NCBI RefSeq assembly: GCF_021732705.1
Contig: NZ_JAKFUM010000019.1
Location: 1-64,000, forward strand
Direction: 5' to 3'
Length of the DNA: 64,000 nucleotides
Origin: Nevskia sp.
Lineage (GTDB): Bacteria; Pseudomonadota; Gammaproteobacteria; Nevskiales; Nevskiaceae
Shown: positions 1 through 64,000 of the stretch, piece after piece
How positions within the stretch are numbered: the stretch's first letter is position 1
Layout of the letters: each line of letters opens with the position of its first letter
The notes under the pieces: generated by a model
The model's database searches: none
The model's input: the letters and a program-made list of their open reading frames with translations, nothing else
What the model was told of the DNA's origin: nothing
Translations under genes and position numbers: made by a program

Positions 1-99
1 CTCGTCAAGGCGGCGGCCCGACACCTGCGCAGCGTGCAGCGGCAGCCCGACCGCATCAAGCGCTACTTCCAACACGAGCCGGTTCGGTATGCCGCTTGA
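1..99 (+). mobile_element. C-terminal end of a probable IS630-like transposase (cut by window edge)
   Basis: Frame 1 is open from the first base to a TGA at 97-99 and encodes 32 residues ending in YFQHEPVRYAA. Basic helices followed by a YFQ..VRYAA-type tail resemble the C-terminus of some IS630-family transposases, but only this tail is visible and the family call rests on memory of that ending. The remnant of a glycosyltransferase follows immediately in the same frame, which fits an insertion or recombination that used this element. The terminal inverted repeat cannot be identified without the other end. Confidence 0.5.
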
Positions 100-468
100 G
101 TTCAACATTTGAATGCCGGCTCAATAAAAGCAGGCTACAAAAAAGCTTATGTCGCTGATGCACGTGTATATCATTCACATGCTTACACGATAGGCGAAGA
201 TTTCCGCCGGTACTTTGACGTCGGTGTATTTCACAGTCGCAATCGCTGGATAACCGACGAATTCGGAAAACCAGAAGGCGAAGGAAAACGATTCTTATTA
301 TCAGAGTTGCGCTACTTGGCAGTAAATGCCCCCATGCAGTTACCTAACGCACTGGCTCGAACACTGTTTAAATACGCTGGATACCGGCTAGGATTGATGG
401 AAAACAGCCTGTCCCTATCGACCAAGCGTAGGTTGAGCGCCAGCCCACACTACTGGCGCAATGCCTGA
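100..468 (+). pseudogene. 3' remnant of a family 2 glycosyltransferase (rhamnosyltransferase-like)
   Basis: About 119 codons, with only a TTG at 109 as possible start, encode the C-terminal part of a GT2 enzyme. The segment AGYKKAYVADARVYHSH followed by YTIGEDFRRYFDVGVFH is typical of the region after the catalytic domain in rhamnosyltransferase-like enzymes. The GT-A nucleotide-binding half with its DxD motif is absent; upstream lies the transposase tail in the same frame. It is therefore probably a gene truncated by the mobile element and non-functional, at the edge of the polysaccharide locus. Whether the 5' half survives left of the window is not visible. Confidence 0.7.
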
Positions 469-495
469 TCTGCCATTCTCTCACTGCTGCGAAAA

Positions 496-1362
496 ATGAT
501 TCCACCAGCCCCTGAAATCGGCAGACTTGCTAATCAAAACAAACGTTTTATTGCGTTTGCAGCTTTGGTTACTGCGCTCATCGCCGTCGCATCTAGCTTC
601 CTAATTACACCCGTTTTCAAGGCCGAGGTTTTACTGCTCAACTCCCCAGCAGAGAAGCGCGGCAGTAGTCTGCTTTCGGGGCTCGGTGGCTCTGGCGCGG
701 GTCTGGCGGCGCTTGCCGGACTTAACCCCAATTCAGATAGCAACACGCAGGAAGCCATCGCGATCTTGAAATCTCGTGCACTGATCGACCAGTTCATTGC
801 TGATAAGAAGCTTTTACCAGTTCTGTTCAACGAACGTTGGGACGCTAAAAACGGGCGATGGAAGTCGCAAGATTCAACCATTCTTGGGTTGTTCGATGGC
901 GTTCCTACCGCCAACGATGGCTACGAACGTTTCAATAAGAAGATTCGTCGTGTCGAAGAAGATCGGCGTTCGGGCTTGGTCACGCTGAGTATCGAATGGT
1001 CGAACCCTGAACAATCTGCCGAGTGGGCTTCCGAGTTAGTAAACCGCGCCAATGCCTTACTACGTTCCACTGCAATTGAAAGATCGCAAAAAAGTCTTAC
1101 CTTTCTTCAAGAACAAGCAAAGAAAAGCAGCGAACTAGAAGTAAGACAAGCTGTCTTCAAACTGATCGACTCTGAATTAAAACGCGAGATGTTTGCTCAG
1201 GTTAATGAAGATTACGCATTCAAAGTCATAGACCCGCCCGTAGTACCCGAGAAGAAGCTACGTCCCAAGCGTTCTCTGTTTGCGATTCTCGGATTTTTGA
1301 TCGGCGGAGCATTGTCGCTTGCGTTTGTAGTTCGCAAGAACCATGCTGCTACGCAGGGTTGA
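496..1362 (+). CDS. Wzz-like polysaccharide chain-length determinant
   Basis: Inner-membrane polysaccharide co-polymerase of 288 residues, expected to set O-antigen or capsule chain length in the Wzx/Wzy pathway. One membrane segment lies at about residues 18-38 and a second at about 262-280, with a long periplasmic, helix-rich region between, the usual Wzz topology. The Pro-rich sequence PPVVPEKKLRPKR just before the second segment is characteristic. It has no cytoplasmic tyrosine-kinase domain, so it is the Wzz type and not the Wzc type. It is followed after about 40 bases by the flippase gene. The start at 496 has only a weak ribosome site. Confidence 0.85.
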   Translation: MIPPAPEIGRLANQNKRFIAFAALVTALIAVASSFLITPVFKAEVLLLNSPAEKRGSSLLSGLGGSGAGLAALAGLNPNSDSNTQEAIAILKSRALIDQFIADKKLLPVLFNERWDAKNGRWKSQDSTILGLFDGVPTANDGYERFNKKIRRVEEDRRSGLVTLSIEWSNPEQSAEWASELVNRANALLRSTAIERSQKSLTFLQEQAKKSSELEVRQAVFKLIDSELKREMFAQVNEDYAFKVIDPPVVPEKKLRPKRSLFAILGFLIGGALSLAFVVRKNHAATQG

Positions 1363-1401
1363 AGTGGCTCGGAACCTCGACCGTTTTTGCTCCAACACAC
1401 T

Positions 1402-2886
1402 GTGAGTCGCTCTATCACCAGCAATACCCTGATCAACCTTGCGGGGCAGGCAATTCCGATTGCGTTCGCGTTGTTCGCAATCCCTAAGATCATTAGCGGA
1501 CTTGGGACAGATCGCTTCGGCATCCTCACGCTAGCGTGGCTGGTCATTGGCTACTTCAGCCTTTTCGATCTCGGACTCGGACGCGCACTTACCCAAATAA
1601 TCTCAGGTCGCAGGACAAGCGAATCAGACGTAAAGCTTGCCGTGACTACATGGACTGCATTAGCCCTCATGGCAGTCATGGGTTTGCTCGGGGGTCTGCT
1701 GGCTAGTAGTTCAGCTTCCTATCTGGCAGTTGATGTGTTCAAAATCCCGCCTGAACTGCAACAGGAAGCGCGAGTAACGTTCCTCATTCTTGCTGCCGCG
1801 ATTCCTTTGGTTGTCGTATCAGCCGGCTTGGTGGGGTTGCTAACCGCTTACGATCGCTTTGATTTAATTAATCTCGTAAGAACTCCGCTTGGCATCAGCA
1901 ACTTCGCTGCGCCGCTGGTTGTTCTGCCCTTTAGCCACAGCCTCATCGATATCACCCTCAGTCTGGTCGTATTACGTGTGATGGCAGCCGTCGTTCAAGC
2001 TGCGATGTGCGTTCGAGTCATGCCGGCGCTTGCCAACGGCTTCAGCTTCAACTCTGCAGACGTATTGGCCTTGTTCCGATTCGGTAGCTGGATGACAGTC
2101 ACCAACATCATTGGTCCGCTAATGATCTACTTCGATCGATTTCTGATCGGCGCAACCCTTTCGGTCACGGCTGTGGCGTATTACGCAACGCCTTACGAGA
2201 TGGCGACCAAGTTACTGATTCTGCCTGGCGCAATCTCCGCTACACTTTTCCCGCGTTTTGCGGCTTTGCATCAAATTGATCCGCCGGCAACGCTCAAACT
2301 GCTGATTCGCGGGTGGGAGTCTGTGCTCGTCCTTCTACTACCCATCATCTTGATTTCTGTTGTTTTCGCAAATGAAGCGCTTCTGATCTGGCTTGGTCCA
2401 GATTTTTCGAAGAACAGTATGGCTGTACTGCAGTGGCTATCCATCGGAATACTGTTCAACGCGCTTGCACATCTTCCATTTGCACTTATTCAGGGAGCGG
2501 GCCGCCCAGATCTCAGCGCAAAAGCTCACTTTCTTGAGCTGCTGGTTTACCTGCCATTGCTTTGGTGGGCGCTACAAGCCGGCGGGATCGATGGTGCAGC
2601 GCAGGTCTGGGCTTTCCGAACATTCCTCGATTGCCTGTTGCTCTCGGGCATCGCCAGCAGCATCGTCCCAGGCTTTTCCGCCTACCTCAAAAAGACGGTG
2701 CCTAGGCTGGTCATCGTCGTTCTATCGCTCGCGACAATTACCTTGCTGCACGATTTGACCTCGAAGCTCATAGCCGCTGTCGTCACGCTCCTGATCTTTG
2801 TTTTCCTGACCGCGCGACTTCAGATCACCCCTGCAGTCATCGCCATGACGCGCCGCAAAAGCTTGCGCGGCTGGACTAACTCATGA
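1402..2886 (+). CDS. Wzx-like lipid-linked oligosaccharide flippase
   Basis: Polytopic membrane protein of about 494 residues of the polysaccharide-transporter (MOP) superfamily. It should flip undecaprenyl-linked repeat units across the inner membrane. The N-terminus SITSNTLINLAGQAIPIAFALFAIP and the later FDRFLIGATLSV segment are typical of Wzx/RfbX proteins, and roughly 12-14 hydrophobic segments cover the whole length. I chose GTG 1402 as start; an in-frame TTG at 1387 is possible but adds unlike residues. The gene overlaps the methyltransferase by ATGA, so the two are translationally coupled. Confidence 0.85.
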   Translation: MSRSITSNTLINLAGQAIPIAFALFAIPKIISGLGTDRFGILTLAWLVIGYFSLFDLGLGRALTQIISGRRTSESDVKLAVTTWTALALMAVMGLLGGLLASSSASYLAVDVFKIPPELQQEARVTFLILAAAIPLVVVSAGLVGLLTAYDRFDLINLVRTPLGISNFAAPLVVLPFSHSLIDITLSLVVLRVMAAVVQAAMCVRVMPALANGFSFNSADVLALFRFGSWMTVTNIIGPLMIYFDRFLIGATLSVTAVAYYATPYEMATKLLILPGAISATLFPRFAALHQIDPPATLKLLIRGWESVLVLLLPIILISVVFANEALLIWLGPDFSKNSMAVLQWLSIGILFNALAHLPFALIQGAGRPDLSAKAHFLELLVYLPLLWWALQAGGIDGAAQVWAFRTFLDCLLLSGIASSIVPGFSAYLKKTVPRLVIVVLSLATITLLHDLTSKLIAAVVTLLIFVFLTARLQITPAVIAMTRRKSLRGWTNS

Positions 2887-3917
2887 TTAATCGGCGCGAA
2901 ACAGAATGGCCCGCTGAAGAATGCGAGCCAGTGTCAGCCTGTCCAGTCTGCAACGGCACTGAACGAAGACTGCTGCATAATCGGCTCCGCGACCATTTGT
3001 TCTCGGCACAAGGCAACTGGAATCTTTATGCATGCAGCGCCTGTGGAAGCGCCTATCTCGATCCTCGGCCAACACCACAAAGCATCGGCCGTGCGTATTC
3101 CAGTTACTACACACATTCTATTAACGATGCAGTAGGTCTATTGAAACAACTTTCCCGGCGTGCGCGCAATGGCTATATCAACCGGCACTGGAATGCCGAG
3201 CTCCAACCAGCTTCTGCCGCGTTGGGAGCCGTCGTCGCGTGCATCCCAGCCATGAAGGCCAAGGTCGATCATGAACTCATGCGCAGCTTCAAGCACTCTC
3301 CCAAAGGCCAGCATCTGTTGGATGTGGGTTGTGGCAGCGGGCAGTTTCTGTTCCTCATAAAGCATGCGGGATGGCAGGTAAAAGGTATCGACTTTGATCC
3401 CCAGGCAGTGGCTGCCGCGCGTCAGCTCGGACTCGATGTCGATCTTGGAGGGCTCGACATCCTTTCCGGACAGCAAGATGCCCTCGATGCGATCACGCTC
3501 AGTCACGTGATCGAACACGTCTACAACCCGGTAGAGGCGCTGAAACAATGCTTCCGTCTCTTGCGCAGCGGAGGAAAGCTTTGGATAGAAACGCCCAATC
3601 TTGAAAGCACCGGGCATGGCCTGTACGGCCGCAACTGGCGCGGCTTGGAACCGCCGCGTCATCTGGTGCTCTTCACTTGGATGTCTCTCAAGTCCTCGCT
3701 TGAACAAGCGGGATTCATTGACATTGAACCAGCGCCATGGCGTCCCGAGTTCAAACCGCTTGCAATCGCAAGTCGTCAAATCGCAGCCTTAGATACTCAG
3801 GGTGTACTGAATCCCTACGCGGCCGACGTAGCGGTGGAGACAAGACATGCGGAAGCAAAGGCGAGAAAGCTCCCGGAATCCCGAGAATTCATCACCTTCA
3901 CGGCGAGAAAGCCGTGA
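2883..3917 (+). CDS. Class I SAM-dependent methyltransferase with N-terminal Cys motif
   Basis: 344 residues. The N-terminus has two CxxC pairs (CPVCNG near residue 20 and CSACGS near 55), a zinc-ribbon arrangement common in sugar or lipid methyltransferases of polysaccharide loci. The SAM-binding motif I is LLDVGCGSGQFL near residue 141, and a later LSHVIEHV segment matches the usual motif after the fold's fourth strand. The likely role is to methylate a sugar of the repeat unit or to cap the chain; the substrate is unknown. It overlaps the flippase gene by ATGA and the following glycosyltransferase by GTGA, indicating an operon. Confidence 0.8.
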   Translation: MINRRETEWPAEECEPVSACPVCNGTERRLLHNRLRDHLFSAQGNWNLYACSACGSAYLDPRPTPQSIGRAYSSYYTHSINDAVGLLKQLSRRARNGYINRHWNAELQPASAALGAVVACIPAMKAKVDHELMRSFKHSPKGQHLLDVGCGSGQFLFLIKHAGWQVKGIDFDPQAVAAARQLGLDVDLGGLDILSGQQDALDAITLSHVIEHVYNPVEALKQCFRLLRSGGKLWIETPNLESTGHGLYGRNWRGLEPPRHLVLFTWMSLKSSLEQAGFIDIEPAPWRPEFKPLAIASRQIAALDTQGVLNPYAADVAVETRHAEAKARKLPESREFITFTARKP

Positions 3918-4861
3918 CTACAAACCTCGTCTCGAGCAAGGGCTCGTCAAGGCATCTGCATGCTGTAGTGGTAGCCTTCAACCCAGACCCTGATTTCTCA
4001 AATCGCCTCGCGCGCCTCACCACCCAGTTCGAAAAGGTATGGATAGTCAATAACGGCGATCCATTGAATCTACCTTCAGTAATCCCGTCATCTTCGCAGC
4101 GCCATTCGGCCTTGGTGATCGATATGCATGGCAACGCCGGAATCGCCGCCGCGATCAATGCCGGCGTGCGGGCTGCTGCCGTGGCTGGCGCCGCTTGGGC
4201 AGCACTCTTTGATCAAGACAGCATTTGTCCGGATGGTTTCGCTGATGTCGGCTTTGCTGCCATCGAATGGGCTGCTGACCATGCACAAGTTGCCTTGTTC
4301 GCGCCGATATTTGCCGATAGCGGCAACATCTATCAACGGCCCAAAAATTCGGATGTCGAACGCTATCCCATGGTTGAGGAAGCCATTACCTCTGGATCAT
4401 TCGTTCGGCTCTCGACGTTCTTGGCGTTGGGCGGTTACGACGAAAGTTTCTTCATTGACTTTGTCGACCATGACTACATGCTAAGGCTGAACCAGACAGG
4501 GCATGAGGCACGATCACTGCCAATCGAACTCATTCATAGCATTGGCAAGGGTGAGCGAAAGAGTTTTTTCGGTAAAAGCTTCGTGACAACCCACCATTCC
4601 CCGGGTCGTCTGTTCGCGAGTGGCCACAATATGATGAAACTTATTTTCCGCCACAGTTTCCGTTCGCCACGGATGTGCTTAAAGCTTTCGACTCGTGAAG
4701 TATTGAGGATTTTAAAAATAATCATCTATGAATCAGATCGAGTAATTAAAGTTAAAGCGTGGTTCTCTGGATTTTTTCGCGCTTTTTCCCGGTCGTCTTC
4801 CGTAAGCGCTGCCGACTTGTCGCGCTGGAACATTAACTCTCGTGTTTTCCCAAGCCAATGA
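3914..4861 (+). CDS. Family 2 glycosyltransferase, rhamnosyltransferase-like
   Basis: 315 residues when started at GTG 3914, which overlaps the methyltransferase stop (GTGA). Upstream residues in the same frame are the methyltransferase read out of frame. It begins with AVVVAFNPDP, has a WIVNNGDP segment, LFDQDS (a DxD-like metal/nucleotide motif) near residue 98, and GGYDESFFIDFVDHDYMLRL near residue 175, all typical of GT2 rhamnosyltransferases. It probably adds one sugar to the lipid-linked repeat unit at the cytoplasmic face. The dTDP-rhamnose genes downstream support a rhamnose donor. The last quarter is AT-richer than the start. Confidence 0.85.
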   Translation: MTTNLVSSKGSSRHLHAVVVAFNPDPDFSNRLARLTTQFEKVWIVNNGDPLNLPSVIPSSSQRHSALVIDMHGNAGIAAAINAGVRAAAVAGAAWAALFDQDSICPDGFADVGFAAIEWAADHAQVALFAPIFADSGNIYQRPKNSDVERYPMVEEAITSGSFVRLSTFLALGGYDESFFIDFVDHDYMLRLNQTGHEARSLPIELIHSIGKGERKSFFGKSFVTTHHSPGRLFASGHNMMKLIFRHSFRSPRMCLKLSTREVLRILKIIIYESDRVIKVKAWFSGFFRAFSRSSSVSAADLSRWNINSRVFPSQ

Positions 4862-6162
4862 TCGAACGAGGATTCCGTTCATTAGTATCGCCGCTCAGCC
4901 TTGGATTGCTAAGTGGCACCTATGCGCTCGCAACGGTATTCATGCCGCGGGGTTACTACGGGAGGATCATGGAGGAAGAGTGCTACATCTGCGGTGATGG
5001 CGTTACTTTTCTGTTCCTAGTTTTCTGCCTCGCCGCTTTTTACTTTGGTATTTGGGCGTCGAGCAGAAGTGAGTTCCCGTCAAGAAGTCCAAGGTTCGAT
5101 ATTAAAAATGTCGATACACGGTTAGTCGGCGCTCTTCTTATCTTGAGCACCGCCTATTCAATTTTCTATACTTATGCTGTGATCACATCTTTTCCTGATT
5201 TGATCTCATACGCCCTGTCGGGGCTCGGTAAAGAGTTCCGGCAAGACATCACTGATGAGTTCCGTCGGTTGAATCATCTTCTCCCGATATGCAACTGTAG
5301 CATTATCTTTAGCTTTTATTTTATCAATGCACGATCGCACGCTGGACAACCCTGCCCTCGCATTAACAAGCTTTTCGTGTTAACGGCGATTGCCAGCGTA
5401 ATGTTACTGATCGTATTGATGCAGCGAAGCCTTTTGATACCGATGCTGTTTTCTTTGACGATCGTCAAACTGCATTTCTTTCAAAAATCCGTCAACTTCT
5501 CGACAGGAAAACTGATTAGAAACTTAGGCCTACTTTTTTTAGGTTTGGTTTTGCTTTTCTTTGTTACCAGCTTGGCACGAGGGAATTTGTCTGTTGCCGG
5601 TAGCGGCAGCGATATCGATTCCGCAGTGTACGGCTTATTAGGCTATTTCTTTTCCTCGTACAACCGCTTGGCCTTGGCACTATCGGGCGGCCTCATCATG
5701 CCGAACGAAGGAGTAGGCTATTATACGTTTGGTTTTCTTTTTTCAATTCCTGGAGTCGATGTTTACAGTTTAGATGTGTTTAGATCGTTCGATATTCCTG
5801 AATCCCGACATATAAACTGGTTAGGCCAGTTTGCAGCGATGGAAAGTAATGGACTTAATCCGGAGTTCATTTGGCTCAGTGTTTTTGGTACAGCTTTCCT
5901 TGATTGGGGGTATTTTTCAGTTTTCTACTTCGCACTCTATGGGCTGTTCTGCGGATACATGTTCAAACGTTTTAACTCTGGCGATTATTTTGGGATTTGC
6001 TTTTATCCGTTCGTTGGACAAAACATCATTCAATGGTTTGCTGACAATGGGCTTTCTAGCCCATGGATGATTCCGCAGATTTTGGTTGCGCTTACGATTG
6101 CCTCGCTTGCACGCTGGGCATCTTTGCCTGCTGAGCACAGCCATTTTGGTGCGCCCAGTTAG
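4858..6162 (+). CDS. Wzy-like oligosaccharide repeat-unit polymerase
   Basis: 434 residues, hydrophobic throughout with about 10-12 membrane segments. It has larger loops, including MQRSLLIPMLFS with the conserved Arg after a segment, and a long periplasmic loop around residues 235-320. This architecture and its place between Wzx-like and glycosyltransferase genes fit O-antigen polymerase, which links repeat units in the periplasm. Primary sequence of such proteins is poorly conserved, so the call leans on topology and context. It overlaps the previous gene by ATGA. Base composition is clearly more AT-rich than the flanks, common for Wzy genes acquired by transfer. Confidence 0.75.
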   Translation: MIERGFRSLVSPLSLGLLSGTYALATVFMPRGYYGRIMEEECYICGDGVTFLFLVFCLAAFYFGIWASSRSEFPSRSPRFDIKNVDTRLVGALLILSTAYSIFYTYAVITSFPDLISYALSGLGKEFRQDITDEFRRLNHLLPICNCSIIFSFYFINARSHAGQPCPRINKLFVLTAIASVMLLIVLMQRSLLIPMLFSLTIVKLHFFQKSVNFSTGKLIRNLGLLFLGLVLLFFVTSLARGNLSVAGSGSDIDSAVYGLLGYFFSSYNRLALALSGGLIMPNEGVGYYTFGFLFSIPGVDVYSLDVFRSFDIPESRHINWLGQFAAMESNGLNPEFIWLSVFGTAFLDWGYFSVFYFALYGLFCGYMFKRFNSGDYFGICFYPFVGQNIIQWFADNGLSSPWMIPQILVALTIASLARWASLPAEHSHFGAPS

Positions 6163-6173
6163 GAAGTTATCCC

Positions 6174-6914
6174 ATGACTCACCGGCTCTCGGTCTGTATG
6201 GCCATATACAACGGTGCTCAGTTCATTGAGCCCCAAATCCGTTCGATCCTCACGCAGCTCGGCCCGCAGGATGAACTGATAGCCGTCGATGACGGCTCAT
6301 GCGACAACAGCGAGGCGATCGTCAGGAGTTTCGGCGACGCTCGAATTCGCTATATCCGTAACCCGCGAAATCTGGGCGTGGTTAAAACCTTCGAACGCGC
6401 ATTGGCAGAATCGACCGGCGATCTGGTCTTCCTCAGCGACCAAGACGATATCTGGGCAGACAACAAGGTGCAGCGCACCTTGGAAACGTTCACGACGACA
6501 GGCGCAGCGTGCATCCTGTCGGACGCTTTGCTCGTTGACGGCGACGACATCTCGCTGAACCAGACCTTCTTTGAATGGCGCCAGTCTCGCCCAGGCCTTG
6601 TACGGAACTGGCTGCGTAATAGTTTTATGGGCTGCACGATGGCACTTCGTCGAGATGTTGCCATGGTTGCCGTTCCATTCCCGTCCGCGATCTATATGCA
6701 TGACCAGTGGCTGGGCATGCTGGCAACGGTTGCGGGAAAGGTGGTTTTCTTGCCAGAACCCTTGATCCGGTATCGTCGGCACGGCGGTAACGTAACGACG
6801 ATGGCTCGCTCGTCGGCTTCAGTGATGCTGCAGCGGCGGTTCGCTTTCGCAACATGTTTCATCCTGCGCCTTCCCCGTGTCTTGTGGTTCCGGTTATCGC
6901 CTAAAAGCCGCTGA
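6174..6914 (+). CDS. Family 2 glycosyltransferase
   Basis: 246 residues. The N-terminus is the GT-A fold: VCMAIYNGAQFI near residue 8, LIAVDDGSCDNS near 35, and FLSDQDDIW near 90 with the DxD-type metal site. The order resembles rhamnosyl- or alpha-1,3-linked sugar transferases of O-antigen loci. It probably transfers one sugar to the growing lipid-linked repeat unit. It starts 11 bases after the polymerase gene and precedes rfbB by about 30 bases, so it may be the last assembly gene before the nucleotide-sugar cassette. GC content rises again here. Donor and linkage cannot be told from sequence. Confidence 0.85.
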   Translation: MTHRLSVCMAIYNGAQFIEPQIRSILTQLGPQDELIAVDDGSCDNSEAIVRSFGDARIRYIRNPRNLGVVKTFERALAESTGDLVFLSDQDDIWADNKVQRTLETFTTTGAACILSDALLVDGDDISLNQTFFEWRQSRPGLVRNWLRNSFMGCTMALRRDVAMVAVPFPSAIYMHDQWLGMLATVAGKVVFLPEPLIRYRRHGGNVTTMARSSASVMLQRRFAFATCFILRLPRVLWFRLSPKSR

Positions 6915-6945
6915 TATCCTCAGTCCCCGTTAATTCCCACCAGAT

Positions 6946-8016
6946 ATGACTTTAAAAACCGTCATCGTCACCGGCGGCGCCGGCTTCATCGGCTCCTGTG
7001 TCGTTCGCCAATGGCTGGCGGAAACCGACTGGCGCATTGTCGTGCTGGACAAGCTGACCTATGCCGGCAATGTCGAATCGTTGGCGCCAGTCCGCGATAA
7101 CCCCCGGTTTTCGCTGGAAATCATCGATATCTGTGATGCGCCGGCGGTGGCCGGGCTGATCGCCCGGGTGCAGCCGGATGCCATCGTGCATCTGGCGGCG
7201 GAAAGCCATGTCGACCGGTCGATCACCGGGCCGGGTGCGTTCATCCAGACCAACGTGGTCGGGACCTACACCCTGCTCGAAGCGGCCCGCGCCTACTGGC
7301 GGGAATTGCCGGGTGATCGGCAGGCCGCGTTCCGCTTTCATCATGTGTCGACCGACGAGGTCTACGGCTCCCTCGGCGACGAAGGCGCGTTCAGCGAAAC
7401 CACGGCCTATGCGCCGAATTCGCCGTATTCGGCGTCCAAGGCCGGGTCGGATCAGCTGGTGCGCGCCTGGCACCACACCTACGGCCTGCCGGTGGTGACG
7501 ACGAACTGCTCGAACAACTACGGGCCGTATCACTTCCCGGAAAAGCTCATCCCGCTGATGATCCTGAATGCCGTCGCCGGCAAGCCGCTGCCGGTGTACG
7601 GCGACGGCCTGAACGTGCGCGACTGGCTGTTCGTGGAGGACCACGCGCGGGCGATCCGGACGGTGCTGGAGCGCGGGCGGGTTGGCGAAACCTATTGTGT
7701 CGGCGGGCGGGCGGAACGCACCAATCTGGACGTAGTGCACACGCTCTGTGACCTGCTCGACGAGCTGCATCCGTCCAGCGGCCCGCATCGGCGCCTGATC
7801 ACCTACGTGAAGGACCGGCCGGGCCATGACCGGCGCTATGCCATCGACTGCACGAAGCTCGAAACGGAGCTGGGCTGGCGCCAGCAGGAATCGTTCGAGA
7901 CCGGGCTGCGCAAGACGGTTCAGTGGTACCTCGACAACCCTGAATGGGTGCGCGGCGTGACCAGCGGCGACTATCGGCGCTGGATCGAAACCCAGTACAG
8001 CACCCGGAGCGCGTGA
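6946..8016 (+). CDS. rfbB: dTDP-glucose 4,6-dehydratase
   Basis: 356 residues, the usual length. It catalyses the second step to dTDP-L-rhamnose, NAD-dependent conversion of dTDP-glucose to the 4-keto-6-deoxy sugar. The Rossmann motif GGAGFIGS is near residue 10, [11 protein letters not shown] near 82, THE catalytic [12 protein letters not shown] near 133, and YSASKAGSD (Tyr-xxx-Lys) near 165. [17 protein letters not shown] is also diagnostic. It is the first gene of rfbBACD, with one base between it and rfbA. Confidence 0.97.
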
Positions 8017-8017
8017 C

Positions 8018-8890
8018 ATGAAGGGCATCATCCTCGCCGGGGGCTCCGGCACCCGGCTGTATCCGCTGACGCATGTCGTGTCCAAGCAGCTGCTGCCGGT
8101 GTACGACAAGCCGATGATCTATTACCCGCTGTCGGCGCTGCTGATGGCGAACATCCGCGAAATCCTGGTGATCTCCACCCCGGATGAAACGCCGCGCTTT
8201 CGGCAGCTGCTGGGCGATGGCAGCCGGCTGGGCTGCAAGATCGACTACGCCGTGCAGCCGTCGCCGGATGGTCTGGCGCAGGCCTTCATCATCGGCGAGT
8301 CGTTCATCGGTGATGATGGCTGCGCACTGGTGCTGGGCGACAACCTGTTCTTCGGCCACGACCTGCGGCTGCGCCTGACCAAAGCCGCGCAAAAGACCGA
8401 CGGCGCCACCGTGTTCGCCTACCCGGTGCAGGATCCGGAACGCTACGGCGTAGTCGAGTTCGATCAGGACGGCCGTGCCATCAGCATCGAGGAAAAGCCG
8501 GCGAAGCCGCGCAGCCGCTACGCCGTGACCGGCCTGTATTTCTATGACCGGCAGGTGGTCGAGATCGCCAAGGCGGTAAAGCCGTCGGCGCGCGGCGAGC
8601 TGGAAATCACTGATGTCAATGTCGAATACCTCCGGCGCGGGCAGTTGACGGTGGAACGCTTCGGCCGCGGCGATGCCTGGCTCGATACCGGCACGCATGA
8701 TTCTTTGATCGAGGCCGGCCAGTTCGTGCAGACGCTTGAAAAGCGGCAGGGCCTGAAGCTGTGCTGCCCGGAAGAACTGGCCTGGCGCAATGGCTGGATC
8801 AGCGATGCCGAACTCGAAGCGCTGGCCAAGCCGCTGGCCAAGAGCGGCTACGGCCAATACCTCCTCGATGTGCTCGCGCAGCCGGTCTGA
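8018..8890 (+). CDS. rfbA: Glucose-1-phosphate thymidylyltransferase
   Basis: 290 residues. It forms dTDP-glucose from dTTP and glucose-1-phosphate, the first step to dTDP-L-rhamnose. The N-terminal nucleotidyltransferase signature [16 protein letters not shown] and the following [17 protein letters not shown] are diagnostic. [11 protein letters not shown] near residue 107 carries the metal-binding Asp, and [10 protein letters not shown] is near 155. The ATG is two bases after the rfbB stop, so the genes are probably translationally coupled. Confidence 0.97.
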
Positions 8891-8917
8891 GCGCTTGCTT
8901 CGATAGTGCTCGATACC

Positions 8918-9496
8918 ATGAACTGCATTCCGACCGAACTTCCCGATGTGCTGATCCTTGAACCGCGCGTGTTCGGGGATGACCGCGGCTTCTTCTACGA
9001 GAGCTTCAACGCCCGCAGCTTCGAGGCGGCCACCGGCGTGAAGACCGCCTTCGTGCAGGACAACCATTCGCGCTCGGCTCGCGGCGTGCTGCGCGGACTG
9101 CACTATCAGATCGAGCAGGCGCAGGGAAAGCTGGTGCGGGTGACCCACGGCGAGGTCTACGACGTGGCCGTCGACCTGCGGCGCGGCAGCCCGAGCTTCG
9201 GCCGCTGGGTGGGCGTGCACCTGTCGGCGGCGAACAAGCGTCAGCTCTGGGTGCCTGCCGGATTCGGGCACGGCTTTCTGGTGCTGTCGGAGTTCGCCGA
9301 GTTCCTCTACAAGACCACCGACTACTACGCGCCGGCCCATGAGCGCGCGATCGTCTGGAACGACCCGACCCTGGCGATCGACTGGCCGTTGCCGGAAGGC
9401 TTCGCCGAGCCGCTGCTGTCGGCCAAGGACCGTGACGGCAAACGCCTGAGCGAGGCTGAGTTGTTCCCGAACACGTTTGGTCGAGGTGCTGCATGA
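8918..9496 (+). CDS. rfbC: dTDP-4-dehydrorhamnose 3,5-epimerase
   Basis: About 192 residues from ATG 8918; GTG 8906 upstream would add only four residues. The cupin-fold epimerase inverts C3 and C5 of the 4-keto-6-deoxy sugar. EPRVFGDDRGFFYESFN is at the start, RGVLRGLHYQ near residue 55 (with the catalytic His), GEVYDVAVDLRRGSP near 75, and WVPAGFGHGFLVLS near 110. It overlaps rfbD by ATGA. Confidence 0.97.
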   Translation: MNCIPTELPDVLILEPRVFGDDRGFFYESFNARSFEAATGVKTAFVQDNHSRSARGVLRGLHYQIEQAQGKLVRVTHGEVYDVAVDLRRGSPSFGRWVGVHLSAANKRQLWVPAGFGHGFLVLSEFAEFLYKTTDYYAPAHERAIVWNDPTLAIDWPLPEGFAEPLLSAKDRDGKRLSEAELFPNTFGRGAA

Positions 9497-10398
9497 GCGT
9501 GCCGGAACCGGCCCGGATCGTCGTCACCGGCGGCACCGGCCAGGTGGGCTGGGAGCTGCGGCGTAGCTTGTCGACGTTCGGTGAAGTGCTCGCGCCCGGA
9601 CGCGCCGAGTGCGATCTGAGTGACCCCCCCGCCGCCGCCGCCTACCTGCGGCGCGTGAAGCCATCGCTGGTGGTCAACCCGGCGGCCTACACGGCAGTCG
9701 ACAAGGCGGAAACGGACGCCGATCTCGCGCAGCGCGTGAATGCCGATGCCCCTAGCGCGATCGCCCGCGCCTGCGCCGACCTGAACGCGCTGTTCGTCCA
9801 TTACTCCACCGACTACGTGTTCGATGGCGGCGCCGGCACGCCGTACACCGAAACCAGCGCGACGTCGCCGGTCTCGGTCTATGGCCGGACCAAGCTGGCC
9901 GGCGAGGAGGCCGTTCGCGCCGCGGGCGGCCGGCACCTGATTCTCCGCACGAGCTGGGTCTACGGCACGCGCGGCAAAAACTTCCTGCTGACGATGCTGA
10001 AACTGAGCCGGGAGCGTGACCGGCTGCGCGTGGTGGCCGATCAGGTGGGCGCACCGACCTGGAGCCGGGCGATCGCCGACGCCACCGCACAACTGCTGCG
10101 CCGCTTTCCGCCGGACGACGCGCCGCCCGCCGCGCTGCTGAATCTGACCGCATCCGGCCATACGAGCTGGCATGGTTTTGCGTCCGCCATCGTCGAACTC
10201 GGCGCCGCACGCGGGCTGACGCGGCAGGTGCCGGTCGACGGCATCACCACCGCGGACTACCCGACCCCGGCGCAGCGCCCGGCCAATTCACGGCTCGACA
10301 ACGCCGGGCTGCGTGCCGCCGCCGGCTTCGTGCTGGCGGACTGGCAGGCCAGTCTTGCGCTGTGTCTGGATGACTTGGCGGCCGCCCACGCGGCCTGA
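9493..10398 (+). CDS. rfbD: dTDP-4-dehydrorhamnose reductase
   Basis: 301 residues. This SDR-type enzyme carries out the NAD(P)H reduction that yields dTDP-L-rhamnose. The glycine motif GGTGQVGWEL is near residue 13, VVNPAAYTAVDKAE near 58, HYSTDYVFDG near 97, and VYGRTKLAGEE (Tyr-xxx-Lys) near 128. It is the last gene of rfbBACD. The wzi-like gene starts about 95 bases further on. Confidence 0.96.
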   Translation: MSVPEPARIVVTGGTGQVGWELRRSLSTFGEVLAPGRAECDLSDPPAAAAYLRRVKPSLVVNPAAYTAVDKAETDADLAQRVNADAPSAIARACADLNALFVHYSTDYVFDGGAGTPYTETSATSPVSVYGRTKLAGEEAVRAAGGRHLILRTSWVYGTRGKNFLLTMLKLSRERDRLRVVADQVGAPTWSRAIADATAQLLRRFPPDDAPPAALLNLTASGHTSWHGFASAIVELGAARGLTRQVPVDGITTADYPTPAQRPANSRLDNAGLRAAAGFVLADWQASLALCLDDLAAAHAA

Positions 10399-10493
10399 AC
10401 CTTGCACGGCGTCACGGCACCTGATCCGCTCGTCGGCGAGCGTGCGTGTGCGTCTGGTACGTTTGCCTGACCCCAATGCTTGAGAGCCCCCGA

Positions 10494-11993
10494 ATGACTA
10501 CACCTGTGCGCCGAACCCTGTTGTCGCTCGCCGCCGCTTCGCTGCTGGCAGCGGCTTTGCCCGCAACGGCAGCGCCGTGGGCGGAAGTCGGGGATCGGGC
10601 GCTGCGCAGCGATATCGAGCTGCTGGCAGCCCGCGGCCTGATCGAAGGACCGACCACCACATGGCCGCTGCCCGTCGGCTTCCTGGCTCCGCTGCAGGAC
10701 GCCGGACGTCTGGCGAAGCAGCCGGAGTTCATCCAGTTCGCCGCCGCGCGCGTGCTCGCAAAGCTGCGGGCATCGTCACGCAGCGCTGGCCTGACGCCCG
10801 CCGCGGAAGTGCGCTTTGCAAGCGAGCCGAACCTGATTCGCGATTTCGGCCGCAGCGCGCAGGACCAGTTGGATGCCCGGGTCGGCCTGAACTACGACAG
10901 CGACGCCTTCGCGGCCAATCTGCGCGTCGGCACGATCACCCGGCTGGATGGCAACGACAGCCGGTTCGCGCTGGACGGCACCTACGCCACCGCACTGCTC
11001 GGCAACCTGCAGCTATATGGCGGCTGGGTCGACAAGTGGTACGGGCCGGGCCATGTATCGAGCCTGATCCTGTCGAACAATGCGCGGCCGTTTCCGAAGA
11101 TCGGCATCACCCGCAACAACCCGAAAGCGTTCGAGACGCCCTGGCTGAGCTGGCTCGGGAAGTTCCAGATCGATTTCTTCGTCGGCCTGCTCGAAGAGGA
11201 TTCGCGCGAGGACCGCAACACCGGCTTCGGCGCGCTGCGGATCAGCATCGAGCCGGTCAAGGATCTGGAGCTGACGGTGTCGCGGCTCTCGCAGTTCTGC
11301 GGTGGCGACAATGTCTGCAAGCCGTTCCGCGCCGCGTTCGGCATCAACAACACCGACAACGACCGCAACGCCAGCAACGACGAAGGCTCGTTCGAGATCA
11401 AGTACACCTACGATTTCAACGTGCTGAGCTTCTCGCCGTACCTGCAGATCAGCAACGAGGACACCGGCCCGTTCACGCATTCGTACGAGACCTACCTCGG
11501 CGGCTTCAGTTGGGCCGGGCCGTGGGGTACGGACGGAACGAGCTGGCGGCTGGTGGCCGAATACACGGACAGTCGCGCGACGCTGGATGCGTTCGGCTTC
11601 CAGACCCGCCTGCCCGGCTTCGCCTACAACAACGACCAGTACACGGACGGCTTCCGCTACCGCGGCCGCACGCTCGGCTTCTCGCAAGACAGCGATTCGA
11701 CCCTGTTCACGCTGTCCGGCCTGCTGGCGACGACCAATGGCTGGACGTGGCGGGCTGCTTATCACAATTCCCACATCACCACGGCCGAGCTGGCCGCCCT
11801 CCAGGCGAGCGGCAGCTATCTGCGCAATGTCGTCAGCGCCCAGCCAGTCACCGTGAACCAGTTCGAGGCCGGCGTGACCATTCCGTGGCGCGGCTTCACC
11901 TTCGATCTGGGGGCGCGCTATCAGGACAAGCAGCCGTTTCCGGACGTCGGCTCGCAGGTCAATGTCGAACTCGGGGTGCAGTACCGCTTCTGA
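10494..11993 (+). CDS. wzi: Wzi-like capsule assembly outer-membrane protein
   Basis: 499 residues when started at ATG 10494, which gives a clean signal peptide (RR...[19 protein letters not shown]). An N-terminal helical stretch (WAEVGDRALRSDIELLAARGLI) is followed by a long amphipathic beta-rich region with many aromatic girdle residues, ending in VQYRF, a typical outer-membrane C-terminal Phe. Wzi proteins are 18-stranded barrels that help attach group 1-type capsule or influence exopolysaccharide export. Its position after the rhamnose cassette suits this. GTG 10446 in frame is rejected because it would put extra residues before the signal peptide. Confidence 0.85.
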   Translation: MTTPVRRTLLSLAAASLLAAALPATAAPWAEVGDRALRSDIELLAARGLIEGPTTTWPLPVGFLAPLQDAGRLAKQPEFIQFAAARVLAKLRASSRSAGLTPAAEVRFASEPNLIRDFGRSAQDQLDARVGLNYDSDAFAANLRVGTITRLDGNDSRFALDGTYATALLGNLQLYGGWVDKWYGPGHVSSLILSNNARPFPKIGITRNNPKAFETPWLSWLGKFQIDFFVGLLEEDSREDRNTGFGALRISIEPVKDLELTVSRLSQFCGGDNVCKPFRAAFGINNTDNDRNASNDEGSFEIKYTYDFNVLSFSPYLQISNEDTGPFTHSYETYLGGFSWAGPWGTDGTSWRLVAEYTDSRATLDAFGFQTRLPGFAYNNDQYTDGFRYRGRTLGFSQDSDSTLFTLSGLLATTNGWTWRAAYHNSHITTAELAALQASGSYLRNVVSAQPVTVNQFEAGVTIPWRGFTFDLGARYQDKQPFPDVGSQVNVELGVQYRF

Positions 11994-12024
11994 TCGGCGC
12001 CGCCCGGAATCCGGACGAAAAAAA

Positions 12025-12052
12025 GCCGCGGCTGGATGACTCCAGCCGCGGC
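12025..12052. terminator. Bidirectional intrinsic terminator
   Basis: A perfect 12-base-pair stem (GCCGCGGCTGGA with its complement) surrounds a TGAC loop. A run of A precedes it and a run of T follows it. It therefore works for wzi on the plus strand and for the convergent DUF4394 gene on the minus strand. Confidence 0.93.
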
Positions 12053-12081
12053 TTTTTCGTGGGCGGCGAACCGCCCGGTGC

Positions 12082-12996
12082 TTACGGCACCTGGTTCAGC
12101 GGCAGCGCGATATCGGACAGCACGACACCTTCCGGCAGCGCACCGAGCTCGGTGACGAGGCCGGTCAGCAGGTTGACCGACAGCAGGCTCGACGTGCCGT
12201 TGGCGTTGACACCCGAGGCGAACGCGGTATTGGCGACCGTGGTGCCGTTGGCATCGCGGCTGCTGTAGATGTCGAAGCCGACCGGGGCCGAGAAGTTGCG
12301 GCCGGCGAGGCCGGTGGCCGTCAGACCACCGCTGTTCGGCGGAATCTGCAGCACGATCTGGTCGAGCGTGCTGTCGATGTCGAACAGCGTGGTACCGGTC
12401 GAGCCAGCCAGATCGTTGTTGGTGTAGGCAGCCGACACCACACCCTGGGCGACCACCAGCGGCGTGGCGGTCGGCGCATACGACAGCTGGCCGTCGAGCA
12501 GCGTCACGCCGCCGGCATTGACGTTGTGGCGCAGGTTCTGGCCGTTGTTGCTGATGATGCGCAGACGGTCGGCGGCCGGGTTGAAGTCGACGCCGAACGC
12601 GGTGCCGCTGAGCGGAACCGTGGTGCGGTTGACGAAGGTCAGCACGGCGTTGTTGGTGTTGACGGTGTAGACACCGCCAGCGTTGCCGACGGCGTACAGC
12701 AGGCCGTCCTGCACGCGGTAGTCGATGCCGACCACCGACGTGTCGCCGCCAGTGAAGCCGGCGAGGAAGCCGACGTACTGGAAGCTGCCCGGCGTGTTGA
12801 CGCTGAACGAAATCAGACGACCGTCGGTGGTCATGCCGAACACCGTCAGACCCGGATTGGCCGGCGCTGGCGGATTCAGGATACGGCCGAGAAGGTCACG
12901 AACCGGACCGCCGCTCTGGGCGATCGCCGGCGATGCAGCGGTGATGCCGGCGGCGAAGGCCGCGACGGCGAGCAGCAACTTGCGGGAGTACTTCAT
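12082..12996 (-). CDS. DUF4394 domain secreted protein
   Basis: 304 residues with a signal peptide (KLLLAVAAFAAGITAASPAIA). The rest is a single DUF4394 domain, recognisable by GMTTDGRLISFSVNTP, GIDYRVQDGLLYAVG, and GVDFNPAADRLRIISNNGQNLRHN. The repeats look like a beta-propeller-like, possibly extracellular fold. No function is established for the family. A good ribosome site (AGGAG) precedes the start. It converges on wzi and shares the bidirectional terminator. Confidence 0.85.
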   Translation of the reverse strand: MKYSRKLLLAVAAFAAGITAASPAIAQSGGPVRDLLGRILNPPAPANPGLTVFGMTTDGRLISFSVNTPGSFQYVGFLAGFTGGDTSVVGIDYRVQDGLLYAVGNAGGVYTVNTNNAVLTFVNRTTVPLSGTAFGVDFNPAADRLRIISNNGQNLRHNVNAGGVTLLDGQLSYAPTATPLVVAQGVVSAAYTNNDLAGSTGTTLFDIDSTLDQIVLQIPPNSGGLTATGLAGRNFSAPVGFDIYSSRDANGTTVANTAFASGVNANGTSSLLSVNLLTGLVTELGALPEGVVLSDIALPLNQVP

Positions 12997-13421
12997 GGAA
13001 TGCGTCTCCTGTTCTTTCCGTTATCGATGGCGTGCCGGGGGCACGATGCACTGAGCACTGTCTACCCTACCCGCAACGCGACGATTCGGATGCAAGCCGA
13101 CGTTGCTTTCAGTTCAGATGATACGAAATATCTACGTGCGAATCCGAACAGGCAAATTCTTTAACAATCAGCAGCATGCATGAATTATTTGTCAACGGAG
13201 CCAATGCGGAAATGGAGCCTTCCCAACTCTCGTCGGCAAATGGAATTCGATCGCTGTGATCGGGTTCTCGGCAAGCATTCGAACGACCGCTCAGGATTCA
13301 TCGGCCAGCATTCACCCATCAGGGTCACGTCGACAGGCTCGCGCAGCCCGTCCACCGGCCCGCATCACCCTTGCTCGCACCACCGCTCACGCTGCTGATC
13401 GCCAACGAAGGAGATATCGCC
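12997..13421. other. Divergent intergenic region between DUF4394 and DUF1161 genes
   Basis: About 425 bases between divergent genes. The middle (about 13080-13200) is distinctly AT-rich compared with the flanks and probably holds the promoters for both sides. No operator, RNA or convincing small gene was recognised. An AAGGAG ribosome site for the downstream gene lies just before 13422. Confidence 0.5.
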
Positions 13422-13649
13422 ATGCGTCCACTGTCCATCTTGATCGTCACCCTGTCGCTGCTCGCTGCGGGTCCATCATTTGCCGGCAAGGCTTGCGAGG
13501 AATTGAAAGGCGAAATCGCCGCCAAGCTCGACGCCAAGGGCGTGAAGGGCTACACGCTGGAAATCCTGCCGGCCGACGCCGCCAGCGAACGCAAGGAAGT
13601 GGGCCGCTGCGAGGGCGGCACGAAGAAGATCGTCTATTCGCGATCCTGA
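13422..13649 (+). CDS. DUF1161 small periplasmic protein
   Basis: 75 residues from ATG 13422, which has an excellent ribosome site (GAAGGAG). A signal peptide of about 20 residues ends at SFAGKA. The mature part CEELKGEIAAKLDAKGVKGY, with a second Cys in RCEGGTKKIVYSR near the C-terminus, matches DUF1161. The two cysteines probably form a disulfide. Function is unknown; family members are stress-associated in some bacteria. It converges on the nitrilase gene with a 29-base gap that holds a GC hairpin without a T-run. Confidence 0.85.
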   Translation: MRPLSILIVTLSLLAAGPSFAGKACEELKGEIAAKLDAKGVKGYTLEILPADAASERKEVGRCEGGTKKIVYSRS

Positions 13650-13678
13650 GTTCGCCGGAACCGCGGCGGGTTCCGCCG

Positions 13679-14605
13679 TCAGTCGGGCGTGCGAAATGTC
13701 GAGACGCTGGCTCGCGGCGTTTCGTCGACCTTCAGCTGAAAGAGGTCCGGCCGCGCGTAATGGCCGACCACATCGAGGTCGAAGCGCGCCCGAACCCGAT
13801 CGGCCGGGTCGATCGCGGCGCACAGCAGGCCGGTGTCGTTCATCAGCGGCCCGGCCAGCACATCGCCCAGCGGGCCGACGATCAGGCTGCCGCCTGCCAT
13901 CAGCGGCCGCGCGTCCGGCCAGTTCGGCACCGTTCGTCCGAGCGCCTGCGGTGACGGCTGCACCTGGCAGGCGCTGATCACGAAGCAACGTCCCTCATGC
14001 GCGATGTGGCGCATCGAAGCGCGCCAGATGTCGCGCTCGTCGACCGTCGGCGCACACCAGATCTCGACGCCCTTCGCGTACATCGCGGTGCGGAACAGCG
14101 GCATCTGGTTTTCCCAGCAGATCGCCGCCCCGAGCCGTCCGGCCCGGCTGGCCACCACCGGCATCGTCGAGCCATCGCCCTGTGCCCAGATCAGGCGCTC
14201 GGTGCCGGTCGGCATCAGCTTGCGGTGCAGGCCGGCGACGCCGATCCGCGGATCGAGAAACAGCGCGCTGCAATACAGCGAGCTGCCTGCCCGTTCAATG
14301 ATGCCGACGACGAGGCTGGCCCCGGTGCGCGCGGACAGTTCCGCGAGGGCGGCGACTTCCGGGCCATCGAGATCGATCGCGTTGTCGAAGTATTCGCGGA
14401 ACGCTTCGCGCCCCTCCAGCAGGCGAAAGCCGAGCTGCGCGCCGAACGTCTCGCCTTTCGGATAGCCGCCGAGCAGCGCTTCCGGCATCACGACGACCGC
14501 GGCACCGGCGACGACGATGTCGGTTTCGAACGCGAGGATTCGTTCGAGTGTCGCCGCCTTGCCGCGCGGGTCGGACCCGATCTGCAGCGCAGCGATGGTC
14601 AGCAT
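13679..14605 (-). CDS. Nitrilase-family carbon-nitrogen hydrolase
   Basis: 308 residues, a single CN-hydrolase domain. The catalytic triad is visible: Glu in [14 protein letters not shown] near residue 43, Lys in [13 protein letters not shown] near 129, and Cys in [12 protein letters not shown] near 163. [11 protein letters not shown] and CWENxMPL are typical of true nitrilases acting on organic nitriles, more so than of amidases. The substrate is unknown. It ends the minus-strand run that includes guaA, about 40 bases upstream. Confidence 0.88.
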
Positions 14606-14646
14606 GGGGGCGTCAGCATCGAATCAGCCGCTGCGCGCCGTGCCGC

Positions 14647-16287
14647 CTATTCCCACTCGATCGTCGCCGGCGGTTTGCCGGAGATGTCGTAGACGACTCT
14701 CGACACGCCGCCGATCTCGTTGACGATGCGCAAGGACACTTTTTCGAGCAGTTCGTACGGCAGCCGCGCCCAGCGGGCGGTCATGAAGTCGATGGTCTCC
14801 ACGGCGCGGATCGCGATCACCGGGGCATAGCGGCGACCGTCGCCAGTCACGCCGACCGACTTCACCGGCAGAAACACCGCGAACGCCTGCGAGGTCTTGT
14901 CGTACCAACCGGCAGCACGCAGTTCCTCGATGAAGATGTGATCGGCGATGCGCAGGATGTCGGCCGCCTCCTTGGTCACTTCGCCGAGGATGCGAACGCC
15001 GAGGCCCGGACCCGGGAACGGATGGCGGTAGACCATCTCGCGCGGCAGGCCGAGTTCCACGCCGATCTGCCGGACCTCGTCCTTGAACAGTTCGCGCAGC
15101 GGCTCGACCAGCTTGAGCTTCATGTGCTCGGGCAGCCCGCCGACGTTGTGGTGACTCTTGATCAGGTGCGCCTTGCCGGACTTGGCACCGGCGCTCTCGA
15201 TCACGTCCGCGTAGATGGTGCCCTGCGCCAGGAATTCGACTGAACCGCCTCGTCCCTCGGCGGCGGCCACCCCCGTGATCTTCTGCGCTTCTTCGTCGAA
15301 CACCTCGACGAACAGCCGGCCGATGATCTTGCGCTTGGCTTCCGGGTCGGTGACGCCCTTCAGCTCGCCGAGGAAGCGGGCTTCCGCATCGACCCGGATG
15401 ACCTTCACGCCAAGGTTCTTGGCGAAGACCTGCATCACCTGATCGCCTTCGTGATGACGCAGCAGACCATGGTCGACGAAGACGCAGGTCAGCTGGTCGC
15501 CGATCGCGCGGTGCAACAGCGCAGCGACGACCGAGGAATCGACACCGCCGGAAAGCCCGAGCAGCACACCACCGTTGCCGACCTGCGCGCGAACCTTGTC
15601 GATCGCATCGGAAATGATGTTGTTCGGCGTCCATTCCCGGCTGCAGCCGCACAGGTCATGCACGAAGCGCGAATAGATGCGCGTGCCCTGCGTGGTGTGC
15701 GTGACTTCCGGATGGAACTGCAGGCCGTAGTAGCGGCGCTCTTCGTCGGCGATGCCGGCGATCGGCACATCGCGTGTCGAAGCGATCAGCTTGAAGCCGG
15801 GCGGAATCTCGACCACGCGGTCACCATGGCTCATCCAGACATCGAGCAGGCCGTGGCCTTCCTCGTTGACCCGGTCCTCGATGCCGCGCAGCAGTTCCGA
15901 ATGGCCGCGCGCACGAATCTCGGCGTAGCCGAATTCCTTGGAATCGTGCGAATCGACGCGGCCGCCAAGCTGGTGCGCCATCGCCTGCAGGCCGTAGCAG
16001 ATGCCGAGCACCGGCACCTTCAGCGCCCAGACGGCTTCGCGCACGCGCGGCGCCTTCAGCTGCGTCACGGACTCCGGACCGCCGGACAGGATCACGCCCT
16101 TCGGCGCGAACGCGCGGATGTCGTCGTCGGAAATGTCCCACGGGTGCAGTTCGCAGTAGACGCCGAGTTCGCGCACCCGGCGAGCGATCAGCTGCGTGTA
16201 CTGCGAGCCGAAATCGAGGATCAGGATCCGGTCGGCGTGAATGTCCAGTGTCGGGGTCGGCTTCGCAGCGGCTGCAACGGCGGTCAT
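14647..16287 (-). CDS. guaA: GMP synthase (glutamine-hydrolysing)
   Basis: 546 residues. It aminates XMP to GMP. The class I glutamine amidotransferase domain has [20 protein letters not shown] near residue 22, the Cys nucleophile in GICYGLQAM near 97, and the His in QFHPEVTHT near 190. The ATP-pyrophosphatase domain has [15 protein letters not shown] near 245. The C-terminal dimerisation domain ends in PPATIEWE, the standard terminus. It lies five bases after guaB, the usual guaBA operon. Confidence 0.98.
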
Positions 16288-16292
16288 CGGAA

Positions 16293-17777
16293 TCAGCTCT
16301 GGGTACGGTAGTTCGGCGCTTCCTTCGTGATCGTCACGTCGTGGACGTGCGACTCGCGCATGCCGGCCGAGGTGATCTTCACGAAGCGCGTCCGGGTGCG
16401 CAGTTCCTGCGTGTTCTGGCAGCCGGTGTAGCCCATGCTGGCGCGCAGGCCGCCGATCAGCTGGTGGACGATCGCGGCCATCGGGCCCTTGTACGGCACG
16501 CGGCCTTCGATGCCTTCCGGCACCAGCTTCTCGACTTCCGCCGTGGTGTCCTGGAAGTAGCGATCCTTCGAGCCCTGCGCCATCGCGCCGAGCGAGCCCA
16601 TGCCGCGATAGCTCTTGTACGAGCGGCCCTGATACAGCTCGACATCGCCCGGCGCTTCCTCGGTGCCGGCCAGCATCGAGCCGACCATCACCGCGTAGGC
16701 GCCTGCTGCGAGCGCCTTGGCGAAGTCGCCCGAGTAGCGCACGCCGCCATCGGCGATCAGCGGAATGCCCTTGTCCTTCAGCGCTTCGGCCACTGCCATC
16801 ACCGCGCTGATCTGCGGTACGCCAACGCCAGCGACGATGCGGGTGGTGCAGATCGAGCCCGGGCCGATGCCGACCTTGACCGCGTCGGCACCCGCTTCGA
16901 CCAGCGCCAGCGCTGCGGCACCGGTGGCGATGTTGCCGCCAATGATCTGCACGCGATCGCCGTAGGTCTGCTTGATCTGGCGAACGCGATCGATGACACC
17001 CTTCGAATGGCCGTGGGCGGTGTCGACGACGATGACATCGACGCCGGCTTCGACGAGTGCTGCAACGCGCTCGTCGGTGTCGCCACCGGTACCGACCGCC
17101 GCACCGACGCGCAGGCGGCCATGCTCGTCCTTGCAGGCCAGCGGATGCTCGGTGGACTTCTGGATGTCCTTCACCGTGATCATGCCGCGTAGCTGGAAGG
17201 CTTCATTGACTACCAGCACCTTCTCGATGCGGTGCTCGTGCAGCAGTTCGATGACTTCGGTACGCGGCGCGCCTTCCTTGACCGTCACCAGACGCGGCTG
17301 CGGCGTCATGATCTTCGACACCGGCTGGTCCATGCGCGTTTCGAAGCGCAGGTCGCGGCTGGTGACGATGCCGACCAGCTTGTCGCCGTCGACGACCGGC
17401 ACGCCGCTGATGTGGTTGGCCCGGGTCAGCGCCAGCACTTCGGCAATCGTCATGGCCGGCGGCACGGTGATCGGATCGGCAATGATGCCGCTCTCGTACT
17501 TCTTCACCGCGCGCACTTCGGCGGCCTGGCGAGCCGGCGTCATGTTCTTGTGGATGATGCCGATGCCGCCTTCCTGCGCCAGCGCGATCGCGAGGCCGGA
17601 TTCGGTCACGGTGTCCATCGCCGCCGACAGCAGCGGAATGTTCAGCGTGATGCGGGACGTCAGCGGCGTGCGCAGGTCGACCTGGCGCGGCAACACTTCG
17701 GAATAGGCGGGTTGCAGCAGAACGTCATCGAACGTCAGGGCTTCAAGATCGATGCGCGAGTCAGCGACAAGCGACAT
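16293..17777 (-). CDS. guaB: IMP dehydrogenase
   Basis: 494 residues starting at MSLVADSRI (17777), which aligns with family starts; a longer frame adds 13 unlike residues. It oxidises IMP to XMP with NAD. The barrel begins with [17 protein letters not shown], the two CBS domains occupy about residues 95-215, and the catalytic Cys loop is [15 protein letters not shown] near 305. [14 protein letters not shown] and the flap SMGYTG further confirm it. It is cotranscribed with guaA. Confidence 0.98.
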
Positions 17778-17831
17778 AAATGGCTCCGTCAAAGGCCTAT
17801 TATACGCGGCCCCCAAGCGCCGGACCGCACC

Positions 17832-17993
17832 ATGGCTCGCCCACAGCCGCTGCCGAAGATGACGTTTGATGAATTCCCGGACAGGGAATCACGCTTGGAA
17901 CAGCGTCAAGGCTTCGTCGACGGTCCCATGCGGGCGATGGCGCAAGCCAATGGCAGCGAGGGCTTCCATCACCATCCGGATGCCAGCGCATGA
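17832..17993 (+). pseudogene. Remnant of a Uma2-family (DUF820) gene
   Basis: A 53-codon frame encodes a short protein with [28 protein letters not shown]. The spacing of MTFDEF, the ExR region and FVDG..xAMA resembles the first 40-50 residues of Uma2/DUF820 restriction-endonuclease-like proteins. The catalytic core is missing, and the frame ends in an ATGA overlap with xseA. It is read as a degraded leftover that may still serve as a leader to couple xseA translation; this is inference from a short match. Confidence 0.45.
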
Positions 17994-19339
17994 GCGCACA
18001 GCCGTCGGGTACCGCCCGCACCGTCTACGCCGTGTCCGAACTGGCCGACATCCTGCGCGGCCTGATCGAGGACAGCCTGCCGAGCGTCTGGGTCAGCGGC
18101 GAGATCTCGAACTTCTCGCGGCCGGCGTCCGGTCACTGGTACTTCACGCTGAAGGACGATCGCGCTCAGCTGCGCTGCGCGATGTTCAAGAACGTCAACT
18201 ACTACGTCCGGCCGCAGCCGAAGGACGGCGACGCCGTGCTGGTGCGTGCCAAGGTCGGCATCTACCCGGCGCGCGGCGAGCTGCAGTTGATCGTCGAGCA
18301 TCTCGAAGCCGCCGGCACCGGCGCGCTGCTCCGCGCCTTCGAGCAGCTGAAGGCCAAGCTGGCCGCCGAAGGCCTGTTCGACGCGGCACTGAAGCGCCCG
18401 TTGCCGAAGCTGCCGCGACGAATCGGCATCATCACGTCGGGGACCGGCGCGGCACTGCAGGACATTCTCAACGCGCTGCGCCGGCGCTGGCCGCTGGCCG
18501 AGGTCGCGCTGTATCCGGTGCCGGTGCAGGGCAAGGAAGCGCCGCCGGCGATCATCCGCGCGCTGCGCGAACTGCCGGTGCGGGCACCGGTCGACGTGAT
18601 CCTCCTGGCGCGCGGCGGCGGCTCGCTCGAAGACCTGTGGGCGTTCAACGATGAAGGCGTGGCGCGGGCGATCCGCGCCTGTCCGGTGCCGGTGGTCAGC
18701 GGCGTCGGCCACGAGATCGACTTCACCATCGCCGATTTCGCCGCCGATGTTCGTGCCGCCACGCCGACCGCCGCCGCCGAACTGGCGACGCCGGACATCG
18801 GCGAGCGCTACGCGCAGGTCGACACGCTCGACATCGCGCTCATCACCCTGACCCGCCGTCGCCTGCTGGCACTGCGCGAGCGCCTGATGCAGCTGTCCGC
18901 CCGCGTGCAGACGCTGCATCCGGGCCGTCGCCTGCACGAGCGCGCGCAGCGGCTGGACGAACTGGACGAGCGCCTGCGACACGCGATGCGCGGGCGGCTG
19001 GCATCGAAGCGGGACGTACTGTTGCGCGCCTGCCGGCGTTTCGACACCGCGGCCCCGCTGCCGAAACTGCTGGCGCGGCGCGAGCGCGTCGCGATGCTGG
19101 CATCCCGGCTGCGCCTGCAGGGCCGGAATCTGCTGACCGACCGCAGCAGCCGGTTGCGACAGGCCGAGGCGCTGCTGAACAGCCTGAACCCGTCGGCCGT
19201 GCTCGAACGCGGCTACGCGCTGGCGCTGTCGGCGGACGGCCGCGTGTTGCGCGATGCCGCCGCAGTGGCGGCCGGCGAACGGGTGACGATCAGGCTGGGA
19301 CGCGGCGGTTTCGACGCGGACATCGTGGAGACGCGCTGA
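17990..19339 (+). CDS. xseA: Exodeoxyribonuclease VII large subunit
   Basis: 449 residues. It is the catalytic subunit of the single-strand-specific exonuclease with XseB. The N-terminal OB-fold has SVWVSGEISNFSRPASGHWYF near residue 27. The catalytic domain has IGIITSGTGAALQD near 145, ILLARGGGSLEDLWAFND near 205, and VSGVGHEIDFTIADFAADVRA near 238. A long coiled-coil region follows, and the final beta domain ends with NPSAVLERGYALAL. The small subunit is not nearby. Confidence 0.96.
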   Translation: MSAQPSGTARTVYAVSELADILRGLIEDSLPSVWVSGEISNFSRPASGHWYFTLKDDRAQLRCAMFKNVNYYVRPQPKDGDAVLVRAKVGIYPARGELQLIVEHLEAAGTGALLRAFEQLKAKLAAEGLFDAALKRPLPKLPRRIGIITSGTGAALQDILNALRRRWPLAEVALYPVPVQGKEAPPAIIRALRELPVRAPVDVILLARGGGSLEDLWAFNDEGVARAIRACPVPVVSGVGHEIDFTIADFAADVRAATPTAAAELATPDIGERYAQVDTLDIALITLTRRRLLALRERLMQLSARVQTLHPGRRLHERAQRLDELDERLRHAMRGRLASKRDVLLRACRRFDTAAPLPKLLARRERVAMLASRLRLQGRNLLTDRSSRLRQAEALLNSLNPSAVLERGYALALSADGRVLRDAAAVAAGERVTIRLGRGGFDADIVETR

Positions 19340-19375
19340 GCCACGGCACCGGAACGCCGCAGCATCAGGACCGCG

Positions 19376-20137
19376 TCATTCCCGCGACCATGCCTGCCCG
19401 GTGACGCCGGCACTGTCCGGCCCCAGCAGATACAGCAGGCCGGGCACGGCGACGGTGGCGAACGGCAGCTTCTGAACCTCTTCGGCCAGAAAGCCCTTGG
19501 CGCGCAGATCGGTCTGCATCGGGCCCGGATCGTAGGTGTTCATCCGCAGGTTCGGCGACACCGACAGCTCCTGCGACCAGCCCTTGACCAGCCCTTCGAG
19601 CGCGTACTTGGCGACGCCGTAACCGCCGCGCAGCGGCTTCGGATCGCGGCCGACGGCATCGGTCACGAACACGATGCTGGCATCCGGCGCCTGCTGCAAC
19701 AGCGGCAGGCAGTGCCGGGTGATCGCCATTGCCGCCGTCAGGTTGACCTGCAGGCCATCGAGCCAGTCCTTCGGCTTTTCCTCGCTGATCGGCGTGAAGC
19801 CGGCGAAGTGCGCCGCGCAGTGGACCAGGCCATCGAGCCGCCCGAATTCGCGCTCGATGGTTTCGGACAGCTCGAAGATGTCGGCCCAGGTCGTGCCCAG
19901 CAGGTTCATCGGGTAGATCGCCGGCTGCGGCCCGCCGGCGGCTTCGATCTCGTCGAACACGGCCTCGAGCTTCTTCACCGTGCGGCCGAGCAGGATGACG
20001 GTGGCGCCGGCCTTCGCACAGGCCAGCGCGGTGACCCGGCCGAGCCCGGCACCGGCGCCCGTGATCAGGATGACGCGGTCCTTCAGCAGGTCGGCGCGCG
20101 GCGCATAGCCGGCCGGAATCGTCGCGACGACCGACAT
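19376..20137 (-). CDS. yciK: YciK-like short-chain dehydrogenase/reductase
   Basis: 253 residues from ATG 20137, overlapping the phosphatase stop by four bases. The glycine motif GAGAGLG is near residue 27, and Tyr-xxx-Lys appears as GGYGVAK near 177. The position 13 residues before that Tyr, Ser in classical SDRs including E. coli YciK, is Asp here (FVTDAVGR), so the standard catalytic triad is incomplete. The order ubiG - phosphatase - yciK is conserved in gammaproteobacteria. The substrate is unknown. The 3' end converges on xseA. Confidence 0.8.
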   Translation of the reverse strand: MSVVATIPAGYAPRADLLKDRVILITGAGAGLGRVTALACAKAGATVILLGRTVKKLEAVFDEIEAAGGPQPAIYPMNLLGTTWADIFELSETIEREFGRLDGLVHCAAHFAGFTPISEEKPKDWLDGLQVNLTAAMAITRHCLPLLQQAPDASIVFVTDAVGRDPKPLRGGYGVAKYALEGLVKGWSQELSVSPNLRMNTYDPGPMQTDLRAKGFLAEEVQKLPFATVAVPGLLYLLGPDSAGVTGQAWSRE

Positions 20138-20823
20138 CAGGCCGCCGTCCGCCGCAGCGACAGCGGCAGCACGTCGGCCGGCGTCGGCGCGATGAAATCC
20201 GCGTCCCACTTCGACAGATCCGGCTCGGCACCGAGATAGCCCCAGCCGGCGGCGATGGTCGGCATGCCGGCGGCGCGGCCGGCGACGATGTCGCGCACGT
20301 CGTCGCCGACATAGACGCAGGCTTCCGGTGCCACGCCGATCCGGCGCGCGGCGAGCAGCAGGCCGTCCGGCGCCGGCTTCGGATGCGGCGTCGAATCGCC
20401 GCTGACCAGCGCGCCACAGTTCGCCGCAAAGCCCAGCTGCGCCACCACCGGCTCGGCCAGCCAGCCAGCCTTGTTGGTGACGATGCCCCATTTCAGCCCG
20501 GCGGCGTCGATCGCCGCCAGCATCTCGACCACGCCGTCGAACAGCCGGCTGTGCGTCGTCAGATTCGCTTCATAGAACTTCAGGAACAAGGACTTGCGCT
20601 GTTCGTAGTCCGGATGGTCCATGCCGATGTTCAGCGCCACCTTGAGCAGGCCGCGAGCGCCGTTCGAGGCCTGCGGGCGATAGTCGGCCAGCGGCAGATG
20701 CGGCATGCCGAGCGATTCGCGGACGAGGTTGGCGGCATAGCCCAGGTCGGGCGCGCTGTCGACGAGCGTGCCGTCCAGGTCGAACAGGATCGCCTGGAGC
20801 ACGCCGGGGTTTTCAGGGGTCAA
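20137..20823 (-). CDS. HAD phosphatase, MupP/phosphoglycolate phosphatase type
   Basis: 228 residues. It has the HAD nucleophile motif FDLDGTLVDSAPDL near residue 15, motif II VTNKAGWLAEP near 115, the Lys in TPHPKPAPDGLL near 145, and the acidic motif YVGDDVRDI near 169. The gene lies between ubiG and yciK, exactly where pseudomonads carry mupP (N-acetylmuramate-6-phosphate phosphatase in peptidoglycan recycling). Older annotations call this locus gph. Sequence alone does not separate the two; a second Gph-type enzyme, cbbZ, is present near the right edge. Confidence 0.8.
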   Translation of the reverse strand: MTPENPGVLQAILFDLDGTLVDSAPDLGYAANLVRESLGMPHLPLADYRPQASNGARGLLKVALNIGMDHPDYEQRKSLFLKFYEANLTTHSRLFDGVVEMLAAIDAAGLKWGIVTNKAGWLAEPVVAQLGFAANCGALVSGDSTPHPKPAPDGLLLAARRIGVAPEACVYVGDDVRDIVAGRAAGMPTIAAGWGYLGAEPDLSKWDADFIAPTPADVLPLSLRRTAA

Positions 20824-20833
20824 GACTTCGGTC

Positions 20834-21565
20834 CTAGGCCGGTTTCCGGCAGTGCATGAGGTAGTTCACGTCGAGGTCGCTCGCGTTCAGCGAGGCCGAC
20901 TTCAGCAGCGGGTTGTAGCGCAAACCGGTGACATCCTGAGGAACCAGACCGGCATCGCGCGCCCAGCGATCCAACTCGGACGGCCGGATGAACTTGGCGT
21001 AGTCATGCGTGCCGCGAGGGACGATCTTCGCCACCATCTCGGCGGCGACGATCATCAGCGCATACGACTTCGGGTTGCGGTTGATGGTCGAGAACACGAC
21101 ATCGCCGCCCGGCTTGACCAGACGCGCGATCGCCTCGATGGTCTGCGCCGGGTCCGGCACGTGTTCGAGCATTTCGAGACAGCAGACCAGATCGAAGCTT
21201 TCCGGCGCGTCATCGGCCAGATCCTCCGCGCCAATGACCTCGTAACGCGCGGTGATGCCGGAGTCCGCCGCGTGCTGGCGGGCGACGATGATCGAGGCGT
21301 CCGCCAGATCGATGCCGGTGGCATCGGCTCCGGCCAGCGCCAGCGCTTCGGTCAGGATGCCGCCGCCGCAGCCGACATCGAGCACCCGCTTGCCCTTGAT
21401 CGAGGCCGTCGGGCCACCGGCGCGCTGCTGGATGTAGCGCATCCGCGGCGGGTTGATGTGGTGCAGCGCCGCCATTTCGCCGCCGAGGTCCCACCAGCGG
21501 GCGGCAAGCGCTTCAAAGCGCGAAATCTCGTCGTGATCGACGTTGCCAGCTTCAGTGTGATTCAT
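20834..21565 (-). CDS. ubiG: Ubiquinone biosynthesis O-methyltransferase
   Basis: 243 residues. It performs both O-methylations of ubiquinone synthesis with SAM. FEALAARWWDLGGEMAALHHINPPRM near the N-terminus is diagnostic for UbiG. The SAM motif VLDVGCGGGILTEALA is near residue 61, CLEMLEHVPDP near 128, and VVFSTINRNPKSYALMI near 152. The gene is 10 bases upstream of the phosphatase gene in the same operon. Confidence 0.97.
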   Translation of the reverse strand: MNHTEAGNVDHDEISRFEALAARWWDLGGEMAALHHINPPRMRYIQQRAGGPTASIKGKRVLDVGCGGGILTEALALAGADATGIDLADASIIVARQHAADSGITARYEVIGAEDLADDAPESFDLVCCLEMLEHVPDPAQTIEAIARLVKPGGDVVFSTINRNPKSYALMIVAAEMVAKIVPRGTHDYAKFIRPSELDRWARDAGLVPQDVTGLRYNPLLKSASLNASDLDVNYLMHCRKPA

Positions 21566-21620
21566 CGTCGAAGTTTACCAAACGGCAGCGACCCGCCCTG
21601 CTTGCCGGCCGCCGACAGGC

Positions 21621-22142
21621 TCAAGCCGCGTCGAGCGCATCCAGCAGGTCGTGCAGGCCGCGCAGCGCGGCTTCGGCAGTGCGGCGGCGCACGGCATCGC
21701 GATCGCCGCCGAACTGGAAACGGCTCGACGAGGTCGCGATGCCAGGCCCGGCCCAGGCAATGTAGACCGTGCCGACCGGCTTCGTCGGGCTGCCGCCGGT
21801 GGGGCCGGCGACCCCGCTGACGGCCACGCTCCACTGCACCGGCGCGCTCGCCTTCATGCCGTCGGCCATCGCCAGCACCGTGCGGCTGCTGACGGCCACG
21901 AAGCCGTCTTCCTTCGCCCCCGGCACGCCGAGCAGTTCGCCCTTGGCCTCGTTCGAATAGGTGACGACGCCGCGTTCGAACCAGCGCGAGCTGCCCGAGA
22001 TGTCGGTCATGACCTTGGCGATCAGCCCGCCGGTGCACGATTCCGCGGTGCCGATCCTGTCGCCGCGGGCGACCAGACGTTCGCCGAGGCGCTGGCACAG
22101 ATGATCAAGGATGGCGTCGTCAGGAATCACGGAGTCGGACAC
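21621..22142 (-). CDS. pncC: Nicotinamide-nucleotide amidohydrolase (CinA C-terminal domain)
   Basis: 173 residues, a stand-alone CinA C-terminal domain. It deamidates nicotinamide mononucleotide to nicotinate mononucleotide, recycling the pyridine ring. The signature TAESCTGGLIAKVMTDISGSS begins near residue 32, followed by SNEAKGELLGV, AVSGVAGPTGGSPTKPVGTVYIAWA with the GPxGG loop, and a conserved RF..GDRDAVRRRTAEAAL end. It lies in the ubiG strand run, about 55 bases upstream of ubiG. Confidence 0.94.
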   Translation of the reverse strand: MSDSVIPDDAILDHLCQRLGERLVARGDRIGTAESCTGGLIAKVMTDISGSSRWFERGVVTYSNEAKGELLGVPGAKEDGFVAVSSRTVLAMADGMKASAPVQWSVAVSGVAGPTGGSPTKPVGTVYIAWAGPGIATSSSRFQFGGDRDAVRRRTAEAALRGLHDLLDALDAA

Positions 22143-22179
22143 GGGTGCTTTCGGGATGGTGCGTCGGCTGGGGACGATT

Positions 22180-23229
22180 TCAGCGGCGGAAGATGGCTTC
22201 CGCCATGACGTCGGCGATTTCGCCGGTCGGCTGGCCGGAGGTCTTCGAACGCTCGAAAATCTCGCTCAGGGTCAGACCGATCCGCTGCAGGTGGGCATGG
22301 ACCACGGCTTCGTCGTAACCCGGGCCTTCGTAGTGGATGTCGATGATGCCGCCGGCGTTGATCACGTAGTCCGGCGCGTACAGCAGGCCCTGTTCGAGCA
22401 CGCGACGACCGTCGGCCGGCGTCGCCAGCTGGTTGTTGGCGGCACCGGCAATGACCTTGGCGCGGATCTGCGGGATCGAGCGCTCGTTCAGGATCGCGCC
22501 GAGCGCGCACGGCGCGAAGACGTCGACATCGAGCGCGTGGATCGCGTCCATCGCGACCGCCGTGGCGCCGAATTCGGCGACGGCGCGATCGACCGCAGGC
22601 GCGTGGAGATCGGTCACCCACAGCACGGCGCCGGCATCGTGCAGATGCTTCGCCAGGCGGTAGCCGACATTGCCGACGCCCTGGATGGCGACGCGCAGGC
22701 CGCGCAGGTCGTCCCGGCCGAGCGCCGCACGCACCGCTGCGCGAAGGCCGATGAACGTGCCAAGCGCCGTCGCCGGGCTCGGGTCGCCAGTGCGGCCAGC
22801 GGCGACGGACGCCTCGTCCGCCAGCCCGCCGATGTGGCGCGTGACTTCGGCCATCAGCCGGATGTCCGGCACGCTGGTGCCGGAATCCTCGGCGACGACA
22901 TAGCGGCCGCCGAGCATGTCGACGAAGCGGCCCATCGCCCGGATCAGCTGCGGCGTCTTGTCGCGGCGCGGGTCGCCGATGATCACGGACTTGCCGCCAC
23001 CCTGCGGCAGTCCGGCGAGGGCGGCCTTGTAGGTCATGCCGCGGCTCAGGCGCAGCACGTCGGTCAGGGCCTCGTCGTCCGAGCCGTACGGAAACATGCG
23101 GCAGCCGCCGAGGCCGCAGCCGAGTCGGGTGTTGTGGACGGCAATGATGGCGCGCAGGCCGCTGGCGGCGTCATGGTGAAAGGCGACGTGCTCGTGGCCG
23201 TCGAATTCTGGATGCGAGAAGACCGACAT
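22180..23229 (-). CDS. Leucine/amino-acid dehydrogenase (Glu/Leu/Phe/Val family)
   Basis: 349 residues. It catalyses NAD-dependent reversible oxidative deamination of a branched or aromatic amino acid. LGCGLGGCRMFPYGS is near residue 36, the catalytic Lys lies in LPQGGGKSVIIGDP near 80, and the Rossmann motif VAIQGVGNVGYRLA is near 180. APCALGAILNERSIPQI and GAANNQL further match leucine dehydrogenase. It is divergent from the DUF2126 gene, with about 130 bases between the two starts. Confidence 0.9.
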   Translation of the reverse strand: MSVFSHPEFDGHEHVAFHHDAASGLRAIIAVHNTRLGCGLGGCRMFPYGSDDEALTDVLRLSRGMTYKAALAGLPQGGGKSVIIGDPRRDKTPQLIRAMGRFVDMLGGRYVVAEDSGTSVPDIRLMAEVTRHIGGLADEASVAAGRTGDPSPATALGTFIGLRAAVRAALGRDDLRGLRVAIQGVGNVGYRLAKHLHDAGAVLWVTDLHAPAVDRAVAEFGATAVAMDAIHALDVDVFAPCALGAILNERSIPQIRAKVIAGAANNQLATPADGRRVLEQGLLYAPDYVINAGGIIDIHYEGPGYDEAVVHAHLQRIGLTLSEIFERSKTSGQPTGEIADVMAEAIFRR

Positions 23230-23360
23230 GTCGGGGCAACCGTAGTGGAATGCTGCAGTTTACCGACAGTCGCCCGACCCGATGCGCAGGCCTGTCGGGC
23301 GCGTCGGCAGTCTTCTTGCGTCACAATCGAACCGACCTTTCGGAACCGCCGACCCGCCTC

Positions 23361-26300
23361 ATGTCGATCCACGCCGTCCTGCATCACGAAACGACCTATC
23401 AGTACGACCGGCGGGTATCGCTGTCGCCGCAGATCATCCGCCTCCGCCCCGCGCCGCATGGACGCACGCCGGTGCTGTCGTATTCGCTGAAGGTCGAGCC
23501 GGAAGGCCACTTCCTGAACTGGCAGCAGGACGCGTTCGCGAACTGGCAGGCGCGCGTCGTGTTCCCGGACAAGGTCACGGAATTCAAGGTCACGGTCGAC
23601 CTCGTCGCCGACATGTCGATCTATAACCCGTTCGACTTCTTCATCGAGGACAAGGCCGAGTACTTCCCGTTCACATATTCCGACGAGCTGAAGGAAGACC
23701 TGAAGCCGTACCTCCGCCATGGTTCGGCGACGCCGCGGCTGGCGGCGTTCATCAAGGCGATTCCGAAGGAGAAGATGCGGACGATCGACTTCATCGTCGA
23801 GCTGAACCGCCGCGTGCAGGAAGCGGTGCGCTATCTGATCCGTCTCGAACCGGGCGTGCAGACGCCGGAAGACACGCTGACCCTCGCGTCCGGCTCGTGC
23901 CGAGACTCAGGCTGGCTGCTGGTGCAGATCTTCCGCCAGCTCGGCCTCGCCGCCCGCTTCGTCTCCGGCTATTTGATCCAGCTGACACCGGACGTGAAGT
24001 CGCTCGACGGCCCGAGCGGCACCGACCACGACTTCACCGACCTCCACGCCTGGTGCGAGGTCTATCTGCCGGGCGCCGGCTGGGTCGGCCTCGATCCGAC
24101 CTCGGGCCTGCTGACCGGCGAAGGCCACATCCCGCTGTGCGCAACACCGGAACCGTCGAGTGCCGCGCCGATCACCGGCACCCTGAGCTTCGAGGGCAAG
24201 GGCGAGCTCGACACCGAGTTCGGCCACTCGATGGTCGTCACCCGGCTGTACGAGTCGCCGCGGGTGACCAAGCCGTACACCGAGGAGCAGTGGGCCGCGA
24301 TCGACACGCTGGGCCTTGCCGTCGATGCGCGGCTCAAGGCCGGCGACGTGCGTCTGACCATGGGCGGCGAGCCGACGTTCATCTCGATCGACGACATGCA
24401 GGGCGCGGAGTGGAACATCGCAGCCGTCGGCCCGACCAAGCAGGGGCTGGCCAACAACCTGATTCGCCGCCTGCGGGACCGTTTCGCGCCCCAGAGCAAG
24501 GGCGGGGGCCTGCTGACCTATGGCCAGGGCAAGTGGTATCCGGGCGAGTCGCTGCCGCGCTGGGCCTACGCGCTGTACTGGCGCGGCGACGGCAAGCCGA
24601 TTGTCCGGACCGACCTGGCCGATGGCAAGACGCCGCCGACGGTCGAAGCGGCCGCCGAACTGGTGCGCGGCATCGCGCAGCGCCTGGAAGTGAGCCCGGA
24701 AAACGCCGTGCCGGGCTACGAGGACGCGTTCTATTACCTGCACCGCGAACGGCAGCTGCCGGACAACGTGCTGCCGGAAGACAACAAGCTGAAGGACCCG
24801 GAAGAGCGCGCCCGCATCGCCAAGGTCTTCGAGCGCGGACTCGACACGCCGCGCGGCTACGCGCTGCCGGTGCAGCGCTGGCAGTCGAAGGCCTGGATTT
24901 CCGAACGGTGGAGCTTCCGCCAGAAGCGCATGTTCCTGATTCCGGGCGACTCCCCGATCGGGTTCCGCCTGCCGCTCGATGCCCTGCCGTGGCTGCCGCC
25001 GTCGCGGACGCCGACCCTGATCCCGTACGACCCGATGGCGGTCGACCTGCGCACGTCGAAGCCGCTGCCGAGCTTCGACGGCCAGCGCCAGCCGTTCCTG
25101 CAGTCGTCCGGCGATGCGCCGCGCGAAAGCCGCGAATCGGAAATCGCCGCGCGACTGCGTGAACGTCGACAGCGCCTGACGGCCGAGAAGGACCAGCCGG
25201 AACCGGTGCGTCGCGGCGCCTATCTGGAAGGCGGCAATGTCCGCACCGCGCTGACGGTGGAGCCGCGCGAAGGTCATCTGTGCGTGTTCCTGCCGCCGAC
25301 CGAGTCGATCGAGGACTATCTGGAGCTGATCGCGGCCGTCGAGGATGCCTCGGCCGAGCTCGACACGCCGGTGCGCATCGAAGGCTATCCGCCGCCGAGC
25401 GACCATCGCGTGAACGTGCTGAAAGTCACGCCGGACCCGGGCGTGATCGAGGTCAACATCCACCCGGCGCACAGCTGGGAGGAACTGCGCGAAACCACGC
25501 TCACCGTCTACGAGGAAGCCCGCCTCGCCCGCCTCGGCACCGAGAAGTTCCTGATCGACGGCCGGTCGGTCGGCACCGGCGGCGGCAACCACTTCGTCGT
25601 CGGCGGCGCCACGCCGGCCGATTCGCCGTTCCTGCGCCGTCCGGACCTGCTCGGGTCGCTGATCCGCTACTGGCAGAACCATCCGAGCCTGTCGTACTTC
25701 TTTTCCGGCCTGTTCATCGGTGCCACCAGCCAGCATCCGCGAGTCGACGAGGCGCAGGATTCATCGCTGTACGAGCTTGAGATCGCACTGAGTCAGCTGC
25801 CGCCGCCGGGCCAGCAGGTGCCGCTGTGGATGATCGATCGCACCTTGCGCAACCTGCTGGTCGACCTCACCGGCAACACCCACCGCACCGAGATCTCGAT
25901 CGACAAGCTGTATTCGCCGGATGGCCCGACCGGGCGCCTGGGGCTGGTCGAATTCCGTGCCTTTGAGATGCCGCCGCATGCCCAGATGAGCCTCGCCCAG
26001 CAGTTGCTGCTGCGCAGCCTGATCGCGTGGTTCTGGGAGCAGCCGTACACGCAGCCGCTGGTCCGCTGGGGCACGCAGCTGCACGACAAGTTCATGCTGC
26101 CGCACCATGTCTGGAGCGATCTCGGCGATGTCGTCGGCGACCTGAATCGCGCCGGTTTCCCGTTCAAGCTCGACTGGTTCGCGCCGCACTTCGAGTTCCG
26201 CTTTCCGCGCCACGGCGCCGTGCGTCACGGCGGTGTCGAACTGGAGATCCGTCACGCGCTGGAACCGTGGCCGGTGCTGGGCGAGGAAAACGCCGTCGGC

Positions 26301-26750
26301 GGCACCGCGCGCTATGTCGATTCGTCGATGGAGCGCCTGCAGGTGCGGGTCACGGGCCTCACCGAAGGCCGTCACTTCGTCACCGCCGGCGGCCGTCGTC
26401 TGCCGCTGCTGAACACCGGCGTGCGCGGCGAATACGTGGCCGGCCTGCGCTACCGCGCCTGGCATCCGCCGTCCGCCCTTCATCCGTCGATCGGCGTCCA
26501 CACGCCGCTGGTGTTCGATCTGTACGACGCCTGGAACAAGCGCCCGGTGGCCGGTTGCACCTACCACGTCGCCCATCCGGCCGGCCGCAATTACGAGACC
26601 TTCCCGGTCAACGCCTACGAGGCCGAAGCGCGTTTCCTGAGCCGCTTCGTGCCGTTCGGCCACACGCCGAACCCGTACTGGCCGCCTGAGGAAAGGATCA
26701 ATCCGGATTACCCGCACACGCTGGACTTGCGGCGGCCGGTGGGGCTGTAA
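23361..26750 (+). CDS. Large transglutaminase-like protein with DUF2126
   Basis: 1129 residues from ATG 23361; the frame stays open further upstream but those residues do not match the family. The N-terminal ~90 residues (SIHAVLHHETTYQYDRRV) are the bacterial transglutaminase N domain. The catalytic core has Cys in LASGSCRDSGWLLVQIFRQ near 180, His in LHAWCEVYLPGAGW near 230, and an Asp in GLDPTSG. The remaining ~800 residues are DUF2126, with FIGATSQHPRVDEA and LVEFRAFEMPPHAQMSL. Such proteins usually sit beside alpha-E and circularly permuted ATP-grasp genes; none is seen here. Confidence 0.9.
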   Translation: MSIHAVLHHETTYQYDRRVSLSPQIIRLRPAPHGRTPVLSYSLKVEPEGHFLNWQQDAFANWQARVVFPDKVTEFKVTVDLVADMSIYNPFDFFIEDKAEYFPFTYSDELKEDLKPYLRHGSATPRLAAFIKAIPKEKMRTIDFIVELNRRVQEAVRYLIRLEPGVQTPEDTLTLASGSCRDSGWLLVQIFRQLGLAARFVSGYLIQLTPDVKSLDGPSGTDHDFTDLHAWCEVYLPGAGWVGLDPTSGLLTGEGHIPLCATPEPSSAAPITGTLSFEGKGELDTEFGHSMVVTRLYESPRVTKPYTEEQWAAIDTLGLAVDARLKAGDVRLTMGGEPTFISIDDMQGAEWNIAAVGPTKQGLANNLIRRLRDRFAPQSKGGGLLTYGQGKWYPGESLPRWAYALYWRGDGKPIVRTDLADGKTPPTVEAAAELVRGIAQRLEVSPENAVPGYEDAFYYLHRERQLPDNVLPEDNKLKDPEERARIAKVFERGLDTPRGYALPVQRWQSKAWISERWSFRQKRMFLIPGDSPIGFRLPLDALPWLPPSRTPTLIPYDPMAVDLRTSKPLPSFDGQRQPFLQSSGDAPRESRESEIAARLRERRQRLTAEKDQPEPVRRGAYLEGGNVRTALTVEPREGHLCVFLPPTESIEDYLELIAAVEDASAELDTPVRIEGYPPPSDHRVNVLKVTPDPGVIEVNIHPAHSWEELRETTLTVYEEARLARLGTEKFLIDGRSVGTGGGNHFVVGGATPADSPFLRRPDLLGSLIRYWQNHPSLSYFFSGLFIGATSQHPRVDEAQDSSLYELEIALSQLPPPGQQVPLWMIDRTLRNLLVDLTGNTHRTEISIDKLYSPDGPTGRLGLVEFRAFEMPPHAQMSLAQQLLLRSLIAWFWEQPYTQPLVRWGTQLHDKFMLPHHVWSDLGDVVGDLNRAGFPFKLDWFAPHFEFRFPRHGAVRHGGVELEIRHALEPWPVLGEENAVGGTARYVDSSMERLQVRVTGLTEGRHFVTAGGRRLPLLNTGVRGEYVAGLRYRAWHPPSALHPSIGVHTPLVFDLYDAWNKRPVAGCTYHVAHPAGRNYETFPVNAYEAEARFLSRFVPFGHTPNPYWPPEERINPDYPHTLDLRRPVGL

Positions 26751-26843
26751 GGTGCCGGCCTCGCCGCTCGGCGAGGCCGCCGCCCGGAACGGGTCCGATG
26801 CCGTTGCAAGCCTCGGCTCGCGCGCTGCGGTGAGCCCCGCCGA

Positions 26844-27203
26844 CTACTTCTTCAGCAACGACTTCAGATCGGCAAACGGATTGCCGGTCGACACCTTGTC
26901 CTTGGCGTTGCCGACCGTGGTCTTGTCGATGTAGCGCTGGTGTTCGTTGTCGTGGCAGTACAGGCACAGCAGTTCCCAGTTGCTGCCGTCCGACGGGTTG
27001 TCGTCGTGGTTGTGGTTGCGGTGGTGAACCGTCAGTTCGCGCAGGTTGGCGCGATCGAAGGTCCGGGCGCAGCGGCCACAGACCCACGGATACAGCTTCA
27101 GCGCCTGCTCGCGGTAGCCGAGTTCGCGCTGTTCGGCATTGCGCCGGGTGTCGATGATGATCTGGTCGAGTTTCGACCGGTCCGGCGTCTTGTTCGTGCT
27201 CAT
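26844..27203 (-). CDS. yajD: HNH nuclease, YajD type
   Basis: 119 residues starting at MSTNKTPDRS (27203). The HNH domain has two Cys pairs for structural zinc (CGRCARTF and CLYCHDNEH) and the core LTVHHRNHNHDDNPSDGSNWELL. The YajD subfamily is widespread and poorly characterised, thought to be a DNA endonuclease. It is convergent with the DUF2126 gene and lies downstream of the SDR gene on the same strand, separated by a terminator-like hairpin. Confidence 0.9.
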   Translation of the reverse strand: MSTNKTPDRSKLDQIIIDTRRNAEQRELGYREQALKLYPWVCGRCARTFDRANLRELTVHHRNHNHDDNPSDGSNWELLCLYCHDNEHQRYIDKTTVGNAKDKVSTGNPFADLKSLLKK

Positions 27204-27228
27204 GGCGAACAGTCTACGCAATGAAAAA

Positions 27229-27249
27229 GGCCGCCACGATGGGCGGCCT
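27229..27249 (-). terminator. Intrinsic terminator after the SDR gene
   Basis: A stem of seven GC pairs (GGCCGCC with its complement) spans 27229-27235 and 27242-27248. On the minus strand it is followed by a run of five T. It should stop transcription of the SDR/monooxygenase operon before yajD. Confidence 0.75.
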
Positions 27250-27275
27250 CCTTCGCTTCCTGACCCGGCGAGGGT

Positions 27276-28115
27276 TCAGCGCATCATCCGCTTCATGTTC
27301 GACGTCACCAGCGGCTGATAGGCCGAACCGAGCATGCGCACGACCACGTCCATCGTCTTGGCGTCCGGGCCGACGACGACGCGGCGCGCGTTCTTCTCGA
27401 CCGCCTTCAGGATCGTCCGCGCCGCCTTGTTGGCGGTGGTGATGTTCAGCAGCTTGTCGAACTTTTCGCGCGCGGTTTCGGCACTGACGCCCATCAGCTT
27501 CTCGACCCCGTCACCGATGCGGGCGTTGGCGTTGATCGCGGTGCGGATGCCGCCCGGATGCACGCAGGTGGCCGAGACGCCGCAGTTCATCAGGTCCAGC
27601 TCGATGCGCAGCGATTCGGTGTAGCCGCGCACCGCGAACTTGGTTGCCGAGTAGGCACCGGTGCCCGGCGTGCCGATCAGGCCGAACAGGCTCGACGTGT
27701 TGATGATGTGGCCGTCGCCGCTGGCCTTCAGGTACGGCAGGAACGCCTGGGAGCCATAGACGACGCCCCAGAAGTTGATGCCGACGATCCACTCGAAATC
27801 CTTCTGGCTGATCGTTTCCAGCGGCGAATTCAGCGCCACGCCGGCGTTGTTGAAGATCAGGTTGACGCCGCCGTGATCCTTCGCGGTCTGGTCGGCCCAG
27901 GCATAGACCGCGTCGCGGTTCGACACGTCGAGCTTCTGCGTGGTGACCTTGGCGCCTTTGTTGCGGGCCAGCGCGGCGGTTTCATCGAGCCCCGCGACAT
28001 TGACGTCCGACAGGCTCAGCGCGCAGCCGCGCGACGCCAGTTCGACGGCCAGTTCGCGGCCCATCCCCGATGCCGCGCCGGTGATCGCGGCCACCTTGTT
28101 TGCAAATGATTTCAT
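27276..28115 (-). CDS. Short-chain dehydrogenase/reductase
   Basis: 279 residues, classical SDR. The NAD(P) motif ITGAASGMGRE is near residue 10, FNNAGVAL near 89, and the catalytic Ser and YSATK lie in INTSSLFGLIGTPGTGAYSATK near 137-160. It lies 32 bases downstream of the monooxygenase gene, so the pair probably forms one operon. Such SDRs often oxidise the alcohol to the ketone that a Baeyer-Villiger enzyme then converts to an ester. The substrate is unknown. Confidence 0.85.
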   Translation of the reverse strand: MKSFANKVAAITGAASGMGRELAVELASRGCALSLSDVNVAGLDETAALARNKGAKVTTQKLDVSNRDAVYAWADQTAKDHGGVNLIFNNAGVALNSPLETISQKDFEWIVGINFWGVVYGSQAFLPYLKASGDGHIINTSSLFGLIGTPGTGAYSATKFAVRGYTESLRIELDLMNCGVSATCVHPGGIRTAINANARIGDGVEKLMGVSAETAREKFDKLLNITTANKAARTILKAVEKNARRVVVGPDAKTMDVVVRMLGSAYQPLVTSNMKRMMR

Positions 28116-28147
28116 CGTCTTTCCCGTTGTTCTATGGCGTTATGTGA

Positions 28148-29647
28148 TCAGGCAGCGACCGCCGCAGCGGCGGTTTCCAGATGGTACTGGCCAGTCTTGA
28201 AGCGGCGCGTCTTGCCCCGGTAAACGAAGGTGAAACCGGGCCACAGCGTGGTGTTCTTGCCGTTGGCGTCGACGTACCAGCTCTTGCAGCCGGAGGTCCA
28301 GACCGTCTTCGACAACTGGCCCTGGATGCCCTTGTTGAAGGTGACCTGGGCATCCGGCTTCACATCGACGGCGCGCAGGTTCTGCGCCTTCATCGTCTTC
28401 AGCGCGTCCATCACGTAGGCGACCTGCGACTCGATCATGAACACCATCGAGTTGTGGCCGAGGCCGGTGTTCGGGCCGACCAGCATGAAGAAGTTCGGGA
28501 AGCCGGCGACCGACAGGCCGAGGTAGGCCTCCGGGCCGTTCTTCCAGGCGTCGAGCAGGTCCACCCCGCCACGGCCGAACACGGCGCCGCGCGGCATCGG
28601 GTCCTGCGCCTTGAAGCCGGTGCCGTAGATGATCGCGTCGACCTTGCGCTCGACGCCGTTACTGTCGACGATCGAATTGGCCCGCACTTCGGCGATGTTG
28701 TCGGTGATGACCTCGACGTTGTCCTGTGCCAGCGCCGGGTAGTAGTCGTTCGAGATCAGGATGCGCTTGCAGCCGATCGTGTAGTCCGGCGTGACCTTGG
28801 CGCGCAGCGCCGGGTCCTTGATCTGCTTCTTGATGTGGCCGCGGGCGATGCCTTCGACCATCGACATCAGCTTCGGGTTGACCGCGAAGCCGAGCACGCG
28901 CGATTCCAGCATCCAGTAGATCGCGGTGCGATAGGCGTTCTGCAGCGCCGGGAACTTGCGGTACAGCACGCGCTCGATCTGGCCGATCTCGCGGTCCGGC
29001 TTCGGCATGATCCACGGCGCGGTGCGCTGGTACAGATCGACCCGGCCCGCCACTTTCTGGATCTGCGGCACGAACTGGATGGCGCTGGCGCCAGTGCCGA
29101 TCACGGCGACCTTCTTGCCGGTCAGGTCGTAGCTGTGATCCCAGTGCGCCGAATGGAAAGCCTTGCCCTTGAACTTCTCCAGGCCCTTGACGTTCGGCAT
29201 CGCAGGGTTCGACAGGCCGCCCATGCCCGAGACCAGCACGTTCCCCTTGAAGCTGCGGCCGTCTTCGGTGGTCACCGTCCAGACGGCGGCGGCTTCGTCG
29301 TAGCGCGCATTCCGGACGTTGGCACCGAACACGATGTGGCGGCGCAGGTCGTACTTGCTCGCGCACTTTTCGAGATAGGCGCGGATTTCCGGCTGGCGGG
29401 CGAACATCCGCGTCCAGTCCGGGTTAGGTTCGAACGAGAACGAATACAGGTGCGACTGCACGTCGCAGGCGCAGCCCGGATAGTGGTTGTCGCGCCAGGT
29501 GCCGCCGACGTCGCTGCCGCGTTCGAGGATCTGGAAGTCCTCGATGCCCGCCTCGCGCAGCTTGATCGCCATGCCAAGCCCGGCGAAGCCGCTGCCGATG
29601 ATCAGGACCTGCTTCGCTTCAACCGGTTTGCCCGCGTCGTACGCCAT
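28148..29647 (-). CDS. Flavin-dependent Baeyer-Villiger-type monooxygenase
   Basis: 499 residues from ATG 29647, which has a GAGGGG ribosome site. The FAD motif IIGSGFAGLGMAIKL is near residue 15, and GGTWRDNHYPGCACDVQSHLYSFSF near 50 is typical. The Baeyer-Villiger fingerprint FxGxxxHxxxW appears exactly (FKGKAFHSAHW near 155), directly before the NADPH motif VIGTGASAIQ. It should insert oxygen into ketones to give esters or lactones. It is divergent from the TetR gene, with two operator-like palindromes between them. Confidence 0.9.
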   Translation of the reverse strand: MAYDAGKPVEAKQVLIIGSGFAGLGMAIKLREAGIEDFQILERGSDVGGTWRDNHYPGCACDVQSHLYSFSFEPNPDWTRMFARQPEIRAYLEKCASKYDLRRHIVFGANVRNARYDEAAAVWTVTTEDGRSFKGNVLVSGMGGLSNPAMPNVKGLEKFKGKAFHSAHWDHSYDLTGKKVAVIGTGASAIQFVPQIQKVAGRVDLYQRTAPWIMPKPDREIGQIERVLYRKFPALQNAYRTAIYWMLESRVLGFAVNPKLMSMVEGIARGHIKKQIKDPALRAKVTPDYTIGCKRILISNDYYPALAQDNVEVITDNIAEVRANSIVDSNGVERKVDAIIYGTGFKAQDPMPRGAVFGRGGVDLLDAWKNGPEAYLGLSVAGFPNFFMLVGPNTGLGHNSMVFMIESQVAYVMDALKTMKAQNLRAVDVKPDAQVTFNKGIQGQLSKTVWTSGCKSWYVDANGKNTTLWPGFTFVYRGKTRRFKTGQYHLETAAAAVAA

Positions 29648-29666
29648 CGTCGTGTTCCCCTCGTGT

Positions 29667-29686
29667 TTGACAATGTACGTTGTCAA
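29667..29686. promoter_or_regulatory. Operator 1 for the TetR regulator (palindrome)
   Basis: A 20-base near-perfect palindrome with arms TTGACAA and TTGTCAA lies between the divergent monooxygenase and TetR genes. The TTGACA arm is also a perfect -35 box for the tetR direction, with TACATT 16 bases further as a -10 candidate. TetR binding here would shut both promoters. Assignment to this regulator is by position. Confidence 0.7.
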
Positions 29687-29694
29687 TCTACATT

Positions 29695-29714
29695 TTGACA
29701 ACGAGCCATGTCAA
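29695..29714. promoter_or_regulatory. Operator 2 for the TetR regulator (same half-sites)
   Basis: A second site with the same architecture, TTGACA-N8-TGTCAA, is centred 28 bases from the first. Read on the minus strand its TTGACA is a -35 for the monooxygenase promoter, with TAGATT 18 bases on. The two sites share arms but differ in the central eight bases. Confidence 0.65.
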
Positions 29715-29723
29715 GATGGCGCC

Positions 29724-30488
29724 ATGACGTCTTCTTCCACTCCCGATTCGCCCGATTTGGCCTCCGCAGAATCTCGCCCGCCGGCGCCGACAGCGGCTCC
29801 GCGCCGGCGTGCCTTCAAGGGCATGGCGATGCCGGACCGTGTGGCGCAGCGCCGCGCCATGCTGCTCGCCGCCGCGCTGGAGGCCTTCGGCACCCGCGGC
29901 TACCACGCGGTCACGGTGCGCGAGATCTGCAGTGGCGCGAAGCTGACCGAGCGCTACTTCTACGAGTCGTTCAAGAGCCTCGAAGCGCTGTTCAGCGCGC
30001 TGTATCTGGACCTGAACGGCCAGCTGAAGTCGGCGACGCTGGCGGCGCTGGCAGAGGTCCAGCGCCAGTCGGCGGCGTCCGCCGGGCTCCGGGTCGAACG
30101 ATTCGCCGAGGCCGCACTGCGGGTCCTGCTCGAATTCATTCGCGACGACCCGCGTCGCGCCCGGGTGATGCTGATCGACGCGGTCAGCATCAGTCATGAC
30201 ATCCAGCGAATCTCGACCGCCGTCACCGACGACTACCAGCAACTGACCCGCAGCTTCATCGAACTGCTGTTCCCGAACGCCCGCGCGCACGGCGTCGACA
30301 TCGACATCATGGCCGCCGGGCTGCTCGGCACGAACATCCACATCGCCACGCACTGGGTGCGCGAGGGCCTGAAGACGCCATTCGAGGTGGTGCTGCGCAA
30401 CAATCTGACGATCTATCAGGCCATGAGCGCGTACTGGCCGCGGCTGGCGGGGAGCACGCCTGCCCCGCTTCCGCAGACGACGCCTTGA
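29724..30488 (+). CDS. TetR-family transcriptional regulator
   Basis: 254 residues from ATG 29724; the frame is open upstream, but that part is antisense to the monooxygenase. After a Pro/Ala-rich 35-residue leader, the TetR helix-turn-helix follows: RRAMLLAAALEAFGTRGYHAVTVREICSG and AKLTERYFYESF, near residues 42-85. The rest is a helical ligand-binding domain. By divergence and the two shared operators it probably represses itself and the monooxygenase/SDR operon, released by a substrate-like ketone or lipid. Confidence 0.88.
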   Translation: MTSSSTPDSPDLASAESRPPAPTAAPRRRAFKGMAMPDRVAQRRAMLLAAALEAFGTRGYHAVTVREICSGAKLTERYFYESFKSLEALFSALYLDLNGQLKSATLAALAEVQRQSAASAGLRVERFAEAALRVLLEFIRDDPRRARVMLIDAVSISHDIQRISTAVTDDYQQLTRSFIELLFPNARAHGVDIDIMAAGLLGTNIHIATHWVREGLKTPFEVVLRNNLTIYQAMSAYWPRLAGSTPAPLPQTTP

Positions 30489-30656
30489 CGGCGGCTGTCG
30501 TCGATTCATCGCGCGTTCAGGTAGCGCTCAGCCTCGTGCTGACACACTCGTCGGGAACCTGGACCGACCCGCCGGAATCCAAGGCTGGGTGCCCGACGTA
30601 ACGGCATCGGCAATGTTTTCGAACGGGTCCCGAACCCTGAGACTGGAGTGCTTTCG

Positions 30657-31163
30657 ATGATGAACTTCGCCCCCCGATCCCTTTCCCGCCTGCGGCCGGC
30701 GCTGGTCGGCGGCCTTGGCATCCTGTTGCTGATGGCCGGTTGCGCATCGCCGCAGGCGCGGATCGACAAGAACCCGGACATTTTCAAGGCGCTGCCGGCC
30801 GAGCAGCAGGCGCTGATCAAGGAAGGCAAGGTCGGTATCGGCTTCGAGGAACCGGCGGTGAAGCTTGCGCTCGGCGAGCCGGACCGCATCACGCAGCGGA
30901 CCGATGCCAAGGGCAAGAGCACGGTCTGGCGTTACACCCAGTACGAAGACGAATACGGCGCGCCGCTGTACACCGGCTTCTATCACCGCGGGTTCGGTTA
31001 TCCTTACGGCAACTTCGGCTACCCGTACGGTGGTTTCTATCGCCCGTCCGGCGCGTTCTTTCCGTACTTCGCCGGCGCTGCAGGTCGACGCGAACGCGAT
31101 CACATCCGGGTCGTGTTCGCCGACGGCAAGGTCACGGCGATCGAAGAGGAACTGAAGAAGTAA
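30657..31163 (+). CDS. Predicted lipoprotein, unknown function
   Basis: 168 residues from ATG 30657 (or 30660, one codon on). The signal peptide ends in a lipobox (LLLMAGC), so lipidation at that Cys is expected. The mature part has IFKALPAEQQALIKEGKVG and FEEPAVKLALGEPDRI, recalling the helix-strand start of BamE/OmlA-like lipoproteins. It continues with a Gly/Tyr/Phe-rich stretch (YHRGFGYPYGNFGYPYGGFY) and a charged end. The family was not recognised; the GEPDR...VWRY pattern is common in small periplasmic lipoproteins. Confidence 0.7.
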   Translation: MMNFAPRSLSRLRPALVGGLGILLLMAGCASPQARIDKNPDIFKALPAEQQALIKEGKVGIGFEEPAVKLALGEPDRITQRTDAKGKSTVWRYTQYEDEYGAPLYTGFYHRGFGYPYGNFGYPYGGFYRPSGAFFPYFAGAAGRRERDHIRVVFADGKVTAIEEELKK

Positions 31164-31280
31164 GCCGGCCGGATCATTTCGGACACACTCCGGGACAGCC
31201 CACACGTCAGCGACGCTCCGACAACGCCGCCTGATCGGCGATAATCGGCGACGCCCCTCGTCCACTACCGGAGTCATTCG

Positions 31281-32477
31281 ATGTCAGCTGCCACCGGCCA
31301 CGATTCCGTGGTCATCGTTTCGGTCGCCCGCACGCCAATGGGCGGCATGCTGGGCCTGCTGTCCTCGTTCAGCGGCGCCCAGCTCGGCGCGGTGGCGATC
31401 AAGGCGGCGGTGGAGCGGGCCGGCATCGCCCCGTCCGACGTCGACGAAGCGATTCTCGGCTGCTGCCTGATTGCTGGTCAGGGTCAGGCGCCGGCCCGCC
31501 AGGCCGTCCGCGGTGCCGGCCTTCCGGACTCGGTCGGCGCGACCCAGATTTCGAAGATGTGCGGCTCGGGCCTCAAGGCCGTGATGCTGGCCAATGACCT
31601 GATCAAGGCCGGCAGCAACACGATCATGGTTGCGGGCGGCTTCGAATCGATGACCAACGCGCCGCACCTGCTGCCGAAAGGCCGTACCGGCATCCGCTAC
31701 GGTGCGGCGACGATCTACGACCACATGGCGCTGGATGGCCTGGAAGACGCCTACGAACGCGGCAAGTCGATGGGCCAGTTCGCCGAAACCTGCGCCAGCA
31801 ACTACAGCTTCACGCGCGAGGAGCAGGACGCGTTCGCGGTGGCGTCGCTGGCGCGCGCCAAGCTCGCGAACGAGGACGGCAGCTTCGATTTCGAGATCAC
31901 GCCGGTCGAACTGCCGGGCAAGAATGGCCCCGAACTGATTCGCCACGACGAGCAGCCGGCCAAGGGCCGTCCGGACAAGATCCCGACACTGAAGGCGGCG
32001 TTCAAGAAGGACGGCACGATCACCGCCGCCACCTCGTCGAGCATCTCGGATGGCGCGGCCGCCGTGGTGCTGATGTCCGAAGCCGAAAGCACCCGCCGCG
32101 GCCTGAAGCCGCTGGCGCGCATCCTGGGCCACACCTCGCACGCGCGCCTGCCGGGCGAGTTCGCGATTGCCCCGGTATTCGCGATCCGGAACCTGCTCGA
32201 CAAGCTGGGCTGGACGGCGGCCGATGTCGACCTTTGGGAAATCAACGAAGCCTTCGCCGTGGTCACGATGGCGGCGATGAAGGATCACGGCCTGCCGCAT
32301 GACAAGGTCAACATCCACGGCGGCGCCTGCGCGCTCGGCCATCCGATCGGTGCCAGCGGCGCGCGCATCCTCGCAACGCTGGTCGGCGCGCTGAAGAAGA
32401 CCGGTGGCAAGCGCGGCATCGCCTCGCTGTGCATCGGCGGCGGCGAAGCGGTGGCGGTCGCGATCGAGATGATCTGA
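31281..32477 (+). CDS. Thiolase (acetyl-CoA C-acetyl/acyltransferase)
   Basis: 398 residues. It is a degradative or biosynthetic thiolase that condenses or cleaves acyl-CoA. The acyl-accepting Cys is in SKMCGSGLKAVML near 90, the NEAF motif in WEINEAFAVVTMAA near 320, the His in GGACALGHPIGASGARI near 352, and the second Cys in ASLCIGGGEAVAVAIE near 382. The biosynthetic type is most likely. No beta-oxidation partners are adjacent. Confidence 0.95.
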   Translation: MSAATGHDSVVIVSVARTPMGGMLGLLSSFSGAQLGAVAIKAAVERAGIAPSDVDEAILGCCLIAGQGQAPARQAVRGAGLPDSVGATQISKMCGSGLKAVMLANDLIKAGSNTIMVAGGFESMTNAPHLLPKGRTGIRYGAATIYDHMALDGLEDAYERGKSMGQFAETCASNYSFTREEQDAFAVASLARAKLANEDGSFDFEITPVELPGKNGPELIRHDEQPAKGRPDKIPTLKAAFKKDGTITAATSSSISDGAAAVVLMSEAESTRRGLKPLARILGHTSHARLPGEFAIAPVFAIRNLLDKLGWTAADVDLWEINEAFAVVTMAAMKDHGLPHDKVNIHGGACALGHPIGASGARILATLVGALKKTGGKRGIASLCIGGGEAVAVAIEMI

Positions 32478-32812
32478 TCATCGGCCCGCGGGCGGCGCGG
32501 GCTGCCCCAGACGGCTGCTTCGCGACTGCACGCCCGGTGACGGCGCGTCGTCACCGGACCGCCTGAATGGCGCGACGTTTTTACGGCGGCTCCCGGCCGG
32601 CGGCGAACGGACCAGTTCCGGACGCCGCCGGCTTTTTGTTTCGGGCGCTGCCGCCGTCATTGCGGAACGCAAATCAGGTCTGATTTCGTGCGCCAAGTCT
32701 CGCTGAGACCATTCGCTGACGAAACAAGGGCTTGTCGCTGCCCGACATCCCGACTTAACTTGCATCAACGGCCGCCAGGATCGGTAGCCGGGCACATGTC
32801 AGGGAGAGACTT
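32478..32812. other. Intergenic region after the thiolase gene
   Basis: About 335 bases. The first part holds the thiolase terminator (listed separately). The remainder, up to an AGGGAG ribosome site at about 32801 before the acyltransferase start, should carry that gene's promoter. No recognisable RNA or small gene was found. Confidence 0.5.
32596..32637 (+). terminator. Intrinsic terminator of the thiolase gene
   Basis: Ten GC-rich pairs (GCCGGCGGCG with its complement at 32623-32632) flank a loop that can fold further (CGGA with TCCG). A run of five T follows. Confidence 0.85.
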
Positions 32813-34393
32813 ATGTCGACACGGGGACGTGGGCGCCGCCTGCGCGTCAGCGTTGTGGCCGCGAATGCCGGGGAATCGGCGGGTACGCCACCACACGAAG
32901 CGCTGGAACAGGGCTTGTACGGGCGGGTGGCGCGATCAGGGCGCGAAACCGCCGGACACCCTCACGACATGCCTCCCGTCAGACTGCCGTCGATCGCCGA
33001 ATCGACGTTCGAACTCCCCCGATCTGGTGCTGACAGCGCCACGCGATCGGACCTGCCGATCGCGCTGGGCCATCGGTACGGCCTGCTGGCCTTGTCGGCG
33101 GTCGCGTTGGCGCTGCTCGCCGGCTCCCCGCATATCCTCGCCTTCATTCTGCTGACCGTCGCCACGAGCCACGGCGCGCTGACGCTGACCGAGCATGCCC
33201 TGCAGCACGCCGCCGCGCCGGAGCGACTCCGGCACTGGGCGATCCGCGGCAACTGGACGATCTGGACCGTCAGCTTCGTGACCCTGGAACTGACCGGTGC
33301 CGTCGGCACGCTGACCGGCAACAGCGCCTCGCTGATCGACCAGTGGGCGGTGACGCTGGGGCTGCCGTTCTACGTGCTGTCGATGGCCGCGGTGAATGCC
33401 GACGTGCTGGGTCGGAAGATTCCGAAGCCGGAGTTCAGCCTGTATCTGCTGTACGTCACCTACTTCCCGAAATTCCTCAGCGGTCCGATCGAGCGTCCGG
33501 CGTTTCTCGCCGTGCTCGAAAACTTCCGCTTCACCATCGACTGGGCGCGCTTCGATCGCGGCGCGCGCTGGCTGCTGCTCGGTGCGTTCTACAAGTTCAT
33601 CGTCGGCCGGCTGCTCGCCCGCTTCTACTTTCCGGAAGTGGCCGACGACACACTGACGCTGTCGATCGGCATCATCGCGTTCGAACTGCGCGTCTATTTC
33701 GATCTGTGCGGCTACAGCCTGATGGCCTACGGCATCAGCCTGATGCTGGGCCCGCAGCTGACGCTGAACTTCAACCATCCGTTCTTCGCCGGCAATGTCC
33801 GCGATTTCTGGCGCGCCTGGCACATCAGCCTCGGCCGCTGGTTCCATCTGTACGTCTACGAGCCGTTCCGCGCGTCCAGCGTCGGCGCGCGCTGGGCCAA
33901 GTACGCGCCGCTGTGCGTGTTCCTCGTCTCCGCCGCCTGGCATGGCATCACCCCGAACTTCTTCCTGTGGGGCCTGTTCCACGCGGGCGCTTTCCTGCTG
34001 TACGCGAATGTCCTGCGTCGCTACCAGTGGCCGAAGCTGGTCGGCTGGATGGCGTTCTTCGCCGTGCTGCTGTTCGGCCGCCTGCTGTTCATGGACGACG
34101 ACCTGCCGCGCCTTCTGACCAAGTTCGGCACGCTGATCGATCCGTGGCAGTGGACCGCGATCATCGGCTCGCCGACGGAAACCATGCATCGCCTGCTGCA
34201 GCTGGCGCCGTCCGGGACTTGGCAGATGCTGATCGCCGGCATTGGTTTCGTGCTGTTCACCGAGTGGCAGAACGTGCAACGCAAGCTGCCGGCGTACTCG
34301 CTGTTCTTCGGCTGGCGCATGGTCGTGGTGATCGCCGCGATCCTACTGATGGCCAGCAACGGTTCCGAGGGGATGATCTATGCGCGCCAGTAA
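32813..34393 (+). CDS. MBOAT-family O-acyltransferase (AlgI/DltB-like)
   Basis: 526 residues from ATG 32813, supported by an AGGGAG ribosome site; ATG 32969 would remove a polar 52-residue leader. About 10-11 membrane segments follow. FWRAWHISLGRWF near residue 340 and the catalytic His region SAAWHGITPNFFLWGLFHA near 380 are the MBOAT signatures. It should pass an acyl group across the inner membrane to an exported glycan. The next two genes, with overlaps of 14 and four bases, encode SGNH-like proteins, the usual partners. Confidence 0.88.
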   Translation: MSTRGRGRRLRVSVVAANAGESAGTPPHEALEQGLYGRVARSGRETAGHPHDMPPVRLPSIAESTFELPRSGADSATRSDLPIALGHRYGLLALSAVALALLAGSPHILAFILLTVATSHGALTLTEHALQHAAAPERLRHWAIRGNWTIWTVSFVTLELTGAVGTLTGNSASLIDQWAVTLGLPFYVLSMAAVNADVLGRKIPKPEFSLYLLYVTYFPKFLSGPIERPAFLAVLENFRFTIDWARFDRGARWLLLGAFYKFIVGRLLARFYFPEVADDTLTLSIGIIAFELRVYFDLCGYSLMAYGISLMLGPQLTLNFNHPFFAGNVRDFWRAWHISLGRWFHLYVYEPFRASSVGARWAKYAPLCVFLVSAAWHGITPNFFLWGLFHAGAFLLYANVLRRYQWPKLVGWMAFFAVLLFGRLLFMDDDLPRLLTKFGTLIDPWQWTAIIGSPTETMHRLLQLAPSGTWQMLIAGIGFVLFTEWQNVQRKLPAYSLFFGWRMVVVIAAILLMASNGSEGMIYARQ

Positions 34394-35399
34394 ATCCATG
34401 ATGCTGTGGCTGTTTCTGGCGCTGGCGGTGCCGGCGTCGTGTCTGCTGAAGGGCACCGTCAACGACGCGGTGAATGCCCGCTTCATCGAAACGCTGGCAG
34501 CGTCCCGCGCCCAGCTCGATACCCGGATGAACCCGGCCGATGGCCCGCGCATCCTGCTGGCGGGAGGGTCCAACGCCATCAGCAGCTTCGATTCCGATGC
34601 CATCTCGCGTCGCACCGGCCTGCCGGTCTACAACCTCGGCGTGCTCGGTGAAGGCCTCGACGTCCAGAACCTGTTCGATGTCGTCGAGGCCCGCGCCCGC
34701 CCCGGCGACCACGTGGTGATTTCGGCGCTGAGCCTGCTCAGCCACCGCGAATCCACCCCCGAGAGCGATCGGGTGACCTTCGCCAGCGGGACCTGGCGCG
34801 TGCCGTCGCACCGGATTTCGTTGCCAACGCCGCTCGGCACCCTGAATCTGTCCGTGATGCAGTTGTTCGACAATGTGACGCTGGTTCGCAGCCTGTCGAA
34901 CTACCGCCAATGGCAGTCGTTGTCGTCGCCGATCGAAGTGCTCGCCACGGCCGGCAGCCAACAGGATCACAGCGTCCGCCTCGCCGGCAACCGCTCGGTA
35001 ATCGTCAACCATCAGGGCGACTGGATCGACTGCACGACCTCGACCAATGCCAAGCCGCTCGACTTCGACCCGAAGCTGCTGGCCCGATCCCGCGATTTCC
35101 ACGCGATGGCGACGGCCTTCGCCGCGCGGATGACCGAGCGCGGCGTGAAGGCACAGTTCATGCTGCCGACGGTGCTGATCCGCGAGCGCGACCGCAGCCG
35201 CTGGGAAGCCCAGATTGGCGACCTGAAGCAGGAACTGCACATGCTGTCGTTCATCGACAATGATCGCGAGTGGCAGTTGAAGAGCGACAGCACGCAGTTC
35301 TGCGACACCAACGCCCACCTGCTCAGGACCCATGCCGTGCGCAACAGCGAGCCGATCATCAACGCCATCAATGGTGACCACGCGCTGGTGAGCCGATGA
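34380..35399 (+). CDS. SGNH-like periplasmic partner of the MBOAT acyltransferase
   Basis: 339 residues with an N-terminal membrane anchor or signal (MMLWLFLALAVPASCLL). The block ILLAGGSNAISSFDSDAIS near residue 60 has the SGNH-type Ser. The C-terminal FCDTNAHLLRTHAVRNSEPII near 305 resembles the DxxxHL ending seen in MBOAT-associated acyltransferases. It probably takes the acyl group from the MBOAT protein and places it on the polysaccharide. It overlaps the acyltransferase by 14 bases and the next gene by ATGA. Confidence 0.7.
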   Translation: MRASKSMMLWLFLALAVPASCLLKGTVNDAVNARFIETLAASRAQLDTRMNPADGPRILLAGGSNAISSFDSDAISRRTGLPVYNLGVLGEGLDVQNLFDVVEARARPGDHVVISALSLLSHRESTPESDRVTFASGTWRVPSHRISLPTPLGTLNLSVMQLFDNVTLVRSLSNYRQWQSLSSPIEVLATAGSQQDHSVRLAGNRSVIVNHQGDWIDCTTSTNAKPLDFDPKLLARSRDFHAMATAFAARMTERGVKAQFMLPTVLIRERDRSRWEAQIGDLKQELHMLSFIDNDREWQLKSDSTQFCDTNAHLLRTHAVRNSEPIINAINGDHALVSR

Positions 35400-36427
35400 C
35401 CGAAGCGCAGGGCCGGCAACGTCGTCACCCAGTCGGTTCCCGCCGTGCGCCGGCGGCGGCCATCGTCCTGCTGTGCGCAGCGAGCCTGCCCGGCTGCGGC
35501 GGCGGTCCGCAGACGGCAGCGGGTTCGCCGGTGCCGCCCATCTCGAACGGCCCGCCGCCGACACCATTACCGGGTCCATCGCCTGCGCCGGCACCCGTCC
35601 CGGGCCCAGCACCGGGGCCGGGGCCGGGGCCGTCACCTCCGCCGACACCGCCGCCAGCGCCACCACCGCGGCTCGCGGTGATCGGCACCACGGCCGATGG
35701 CTACAACGAAGTGCGCTGCGCGGATCTCGTCGCCGTGCGGCCGATCGTGTTCCTCGCGTTCGGCCAGTCGATCGCCTCGAACGCAAACGAGCGAGCGTAC
35801 AGACCAACTCACGCTGCCTACACCATTGATCGAGGACGCTGCTACGAGGCACGCGATCCGATGCTGGGAGCCGACGGTCTAGGGGGCAGCATGTGGTCGT
35901 TCCTGGCCGATGCCTTGCCGGTCGACGCGATGCCGTACACGGCCTTCGTCACGATCGGCGTGGGCGGCAGCAGCATCGCCCAGTGGGATGTCGGCGGCAG
36001 CCTCAACCCGCGCCTGACGTCAGCCGTGCAGGCGACGCGCAACGCCGGCTTTGAGTTCTCGTACGTCCTGTGGCATCAGGGCTCTGCCGACCGCGGCAGC
36101 ACCGTGGAGGCTTATCAGACGCGGTTTCGCAGCATGATCCGATCGGTTGCCCCGTACGGCCTGCTGCCCGGCAGCGCGCCGGGCCAGACCAAGGTGCTGA
36201 TCGCCGTCCACACCCGCTGCGGCAGCGAGCAGGACATGACGCTGGCGATGGCGCAGCGTGGCCTCGTCGATCCGCCGAACGGCTTTTTCGCCGGAGCGGA
36301 TACCGACACCCTGGGCCCCAGTGTCCGCTTCGACGGCTGCCATCTCGCCACCAGTGGCCAGATGATGGCGGCCGATCTGTGGCGCCAGCGGATCGAGAGC
36401 GCGGCGGCGTATCCGTCGCCGCGCTGA
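35396..36427 (+). CDS. Lipoprotein with SGNH/sialate O-acetylesterase-like domain
   Basis: 343 residues. The N-terminus has a lipobox-like hydrophobic segment ending in LPGCGGG, then a Pro/Gly-rich linker of about 45 residues. The SGNH hydrolase domain follows: FLAFGQSIASN near 115 (nucleophile Ser), GVGGSSIAQWDVGG near 185, WHQGSADRGS near 220, and FDGCHLATSGQ near 320, which carries the acid and base residues. This matches carbohydrate O-acetylesterases of the sialate type. It probably trims or adds acyl groups on the same glycan; direction is unknown. Confidence 0.75.
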   Translation: MTEAQGRQRRHPVGSRRAPAAAIVLLCAASLPGCGGGPQTAAGSPVPPISNGPPPTPLPGPSPAPAPVPGPAPGPGPGPSPPPTPPPAPPPRLAVIGTTADGYNEVRCADLVAVRPIVFLAFGQSIASNANERAYRPTHAAYTIDRGRCYEARDPMLGADGLGGSMWSFLADALPVDAMPYTAFVTIGVGGSSIAQWDVGGSLNPRLTSAVQATRNAGFEFSYVLWHQGSADRGSTVEAYQTRFRSMIRSVAPYGLLPGSAPGQTKVLIAVHTRCGSEQDMTLAMAQRGLVDPPNGFFAGADTDTLGPSVRFDGCHLATSGQMMAADLWRQRIESAAAYPSPR

Positions 36428-36493
36428 TCGCCGATCACGAGCGACAAGGCGGTTCCGCCCGGTCGGAGCGGCCCGCCTCGCATCGAGGCCAAG

Positions 36494-36521
36494 CGTCGGG
36501 ACGCCGAGCGGCGTCCCGACG
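36494..36521. terminator. Perfect hairpin between convergent genes
   Basis: A perfect 12-base-pair stem (CGTCGGGACGCC with its complement) surrounds a GAGC loop between the convergent esterase and S46 peptidase genes. There is no T-run on either side, so it is a weak terminator or an mRNA 3'-end stabiliser. Confidence 0.5.
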
Positions 36522-36530
36522 GTGCGTGCT

Positions 36531-38603
36531 TCAGCGCTTCTGCGCGCCGCGCAGTTCCTTCAGCACGCGCTCGGCGCCGTACACCTTGTCGAGTGCTTCC
36601 AGCAGGATGCCGCTGTGCACGGCCACCGTGCGATTGTTGCGTTCGTCGAACCAGTAGGCTCCGCCCAGCGAGCGGATGTTGCCGTCGAACACCAGACCGA
36701 CGATTTCGCCGTTGCGGTTGATCATCGGCGACCCGGAATTGCCGCCGATGATGTCGTTGGTGCTGACGAAGTTGAAGCGCTGGGTCGGGCTCAACTTGTC
36801 CTTCGCTGCCAGCCAGCTGTCCGCCAGCTTGAACGGCTCGTAGCCGGTGTGATGCGCGAACGCGCCGGCGACATCGGTGAACGGCGCGACCGGCTTGCCC
36901 TTCTCGGTCCAGCCCTGAACTTCGCCGTACGACAGGCGCAGCGTGAACGTGGCATCCGGATAGGTGCCGGTGCCGTCCTTGGCGAAGGCCGCAGCCGAAA
37001 TCTTCTCGGCATTCTTCGCAGTGACGGCATCAACCTCGCTCTCGTAACGCTTGCGCAAGGCCCGCGCTGCCGGATCGATCGCGGCGACCAACTGGATGAA
37101 CGGATCGGAGGACTGGGCGATCGCGTCGGCACCGCCGGCCCACAGCGCCTTGCGCACGGCGACATCGCCGAGCTTCGTGTCGCGCACCAGCCGCTCGGCG
37201 AGCTGCTCGGGTGATTCCTTGGCGAACAACTGGCGCACATTCGGGTCATCGGTACCCAGATATTCGCGAAGCTTGGTCAACGACCAGGCGAGCTTGGTGC
37301 GCTCGTAGTCCGGGGTGATCGGCGCGGTCGAGAACAGGCGCTGTTCGGCTGCCGGCAGCGCCGATTCGGTGAACTCGCGCAGACGGTCGCCATTCGGCTT
37401 CGCGCGTTCCGCCGCGCCCCGCACCAGCGCGCGGGCGATGCCGAAATAGTCGGACTGGAAGCCGGTTCCGAGTTCGATCATCCGGTGCGGCCAGTAGATG
37501 TTGCGCAGCACGGTTTCGGCCTTGGCGATCTCGTCCCAGGCATTCGCGGTGTCGGCAGCCAGCTTCGGATCCTTCGACACGTAGTCGCGCAGAGCCGTTT
37601 CCTGCCGACGCTTGAAGGCGAACACTTCCGGATCCTGCAACGCTTCCAGCTGACCCTTGCGCGCCTTGATCGAGTTTTCGACGCCGAACAGATCGCTTTG
37701 CGCCACCCGCGCCTGCTCGCTGCCCTGCGATCGGTACTGGGTCAGCAGCCCGCGCAGCTCCGAACTCAGGAACAGCCGCTGCGGCTGCGCCAGATCGCGC
37801 TGGGTCTCGAGCTGGGCAATCGTCAGCAGACGCTGGGTCGTACCCGGATGACCGACCGTCATCACCAGTTCACCTGCCTCGGCGCCGTTCGCGCTGAACG
37901 GCAGGAAATCCTTGACCTTGGCCGGCTTGCCGTCCTCGTAGGCGCGCAGCAGGCCGAGATCGAGGTCGTAACGCGGAAAATTGAAGTTGTCCGGGTCGCC
38001 ACCGAAGAAGGCCATGGCCAGTTCCGGGGCAAACACGAGACGCACATCCTGATAGCGCCGGTACTTGTACAGGTGGTACTGGCCACCGTGATACAGGTCG
38101 ACGATGTCGCAGCGCGTCGTCGCCTTGTCCTTGCCGACGCACTCGGCTTCCAGACGCGACTGCTCGGCCTTCTGCGCCTTCGAATAGGCCTCGCCGTCGA
38201 GCCCGGCAGTCGCCTTGCGGACGTTGGCGGTGACGTCCTTGATCTCGTCGAGCCGGTTCAGCTCGATCTCCGGGCAGCGCTGCTCGTCCGCCGGCTGCCT
38301 GGCATTGAAGCCCTTCTTGATGTAGTCGCTGCTCGCGCTCGACAGCTGCTGGATGCAGGCGTTGACACAGTGATGGTTGGTCATCACCAGCCCATCGGGC
38401 GACACGAACGAGCCCGAGCAACCGCCGGCGAGTCGGACCGCGGACTTCTGCACATGTGTCACCCAGGCCGGCGTCGGCGAAAAGCCGTAGCGCGCCTGCA
38501 TCTGCTTGATCGGCAGGTTGTCCATCGTCCACATGCCTTCCGCAGCCTGCGCAGTGCCGGCCGCCAGCAACAGCGCGGCGGCCACTCCTCTTATGTTGTA
38601 CAT
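36531..38603 (-). CDS. Family S46 serine peptidase (dipeptidyl-peptidase 7/11 type)
   Basis: 690 residues from ATG 38603 with a signal peptide ending in AQAAEG. S46 enzymes are periplasmic peptidases that release dipeptides. The triad is visible: His in VMTNHHCVNAC near 71, Asp in FFGGDPDNFNFPRYDLD near 203, and Ser in IIGGNSGSPMINRNG near 625. At the specificity position after FDGNIRSLGG the residue appears to be Gly, as in DPP7 (hydrophobic P1), and not Arg as in DPP11; the alignment is by eye. S46 peptidases are frequent in Xanthomonadales and Bacteroidetes. The upstream 661 bases separate it from xoxF. Confidence 0.92.
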   Translation of the reverse strand: MYNIRGVAAALLLAAGTAQAAEGMWTMDNLPIKQMQARYGFSPTPAWVTHVQKSAVRLAGGCSGSFVSPDGLVMTNHHCVNACIQQLSSASSDYIKKGFNARQPADEQRCPEIELNRLDEIKDVTANVRKATAGLDGEAYSKAQKAEQSRLEAECVGKDKATTRCDIVDLYHGGQYHLYKYRRYQDVRLVFAPELAMAFFGGDPDNFNFPRYDLDLGLLRAYEDGKPAKVKDFLPFSANGAEAGELVMTVGHPGTTQRLLTIAQLETQRDLAQPQRLFLSSELRGLLTQYRSQGSEQARVAQSDLFGVENSIKARKGQLEALQDPEVFAFKRRQETALRDYVSKDPKLAADTANAWDEIAKAETVLRNIYWPHRMIELGTGFQSDYFGIARALVRGAAERAKPNGDRLREFTESALPAAEQRLFSTAPITPDYERTKLAWSLTKLREYLGTDDPNVRQLFAKESPEQLAERLVRDTKLGDVAVRKALWAGGADAIAQSSDPFIQLVAAIDPAARALRKRYESEVDAVTAKNAEKISAAAFAKDGTGTYPDATFTLRLSYGEVQGWTEKGKPVAPFTDVAGAFAHHTGYEPFKLADSWLAAKDKLSPTQRFNFVSTNDIIGGNSGSPMINRNGEIVGLVFDGNIRSLGGAYWFDERNNRTVAVHSGILLEALDKVYGAERVLKELRGAQKR

Positions 38604-38963
38604 GCGATCCCCGTCATGAATGGAAAGCCCCGGCGCGATCGACGGCGGGCCGGATCGGCTCCGGTACCTCGGTCGTCGGCCGGGGCCGATGACGGAATAT
38701 TGCACGGCCTCGCGGCAATTCGGCAGCAATCGGCGCACAACGGCCGGAAAACGCCAGTTTTGGCGCCCTGCAAGGCGCGTCCAGCGTGCCGATGACAGCA
38801 GAATCCGCGATTCGGTGGCGGGATCGGCAGGCACGTCGGCGTCGGCTTGAACCCGGTCCGCAGCTGGCCCAGGTGTCAGCCTTCCGTCGCTTGAACGCCG
38901 CCGTCTGGAGCCATCGGAAACAGGTGGGTCAAAACTGCGCCAGCCCCGTCAATATCAACATTT

Positions 38964-38985
38964 AATTGTGCAATTGCAGCAATTG
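38964..38985. promoter_or_regulatory. Candidate upstream activator site for the sigma-54 regulator
   Basis: CAATTGC-A-GCAATTG at 38971-38985 is a perfect inverted repeat around a single base. It partly overlaps AATTG-TG-CAATT at 38964-38975. It lies about 65-80 bases upstream of the -24 element, a normal distance for an NtrC-class enhancer. The match to this activator is positional. Confidence 0.5.
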
Positions 38986-39047
38986 AATCCGGGGCAACAG
39001 CACTGATTTTGTTGATGTTTATGCGATTCCGGGAATCTTGCCCGGAG

Positions 39048-39063
39048 TGGCACGGCTGTTGCT
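39048..39063 (+). promoter_or_regulatory. Sigma-54 (RpoN) -24/-12 promoter of xoxF
   Basis: TGGCACG-N4-TTGCT matches the RpoN consensus fully with the required spacing. Transcription would start near 39074. The AcoR-like activator downstream in the island is the expected partner. Confidence 0.85.
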
Positions 39064-39264
39064 GACAAGCCTGCGGGTTCGGTTATTGACGGCAACACGG
39101 CGAAGCGGTTGGTCGCGGAGTCGATTCAAGCTGCACCATTCCGCGGGTCGGGTCATCGGCACGCGGAGTCAGAAGAAAGATGCGCCGGATGCGATATCGC
39201 CATGCGTTCCGAGTGTAATCGAACAGCTACAACCGTAATTTCCTAAATGCGGAGGAGAAACAAG

Positions 39265-41070
39265 ATGAATTTACGCTACAAGGCTGGCATCACCATGGCG
39301 GCGTTTGCCCTCGTCGCAGCGCCCGGCGTTCACGCCGACGCCGCGCTCGACAAGGCACTTGCCAATTCGGGCAACTGGGCAGCGCAGGCTGGCGATGAAT
39401 ACAACCAGCGCTACAGCAAGCTGAGCCAGATCACCGACAAGAACGTCAACAAGTTGCAGGTGGCGTGGACCTTCTCGACCGGCGTGCTGCGCGGCCACGA
39501 AGGCTCGCCGCTCGTCATCGACGGCGTCATGTACATCCACTCGCCTTTCCCGAACAAGGTGTTCGCGGTCGATCTGGATACGCAGAAGATTCTCTGGAAG
39601 TACGAGCCGAAGCAGGACCCGGCCGTGATTCCGCAGATGTGCTGCGACACCGTCAACCGTGGCCTCGCTTTCGGCGACGGCAAGATCCTGCTGCAGCAGG
39701 CTGACACCAACCTCATCGCGCTCGACGCCAAGACCGGCAAGCTGGTCTGGAGCGTCAAGAATGGTGATCCGAAGCTCGGCGCCGTCAACTCGAACGCCCC
39801 GCACGTGTTCAAGGACAAGGTCGTCACCGGCATTTCCGGCGGCGAGTGGGGCGTTCGCGGCTTCCTCGCGGCCTACAATCTGAAGGACGGCACGCTGGCC
39901 TGGAAGGGCTACAGCGTCGGTCCGGATGCCGAAATGCTGATCGAGCCGGGCAAGACCACGACCTGGGAAGATGGCAAGGTCACGCCGGTCAAGAAGGACT
40001 CCTCGCTGTCGACCTGGAAGGGCGACCAGTGGAAGATCGGCGGTGGCACGACCTGGGGCTGGTACAGCTACGATCGCGCGCTGAACCAGGTGTTCTACGG
40101 CACCGGCAACCCGTCGACCTGGAACCCGTCGCAGCGTCCGGGCGACAACAAGTGGTCGATGTCGATCTGGTCGCGTGACCTGGATACCGGCAAGGTTAAG
40201 TGGGTCTATCAGATGACGCCGTTCGACGAGTGGGATTTCGACGGCATCAACGAAATGATCCTTGCCGACATCAACGTCAAGGGCAAGCCGACCAAGGCGC
40301 TCGTGCATTTCGATCGCAATGGTTTCGGCTACACGCTGGACCGTACCAACGGCGCGCTGCTCGTCGCCGAGAAGTATGACCCGGCCGTGAACTGGGCCAC
40401 GCACGTCGACATGAAGACGGGCCGTCCGCAGGTCGTCGCCAAGTACTCCACCGCGCAGAACGGTCCGGACGTCAACACCAAGGGCATCTGCCCGGCGGCG
40501 TTGGGTTCGAAGGACCAGCAGCCGGCGGCGTTCAACCCGAAGACCGGCCTGTTCTACATCCCGACGAACCACGTCTGCATGGACTATGAGCCGTTCGCCG
40601 TCGACTACACCGCCGGTCAGCCGTATGTCGGCGCGACCCTCGCGATGTACCCGGCCCCGAACAGCCATGGCGGCATGGGCAACTTCACGGTGTGGGATGC
40701 TGGCGCGGGCAAGATCGTCTGGTCGAAGCCGGAGAAGTTCTCGGTCTGGTCGGGCGCGCTGACCACGGCGGGCGACGTGCTGTTCTACGGCACGCTGGAA
40801 GGCTACCTGAAGGCTGTCAGCCTGAAGGATGGCAAGGAGCTTTGGAAGTTCAAGACTCCGTCCGGCATCATCGGCAACGTGTTCAGCTACATGCACAAGG
40901 GCAAGCAGTATGTCGGCGTGTACTCGGGCATCGGCGGCTGGGCCGGCATCGGCATGGCGGCTGGCCTCGAGAAGGACTCCGATGGTCTGGGCGCGGTCGG
41001 CGGCTACAAGGACCTCGCTTCGTACACGGAACTGGGCGGCTCGCTGACGGTGTTCGCGCTGAGCGAATAA
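39265..41070 (+). CDS. xoxF: XoxF-type PQQ-dependent methanol/alcohol dehydrogenase
   Basis: 601 residues from ATG 39265, with a GGAGGAG ribosome site and a signal peptide ending in VHAD. This periplasmic quinoprotein oxidises methanol (or a small alcohol) to aldehyde and passes electrons to cytochrome c. The adjacent Cys pair C126-C127 (QMCCDTV), Glu194 in SGGEWGVRG and W-motif repeats of the eight-bladed propeller are present. The catalytic region reads EWD324-F325-D326; the extra Asp two residues after the catalytic Asp marks the lanthanide-binding XoxF group, whereas calcium-type MxaF has Ala. It has no fused cytochrome domain. The exact substrate cannot be told, but the neighbours favour methanol. 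Confidence 0.9.
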
Positions 41071-41115
41071 GGTTCGCGCTCGCAAGAGCCGACTCGTAGC
41101 AGCTGTTCGCTGGAT

Positions 41116-41154
41116 GTGGCACCACTGACGCAAGTTGGTGGTGCCACTTTTTTT
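41116..41154 (+). terminator. Intrinsic terminator of xoxF
   Basis: Ten perfect pairs (GTGGCACCAC with its complement at 41138-41147) are followed by seven T. xoxF is therefore a monocistronic unit, although the rest of the island lies downstream. Confidence 0.93.
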
Positions 41155-41349
41155 GGCCGCAGGCCTGGGCACAGCGCCCTGCCCTGCCGCCGGGTCGTCG
41201 ACGATGCCGCGTTGTGCGGCACGCCGCAGAAGCGCGACGATCGCTGCTTTCTCTTGAATCCTTGCCGTGTCGCGCCACGCGATGCGGCGGCCGTGCCGAA
41301 TGGATGGCATGGCATTCCCCGAATTCATCGTCCTTGACTGGTCCTTCCG

Positions 41350-42441
41350 ATGCCTGATCCTGACGCATCCCCGCTCGTGCGCCGCGCGGCAGCGCTGGCC
41401 GCCACGATCACGCTTGCCGCGGCCCTGCTGTGTCCGCTGCTGCCGACGCGCGCCTCGGAAATAGACCGGGAGCTGTTCAATCCGATCATCGGCAGCATCG
41501 TCAAGGTCGAGGTCACGACCGAATCCGGCGCCTATTCCCTCGGCAGCGCGCTGTCGGTCGCGCCGGGAATCTTCGCGACCAGTTGCCACGTCACCGCGCA
41601 GGCGGCATCGATCACGATGATCTATCAGGGCCTGCGCTGGCGCGCGACGCGACAGCGGGCCAACACCGAGCGCGACCTGTGCCTGCTGCGCGTGCCGGGG
41701 CTCGACGATGTCCAGCCGCTCGCACGGCGCAGCTCACGCGATCTGCATGTGGAAGACGATGTCGCCGCGCTCGGCTACACCTTCGGCCAGGGCCTGTCGG
41801 TGCAGGGCGGCACCGTTCGCTCACTGCATGCCGTGGCGGGCGGCGTGGTGATCCAGAGCGCCACATACTTCAACTCCGGCGCCAGTGGCGGCGGCCTGTT
41901 CACGCTCGACGGGCGACTGGCCGGCATCCTGACCTTCCGGCTGAAGGGCGCGGAGGCCTACTACTTTTCGATCCCGGCAGACTGGATCGACGAGGAACTC
42001 GCGCGCAGCGACGCGTTCCTGCCGATCGGCGTGCTCGACGGGCCTCGCCCGTTCTGGGCGCAACCACCGGAAAAGCTTCCGTTTTTCATGCGGGCATCGA
42101 CACTGGAAGCGCGCGGCCTGTGGACGGAACTGGCCGAGCTGACGCGAGACTGGGCCGATGCCGAACCGCGCAGTGCCGAGCCCTGGTTCATGCGCGGACA
42201 GGCGCTGACACGACTCGATCAGGGCGACGCCGCGCTCGACGCGTATCGTCACGCGATCACGCTGCAACCGGACGATGCTCAGGCCTGGTTCGAACTCGGC
42301 AAGCTGCAGCTGTCACGCGGACAGGCGGACGATGTCCGTCAGACGCTGACGACCCTCGGCAAGCTCGATGTCGAGCTGGCGATGAAGCTGGCATCGTCCG
42401 AACGGTCGGCCGCGAAGCCGACAGTCGAATCCAAGCCCTGA
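41350..42441 (+). CDS. Trypsin-like serine protease with TPR region
   Basis: 363 residues with a signal peptide (AAALAATITLAAALLCPLLPTRAS). The S1-type fold shows His in FATSCHVTAQ near 80, Asp in ERDLCLLRVPG near 115, and Ser in FNSGASGGGLFTLDG near 180. The C-terminal third (about 265-340) has TPR-like helices (AEPWFMRGQALTRLDQGDAAL). No PDZ domain is seen. It may process or fold components of the methanol-oxidising system, but no direct evidence links it. No signal sites other than the signal peptide were identified. Confidence 0.8.
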   Translation: MPDPDASPLVRRAAALAATITLAAALLCPLLPTRASEIDRELFNPIIGSIVKVEVTTESGAYSLGSALSVAPGIFATSCHVTAQAASITMIYQGLRWRATRQRANTERDLCLLRVPGLDDVQPLARRSSRDLHVEDDVAALGYTFGQGLSVQGGTVRSLHAVAGGVVIQSATYFNSGASGGGLFTLDGRLAGILTFRLKGAEAYYFSIPADWIDEELARSDAFLPIGVLDGPRPFWAQPPEKLPFFMRASTLEARGLWTELAELTRDWADAEPRSAEPWFMRGQALTRLDQGDAALDAYRHAITLQPDDAQAWFELGKLQLSRGQADDVRQTLTTLGKLDVELAMKLASSERSAAKPTVESKP

Positions 42442-42521
42442 TGTCTGCCCGCAGGCCTCGGTCAGCGGTCGTGCGGCAACCAGGGATACTGATGAACAAC
42501 AAATGGCTCTGTGGAGGAGCG

Positions 42522-43193
42522 ATGAACAACGTGCTGAAAGGTTTTGCGCTGTCGCTGGCGATGGGTTCCGCAGTGCTGTCGGCGGCGATGGCCGGTGACG
42601 AGATCTCCGTGGCCGAGAAGCGCATCTTTCTCGATGACCATCTGAAGTCAATCGCGAAGGCGGCGCAGATCGAGTACGACTATCAGCAGAGCGGCAAGCC
42701 CGATCAGACCTTCGCGGACAAGGTGAAAGTGATCATCGGCGCTGGCGCCAAGACCGAGCGCAAGATCTCGGTCGATTACCTGAGCGGCCCGAACAAGGTG
42801 GAATTGCCGACGATCGAAGGCGGCACCGCCAATCCGGTGATCCTGTACTTCCTCGAGAAGGACATCCGCGACATGCACGGCATCCTCGGCGGACAGCAGG
42901 CCTACTTCCGCAAGCGCATTCGCCTCGCATTGGCCGAATCGGCGAAAGTCACGCCGGTGACGGTGACCTACCGCGGCAAGCCGGTCTCCGCGAACGAAAT
43001 CCGCATCGAACCGTATGCCAATGATCCGCTGAAGGATCGTTTCGGCGTCTACACGCGTAAGGTCTATGTCTTCACGGTGTCGGATGCCGTGCCCGGCGGC
43101 GTCTACGAACTGCATACCGACGTGCCGACGACCACGCCGCCGGCGACGCCGGTGCTGAAGACGGCGCTGAAGCTTCACGACGCGCCAGCTTGA
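42522..43193 (+). CDS. Periplasmic protein of unknown function in the xoxF island
   Basis: 223 residues from ATG 42522, chosen because GGAGGAG precedes it; ATG 42492 is an alternative. A signal peptide ends at AMAGDE. The mature part is probably beta-rich (KVKVIIGAGAKTERKISVDYL, VYVFTVSDAVPGGVYELHT) with no cysteine and no recognised catalytic motif. I recall similar proteins near quinoprotein genes but cannot name a family. It may be a chaperone or a redox-partner-associated factor; that is only context. A terminator follows. Confidence 0.6.
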   Translation: MNNVLKGFALSLAMGSAVLSAAMAGDEISVAEKRIFLDDHLKSIAKAAQIEYDYQQSGKPDQTFADKVKVIIGAGAKTERKISVDYLSGPNKVELPTIEGGTANPVILYFLEKDIRDMHGILGGQQAYFRKRIRLALAESAKVTPVTVTYRGKPVSANEIRIEPYANDPLKDRFGVYTRKVYVFTVSDAVPGGVYELHTDVPTTTPPATPVLKTALKLHDAPA

Positions 43194-43215
43194 TCGCGAC
43201 ACCTCGCCCCGGAAC

Positions 43216-43248
43216 GCGCCTGCCTGCATCGTTGCGGCAGGCGCTTTT
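43216..43248 (+). terminator. Intrinsic terminator
   Basis: GCGCCTGCC pairs with GGCAGGCGC (43236-43244) across an 11-base loop and is followed by four T. It ends the unit containing the unknown periplasmic gene. Confidence 0.8.
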
Positions 43249-44136
43249 CGCCGAGCGTCATCCGGCAACGCGATGGGCGAACCTGGCCCGGCAACCGCAA
43301 CGGCGCCATTGACGCCGCCGCGTTGAAGCGGCTGTTGCGGAGCTTCCGCGCTGAATCCGGCGGGCCACACTGGTGGGTCAGGATCGAAACACCACCGCGG
43401 CAGCGCCCGGGCCGGGCCTTCAGATGCAGCGCCAAATCATTGTTTTTGAAACGGTAGTTTTGGTTCTCGTGCTGGCACGCGAACTGCGTTGACGGTTGCG
43501 CCGCGCGCCTCCCTGCGCGGATGTCAACGACTGACGAGCGCGCCCCGTGACCGCTTTCGACCGCCAACCCGCACGCGTGATCCCACTGCCGATGCTGCAG
43601 CGGCATCGATGTGATCGGGTGCATGCCGGCATCGGGGCGCGACCGTGAGGCGCGGTCGCCGGCGGTCCACGCCGCGCCTGCCGCAAGCGACGCTCGAGAG
43701 GCTGCGCGAGCGTGCCCCCGCCGCACCTGATCTGGAAGCGGATGACGATGCGCCGGGTCTGTCGGCATCAGGCATGGCGCCCTCAAGCGCCCCCCAAGAC
43801 GACGAGCGAGGCGACGGTCGCGACCGCGTTCATCCGCCGAGCAGCAGCCTCAGTTCGGCTTACTGGCTGGCCGTTCCGGAAGACCCTCATGACCCGTCGG
43901 AGCGACCCGAATCGGGCGTTCTGATACAGCGTTTTTCTGCAGCTTCCGTCAATAAACCGGCACACGGAAACCGATTGTTGTATGGCACTGACGACGGCGT
44001 TAGTCTTCCGACGTTTGGTGCTGCCCTGCCCACGATATCGCGTGCGGATGGCACTGAACGCACATGCATGGCGGGTGAACGCCATGACGATAATGACCTC
44101 GCGCCCACGGGCTCGATGGCGCGGCAGGAGGAAAGC
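43249..44136. other. Upstream region of the sigma-54 activator gene
   Basis: About 890 bases. A sigma-54-like site lies at 43473. The reading frame of the activator stays open from 43645, but the residues encoded before 44137 have no domain and a low-complexity, Pro/Arg/Ser-rich composition, so I treat them as untranslated or leader. The stretch 43920-44050 is AT-richer than the surroundings. No other gene was recognised. Confidence 0.5.
43473..43487 (+). promoter_or_regulatory. Candidate second sigma-54 promoter
   Basis: TGGCACG-N4-CTGC matches the RpoN consensus except for C in place of T at the start of the -12 box. It points towards the activator gene and may give autoregulation. Transcription would begin near 43498, a long way (about 640 bases) from the chosen start. 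Confidence 0.5.
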
Positions 44137-46200
44137 ATGTTGACCACGCAGAAAGCGGCGCGTCATGCATCGTTGGTCGAGTCTGCGGTGCAGGGCTTGG
44201 AGCCTGCCGCGAGCATTGACCATCTGGTGCGTGATTCCTGGACCCGTTGCATCCAGCACTATGCGCTCGACCCGCAGAGCCCGAAAAAGGCGACCGTCGT
44301 CGATCGACCTGAGCTGCAGGCGCGGCGCGATCAGCATGGCCTGTTGCTGTCGATCGCGCGGATGGAACTGCTCGGCCTGCGACAGCGGCTCGGGCAGAAC
44401 GATTTCGGCATCATGCTGACCGACTCGGATGGCGTGATCCTGCATTACGTCGGCGATCCCGGCTTTGCGACCACGGCACGTCGCAGCGGGCTGCGCGAAG
44501 GCGCCGTCTGGAGCGAGCGTGAGCTCGGCACCAACGGCATGGGAACCTGCATCGTCGAGCAGCGCTCGGTGGTGATTCATCAGCACGAACACTTTCTGGC
44601 GCAGAACACCGAGCTGACCTGCTCGGCAGCGCCGATCTTCGACCAGCAGGGCCGCGTCGTCGCCGCACTCGACATCTCCGGCAGCTTCAGCCGTGCGCAG
44701 ACGCACACGCTGGCGCTGGTCGAGATCGCCGCCCAGAACATCGAGAACCGCGCGCTGCTGGAAAGCTGCAAGCGCCACTACCTGCTGCGCTTCCATCGCC
44801 AGCAGGAGTTCATTTCCACGCCGGGCGAAGGCATCGTCGCCTTCGACGACAACGGCATGATCGTCGGTGCCAACCGCAGCGCGCTGGAACTGCTCGGCAT
44901 GCCCGATCACCGCGCGCTGTGCGGACAGGCGCTGGAGTCGGTGTTCGACACCACGCTGTCGACGCAGATGCAGCTGGCCTCGCGCCGCGCCTTCCGCGCC
45001 GCGCCGCTGATGGCACGCGCCAGCCAGACCCGGCTGTGGAGCGCGATCCAGCCGCCGGAGCGTGAGACGCGCAGCGAGCCGGGCCGCCGCGAGCAGATCG
45101 AAGCGCCGCCGGTGTCGACCTGCGGGCCGCTGGCGACGATGGAGTACGGCGATCCGCAGATGGCCAACAACGTGCGGATCGTCCGCCGCGTCATCGACCG
45201 AGACATCCCGGTGCTGCTGCTCGGCGAGACCGGCACCGGCAAGGGCTGTTTCGCCAAGGCGATCCATGCCGCCAGCCGCCGTGCCGACAAGCCGTTCGTG
45301 ACGGTGAACTGCGCGGCGATTCCGGAAACGCTGATTGAATCCGAACTGTTCGGCTACAAGGCCGGCGCGTTCACCGGCGCGACCCGCGAAGGTCATTCCG
45401 GCCGCGTCGTGCAGGCCAATGGCGGCACGCTGTTTCTGGATGAGATCGGCGACATGCCGCTGCCGCTGCAGGTGCGCCTGCTGTCGGTGATCGAGGATCG
45501 CGAAGTGATTCCGCTCGGCGGCTCGAAGGCGATCCCGGTCGACATCCGCATCGTCAGCGCCACCCATTGCGACCTGCTGCAGCAGGTGCGCGAGCGGCGC
45601 TTCCGCGAAGACCTCTACTACCGTCTGAACGGCCTCGCGCTGCGGATGCCGGCGCTGCGCGATCGCCACGATGCGCGCGAGCTGATCCACAACCTGATCC
45701 GCGAGGAATCGCGCGATCGCGGCGGCCTGTTCGACATCGAGGAAGCGGCGATGCGCCGGCTGCTGCAGTCACCGTGGCCGGGCAACATCCGCCAGTTGCG
45801 CAACGTGCTGCGCACGATGATCGCGATGTGCGAGAGCGATTGCCTGACGGTGGCCGATTTCGATGACGAATGGCTGTCCGGCGGCAGCGCCGTGGCGGCT
45901 GCGCCAGCGCCGAACGATGCGATCGAACTCGATCTCGAAGGCGACGACGTGCTCGGCGAAGCCGAACGCGAAGCGCTGCGCCGCGTGCTCGAGTGCTGCC
46001 GCTGGAATGTCAGCGCCGCCGCCGTGCAGCTGCATGTCAGCCGCAAGACGCTGTACCGGAAGATGTTTCGCCATGGCATCACGCGGCGCGAAGGCGTGAT
46101 GGCCGACGCCGTGCAGGGCGGGTCCGAAAGCTCGGCTCGCGACCACGGCAGGACGTCCGCCAGTCGGCCGCGCAGCGCCCGGCCGGTCATGGCCGATTGA
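44137..46200 (+). CDS. Sigma-54-dependent activator, AcoR family
   Basis: 687 residues from ATG 44137, preceded by AGGAGGAAAG. Domain order: N-terminal DSWTRCIQHYALDP region (about 30), a GAF domain (about 80-210), a PAS-like segment (FISTPGEGIVAFDDNGMIVGANR near 225), an AAA+ domain (about 340-570) and a Fis-type helix-turn-helix (WNVSAAAVQLHVSRKTLYRKM near 622). Walker A is GETGTGKG at 363-370 (Gly where Glu is usual at the end), the sigma-54 contact GAFTGA is at 410-415 and Walker B is GGTLFLDEIGDM. It probably activates the RpoN promoter of xoxF in response to an alcohol or aldehyde; this is inference. Confidence 0.9.
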   Translation: MLTTQKAARHASLVESAVQGLEPAASIDHLVRDSWTRCIQHYALDPQSPKKATVVDRPELQARRDQHGLLLSIARMELLGLRQRLGQNDFGIMLTDSDGVILHYVGDPGFATTARRSGLREGAVWSERELGTNGMGTCIVEQRSVVIHQHEHFLAQNTELTCSAAPIFDQQGRVVAALDISGSFSRAQTHTLALVEIAAQNIENRALLESCKRHYLLRFHRQQEFISTPGEGIVAFDDNGMIVGANRSALELLGMPDHRALCGQALESVFDTTLSTQMQLASRRAFRAAPLMARASQTRLWSAIQPPERETRSEPGRREQIEAPPVSTCGPLATMEYGDPQMANNVRIVRRVIDRDIPVLLLGETGTGKGCFAKAIHAASRRADKPFVTVNCAAIPETLIESELFGYKAGAFTGATREGHSGRVVQANGGTLFLDEIGDMPLPLQVRLLSVIEDREVIPLGGSKAIPVDIRIVSATHCDLLQQVRERRFREDLYYRLNGLALRMPALRDRHDARELIHNLIREESRDRGGLFDIEEAAMRRLLQSPWPGNIRQLRNVLRTMIAMCESDCLTVADFDDEWLSGGSAVAAAPAPNDAIELDLEGDDVLGEAEREALRRVLECCRWNVSAAAVQLHVSRKTLYRKMFRHGITRREGVMADAVQGGSESSARDHGRTSASRPRSARPVMAD

Positions 46201-46464
46201 GCATTCGATGCACGCCGCGATGAGGCCCTTGAACCCGCGGCAGTACCGCTGCGCGGGCAGCGGCTGATTCGCGGGAAACCGTCACCACAACACCAGGACG
46301 CAGTCGGCAGCGCTCCTGCTCCGCGCACCGGTTCGAGATCGCGGCATCCATCGAACCGCGCCCGGCGTCGAAGCCCGATCGTGCCCTGACAGCAGTTCCG
46401 GCAGTACCGAACCATCGGGGCTTGACCCCAACCCCACAAAGCACAACAGAACAGGAGCAAGACC

Positions 46465-47574
46465 ATGGATGTACGCGCCGCCGTTGCCTTCGAAGCCGGC
46501 AAGCCGTTGTCGATCGAAACCGTGCAGCTTGATGGCCCGCGCGCCGGCGAAGTGCTGGTCGAGGTCAAGGCCACCGGCCTTTGCCACACCGATAAATTCA
46601 CGCTGTCCGGCGACGATCCGGAAGGCATGTTCCCGGTGATCCTCGGCCACGAGGGGGCCGGCATCGTCGTCGACGTCGGTGCCGGCGTCACCAGCGTCAA
46701 GAAGGGTGACCACGTGATCCCGCTGTACACGCCGGAATGCCGCGAGTGCGACTACTGCCTGTCCGGCAAGACCAATCTCTGCCAGCGCATCCGCGCCACC
46801 CAGGGCCGTGGCCTGATGCCCGACGGCAGCAGCCGCTTCAGCTTCCAGGGCAAGCCGGTGCTGCACTACATGGGCTGCTCGACGTTCGCCAACTACACGG
46901 TGCTGCCGGAAATCGCCGTCGCCAAGGTTCGCGAAGACGCCCCGTTCGACAAGATCTGCTACATCGGCTGCGGCGTCACCACCGGCATCGGCGCGGTGCT
47001 GTTCACGGCCAAGGTCGAGTACGGCACCAACTGCGTGGTGTTCGGCTTGGGGGGCATCGGCCTGAACGTCATCCAGGGCCTGAAGATGGTCGGTGCCAAC
47101 ATGATCGTCGGCATCGACATCAACCCGGGCCGCGAAGCCATGGCCCGCAAGTTCGGCATGACCCACTTCGTCAACCCGAAAGAAGTCCAGGGCGATCTCG
47201 TCGCCCATCTGGTCGAGCTGACCAAGGGCGGTGCCGATCACACGTTCGAATGCACCGGCAACGTCAAGCTGATGCGCCAGGCGCTGGAGTGCTGCCACAA
47301 GGGCTGGGGCATGTCGACGATCATCGGCGTGGCGCCGGCCGGTGCGGAAATCTCCACCCGTCCGTTCCAGCTGGTCACCGGCCGTCGCTGGATCGGCTCC
47401 GCCTTCGGTGGTGCGAAGGGCCGTACCGACGTGCCGCGCATCGTCGACTGGTACATGGATGGCAAGCTGAACATCGACGACCTGATCACGCACACGATGC
47501 CGCTGGAAAAGATCAACGACGGCTTCGACCTGATGGCGCGCGGTGAATCGATCCGCGGCGTGGTGCTCTACTGA
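46465..47574 (+). CDS. adhC: S-(hydroxymethyl)glutathione dehydrogenase (class III ADH)
   Basis: 369 residues. It oxidises S-hydroxymethylglutathione (formaldehyde plus glutathione) to S-formylglutathione with NAD. Zinc ligands are visible: Cys in GLCHTDKFTLSGDDPEG near 40, His in ILGHEGAGIV near 62, the structural four-Cys set CRECDYCLSGKTNLC near 92-106, and Cys in YIGCGVTTGIGAVL near 168. The Rossmann motif is FGLGGIGLNVIQG near 193. The gene overlaps fghA by TGATG, so the two steps are coupled. It handles the formaldehyde made by XoxF. The name frmA is equivalent. Confidence 0.97.
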   Translation: MDVRAAVAFEAGKPLSIETVQLDGPRAGEVLVEVKATGLCHTDKFTLSGDDPEGMFPVILGHEGAGIVVDVGAGVTSVKKGDHVIPLYTPECRECDYCLSGKTNLCQRIRATQGRGLMPDGSSRFSFQGKPVLHYMGCSTFANYTVLPEIAVAKVREDAPFDKICYIGCGVTTGIGAVLFTAKVEYGTNCVVFGLGGIGLNVIQGLKMVGANMIVGIDINPGREAMARKFGMTHFVNPKEVQGDLVAHLVELTKGGADHTFECTGNVKLMRQALECCHKGWGMSTIIGVAPAGAEISTRPFQLVTGRRWIGSAFGGAKGRTDVPRIVDWYMDGKLNIDDLITHTMPLEKINDGFDLMARGESIRGVVLY

Positions 47575-48425
47575 TGTCGGGAGCACTCGAAAAGCGCAGC
47601 GACCAGGCCTGCTTCGGCGGCCGCATGGGCTTCTACACCCATGCCTCGAAGGAGACCGGCACGCCGATGAAGTTCGGCGTCTACCTGCCGCCGCAGGCTG
47701 CGCATCGCAAGGTGCCGGCGCTGTACTACCTCGCCGGCCTGACCTGCACCGAAGAAACCTTCCTGATCAAGGCCGGCGCGCAACGCGTGGCGGCCGAACT
47801 CGGCATCGCGCTGATCGCCTGCGACACCAGCCCGCGCGGCCTGAACCTGCCCGGTGAAGCCGACAGCTGGGATTTCGGGCTCGCGGCCGGTTTCTATCTG
47901 GACGCCACGCAGGACCCGTGGAGGACGAACTACCGCATGGGTTCGTACATCAACGAGGAACTGCCGGCGCTGATCGAGGCGAACTTCCCGGTGATCGCGG
48001 GCAAGCGCGGCATCTTCGGTCACTCGATGGGCGGTCACGGCGCGCTGGTGACGGCGCTGCGCAATCCGACGCGCTGGCATTCGGTGTCGGCCTTCGCGCC
48101 GATCTCGAATCCGGTCGCGGTGCCGTGGGGCAAGAAGGCGTTCGGAAACTATCTGGGCTCCGACGAGTCCACATGGGAGCAGTACGACGCGAGCCTGCTG
48201 ATCAGGAAAAATCCCTATCCGGGGCTGCTGTTGGTCGATCAAGGACTGGCGGACAATTTCCTGAACCGGGAACTGAAGCCGGAAGCGCTGGATGTCGCGG
48301 CGCGAGCGTCGGGTCAGCGATTGACCCTGCGCCTGCATGCCGATTACGACCATTCGTACTGGTTCATTCAGACCTTCGTCGCGGACCACCTCGTGCATCA
48401 CGCGAGCACGCTCGGCGCGGTTTGA
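47574..48425 (+). CDS. fghA: S-formylglutathione hydrolase
   Basis: 283 residues, alpha/beta hydrolase of the esterase D family. It splits S-formylglutathione into formate and glutathione. LYYLAGLTCTEETFLIKAGAQR is near 48, the nucleophile Ser lies in IFGHSMGGHGALVTAL near 147, the Asp in LLLVDQGLADNF near 223 and the His in DHSYWFIQTF near 258. It follows adhC by a TGATG overlap. Confidence 0.96.
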   Translation: MSGALEKRSDQACFGGRMGFYTHASKETGTPMKFGVYLPPQAAHRKVPALYYLAGLTCTEETFLIKAGAQRVAAELGIALIACDTSPRGLNLPGEADSWDFGLAAGFYLDATQDPWRTNYRMGSYINEELPALIEANFPVIAGKRGIFGHSMGGHGALVTALRNPTRWHSVSAFAPISNPVAVPWGKKAFGNYLGSDESTWEQYDASLLIRKNPYPGLLLVDQGLADNFLNRELKPEALDVAARASGQRLTLRLHADYDHSYWFIQTFVADHLVHHASTLGAV

Positions 48426-48601
48426 CGCAGCATCGAAGACGTCGTCCGGCACGGACGCGACAAGAGCCGTTGACGCGGCACGCGACACCGTTCATGCGGT
48501 GCGCGTGCCCGTACTGCGGCCGCACTGCGAGAAGTTAAGGTCAGGTTCAGCGCCTGCAGCGCATACCGGCTACGCATCACTACTATCTGGAGGGTTTCAA
48601 C

Positions 48602-49006
48602 ATGCAGCACCGTTTTCTGATGTCACTGTGCACCGCCGCGGCACTCGCCGGAGGCTTTTCGATGAGCGCCTCAGCCGAAGACGCGCCGCTCTACACCGTC
48701 GTCGAGGGATCGCAGGTCGATGCCAAGACCTATGGCGGATTCAAGGCCTGGCGCGCCGCCAACTGTGCGCAGTGCCACGGCGCGAATCAGGAAGGCGCCG
48801 TCGGTCCGGCACTGACCGAATCGCTCAAGGTGATGACCAAGGCCGAGTTCGTCACCACGATCACCGAGGGCCGCCTCGCCAAGGGCATGCCGAACTGGAG
48901 CGCGAACCCGACCGTGATGAACAACATGGACGGCCTGTACGCCTATCTGAAGGGCCGCTCGGAAGGCAAGATCACGATCGCCCGCGTCACCCAGATTCCG
49001 CAGTAA
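48602..49006 (+). CDS. c-type cytochrome (XoxG/PedF-like)
   Basis: 134 residues with a signal peptide ending near SASAED. The single haem site is C55-A-Q-C-H59, and the axial Met is M96 in KGMPNW. The size and the extended FKAWRAANCAQCHGANQEG sequence resemble the small cytochrome c-550 of PQQ alcohol dehydrogenases (PedF type); XoxG of classical methylotrophs is usually larger. It should accept electrons from XoxF in the periplasm. It lies 176 bases downstream of fghA and upstream of xoxJ. Confidence 0.88.
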   Translation: MQHRFLMSLCTAAALAGGFSMSASAEDAPLYTVVEGSQVDAKTYGGFKAWRAANCAQCHGANQEGAVGPALTESLKVMTKAEFVTTITEGRLAKGMPNWSANPTVMNNMDGLYAYLKGRSEGKITIARVTQIPQ

Positions 49007-49018
49007 GGGCGTTCCACG

Positions 49019-49052
49019 GCCGTCTCGATCGATCGCCAAACGTCGAGACGGC
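49019..49052 (+). terminator. Hairpin after the cytochrome gene
   Basis: GCCGTCTCGA pairs perfectly with TCGAGACGGC across a 14-base loop. No T-run follows directly, so it is a candidate attenuator or mRNA stabiliser rather than a strong terminator. Confidence 0.5.
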
Positions 49053-49220
49053 TGTCTGCCGCAGCCGTTTTCGTGGTTCGCATCGACCTCGAGGCGATGC
49101 CACGAACAACGGCACCGAGTTGCAGGCAGGCTTCAACGATCGTGCCCTCGATGGCATGACGCATACATCATCAGGTCTGCCATCCGGCAGGCCCGTGGGT
49201 CGGAAGAGCACGGAACGTCG

Positions 49221-50171
49221 ATGAATACTCAGGTTTCTGGCGGCCATGCCGCCGTGATCGCATTCGCAGCGCCATCCTCGCGTCGCAGCCTGCTGCGGCT
49301 GTACTGGCTGATCGCGCTGCTGGCGATGGTCTTGGCATCCGCCGTTCACGCCGAGACATCGCCGGGGGCCGACGAGCCGCGCAAGGCGCTGCGCATCTGC
49401 CGTGATCCGAACAACCTGCCGTTCCAGAACGCGAAAGGCGAAGGCTTCGAGGACAAGATCGCGCAGTTGTTCGCCGACGAGCTGAAGCTGCCGCTGCAGG
49501 CCTACGACTACCCCGCCCGCTTCAATTTCGTGCGCAACACGCTGCGCTTCAAGCTGCCCGGTGACGACTATCCCTGCGATCTGATCATGGATCTGCCGGT
49601 CGGCTTCGGCGGCGGGGTCAATGTCACCAGCCCGTATTACCGTTCGACCTTCGCAATGGTGTTCTCGAAGTCGAAGTCGCTGGCCGGCATCACCAGCATC
49701 GAGCAGTTCCTGGCCTTGCCGCAGGAGAAGCTGGCGAAGCTCAAGATCGGCGTCATCGACAAGTCGCCGGCGGCTGACTGGCTGGCCAAGCGCGGCCTGA
49801 TCGATCTCGGTGTGCCCTATCAGGCGCTGGTGGCCGATCCGGAGAAGAACTCCGGCCAGATCATCGAGCAGGACCTGATCGCCGGAAAGATCGATGCCGT
49901 GATCATCTGGGGCCCGATCGCCGGCTACTACGCGCGGCGCTACCCGGACGCGCAGCTGCTGGTGCTGCCGATGCAGTCCGAGAAGAACGTCAAGTTCGAC
50001 TTCGAGATCGCGATGGGCGTGCGCTATGGCGAGAAAGCCTGGAAGCAGACCATCGAAGACCTGATCGCGAAGAACCAGTCGAAGATCGATGCCATCCTCA
50101 CCGAGTACGGCGTGCCGCTGGTCGCAGCGCCCGCGGGCGGCGACGCCAGCAGCCCGGGCGAGCGCAAGTAA
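49221..50171 (+). CDS. xoxJ: XoxJ/MxaJ-like periplasmic binding protein
   Basis: 316 residues with an N-terminal signal (LLRLYWLIALLAMVLASAVHAE). The mature protein has the solute-binding fold of family 3: LRICRDPNNLPFQNAKGEGF near 60, DLIMDLPVGF near 115, and IIWGPIAGYYAR near 230. This matches the quinoprotein-dehydrogenase-associated substrate-binding family (MxaJ/XoxJ). XoxJ is thought to help load or activate XoxF. It follows the cytochrome gene, the usual xoxF-G-J grouping, although xoxF itself is 8 kb upstream. Confidence 0.9.
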   Translation: MNTQVSGGHAAVIAFAAPSSRRSLLRLYWLIALLAMVLASAVHAETSPGADEPRKALRICRDPNNLPFQNAKGEGFEDKIAQLFADELKLPLQAYDYPARFNFVRNTLRFKLPGDDYPCDLIMDLPVGFGGGVNVTSPYYRSTFAMVFSKSKSLAGITSIEQFLALPQEKLAKLKIGVIDKSPAADWLAKRGLIDLGVPYQALVADPEKNSGQIIEQDLIAGKIDAVIIWGPIAGYYARRYPDAQLLVLPMQSEKNVKFDFEIAMGVRYGEKAWKQTIEDLIAKNQSKIDAILTEYGVPLVAAPAGGDASSPGERK

Positions 50172-50282
50172 CGGCGCGTTCCACGGCATCCAGAGCGCTT
50201 CATCCCGGTGCTGCAGCGACTGATCCGTGTCGCACGTCCAGTACCGACCCGAATCCAGTTTCCCTATCGAGAGATCGCCTCC

Positions 50283-50660
50283 ATGCACGCATCCACCATC
50301 CGCGCGGCGCTGATCACTGCCGCTGCAGTTGCCGCCACGGCCCTGATCTCCGGCCCTGCCGCCGCGGCCAGCACCTACGACTACCCGACCGTCGACCGGA
50401 TCGAATATGTCCACATGTGTCAGCGCGAGCACGCCGACAAGCCGGCGCAGGAAATGCTCTACAAGTGCTCCTGCATCATCGACAAGATTGCCAACGAGCT
50501 GAACTACGAGGATTACGTCGAGGCGTCGACGGCGTTCTACGCGTCGTCGATTGCCGGCGAGCGCGGTCAGGTCATCCGCAACGAGCGTGTCGCCAAGAGC
50601 CTCGCCGATCAGTTCAAGGAAGCGCTCGGCAAGTCGAAGAAAGCCTGCTTCGTGAACTGA
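50283..50660 (+). CDS. Small Cys-containing periplasmic protein, unknown
   Basis: 125 residues from ATG 50283; an upstream in-frame start lacks a signal. A signal peptide ends near AAAAST. The mature part has four cysteines (HMCQREH, YKCSCIID, and KACFVN at the very end) and is otherwise helical and charged (KIANELNYEDYVEAS). The Cys pattern suggests disulfides or metal binding. It sits between xoxJ and the metallohydrolase in the same orientation and is a candidate member of the quinoprotein relay system. No family was recognised. Confidence 0.65.
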   Translation: MHASTIRAALITAAAVAATALISGPAAAASTYDYPTVDRIEYVHMCQREHADKPAQEMLYKCSCIIDKIANELNYEDYVEASTAFYASSIAGERGQVIRNERVAKSLADQFKEALGKSKKACFVN

Positions 50661-50667
50661 CACGCCG

Positions 50668-51603
50668 ATGACCATGGCCAGCCGCGCGCTCATCGTCATG
50701 ATGACCTGCGTGCTGGCGGGTCTGCCGGCCCACGCGGCCGGGCGCTTCGCGCTCGAGCAAGCCGCCGACGGCATCCATGTGCATCGTGGCCAGCAGGCTG
50801 AAAGCAGCCCTGAAAACGGCGGCGACATCGCCAACATCGGCTTCATCGTCGGCAAGCGCTGCACTGCGGTGATCGATACCGGCGGCACGGCGGCCATCGG
50901 CCGGGACTTGTTGATGGCAATCCGCCAGACCAGCCGACTGCCGATCTGCTACGTGATCAACACGCACGTTCATCCCGATCACGCGTTCGGTGACTCGGCG
51001 TTCAAGGACAGCGGCGCGGAGTTCGTGGCACATGCGAGCTTTCCCGCGGCCCTGGCGGCGCGGCGCGGCGCCTACCAGAGCCGTCTCGCACAGACCGTGG
51101 GCGATGTCGCCGACGGCAGCGACATCGTGGTACCGAGCCGCGTCGTCGCGGCCGATGACACGCTGCAGCTCGACCTCGGTGGTCGCACGATTCGTGTCCA
51201 GGCATGGCCGACCGCGCATACCGATCACGACATCACCGTGTTCGACGAACAGACCGCCACGCTGTGGACCGGAGATCTGCTGTTCGTCGACCGGATTCCG
51301 GTGATCGACGGCAAGGTCCTCGGCTGGGTCAAGGTGATCGAGCGGCTGCGCGCGCTGAAACCGGCACATCTGATTCCCGGACATGGACCGATCAACCGTC
51401 CATTCGAAACAGCCTTCGATTCAGAAAAGAATTATTTGAATGACGTTATTACCAAAATGCGCAGTGCAGTCGAAATGGGGCGTACACTGCAAGCGGCCGT
51501 CGACTCCGATTCCGATTCGGACGAGCGCGCGCACTGGATACTGTTCGATGATTACCACCGCCGGAATCTGACGGCGGCCTATACCGAGCTGGAGTGGGAG
51601 TAG
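50668..51603 (+). CDS. Quinoprotein-associated zinc metallohydrolase (MBL fold)
   Basis: 311 residues with a signal peptide ending near HAAGR. The metallo-beta-lactamase core is intact: T-H100-V-H102-P-D104-H105, a further His in TAHTDHD near 187, Asp in WTGDLLFVD near 207 and His in PGHGPI near 238. It matches the SoxH-like 'quinoprotein relay' type found next to PQQ dehydrogenases. The role is inferred from that association: handling a bound thiol/persulfide on the SoxYZ-like carrier. It lies seven bases after the small Cys protein and five before the SoxYZ-like gene. Confidence 0.88.
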   Translation: MTMASRALIVMMTCVLAGLPAHAAGRFALEQAADGIHVHRGQQAESSPENGGDIANIGFIVGKRCTAVIDTGGTAAIGRDLLMAIRQTSRLPICYVINTHVHPDHAFGDSAFKDSGAEFVAHASFPAALAARRGAYQSRLAQTVGDVADGSDIVVPSRVVAADDTLQLDLGGRTIRVQAWPTAHTDHDITVFDEQTATLWTGDLLFVDRIPVIDGKVLGWVKVIERLRALKPAHLIPGHGPINRPFETAFDSEKNYLNDVITKMRSAVEMGRTLQAAVDSDSDSDERAHWILFDDYHRRNLTAAYTELEWE

Positions 51604-51608
51604 AGAAC

Positions 51609-52469
51609 ATGTCGAAGAAGTGGAATGTCGGTGCCGCGCCGGCGCGTTTCCTGAGCATGATCTGCCTGGCCGCGGCCACGATGCTGCCGATGGCAGCAGC
51701 AGCCGCGGAAGCGCCAGAGGCTTCGCCAACGGCCGTCTGGCCGGGCATGCGGGTCAGCCTGTTCGGCACCCGCCCGATCAACGACAGTGCCGCGGATATC
51801 GTCGAACTGGTGGCGCCAAGCCGCGCCGAAGACGCCGCCACCGTGCCGATCGGCATCCACACCAAGCTCGTGCAATCGCCCGATCGCTACATCAAGAAAC
51901 TCTACCTGCTCGTCGACAACAATCCCTCGCCGCTGGCCGCCACGTTCGAGATGACGCCGAACAGCGGTCGCGCCGACATCGAGACCCGCATCCGCATCGA
52001 GCAGTACAGCGACGTGCGTGCGGTTGCCGAACTGAACGACGGCTCGCTGCACATGGCTTCGCGCTTCGTGAAAGCCTCCGGCGGCTGCTCGGCGCCCGCC
52101 GGCAAGGACCCGAAGGAAGCGCTGCGCAACGCCGGCAAGATCAAGCTGCGCACCGACGGCCCGATCGAGGCCGGCAAGCCGGCGCTCGCGCAGCTGGCCG
52201 TCAGTCATCCGAATGCATCGGGGCTGGTGCTGGATCAGGTCACGCGCCTGTACGAACCGGCCTACTTCGTTCGCAAGATCAACGTCAGCTATGCCGGCAA
52301 GCCGGTGATGACGGCGGACGTCAACTTCTCGATCAGCGAGAACCCGAACTTCCGCTTCTACTTCCTGCCGACCGGCGAAGGCGACCTGCACGCGGAAGTG
52401 GTCGACACCAAGGATCTGACGTTCAACGGCGATGTCGTCGTCAAGCCGGATGCCGTGGCGGCAAACTGA
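51609..52469 (+). CDS. Quinoprotein-associated SoxYZ-like carrier protein
   Basis: 286 residues with a signal peptide ending near AAAAEAPE. The N-terminal part is SoxY-like, with the conserved Cys at position 160 (GGCSAPAGKDP) in the middle of the protein. The C-terminal part (KINVSYAGKPVMTADVNFSI onward) is SoxZ-like, so it is a fused SoxYZ. In thiosulfate oxidation SoxYZ carries sulfur on a C-terminal GGCGG Cys; here the Cys is internal and no other sox gene is seen. The family is known to co-occur with PQQ dehydrogenases. Function is unproven. Confidence 0.85.
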   Translation: MSKKWNVGAAPARFLSMICLAAATMLPMAAAAAEAPEASPTAVWPGMRVSLFGTRPINDSAADIVELVAPSRAEDAATVPIGIHTKLVQSPDRYIKKLYLLVDNNPSPLAATFEMTPNSGRADIETRIRIEQYSDVRAVAELNDGSLHMASRFVKASGGCSAPAGKDPKEALRNAGKIKLRTDGPIEAGKPALAQLAVSHPNASGLVLDQVTRLYEPAYFVRKINVSYAGKPVMTADVNFSISENPNFRFYFLPTGEGDLHAEVVDTKDLTFNGDVVVKPDAVAAN

Positions 52470-52514
52470 TGAGTCGCTGACGGTCGACGGTCAACGGCCA
52501 GGTCAGGCCCGCGC

Positions 52515-53039
52515 TCAGCGGTTGCCCTGGCCCTTGTCGATCATGCTGCGCACGAGATAGCGAATGCCACGGGCGAAGGACTGCGGATCGGCGCCGCGCA
52601 GCTCGACCGATTTATTGAGCACGCGTTCGCCGGTCCGGCCGTCCTCGATCTGCAGGTTGAGGTTCACGCCCAGATTGCTGACCTTGTGGATCCACGTGAC
52701 CATCACGCGATCACTGCCCAGCCGCTTCGCGACATCGGTCGAGCAGCCGTTGCAGCCGAGGAAATCCTGCGTCGACTTCAGTTCGGCGATGAGCGTGGCC
52801 GCGGGTGCGAGATCGACCACGCGATACAGCCCGGCCTCCGCGATGGCCGCCCGCAGCTGGCGGTTGATCTCCGGCAGTTGCGGCGTGATCACGGTATCCG
52901 GCGCGGCTTCGCGCTGGTCGTCGATCAGCTCGAAATCGAGGATCGCGATCGTTTTCAGATCGCTGTCGTCGGCCGCGAGCGGCGCAGCAACGAGCAGCAG
53001 CCAGCTTGCGAGCAGACGGCGGATCAAGGGCGCGTTCAA
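52515..53039 (-). CDS. DUF2380-like secreted protein
   Basis: 174 residues with a signal peptide ending near APLAADD. IAILDFELIDDQREAAPD, an NRQLRAAIAEAGLYRVVDL region and the C-x2-C pair in LGCNGCSTDVAKRLGSD match the DUF2380/DUF3280 type of small periplasmic ligand-binding domain. The Cys pair lies near residue 95. It is the only minus-strand gene inside the quinoprotein block, and is convergent with the SoxYZ-like gene. Function is unknown. Confidence 0.75.
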   Translation of the reverse strand: MNAPLIRRLLASWLLLVAAPLAADDSDLKTIAILDFELIDDQREAAPDTVITPQLPEINRQLRAAIAEAGLYRVVDLAPAATLIAELKSTQDFLGCNGCSTDVAKRLGSDRVMVTWIHKVSNLGVNLNLQIEDGRTGERVLNKSVELRGADPQSFARGIRYLVRSMIDKGQGNR

Positions 53040-53198
53040 GGGCTACTCCGCAAAGATGGGGACACGTGACTGTGCCGCCGGCGAACACGTCGGGCACCGG
53101 CGCGCCGCGCGATGATACGGCGAGTGCCTAGGCTTTCAATCGCGACGCGGCCGATGATCGCGCTGCTGCGTAGGGCCGGCTCGGCACTTCGATATCCG

Positions 53199-54125
53199 AT
53201 GAAGCTGGCACAGCTGTCGGCGCTCTCCGCAGCCGTGACGCTGGCGAGCACAAGCCTGGGCGTGCAGGCGGATGTGCGCACGCTGGCCCCGGGCATCGTC
53301 GTCGATCTCGGCAGCCATGACGCCATCACACCCGCCAATCGCGGCGAGATCGCAAACAGCGGTCTCGTCATCGGAACGCGTGCGGCGCTGGCGATCGACA
53401 GCGGCGTGTCGCATGCCCACGGCGAACGGTTGCATCAGGCCTGGAAAGCCGCCACCGATCGGCCGATCGAGGCATTGCTGATCACGCAGCCGATCCAGGA
53501 ATTCCTGTTTGGGGCCGGCGCGTTTCGCGAGCACGGAGTGAAGGTCATGGCCCATCCGGCGGCCGCGCGGCTGATGCAGCAGCGCTGCGAAAACTGCCTC
53601 ACGCACCTGCGCGAGCTGCTGCCCGGCGGCCTGATGAAGGGCACGACGCTGATTGCGCCGGATCAGGCGGTGGCGCTGGATCGCGAGATCGACCTCGGCG
53701 GCCGTTCGCTGCTGCTGATCGATGCCAGCGCCGCGACCACCCCCGGCACGCTGGCCGTGTTCGATCGCGCCAGCGGCACCCTGTTCGCGGGCGGGCTGAT
53801 TGTCAGCCAACGCATTCCGAGTCTGCGCGATGCCCACATCGATGCCTGGATCGCGGCACTCGACGCGCTGCGCACGCTGCCGCTGAAGCGGATCGTGCCG
53901 GGCTTCGGTCCCGTGGGCGATGTCCGCCAGATCGACGACATGCAGCGCTACCTGCGCGCGATCGACGCCGCCGTCCGCGCCGAGTACCAACGCGGTGCGA
54001 GCCTGCTGGAAGCCTCCGCCGCGGTGACGCTGCCGGCGTTTGCCGACTGGCAGCAGTACGCGCTGCTGCACCCGCAGAACGTGCAGTACCTGTACCGGCA
54101 GCTTGAAGACGCCGAGTTCCGCTGA
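53199..54125 (+). CDS. Degenerate MBL-fold protein of the quinoprotein block (all metal ligands lost)
   Basis: 308 residues from ATG 53199, which gives a signal peptide ending in GVQADV; an upstream ATG at 53112 adds a poor leader. It aligns along its length with the intact metallohydrolase two genes upstream. The HxHxDH position reads Q97-P-I99-Q-E-F102, the later HTDHD reads ATTPGT, GDLL reads GGLI and PGHG reads PGFG. No zinc site remains. It is likely a binding or scaffold paralogue. It resembles the 'zinc metallohydrolase 1' type of the relay system, and converges on cbbR. Confidence 0.8.
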   Translation: MKLAQLSALSAAVTLASTSLGVQADVRTLAPGIVVDLGSHDAITPANRGEIANSGLVIGTRAALAIDSGVSHAHGERLHQAWKAATDRPIEALLITQPIQEFLFGAGAFREHGVKVMAHPAAARLMQQRCENCLTHLRELLPGGLMKGTTLIAPDQAVALDREIDLGGRSLLLIDASAATTPGTLAVFDRASGTLFAGGLIVSQRIPSLRDAHIDAWIAALDALRTLPLKRIVPGFGPVGDVRQIDDMQRYLRAIDAAVRAEYQRGASLLEASAAVTLPAFADWQQYALLHPQNVQYLYRQLEDAEFR

Positions 54126-54148
54126 CGCAGCGCGCCGCCGCGTGCGCG

Positions 54149-56685
<2,537 letters not shown>

Positions 56686-56713
56686 ACCGCCCCTACAGCC
56701 GGAGTCCACGACC

Positions 56714-57148
56714 ATGATGACCAACAGCAATCAGCGAGTGACCCAGGGACAGTTCTCGTTCCTGCCCGACCTGACCGATACCCAGATCACCGCCCAGCTC
56801 GAGTACGCGCTGAAGAAGGGCTGGGCGATCGGCATCGAGTACACGGACGACCCGCATCCGCGCAACACCTACTGGGAGATGTTCGGCAACCCATTGTTCG
56901 ACCTTCGCGACCCGGCCGGGATCCTGATGGAGATCAACAGCTGCCGGAAGACGTTCCCGAGCCACTACATCCGGGTCACGGCGTTCGATGCCACGCGCGG
57001 CGTCGAATCCCCGACGATGTCGTACATCGTCAACCGTCCCGCGAAGGAACCGGGTTTCGGGCTCGTCCGTCAGGAAGTGGACAACCGCTCGATCCGCTAC
57101 ACGGTCCACTCGTACGCCACCGACAAGCCGGAAGGCGAACGCTACTGA
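56714..57148 (+). CDS. cbbS: RuBisCO small subunit (long red-type form)
   Basis: 144 residues from ATG 56714 (ATG 56717 is one codon on). [21 protein letters not shown] begins the domain; [25 protein letters not shown] is conserved. The C-terminal extension [19 protein letters not shown] and GERY is longer than in green-type enzymes and forms the red-type hairpin in the central channel. It follows cbbL by 28 bases. Confidence 0.95.
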
Positions 57149-57154
57149 TTTTCC

Positions 57155-57196
57155 GCCGCATCCGTGGCCCGGAGTTGGTCCGGGCCGCGGCTTTTT
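57155..57196 (+). terminator. Hairpin between cbbS and cbbX
   Basis: GGCCCGGA pairs with TCCGGGCC (57179-57186), extended by an outer GCCGC/GCGGC arm, then five T. It can cut transcription after cbbS so that cbbLS is made in excess of the downstream genes, while the readthrough serves cbbX. Confidence 0.75.
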
Positions 57197-57218
57197 ATCG
57201 AGATTGAAGGAGGCTGCC

Positions 57219-58124
57219 GTGGACGATGTGAAGACCGTAGACCTCCAGGCCATCGTTCGCGAGTCGAACGTCACGGCCGTGCTGGAACAGGTGGACCGCG
57301 AACTGGTGGGTCTGGCGCCGGTCAAGCGCCGAATCCGCGAGATCGCGGCTTATCTGGCCGTGACGCGTGCCAGAAAGCAGCTCGGGCTCGAGGCCTCGCC
57401 GCCGAGCCTGCACATGTGCTTCACCGGCAACCCGGGCACCGGCAAGACCACCGTGGCCCTGCGGATGGCGGAAATCCTTCATCGCCTCGGCTACGTGCGG
57501 AAGGGCCACGTCGTGTCGGTGACGCGCGATGATCTGGTGGGGCAGTACATCGGCCACACCGCGCCCAAGACCAAGGAAGTGCTGAAGAAGGCGATGGGCG
57601 GCGTGTTGTTCATCGACGAGGCCTACTACCTGTATCGGCCCGAGAACGAGCGCGACTACGGTCAGGAATCGATCGAAATCCTGTTGCAGGTGATGGAGAA
57701 CAATCGCGATGATCTGGTCGTGATCCTCGCGGGCTACAAGAACCGGATGGACACTTTCTTCTCGTCCAATCCCGGCATGTCATCCCGTATCGCGCAACAC
57801 ATCGACTTCCCCGATTACACGCAGCCGGAGCTGGTGTCGATCGCGGGCAAGATGGTGCATCAGATGAATTACCGGTTCGATGCCGAAGCGGAAGTGGCGA
57901 TGGGCGACTATATCGGCCGTCGTCTGCAGCAGCCGAACTTCGCCAACGCCCGTTCGGTGCGCAACGCGCTGGACCGCGCCCGGCTGCGTCAGGCCAATCG
58001 GCTGTTTGCCGGAATCGGCACCGACACCCGCAATGTCACGGCGGAAGATCTCAGCACCCTCGCCGCGTCCGATATCCTCGCGTCCCGCGTGTTCGATACG
58101 CCCGACTCCGCCACCTCGACCTGA
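57219..58124 (+). CDS. cbbX: RuBisCO activase CbbX
   Basis: 301 residues from GTG 57219, supported by an AAGGAGG ribosome site eight bases upstream; the frame is open further upstream inside cbbS. The AAA+ domain has Walker [13 protein letters not shown] near 70, Walker [13 protein letters not shown] near 128, and the sensor region [11 protein letters not shown]. It remodels red-type RuBisCO to release inhibitory sugar phosphates, pulling on the CbbL C-terminus. Confidence 0.96.
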
Positions 58125-58135
58125 AGGCCCCTGCC

Positions 58136-59212
58136 ATGCAACTTGGACGAACGACCCTCTCGAAGTTCCTGATCGAGCAGTTGCATGAAGTTGACGACAA
58201 CGGACAGCTCGCCGGCCTGCTGGTGGACGTGGCGGCCGCGATGAAGTCGATCGCGGCGATGACCGCCAAGGGCGCCCTCGGCGGCTTTCACGGCGCGATC
58301 GAGACCACGAACGTCCAGGGCGAGGTCCAGAAGAAGCTCGACGTGCTGTCGAACGATGCCCTGATCGACGCCTGCGAATGGGGCGGCACGCTGGCCGGCA
58401 TGATTTCCGAGGAGAACGAGGACCCGATCCGGATTCCGTCGGAGTTCAAGCGCGGCCGCTACCTGCTGAACTTTGACCCGCTCGACGGCTCGTCGAACAT
58501 CGATGTCAATGTCTCGGTCGGCACCATCTTTTCGGTGCTGCTGCACGACAAGGACAGCGAGCCGACGATCGACGATTTCCTGCAGGTCGGTCGCCGCCAG
58601 GTGGCTGCCGGCTACGCCATCTACGGCCCGGCCACGATGCTGGTGCTGACCGTCGGCAAGGGCACCCATGCCTTCACGCTCGATCGCGAAATCGGCAATT
58701 TCATCCTGACCCACGAAAACCTGCGGATCCCGGTCGATACCGGCGAATTCGCGATCAACACCTCGAACGAGCGCTTCTGGGAGCCCCCGGTCTCGCGCTA
58801 CGTCGAGGAATGCAAGGCCGGCAAGACCGGCATTCGCGGCCGCGACTTCAACATGCGCTGGATCGCGTCGATGGTGGCCGATGTCCATCGCATCCTGATG
58901 CGCGGCGGCGTGTTCCTGTACCCGCGCGACACCAAGGATCCGAAGAAGCCGGGTCGGCTGCGACTGCTGTACGAAGCCAATCCGGTCAGCTTCATCATCG
59001 AGCAGGCGGGCGGCGCTTCCAGCCACGGCCGCGGTCCGATCCTCGACCTGCCGGCGGAATCGCCGCACCAGCGCGTGGCCGTGATCTTCGGCTCGAAGAA
59101 CGAGGTCGAGCGCATCGAGCGCTACCACGCCGAATTCGATTCCGGCGTCGATCAGCCCTACATCTCGCCGCTGTTCAGCAATCGCTCGCTGTACCGTTCC
59201 GAAGCCATCTGA
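58136..59212 (+). CDS. cbbF: Fructose-1,6-bisphosphatase class 1
   Basis: 358 residues. It dephosphorylates fructose-1,6-bisphosphate (and possibly sedoheptulose-1,7-bisphosphate) in RuBP regeneration. The active-site motif [20 protein letters not shown] is near 112. Metal-binding Glu in ISEENEDP near 90 and KFNMRW-type [20 protein letters not shown] near 240 are present. It follows cbbX by 11 bases. Confidence 0.96.
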
Positions 59213-59276
59213 TACGCCGATAAAACAGCTGCGGCGGCCCGCATCACCCGGGTCGACCGCCACGAGGAGAGCAGCC

Positions 59277-60149
59277 ATGTCGATCAAGCATCCGGTCATC
59301 GCGGTGACCGGTTCGTCGGGCGCCGGCACCACCACGGTGATGAAGGCGTTCCAGCACATCTTCCGGCGCGAAAAGCTCAAGCCCGCCGTGGTCGAAGGCG
59401 ATTCCTTCCATCGCTACGACCGCCTGTCGATGCGGGCCAAGCTCAAGGAAGAGGAGGCGGCCGGCAATACCCATTTCAGCCATTTCGGGCCGGAAGCGAA
59501 CCTGATTCCGGAGCTCGAGGCCCTGTTCCGCGGCTACGGCAAGACCGGCACCGGCAAGGTCCGGCGCTACCTGCACGATGCCGAGGAAGCCGCCCCGTAC
59601 AAGCAGGACCCGGGCACGTTCACCGACTGGCACGACCTGCCGGAGAACACCGACCTGATGTTCTACGAAGGTCTGCACGGTGGCTATGCCGACGAGAAGC
59701 ACAACGTCGCGGCCGCGGTCGATCTGCTGGTCGGCGTGGTGCCGATCATCAACCTGGAGTGGATCCAGAAGCTGCACCGCGACCAGAACATGCGCGGTTA
59801 CTCGCAGGAAGCGGTGGTCGACACCATCCTTCGCCGCATGCCGGACTACATCAACCACCTGTGTCCGCAGTTCTCGCGCACCCATGTGAACTTCCAGCGC
59901 GTGCCGACGGTGGACACGTCCAACCCGTTCATTGCGCGGGATATTCCGACGGCCGACGAATCGATGCTGGTGATCCGCTTCGCCGATCCGAAGGGCATCG
60001 ACTTCCAGTACCTGCTGAGCATGCTGCACGGCTCGATGATGACCCGGCCGAACAACATCGTCTGTCCCGGTGGCAAAATGAGTCTTGCGATGCAGATGAT
60101 CTTCACGCCGATGATCCTGCGTCTGATGGACAAGAAACGCCGCGCCTGA
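59277..60149 (+). CDS. cbbP: Phosphoribulokinase (bacterial class)
   Basis: 290 residues, the length of proteobacterial octameric enzymes. It makes RuBP from ribulose-5-phosphate and ATP. The P-loop ITVTGSSGAGTTTVMKAF-like sequence is at the start (GSSGAGTTTV near 11), with DSFHRYDR near 42, YEGLHGGYADEKHN near 130 and DLLVGVVPIINLEWIQKLHRD near 147. It has a strong GAGGAG ribosome site. It lies 64 bases after cbbF. Confidence 0.97.
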   Translation: MSIKHPVIAVTGSSGAGTTTVMKAFQHIFRREKLKPAVVEGDSFHRYDRLSMRAKLKEEEAAGNTHFSHFGPEANLIPELEALFRGYGKTGTGKVRRYLHDAEEAAPYKQDPGTFTDWHDLPENTDLMFYEGLHGGYADEKHNVAAAVDLLVGVVPIINLEWIQKLHRDQNMRGYSQEAVVDTILRRMPDYINHLCPQFSRTHVNFQRVPTVDTSNPFIARDIPTADESMLVIRFADPKGIDFQYLLSMLHGSMMTRPNNIVCPGGKMSLAMQMIFTPMILRLMDKKRRA

Positions 60150-60179
60150 CGCGCCCTCGCCTTCGACCCGACCGACACC

Positions 60180-62231
60180 ATGACCCAGACGCTTAACGCG
60201 GCGCAGCGCCGCCGGCTTGCCAACGCCATCCGATTCCTAGCCATTGATGGCGTCGAAGCCGCGAAGTCCGGCCACCCGGGCATGCCGATGGGCATGGCGG
60301 ACCTGGCCGAGGTGCTCTGGCGCGACTACTACAAGCACAACCCGTCGAACCCGAAGTGGCCGGACCGTGATCGCTTCGTCGTCTCCAACGGCCACGGTTC
60401 GATGCTGCACTACGCCACGCTGAACCTGTCCGGCTACGACCTGCCGATCGAGGAACTGAAGAAATTCCGGCAGTTGCACTCGAAGACCGCCGGCCATCCC
60501 GAATTCGGCATCACCCCGGGCGTGGAAACCACGACCGGTCCACTCGGTCAGGGCGTCGCCAACGCCGTCGGTCTGGCCCTGGCGGAAAAGCTGCTCGCCG
60601 CCCGCTACAACAAGGACGGCTTCAACATCGTCGATCACCGCACCTTCGTCTTCCTTGGCGACGGGTGCCTGATGGAAGGCATCAGCCACGAAGCCTGCTC
60701 GCTGGCCGGGGTGTTCGGCCTGAACAAGCTGGTGGCGTACTACGACGACAACGGCATCTCGATCGATGGCCACGTCGAAGGCTGGTTCCGCGACGACACT
60801 GCCGCCCGCTTCAAGGCCTATGGCTGGCATGTGGTCGGCCCAATCGACGGCCATGACGTGGCCGCCATCGCCGCCGCCACGCAGGAAGCGCTCGCACAAA
60901 GCGACAAGCCGACGCTGATCATCGCCCGCACCCAGATCGGCTGGGGCTCGCCGAACAAGGTCGGCACCGAAGAAGTTCATGGTGCGGCGCTTGGTGCGGC
61001 CGAAGTTGCCGCCACCCGCGCGGCGCTCGGCTGGGAATATGGTCCGTTCGAGATTCCGGACGACATTCGCGCTGCCTGGGACGCCCGCCCGGCCGGTGCC
61101 GCGAAGGAAGCGGCCTGGAACGCGCTGTTCGCGGCCTATGCCGCCAAGTACCCGCTTGAGGCCGACGAGTTCAAGCGCACCCAGTCCGGCCATCTGCCGA
61201 AGACCTGGCTCAAGACCGCGCAGGATCTGATCGCCGGCGCGCGCAGCGTCACGGCTGCCGTGGCCACCCGCAAGTCGTCGCAGGTCGCGCTCGAAACGCT
61301 GGTGCCGCAGGTGCCGGAACTGCTCGGCGGCTCGGCCGATCTCACCGGCTCGAACCTGACGGCGGCGAAGGCCAGCGCCTCGTTCCACAACGTCGGCGCG
61401 GTCGGCAACTACGTCAGCTACGGCGTGCGTGAATTCGGCATGGCCGCGATCATGAACGGCGTCGCGCTGCACGGCGGTTTCATTCCGTACGGCGGCACCT
61501 TCGCCGTGTTCTCCGACTACATGCGCAACGGCATGCGCATGAGCGCGCTGATGAAGCAGCGCGTGATCTACGTGCTGACGCACGACTCGATCGGCCTCGG
61601 CGAAGACGGCCCGACCCACCAGCCGGTCGAGCATGCCGCCGCCCTGCGCTGCATCCCGAACCTCGATGTCTGGCGTCCGGCCGACGCACTGGAAACGGCG
61701 GTGGCCTGGAAGGCGGCCGTCGAACGTCATGAAGGGCCGGCGGCACTGCTGCTGTCGCGCCAGAACCTGCCGCAGCAGAAGTCGACCGATGCCTCGGCCG
61801 ATCTGATCGCCCGCGGCGGCTACGTGCTCAGCGAATCGGAACTGCCGCTGAACGTGATCGTGATCGCCACCGGCTCGGAAGTGTCGCTGGCCATCGCCGC
61901 GCAGACCCAGCTCGCCGCCCTCGGCATCGGCGCCCGTGTCGTGTCGATGCCGTCGACCAATGTCTTCGATCGTCAGGACGCCGTCTACCGCGCCTCGGTG
62001 CTGCCGAAGGGCACGCCGCGAGTCGCCGTCGAAGCCGCGACCTCGGATTCGTGGTGGAAGTACATCGGCACCGAAGGCGCCTTCGTCGGTATGTCGAGTT
62101 TCGGCGAATCGGCGCCGGCGCCGGCGCTGTACGAATACTTCGGCATCACCTGCGCCCACATCGTCAAGGCGGCGCAGGCAGTGATCGAGGCGCATGTGTC
62201 GACACCGGCGATCGAACTGTCGACCAACTGA
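60180..62231 (+). CDS. cbbT: Transketolase
   Basis: 683 residues. It transfers two-carbon units between sugar phosphates in RuBP regeneration, with thiamine diphosphate. [27 protein letters not shown] is near the start, [14 protein letters not shown] near 68, the ThDP/Mg motif [19 protein letters not shown] near 159, and [21 protein letters not shown] near 475. It lies 30 bases after cbbP and overlaps cbbZ by TGATG. Confidence 0.96.
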
Positions 62232-62983
62232 TGAGCACGCTCACGACCGCAGACCGCCCGTTCGATGCGGTGCTGTTCGATCTCGACGGCACCCTGCTCG
62301 AAACCGCGCCGGAGATCGGCGCCGCCGTCAGTCTGGCGATCGCCGAACAGGGACTGCCGCCGGTCGACATCGCCGGCGTCCGCTTCTTCATCGGCCACGG
62401 CGTTCGGCAGACGATCGCCAAGGCGTACGACACGGTTGCGCCCGCCGACACGTCGGCGGCGAAGCGCGAGGCGGACATCGATGCCGCCCTCGCCCGCTTC
62501 GAGCATCACTACGAGCAGCTGGCCCCGCAAAGCCAGCCGTTCGCCGACACCGTGTCGACCCTGACCGCGCTGCGCGCCGCCGGCGTCAAGTGCGCCATCG
62601 TGTCGAACAAGGAAACGCGGTTCGTCGAACAGCTGCTGGCCGGTGGTCCGCTGCCGGGCCTGATCGATCTGCTGGTCTGCGGCGATACCCTGCCGAAGAA
62701 AAAGCCGGACGCCGCGCCGATCCTGTACGCGGTGGATCGCTTCGGCACGCAGCTTTCGCGGACCTTGATGGTCGGCGATTCATCGATCGACGTCGCGTGC
62801 GCGCGCAATGCCGGCGTGCCGGTCTGGATGGTGCCGTATGGCTACAACGGCGGGCACCCCGTCGAGGAAGCCGGGGCCGATCGGATCATCGACACCCTGA
62901 GCGAGGTTGCCCATGCCTGTTCCGGGTCGGACCGTTCGTCAGTTAATCTTGCAGACGGACTCCGGTCCGGCCCTCACCCTTAA
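62231..62983 (+). CDS. cbbZ: Phosphoglycolate phosphatase of the cbb operon
   Basis: 250 residues from ATG 62231, overlapping the cbbT stop. HAD-family motifs: FDLDGTLLETAPEIG near 17, motif II IVSNKETRFVEQLL near 126, the Lys in TLPKKKPDAAPIL near 158, and VGDSSIDVACARNAG near 185. It removes 2-phosphoglycolate made by RuBisCO oxygenation. This is the second Gph-type gene in the window. Confidence 0.93.
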   Translation: MSTLTTADRPFDAVLFDLDGTLLETAPEIGAAVSLAIAEQGLPPVDIAGVRFFIGHGVRQTIAKAYDTVAPADTSAAKREADIDAALARFEHHYEQLAPQSQPFADTVSTLTALRAAGVKCAIVSNKETRFVEQLLAGGPLPGLIDLLVCGDTLPKKKPDAAPILYAVDRFGTQLSRTLMVGDSSIDVACARNAGVPVWMVPYGYNGGHPVEEAGADRIIDTLSEVAHACSGSDRSSVNLADGLRSGPHP

Positions 62984-62998
62984 AAAGAGAATTCCGAT

Positions 62999-64000
62999 AT
63001 GGCACTGATTTCCCTGCGCCAATTGCTGGACCACGCTGCCGAGCACGGCTACGGCCTGCCGGCCTTCAACGTCAACAACATGGAGCAGGTCTCCGCGATC
63101 ATGCAGGCCGCCGATGCCTGCGACAGCCCCGTGATCCTTCAGGCCTCCGCCGGCGCCCGCAAGTACGCCGGCGAACCGTTCCTGCGTCACCTGATCGAAG
63201 CGGCGATCGAGTCCTACCCGCACATCCCGGTCTGCATGCACCAGGACCACGGCGCCAGCCCGGCCTCGTGCCAGGCGTCGATCCGCTCGGGCTTCTCGTC
63301 GGTGATGATGGACGGGTCGCTGAAGGAAGATCAGAAGACCCCGGCCGAATACGACTACAACGTCCGCGTCACGGCCAAGGTCGTCGAGATGGCGCACGCC
63401 GTCGGCGTGTCGGTCGAAGGCGAACTCGGCTGCCTCGGCTCGCTCGAGTCCGGCATGGCCGGTGAAGAAGACGGCGTCGGTGCCGAAGGCAAGCTCGACC
63501 ACTCGCAGCTGCTGACCGATCCGAACGAAGCCGCCCAGTTCGTCGCCGCGACTCAGGTCGACGCCCTGGCCATCGCCATCGGCACCAGCCACGGCGCCTA
63601 CAAGTTCACGCGTCCGCCGACCGGCGACATCCTCGCCATCGGCCGGATCAAGGAAATCAACGCCCGCATTCCGAACACCCATCTCGTGATGCACGGCTCG
63701 TCCAGCGTGCCGCAGGAATGGCTGGCGATCATTCGCCAGTACGGCGGCAACATCAAGGAAACCTACGGCGTGCCCGTCGAGGAAATCCGTCAGGGCATCA
63801 AGCACGGTGTCCGCAAGATCAACATCGACACCGACATCCGTCTGGCTATGACCGGCGCCATCCGCAAGGTCATGGGTGACAAACCGGAAGAGTTCGACCC
63901 GCGCGCCTTCCTGAAGGCCGCCACCGCCGCCGCCAAGGATATCTGCCAGCTGCGCTTCGACGCCTTCGAAAGCTCCGGCAAGGCCTCGAAGATCAAGGTC
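62999..64000 (+). CDS. cbbA: Fructose-bisphosphate aldolase class II (runs off the right edge)
   Basis: 334 codons are visible and the frame is open at the window end; family members have about 345-360 residues, so only a short C-terminal piece is missing. It condenses triose phosphates to fructose-1,6-bisphosphate. [26 protein letters not shown] begins it. Zinc ligands lie in MHQDHGASP near 82 and in HGSSSVPQ near 232, and [12 protein letters not shown] near 275 binds substrate phosphate. It is 15 bases after cbbZ, and is the Calvin-cycle subtype by length and context. Confidence 0.95.

Follow-up and report, generated by a model that had tools for sequence, protein, structure and literature searches.

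A conserved predicted sigma-54 promoter before xoxF in Nevskia and a linked GAF-type activator as its probable regulator

How is a lone lanthanide-type methanol dehydrogenase gene controlled in an organism with no apparent second such enzyme to switch to? In the literature that we cite, as far as its accessible parts go, accounts of xoxF control come from methylotrophs that alternate between two methanol dehydrogenases. We analysed a 64,000-nucleotide stretch of a Nevskia sp. contig (hereafter the window), for which an earlier note made from the sequence had proposed that xoxF is transcribed from a sigma-54 promoter under the control of an AcoR-like activator encoded nearby. Our analysis makes it probable that an RpoN-dependent promoter, an activator from the same gene island and self-feedback through a second promoter together form the control circuit of xoxF.

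The gene in question (39265-41070, + strand) encodes a PQQ methanol dehydrogenase of the lanthanide type that scores above the cut-off of TIGR03075. Among PDB entries, 6dam and 6oc5, both XoxF chains, match its product best, and it carries the extra Asp of XoxF enzymes (WDFDG, versus an Ala in the WDYAG or WDFAG of the MxaF-type chains shown). At E <= 1e-150 there was one match per genome and no second, MxaF-type methanol dehydrogenase in its own genome (96% complete) or in the other eight genomes of the genus that have xoxF, so that the calcium-type partner enzyme of an MxaYB switch is missing at that threshold. Downstream lie, in order, genes (+ strand where coordinates are given) for a trypsin-like/TPR protein (41350-42441, Trypsin_2 and TPR domains), a secreted-looking protein, the activator, S-(hydroxymethyl)glutathione dehydrogenase (GSH-FDH; 46465-47574, TIGR02818 above cut-off), S-formylglutathione hydrolase (47574-48425, TIGR02821 above cut-off), a c-type cytochrome that is a candidate XoxG (48602-49006, cytochrome domains over their Pfam cut-offs and TIGR03874 below its cut-off) and a XoxJ-like periplasmic binding protein (49221-50171, TIGR03871 above cut-off); these are followed by a SoxYZ-like carrier and the large subunit of RuBisCO.

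The sigma-54 (-24/-12) promoter predicted for xoxF, TGGCACGGCTGTTGCT, occupies 39048-39063 on the + strand, 217 nt before the xoxF ATG at 39265, with a predicted transcription start at about 39074. When the window was scanned with the consensus TGGCACGNNNNTTGCW (TGGCACG-N4-TTGCW), this site, TGGCACG-GCTG-TTGCT, had no mismatch, and its GG and GC doublets are separated by ten nucleotides within the full consensus context. Nowhere else in the 4.53 Mb genome does the consensus match exactly, and 24 more places have one mismatch; by our own estimate, which assumes uniform base composition, chance alone would give about one exact match in a genome of this size. The genome contains 25 places with at most one mismatch to the real pattern versus 66 for a reversed control pattern, and the window has 5 sites with at most two mismatches where 13 are expected. 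Near-consensus sites are thus without genome-wide enrichment, and a single consensus match is on its own weak evidence; we dropped the idea of reading a genome-wide sigma-54 regulon from the consensus because the near-matches are not enriched.

It is the position and conservation of the site that mark it as more than a chance match. A sigma-54 site is found before xoxF in all nine upstream sequences from the genus, seven of them exact and two with one mismatch, always between -204 and -217. In the alignment of these nine upstreams, 39047-39062 is the most invariant block of 16 columns (15/16 columns, versus a mean of 6.5); other conserved blocks lie inside the leader at 39176-39192 and 39209-39236. 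A scan of 38835-39280 for promoters of the sigma-70 type gave no match. RpoN itself is encoded by three genes in the genome, all with intact RpoN boxes. These rpoN genes (G000:C1:508863, G000:C8:184290 and G000:C6:148669) are 36-38% identical to one another, and three copies are present in 6/9 genomes of the genus with xoxF versus 0/9 without it, some of the genomes being incomplete.

The activator gene (44137-46200, + strand) was identified from its domains, its conservation and its aligned motifs. Pfam finds a GAF sensor domain, an AAA+ domain and a Fis-type helix-turn-helix, together with a weak PAS match below cut-off; Walker A and GAFTGA are invariant in 13 aligned activator sequences and the recognition helix (SRKT.YRK..RHG) is nearly so. 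None of the 25 NCBIfam families listed for it (of 32) reaches its cut-off, and 'AcoR-like' is used here as a label for the architecture only, not for acetoin regulation, the gene being part of a C1 island. Its activation domain (45151-45642) is the only sigma-54 activation domain on the contig of the window; elsewhere in the genome there are ten strong sigma-54 activators. The elements on which the earlier note had built, namely the identity of xoxF, the consensus RpoN site at 39048 and a sole sigma-54-class activator at 44137 in the same island, all held up. One of the ten other activators, a second AcoR-like protein with 44% identity (L211, G000:C6:25442-31779), lies beside an open reading frame that by eye reads like an aldehyde dehydrogenase, with a one-mismatch sigma-54 site, TGGCATGGCCGTTGCT, near it.

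The activator is linked to xoxF throughout the genus. XoxF is present at 92% identity or more in 9/18 genomes, own genome included, and all nine also have the activator at 84% identity or more. The two genes share a contig in seven of the nine, their starts 4.4-4.9 kb apart; in the remaining two genomes they lie on separate contigs, and the activator gene is close to the end of its contig. The stop codons flagged within three activator matches are normal termini past the helix-turn-helix.

A second sigma-54-like site, TGGCACGCGAACTGCG, is located upstream of the activator gene at 43473-43488 (+ strand). It has two mismatches, with CTGC at -12, and its GG and GC are kept in 9/9 activator upstreams, mostly as TGGCACGCGATCTGCA (pattern TGGCA[CT]G....CTGC). 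About 650 bp of poorly conserved sequence separate it from the activator ATG, and a gene between 43488 and 44137 was rejected, as indels run throughout the alignment and no frame was seen by eye. The conserved putative promoter upstream of the activator gene is new here. Within the same otherwise variable stretch, 43958-44010 is a strongly conserved block, perhaps another promoter or an operator.

Enhancer-dependent control calls attention to sequences further upstream, where we propose as the activator's enhancer before xoxF the conserved box TGGGTCAAAACTGCGCCA (TGGGTCA...TGCGCCA; 38925-38942, + strand), which starts 123 bp before the sigma-54 site. It is kept in 9/9 aligned upstreams, one of which has TGAGTCA. 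A related box, TGGGTCAGGATCGAAACA, lies at 43374-43391 (+ strand), such that the second sigma-54-like site begins 99 bp past its start; it is conserved as TG[GA]GTC...GAAACA in 9/9. The left halves of the two boxes agree (TGGGTCA) and the right halves differ (GCGCCA at xoxF, GAAACA at the activator gene). We have taken TGNGTC-N6-GACNCA as the putative site of the activator; the activator-side box has one mismatch to it and the xoxF box two, with 16 places in the window that match it as well or better. Hydrocarboniphaga effusa (L095) has an exact match, TGGGTCACATGCGACACA, likewise 123 bp from its sigma-54 site, in two MAGs TGTGTCACATTCGACACG lies at 124-125 bp, and loci from Massilia have TGCGTCACGGATGACACA and similar boxes at 80-114 bp; across Nevskia, H. 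effusa and the two MAGs the distance stays within 122-125 bp. Among the 19 upstreams that have a sigma-54 site, out of 27 loci scanned, the motif is present with at most one mismatch in 8 (0.1 in shuffles) and with at most two in 13 (1.3 in shuffles), leaving 6 without, counts that lean high, since some of these very sequences served to define the motif and close relatives are numerous among them. The case for the box comes from its conservation, its distance and its repetition at the second promoter; the sequence match alone is modest and not decisive.

Between this proposed enhancer and the sigma-54 site lies a palindrome-like element, ATTGTGCAATTGCAGCAAT (38965-38983, no strand assigned), which the earlier note had placed at 38964-38985 and offered for footprinting. 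The element is real, a related form occurring in 9/9 upstreams, and its core has one exact match in the genome. As the activator's enhancer we rejected it, since it was not found before the activator gene or at the other-genus loci scanned; the box at 38925-38942, mostly outside the interval considered earlier, fits better and is the likelier candidate. Two further observations concern such elements. Just after xoxF, an enhancer-like box at 41115-41132, which departs from TGNGTC-N6-GACNCA at one position, overlaps a sigma-54-like site that has two mismatches. At five loci of other genomes (L152, L153, L157, L161 and L162), a recurring box, GACTGTCACGAAT, can be read by eye upstream of xoxF, in the interval from the proposed enhancer to the sigma-54 site; it is followed by a C/T-rich stretch and ends near TGAACA.

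The earlier note had called such control of xoxF unusual, which understated its breadth, as the predicted arrangement recurs in relatives of Hydrocarboniphaga and in Oxalobacteraceae, with sites there before both xoxF and the GSH-FDH gene. The activator alignment was used to scan for related loci; among the best 80 of 136, tblastn placed a XoxF-type match in 30, and in three of these (L096, L120 and L165) it is cut at the locus edge. Counting TGGCACG-N4-WTGCW with at most one mismatch and GG/GC intact, these 30 loci contain 46 sites, 31 of which are on the same strand as, and no more than 350 bp upstream of, xoxF (16) or the GSH-FDH gene (15); the reversed pattern gave 8 sites, none so placed. 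At least one such placed site is present in 22/30 loci, many of which are close relatives, so that the counts are not independent. Among the eight loci without one, L096 and L120 are incomplete, and in L154, L156 and L162 the sites before xoxF have two mismatches. No sigma-54 site precedes xoxF in L143, L151 or L155; of these, L143 and L155 have both activator and xoxF. In three Pseudoduganella loci (L117, L138 and L145), xoxF and the activator gene are back to back.

The enzymes at these loci are of more than one kind. Those of H. effusa and the two MAGs form another clade, with 45-46% identity, and the circuit would accordingly be found on at least two kinds of XoxF. The best PDB match of the H. 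effusa protein is 7o6z, followed by 4mae, and the lanthanide Asp is present in all 28 aligned rows from XoxF-type loci, L054, L055, L056, L095, L097 and L100 among the loci that carry it. A reading of the Hydrocarboniphaga and Solimonas homologues (45-49%) as ethanol-type dehydrogenases proved wrong, the best matches of the H. effusa protein being methanol dehydrogenases.

A less biased comparison started from an even sample of 369 genomes across the class; XoxF is present in 27 of them at E 1e-220 (30 genes). Accepting sites with at most two mismatches and GG/GC intact within 500 bp upstream, we found one before 5/30 xoxF genes. By genome, a site precedes xoxF in 5/10 with an activator homologue (E 1e-90) versus 0/17 without (one-sided P 0.003), a comparison that counts two sites with two mismatches, one genome (G376) whose activator is on a different contig and another (G182) whose activator match is partial. 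With the Nevskia genome itself left out, the figures are 4/9 versus 0/17 (P ~0.008, calculated by hand). The other five of the ten activator-positive genomes have no site before xoxF.

In a tree of the activators, XoxF-linked rows appear in several places: in Nevskia, in Oxalobacteraceae, in Methylonatrum with one relative, and as single rows. The label requires 9 changes versus 25.6 in shuffles, although it was assigned roughly (L087 and L091, whose xoxF lies on other contigs, received it on the strength of their genus, and for L200 links up to 18 kb were counted) and the deep order is uncertain because of long branches. With nine changes and such branches, we do not claim a single origin of the pairing.

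The mechanism that we consider probable begins with RpoN-polymerase at 39048-39063, which would transcribe xoxF from near 39074. The activator would bind the box at 38925-38942, its GAF domain would sense a C1-pathway signal (an alcohol or aldehyde being the likeliest), and in the signal-bound state it would open the promoter complex using ATP. The same protein would bind 43374-43391 and drive the second RpoN promoter at 43473, which would read through the activator gene into the genes for formaldehyde oxidation and xoxGJ; by driving the promoter of its own gene, the activator would feed back on itself. What can be read from sequence comparison here are the two predicted promoters, the two candidate boxes, the domain set, the conservation and the recurrence elsewhere. 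Enhancer-dependent control of xoxF by a GAF-type activator, as the earlier note had read the locus, gains support from the conserved promoter, the linkage, the box at both promoters and the recurrence, and the local activator appears to be the likeliest regulator.

Three other readings were weighed against this one. The xoxF promoter might depend on sigma-54 but answer to another activator, with the island activator serving only its own operon. The ten further strong activators in the genome, the 44% relative on C6 included, would be at hand for this, the right halves of the two boxes do differ, and the conserved palindrome at 38965-38983 could serve another regulator. However, xoxF and the activator are linked in all nine genomes, if two contig breaks are allowed for, they are back to back in the three Pseudoduganella, and in the class sample the sigma-54 sites depend on the presence of the activator. 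We regard a different activator as unlikely.

We think it still less likely that xoxF is mainly transcribed from another promoter, for instance in the conserved leader or further upstream, so that the sigma-54 site would be minor or reserved for special conditions. This would give a role to the conserved leader blocks (39176-39192 and 39209-39236) and would suit relatives such as L143 and L155, which lack a sigma-54 site before xoxF, but the sigma-54 block is the most conserved of the upstream and the sigma-70-type scan of 38835-39280 was empty. That the site is a chance consensus match is scarcely credible: although about one exact match is expected in a genome of this size and the reversed pattern is the commoner (66 versus 25), conservation in 9/9 largely refutes it, and the site recurs at the same genes in other families.

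The nearest parallel to RpoN-dependent control by the local activator is MmoR, which with RpoN controls soluble methane monooxygenase (PMC5874634). There too a C1-oxidation operon is under a locally encoded sigma-54 activator, which contains a GAF domain in two of the methanotrophs, and has a YTGGCACGrNNNTTGCW promoter; however, the target is methane monooxygenase rather than methanol dehydrogenase, and the accessible part of that paper describes no link to XoxF. BmoR of Thauera butanivorans is likewise a one-component, alcohol-responsive sigma-54 activator that acts through an upstream site on an alkane/alcohol oxidation pathway, although its target is an alkane monooxygenase, its inducers are butanol and similar compounds, and its site lies 193 bp upstream and could be removed without abolishing the response (PMC8899819, in the part available); we liken it to the Nevskia activator by description, not by homology. 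The lanthanide switch that controls xoxF in Methylomicrobium buryatense is of a different kind, with the histidine kinase MxaY and the orphan response regulator MxaB switching between MxaFI and XoxF (PMC5018670, available sections), whereas Nevskia has a putative one-component sigma-54 activator and no MxaF-type second enzyme at E 1e-150. In Pseudomonas putida, PedR1 and PedS2-PedR2 also control PQQ alcohol dehydrogenases of the calcium and lanthanide types (PedE and PedH), but PedS2-PedR2 is a two-component system under a further activator, and no sigma-54 promoter is described for the ped genes in the accessible text (PMC13390443).

We found no report of sigma-54 control of xoxF in the open-access PMC literature, as far as its accessible text extends. 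In Methylosinus sporium, RpoN promoters are named at nitrogen genes (PMC12403871, in the part available); in Thiodiazotropha, xoxF adjoins a SoxYZ fusion and the available text names sigma-54 only at another locus (PMC11237559); Massilia isolates are among the xoxF carriers from a methanol enrichment (PMC5606694, as excerpted); and a review of methylotroph regulation does not contain the word xoxF (PMC10992012). The predicted circuit is therefore a known class of regulator and a known class of promoter in what is, for xoxF, a new pairing. If it is correct, unrelated control circuits have come to govern one and the same lanthanide enzyme, with a logic here that is enhancer-dependent and probably driven by substrate. 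It would provide a named regulator, two promoters, a candidate operator box and possibly a sensor pair responsive to methanol or formaldehyde, and it can be tested in named isolates such as H. effusa, Massilia and Pseudoduganella.

The predicted 5' leader of xoxF (39074-39264, + strand; ~190 nt), aligned in nine genomes, is a candidate for a conserved RNA structure. RNAalifold gives a consensus of 40 pairs, 11 with a compensatory change; 94.4% of the cells pair (87.4% in shuffles) and there are 33 two-sided changes (12.5 in shuffles), a covariation assessed on the same nine related sequences from which the structure was derived. Slid versions of the structure pair 31-43%. In the hairpin of columns 68-77/86-95, 8/9 pairs have changes in both partners; all nine leaders retain the closing helix (columns 4-13/144-153), which hardly varies, and the start of its 5' strand at +4 fits the predicted start at 39074. 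Against the structure, the number of further pair types does not exceed that of the shuffles (240 of 500), and the stability of the single sequence is ordinary (z -0.44). A known RNA family was rejected, with no Rfam match up to E 1 in 36000-52000, and under stricter filters a model of the leader (R1) found only its nine source sequences in 58 genomes of the family; weak matches in L100 and L097 (E 0.1 and 0.97), inside the GSH-FDH match, were taken as chance. The leader may perhaps be a structured regulatory RNA limited to the genus. A two-layer control, in which the sigma-54 activator would act on xoxF and the formaldehyde branch while the leader RNA sensed the state of a cofactor, for instance the supply of lanthanide or PQQ, with the circuit as a distinct regulatory class in different XoxF clades and separate lineages (Nevskia, Hydrocarboniphaga relatives and Oxalobacteraceae), is speculative and we hold it to be rather doubtful.

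At the far end of the island, 54149-62946 contains the gene for the RuBisCO large subunit and then open reading frames that read by eye as other Calvin-cycle genes; their place after the methanol genes suggests autotrophic growth on methanol-derived CO2.
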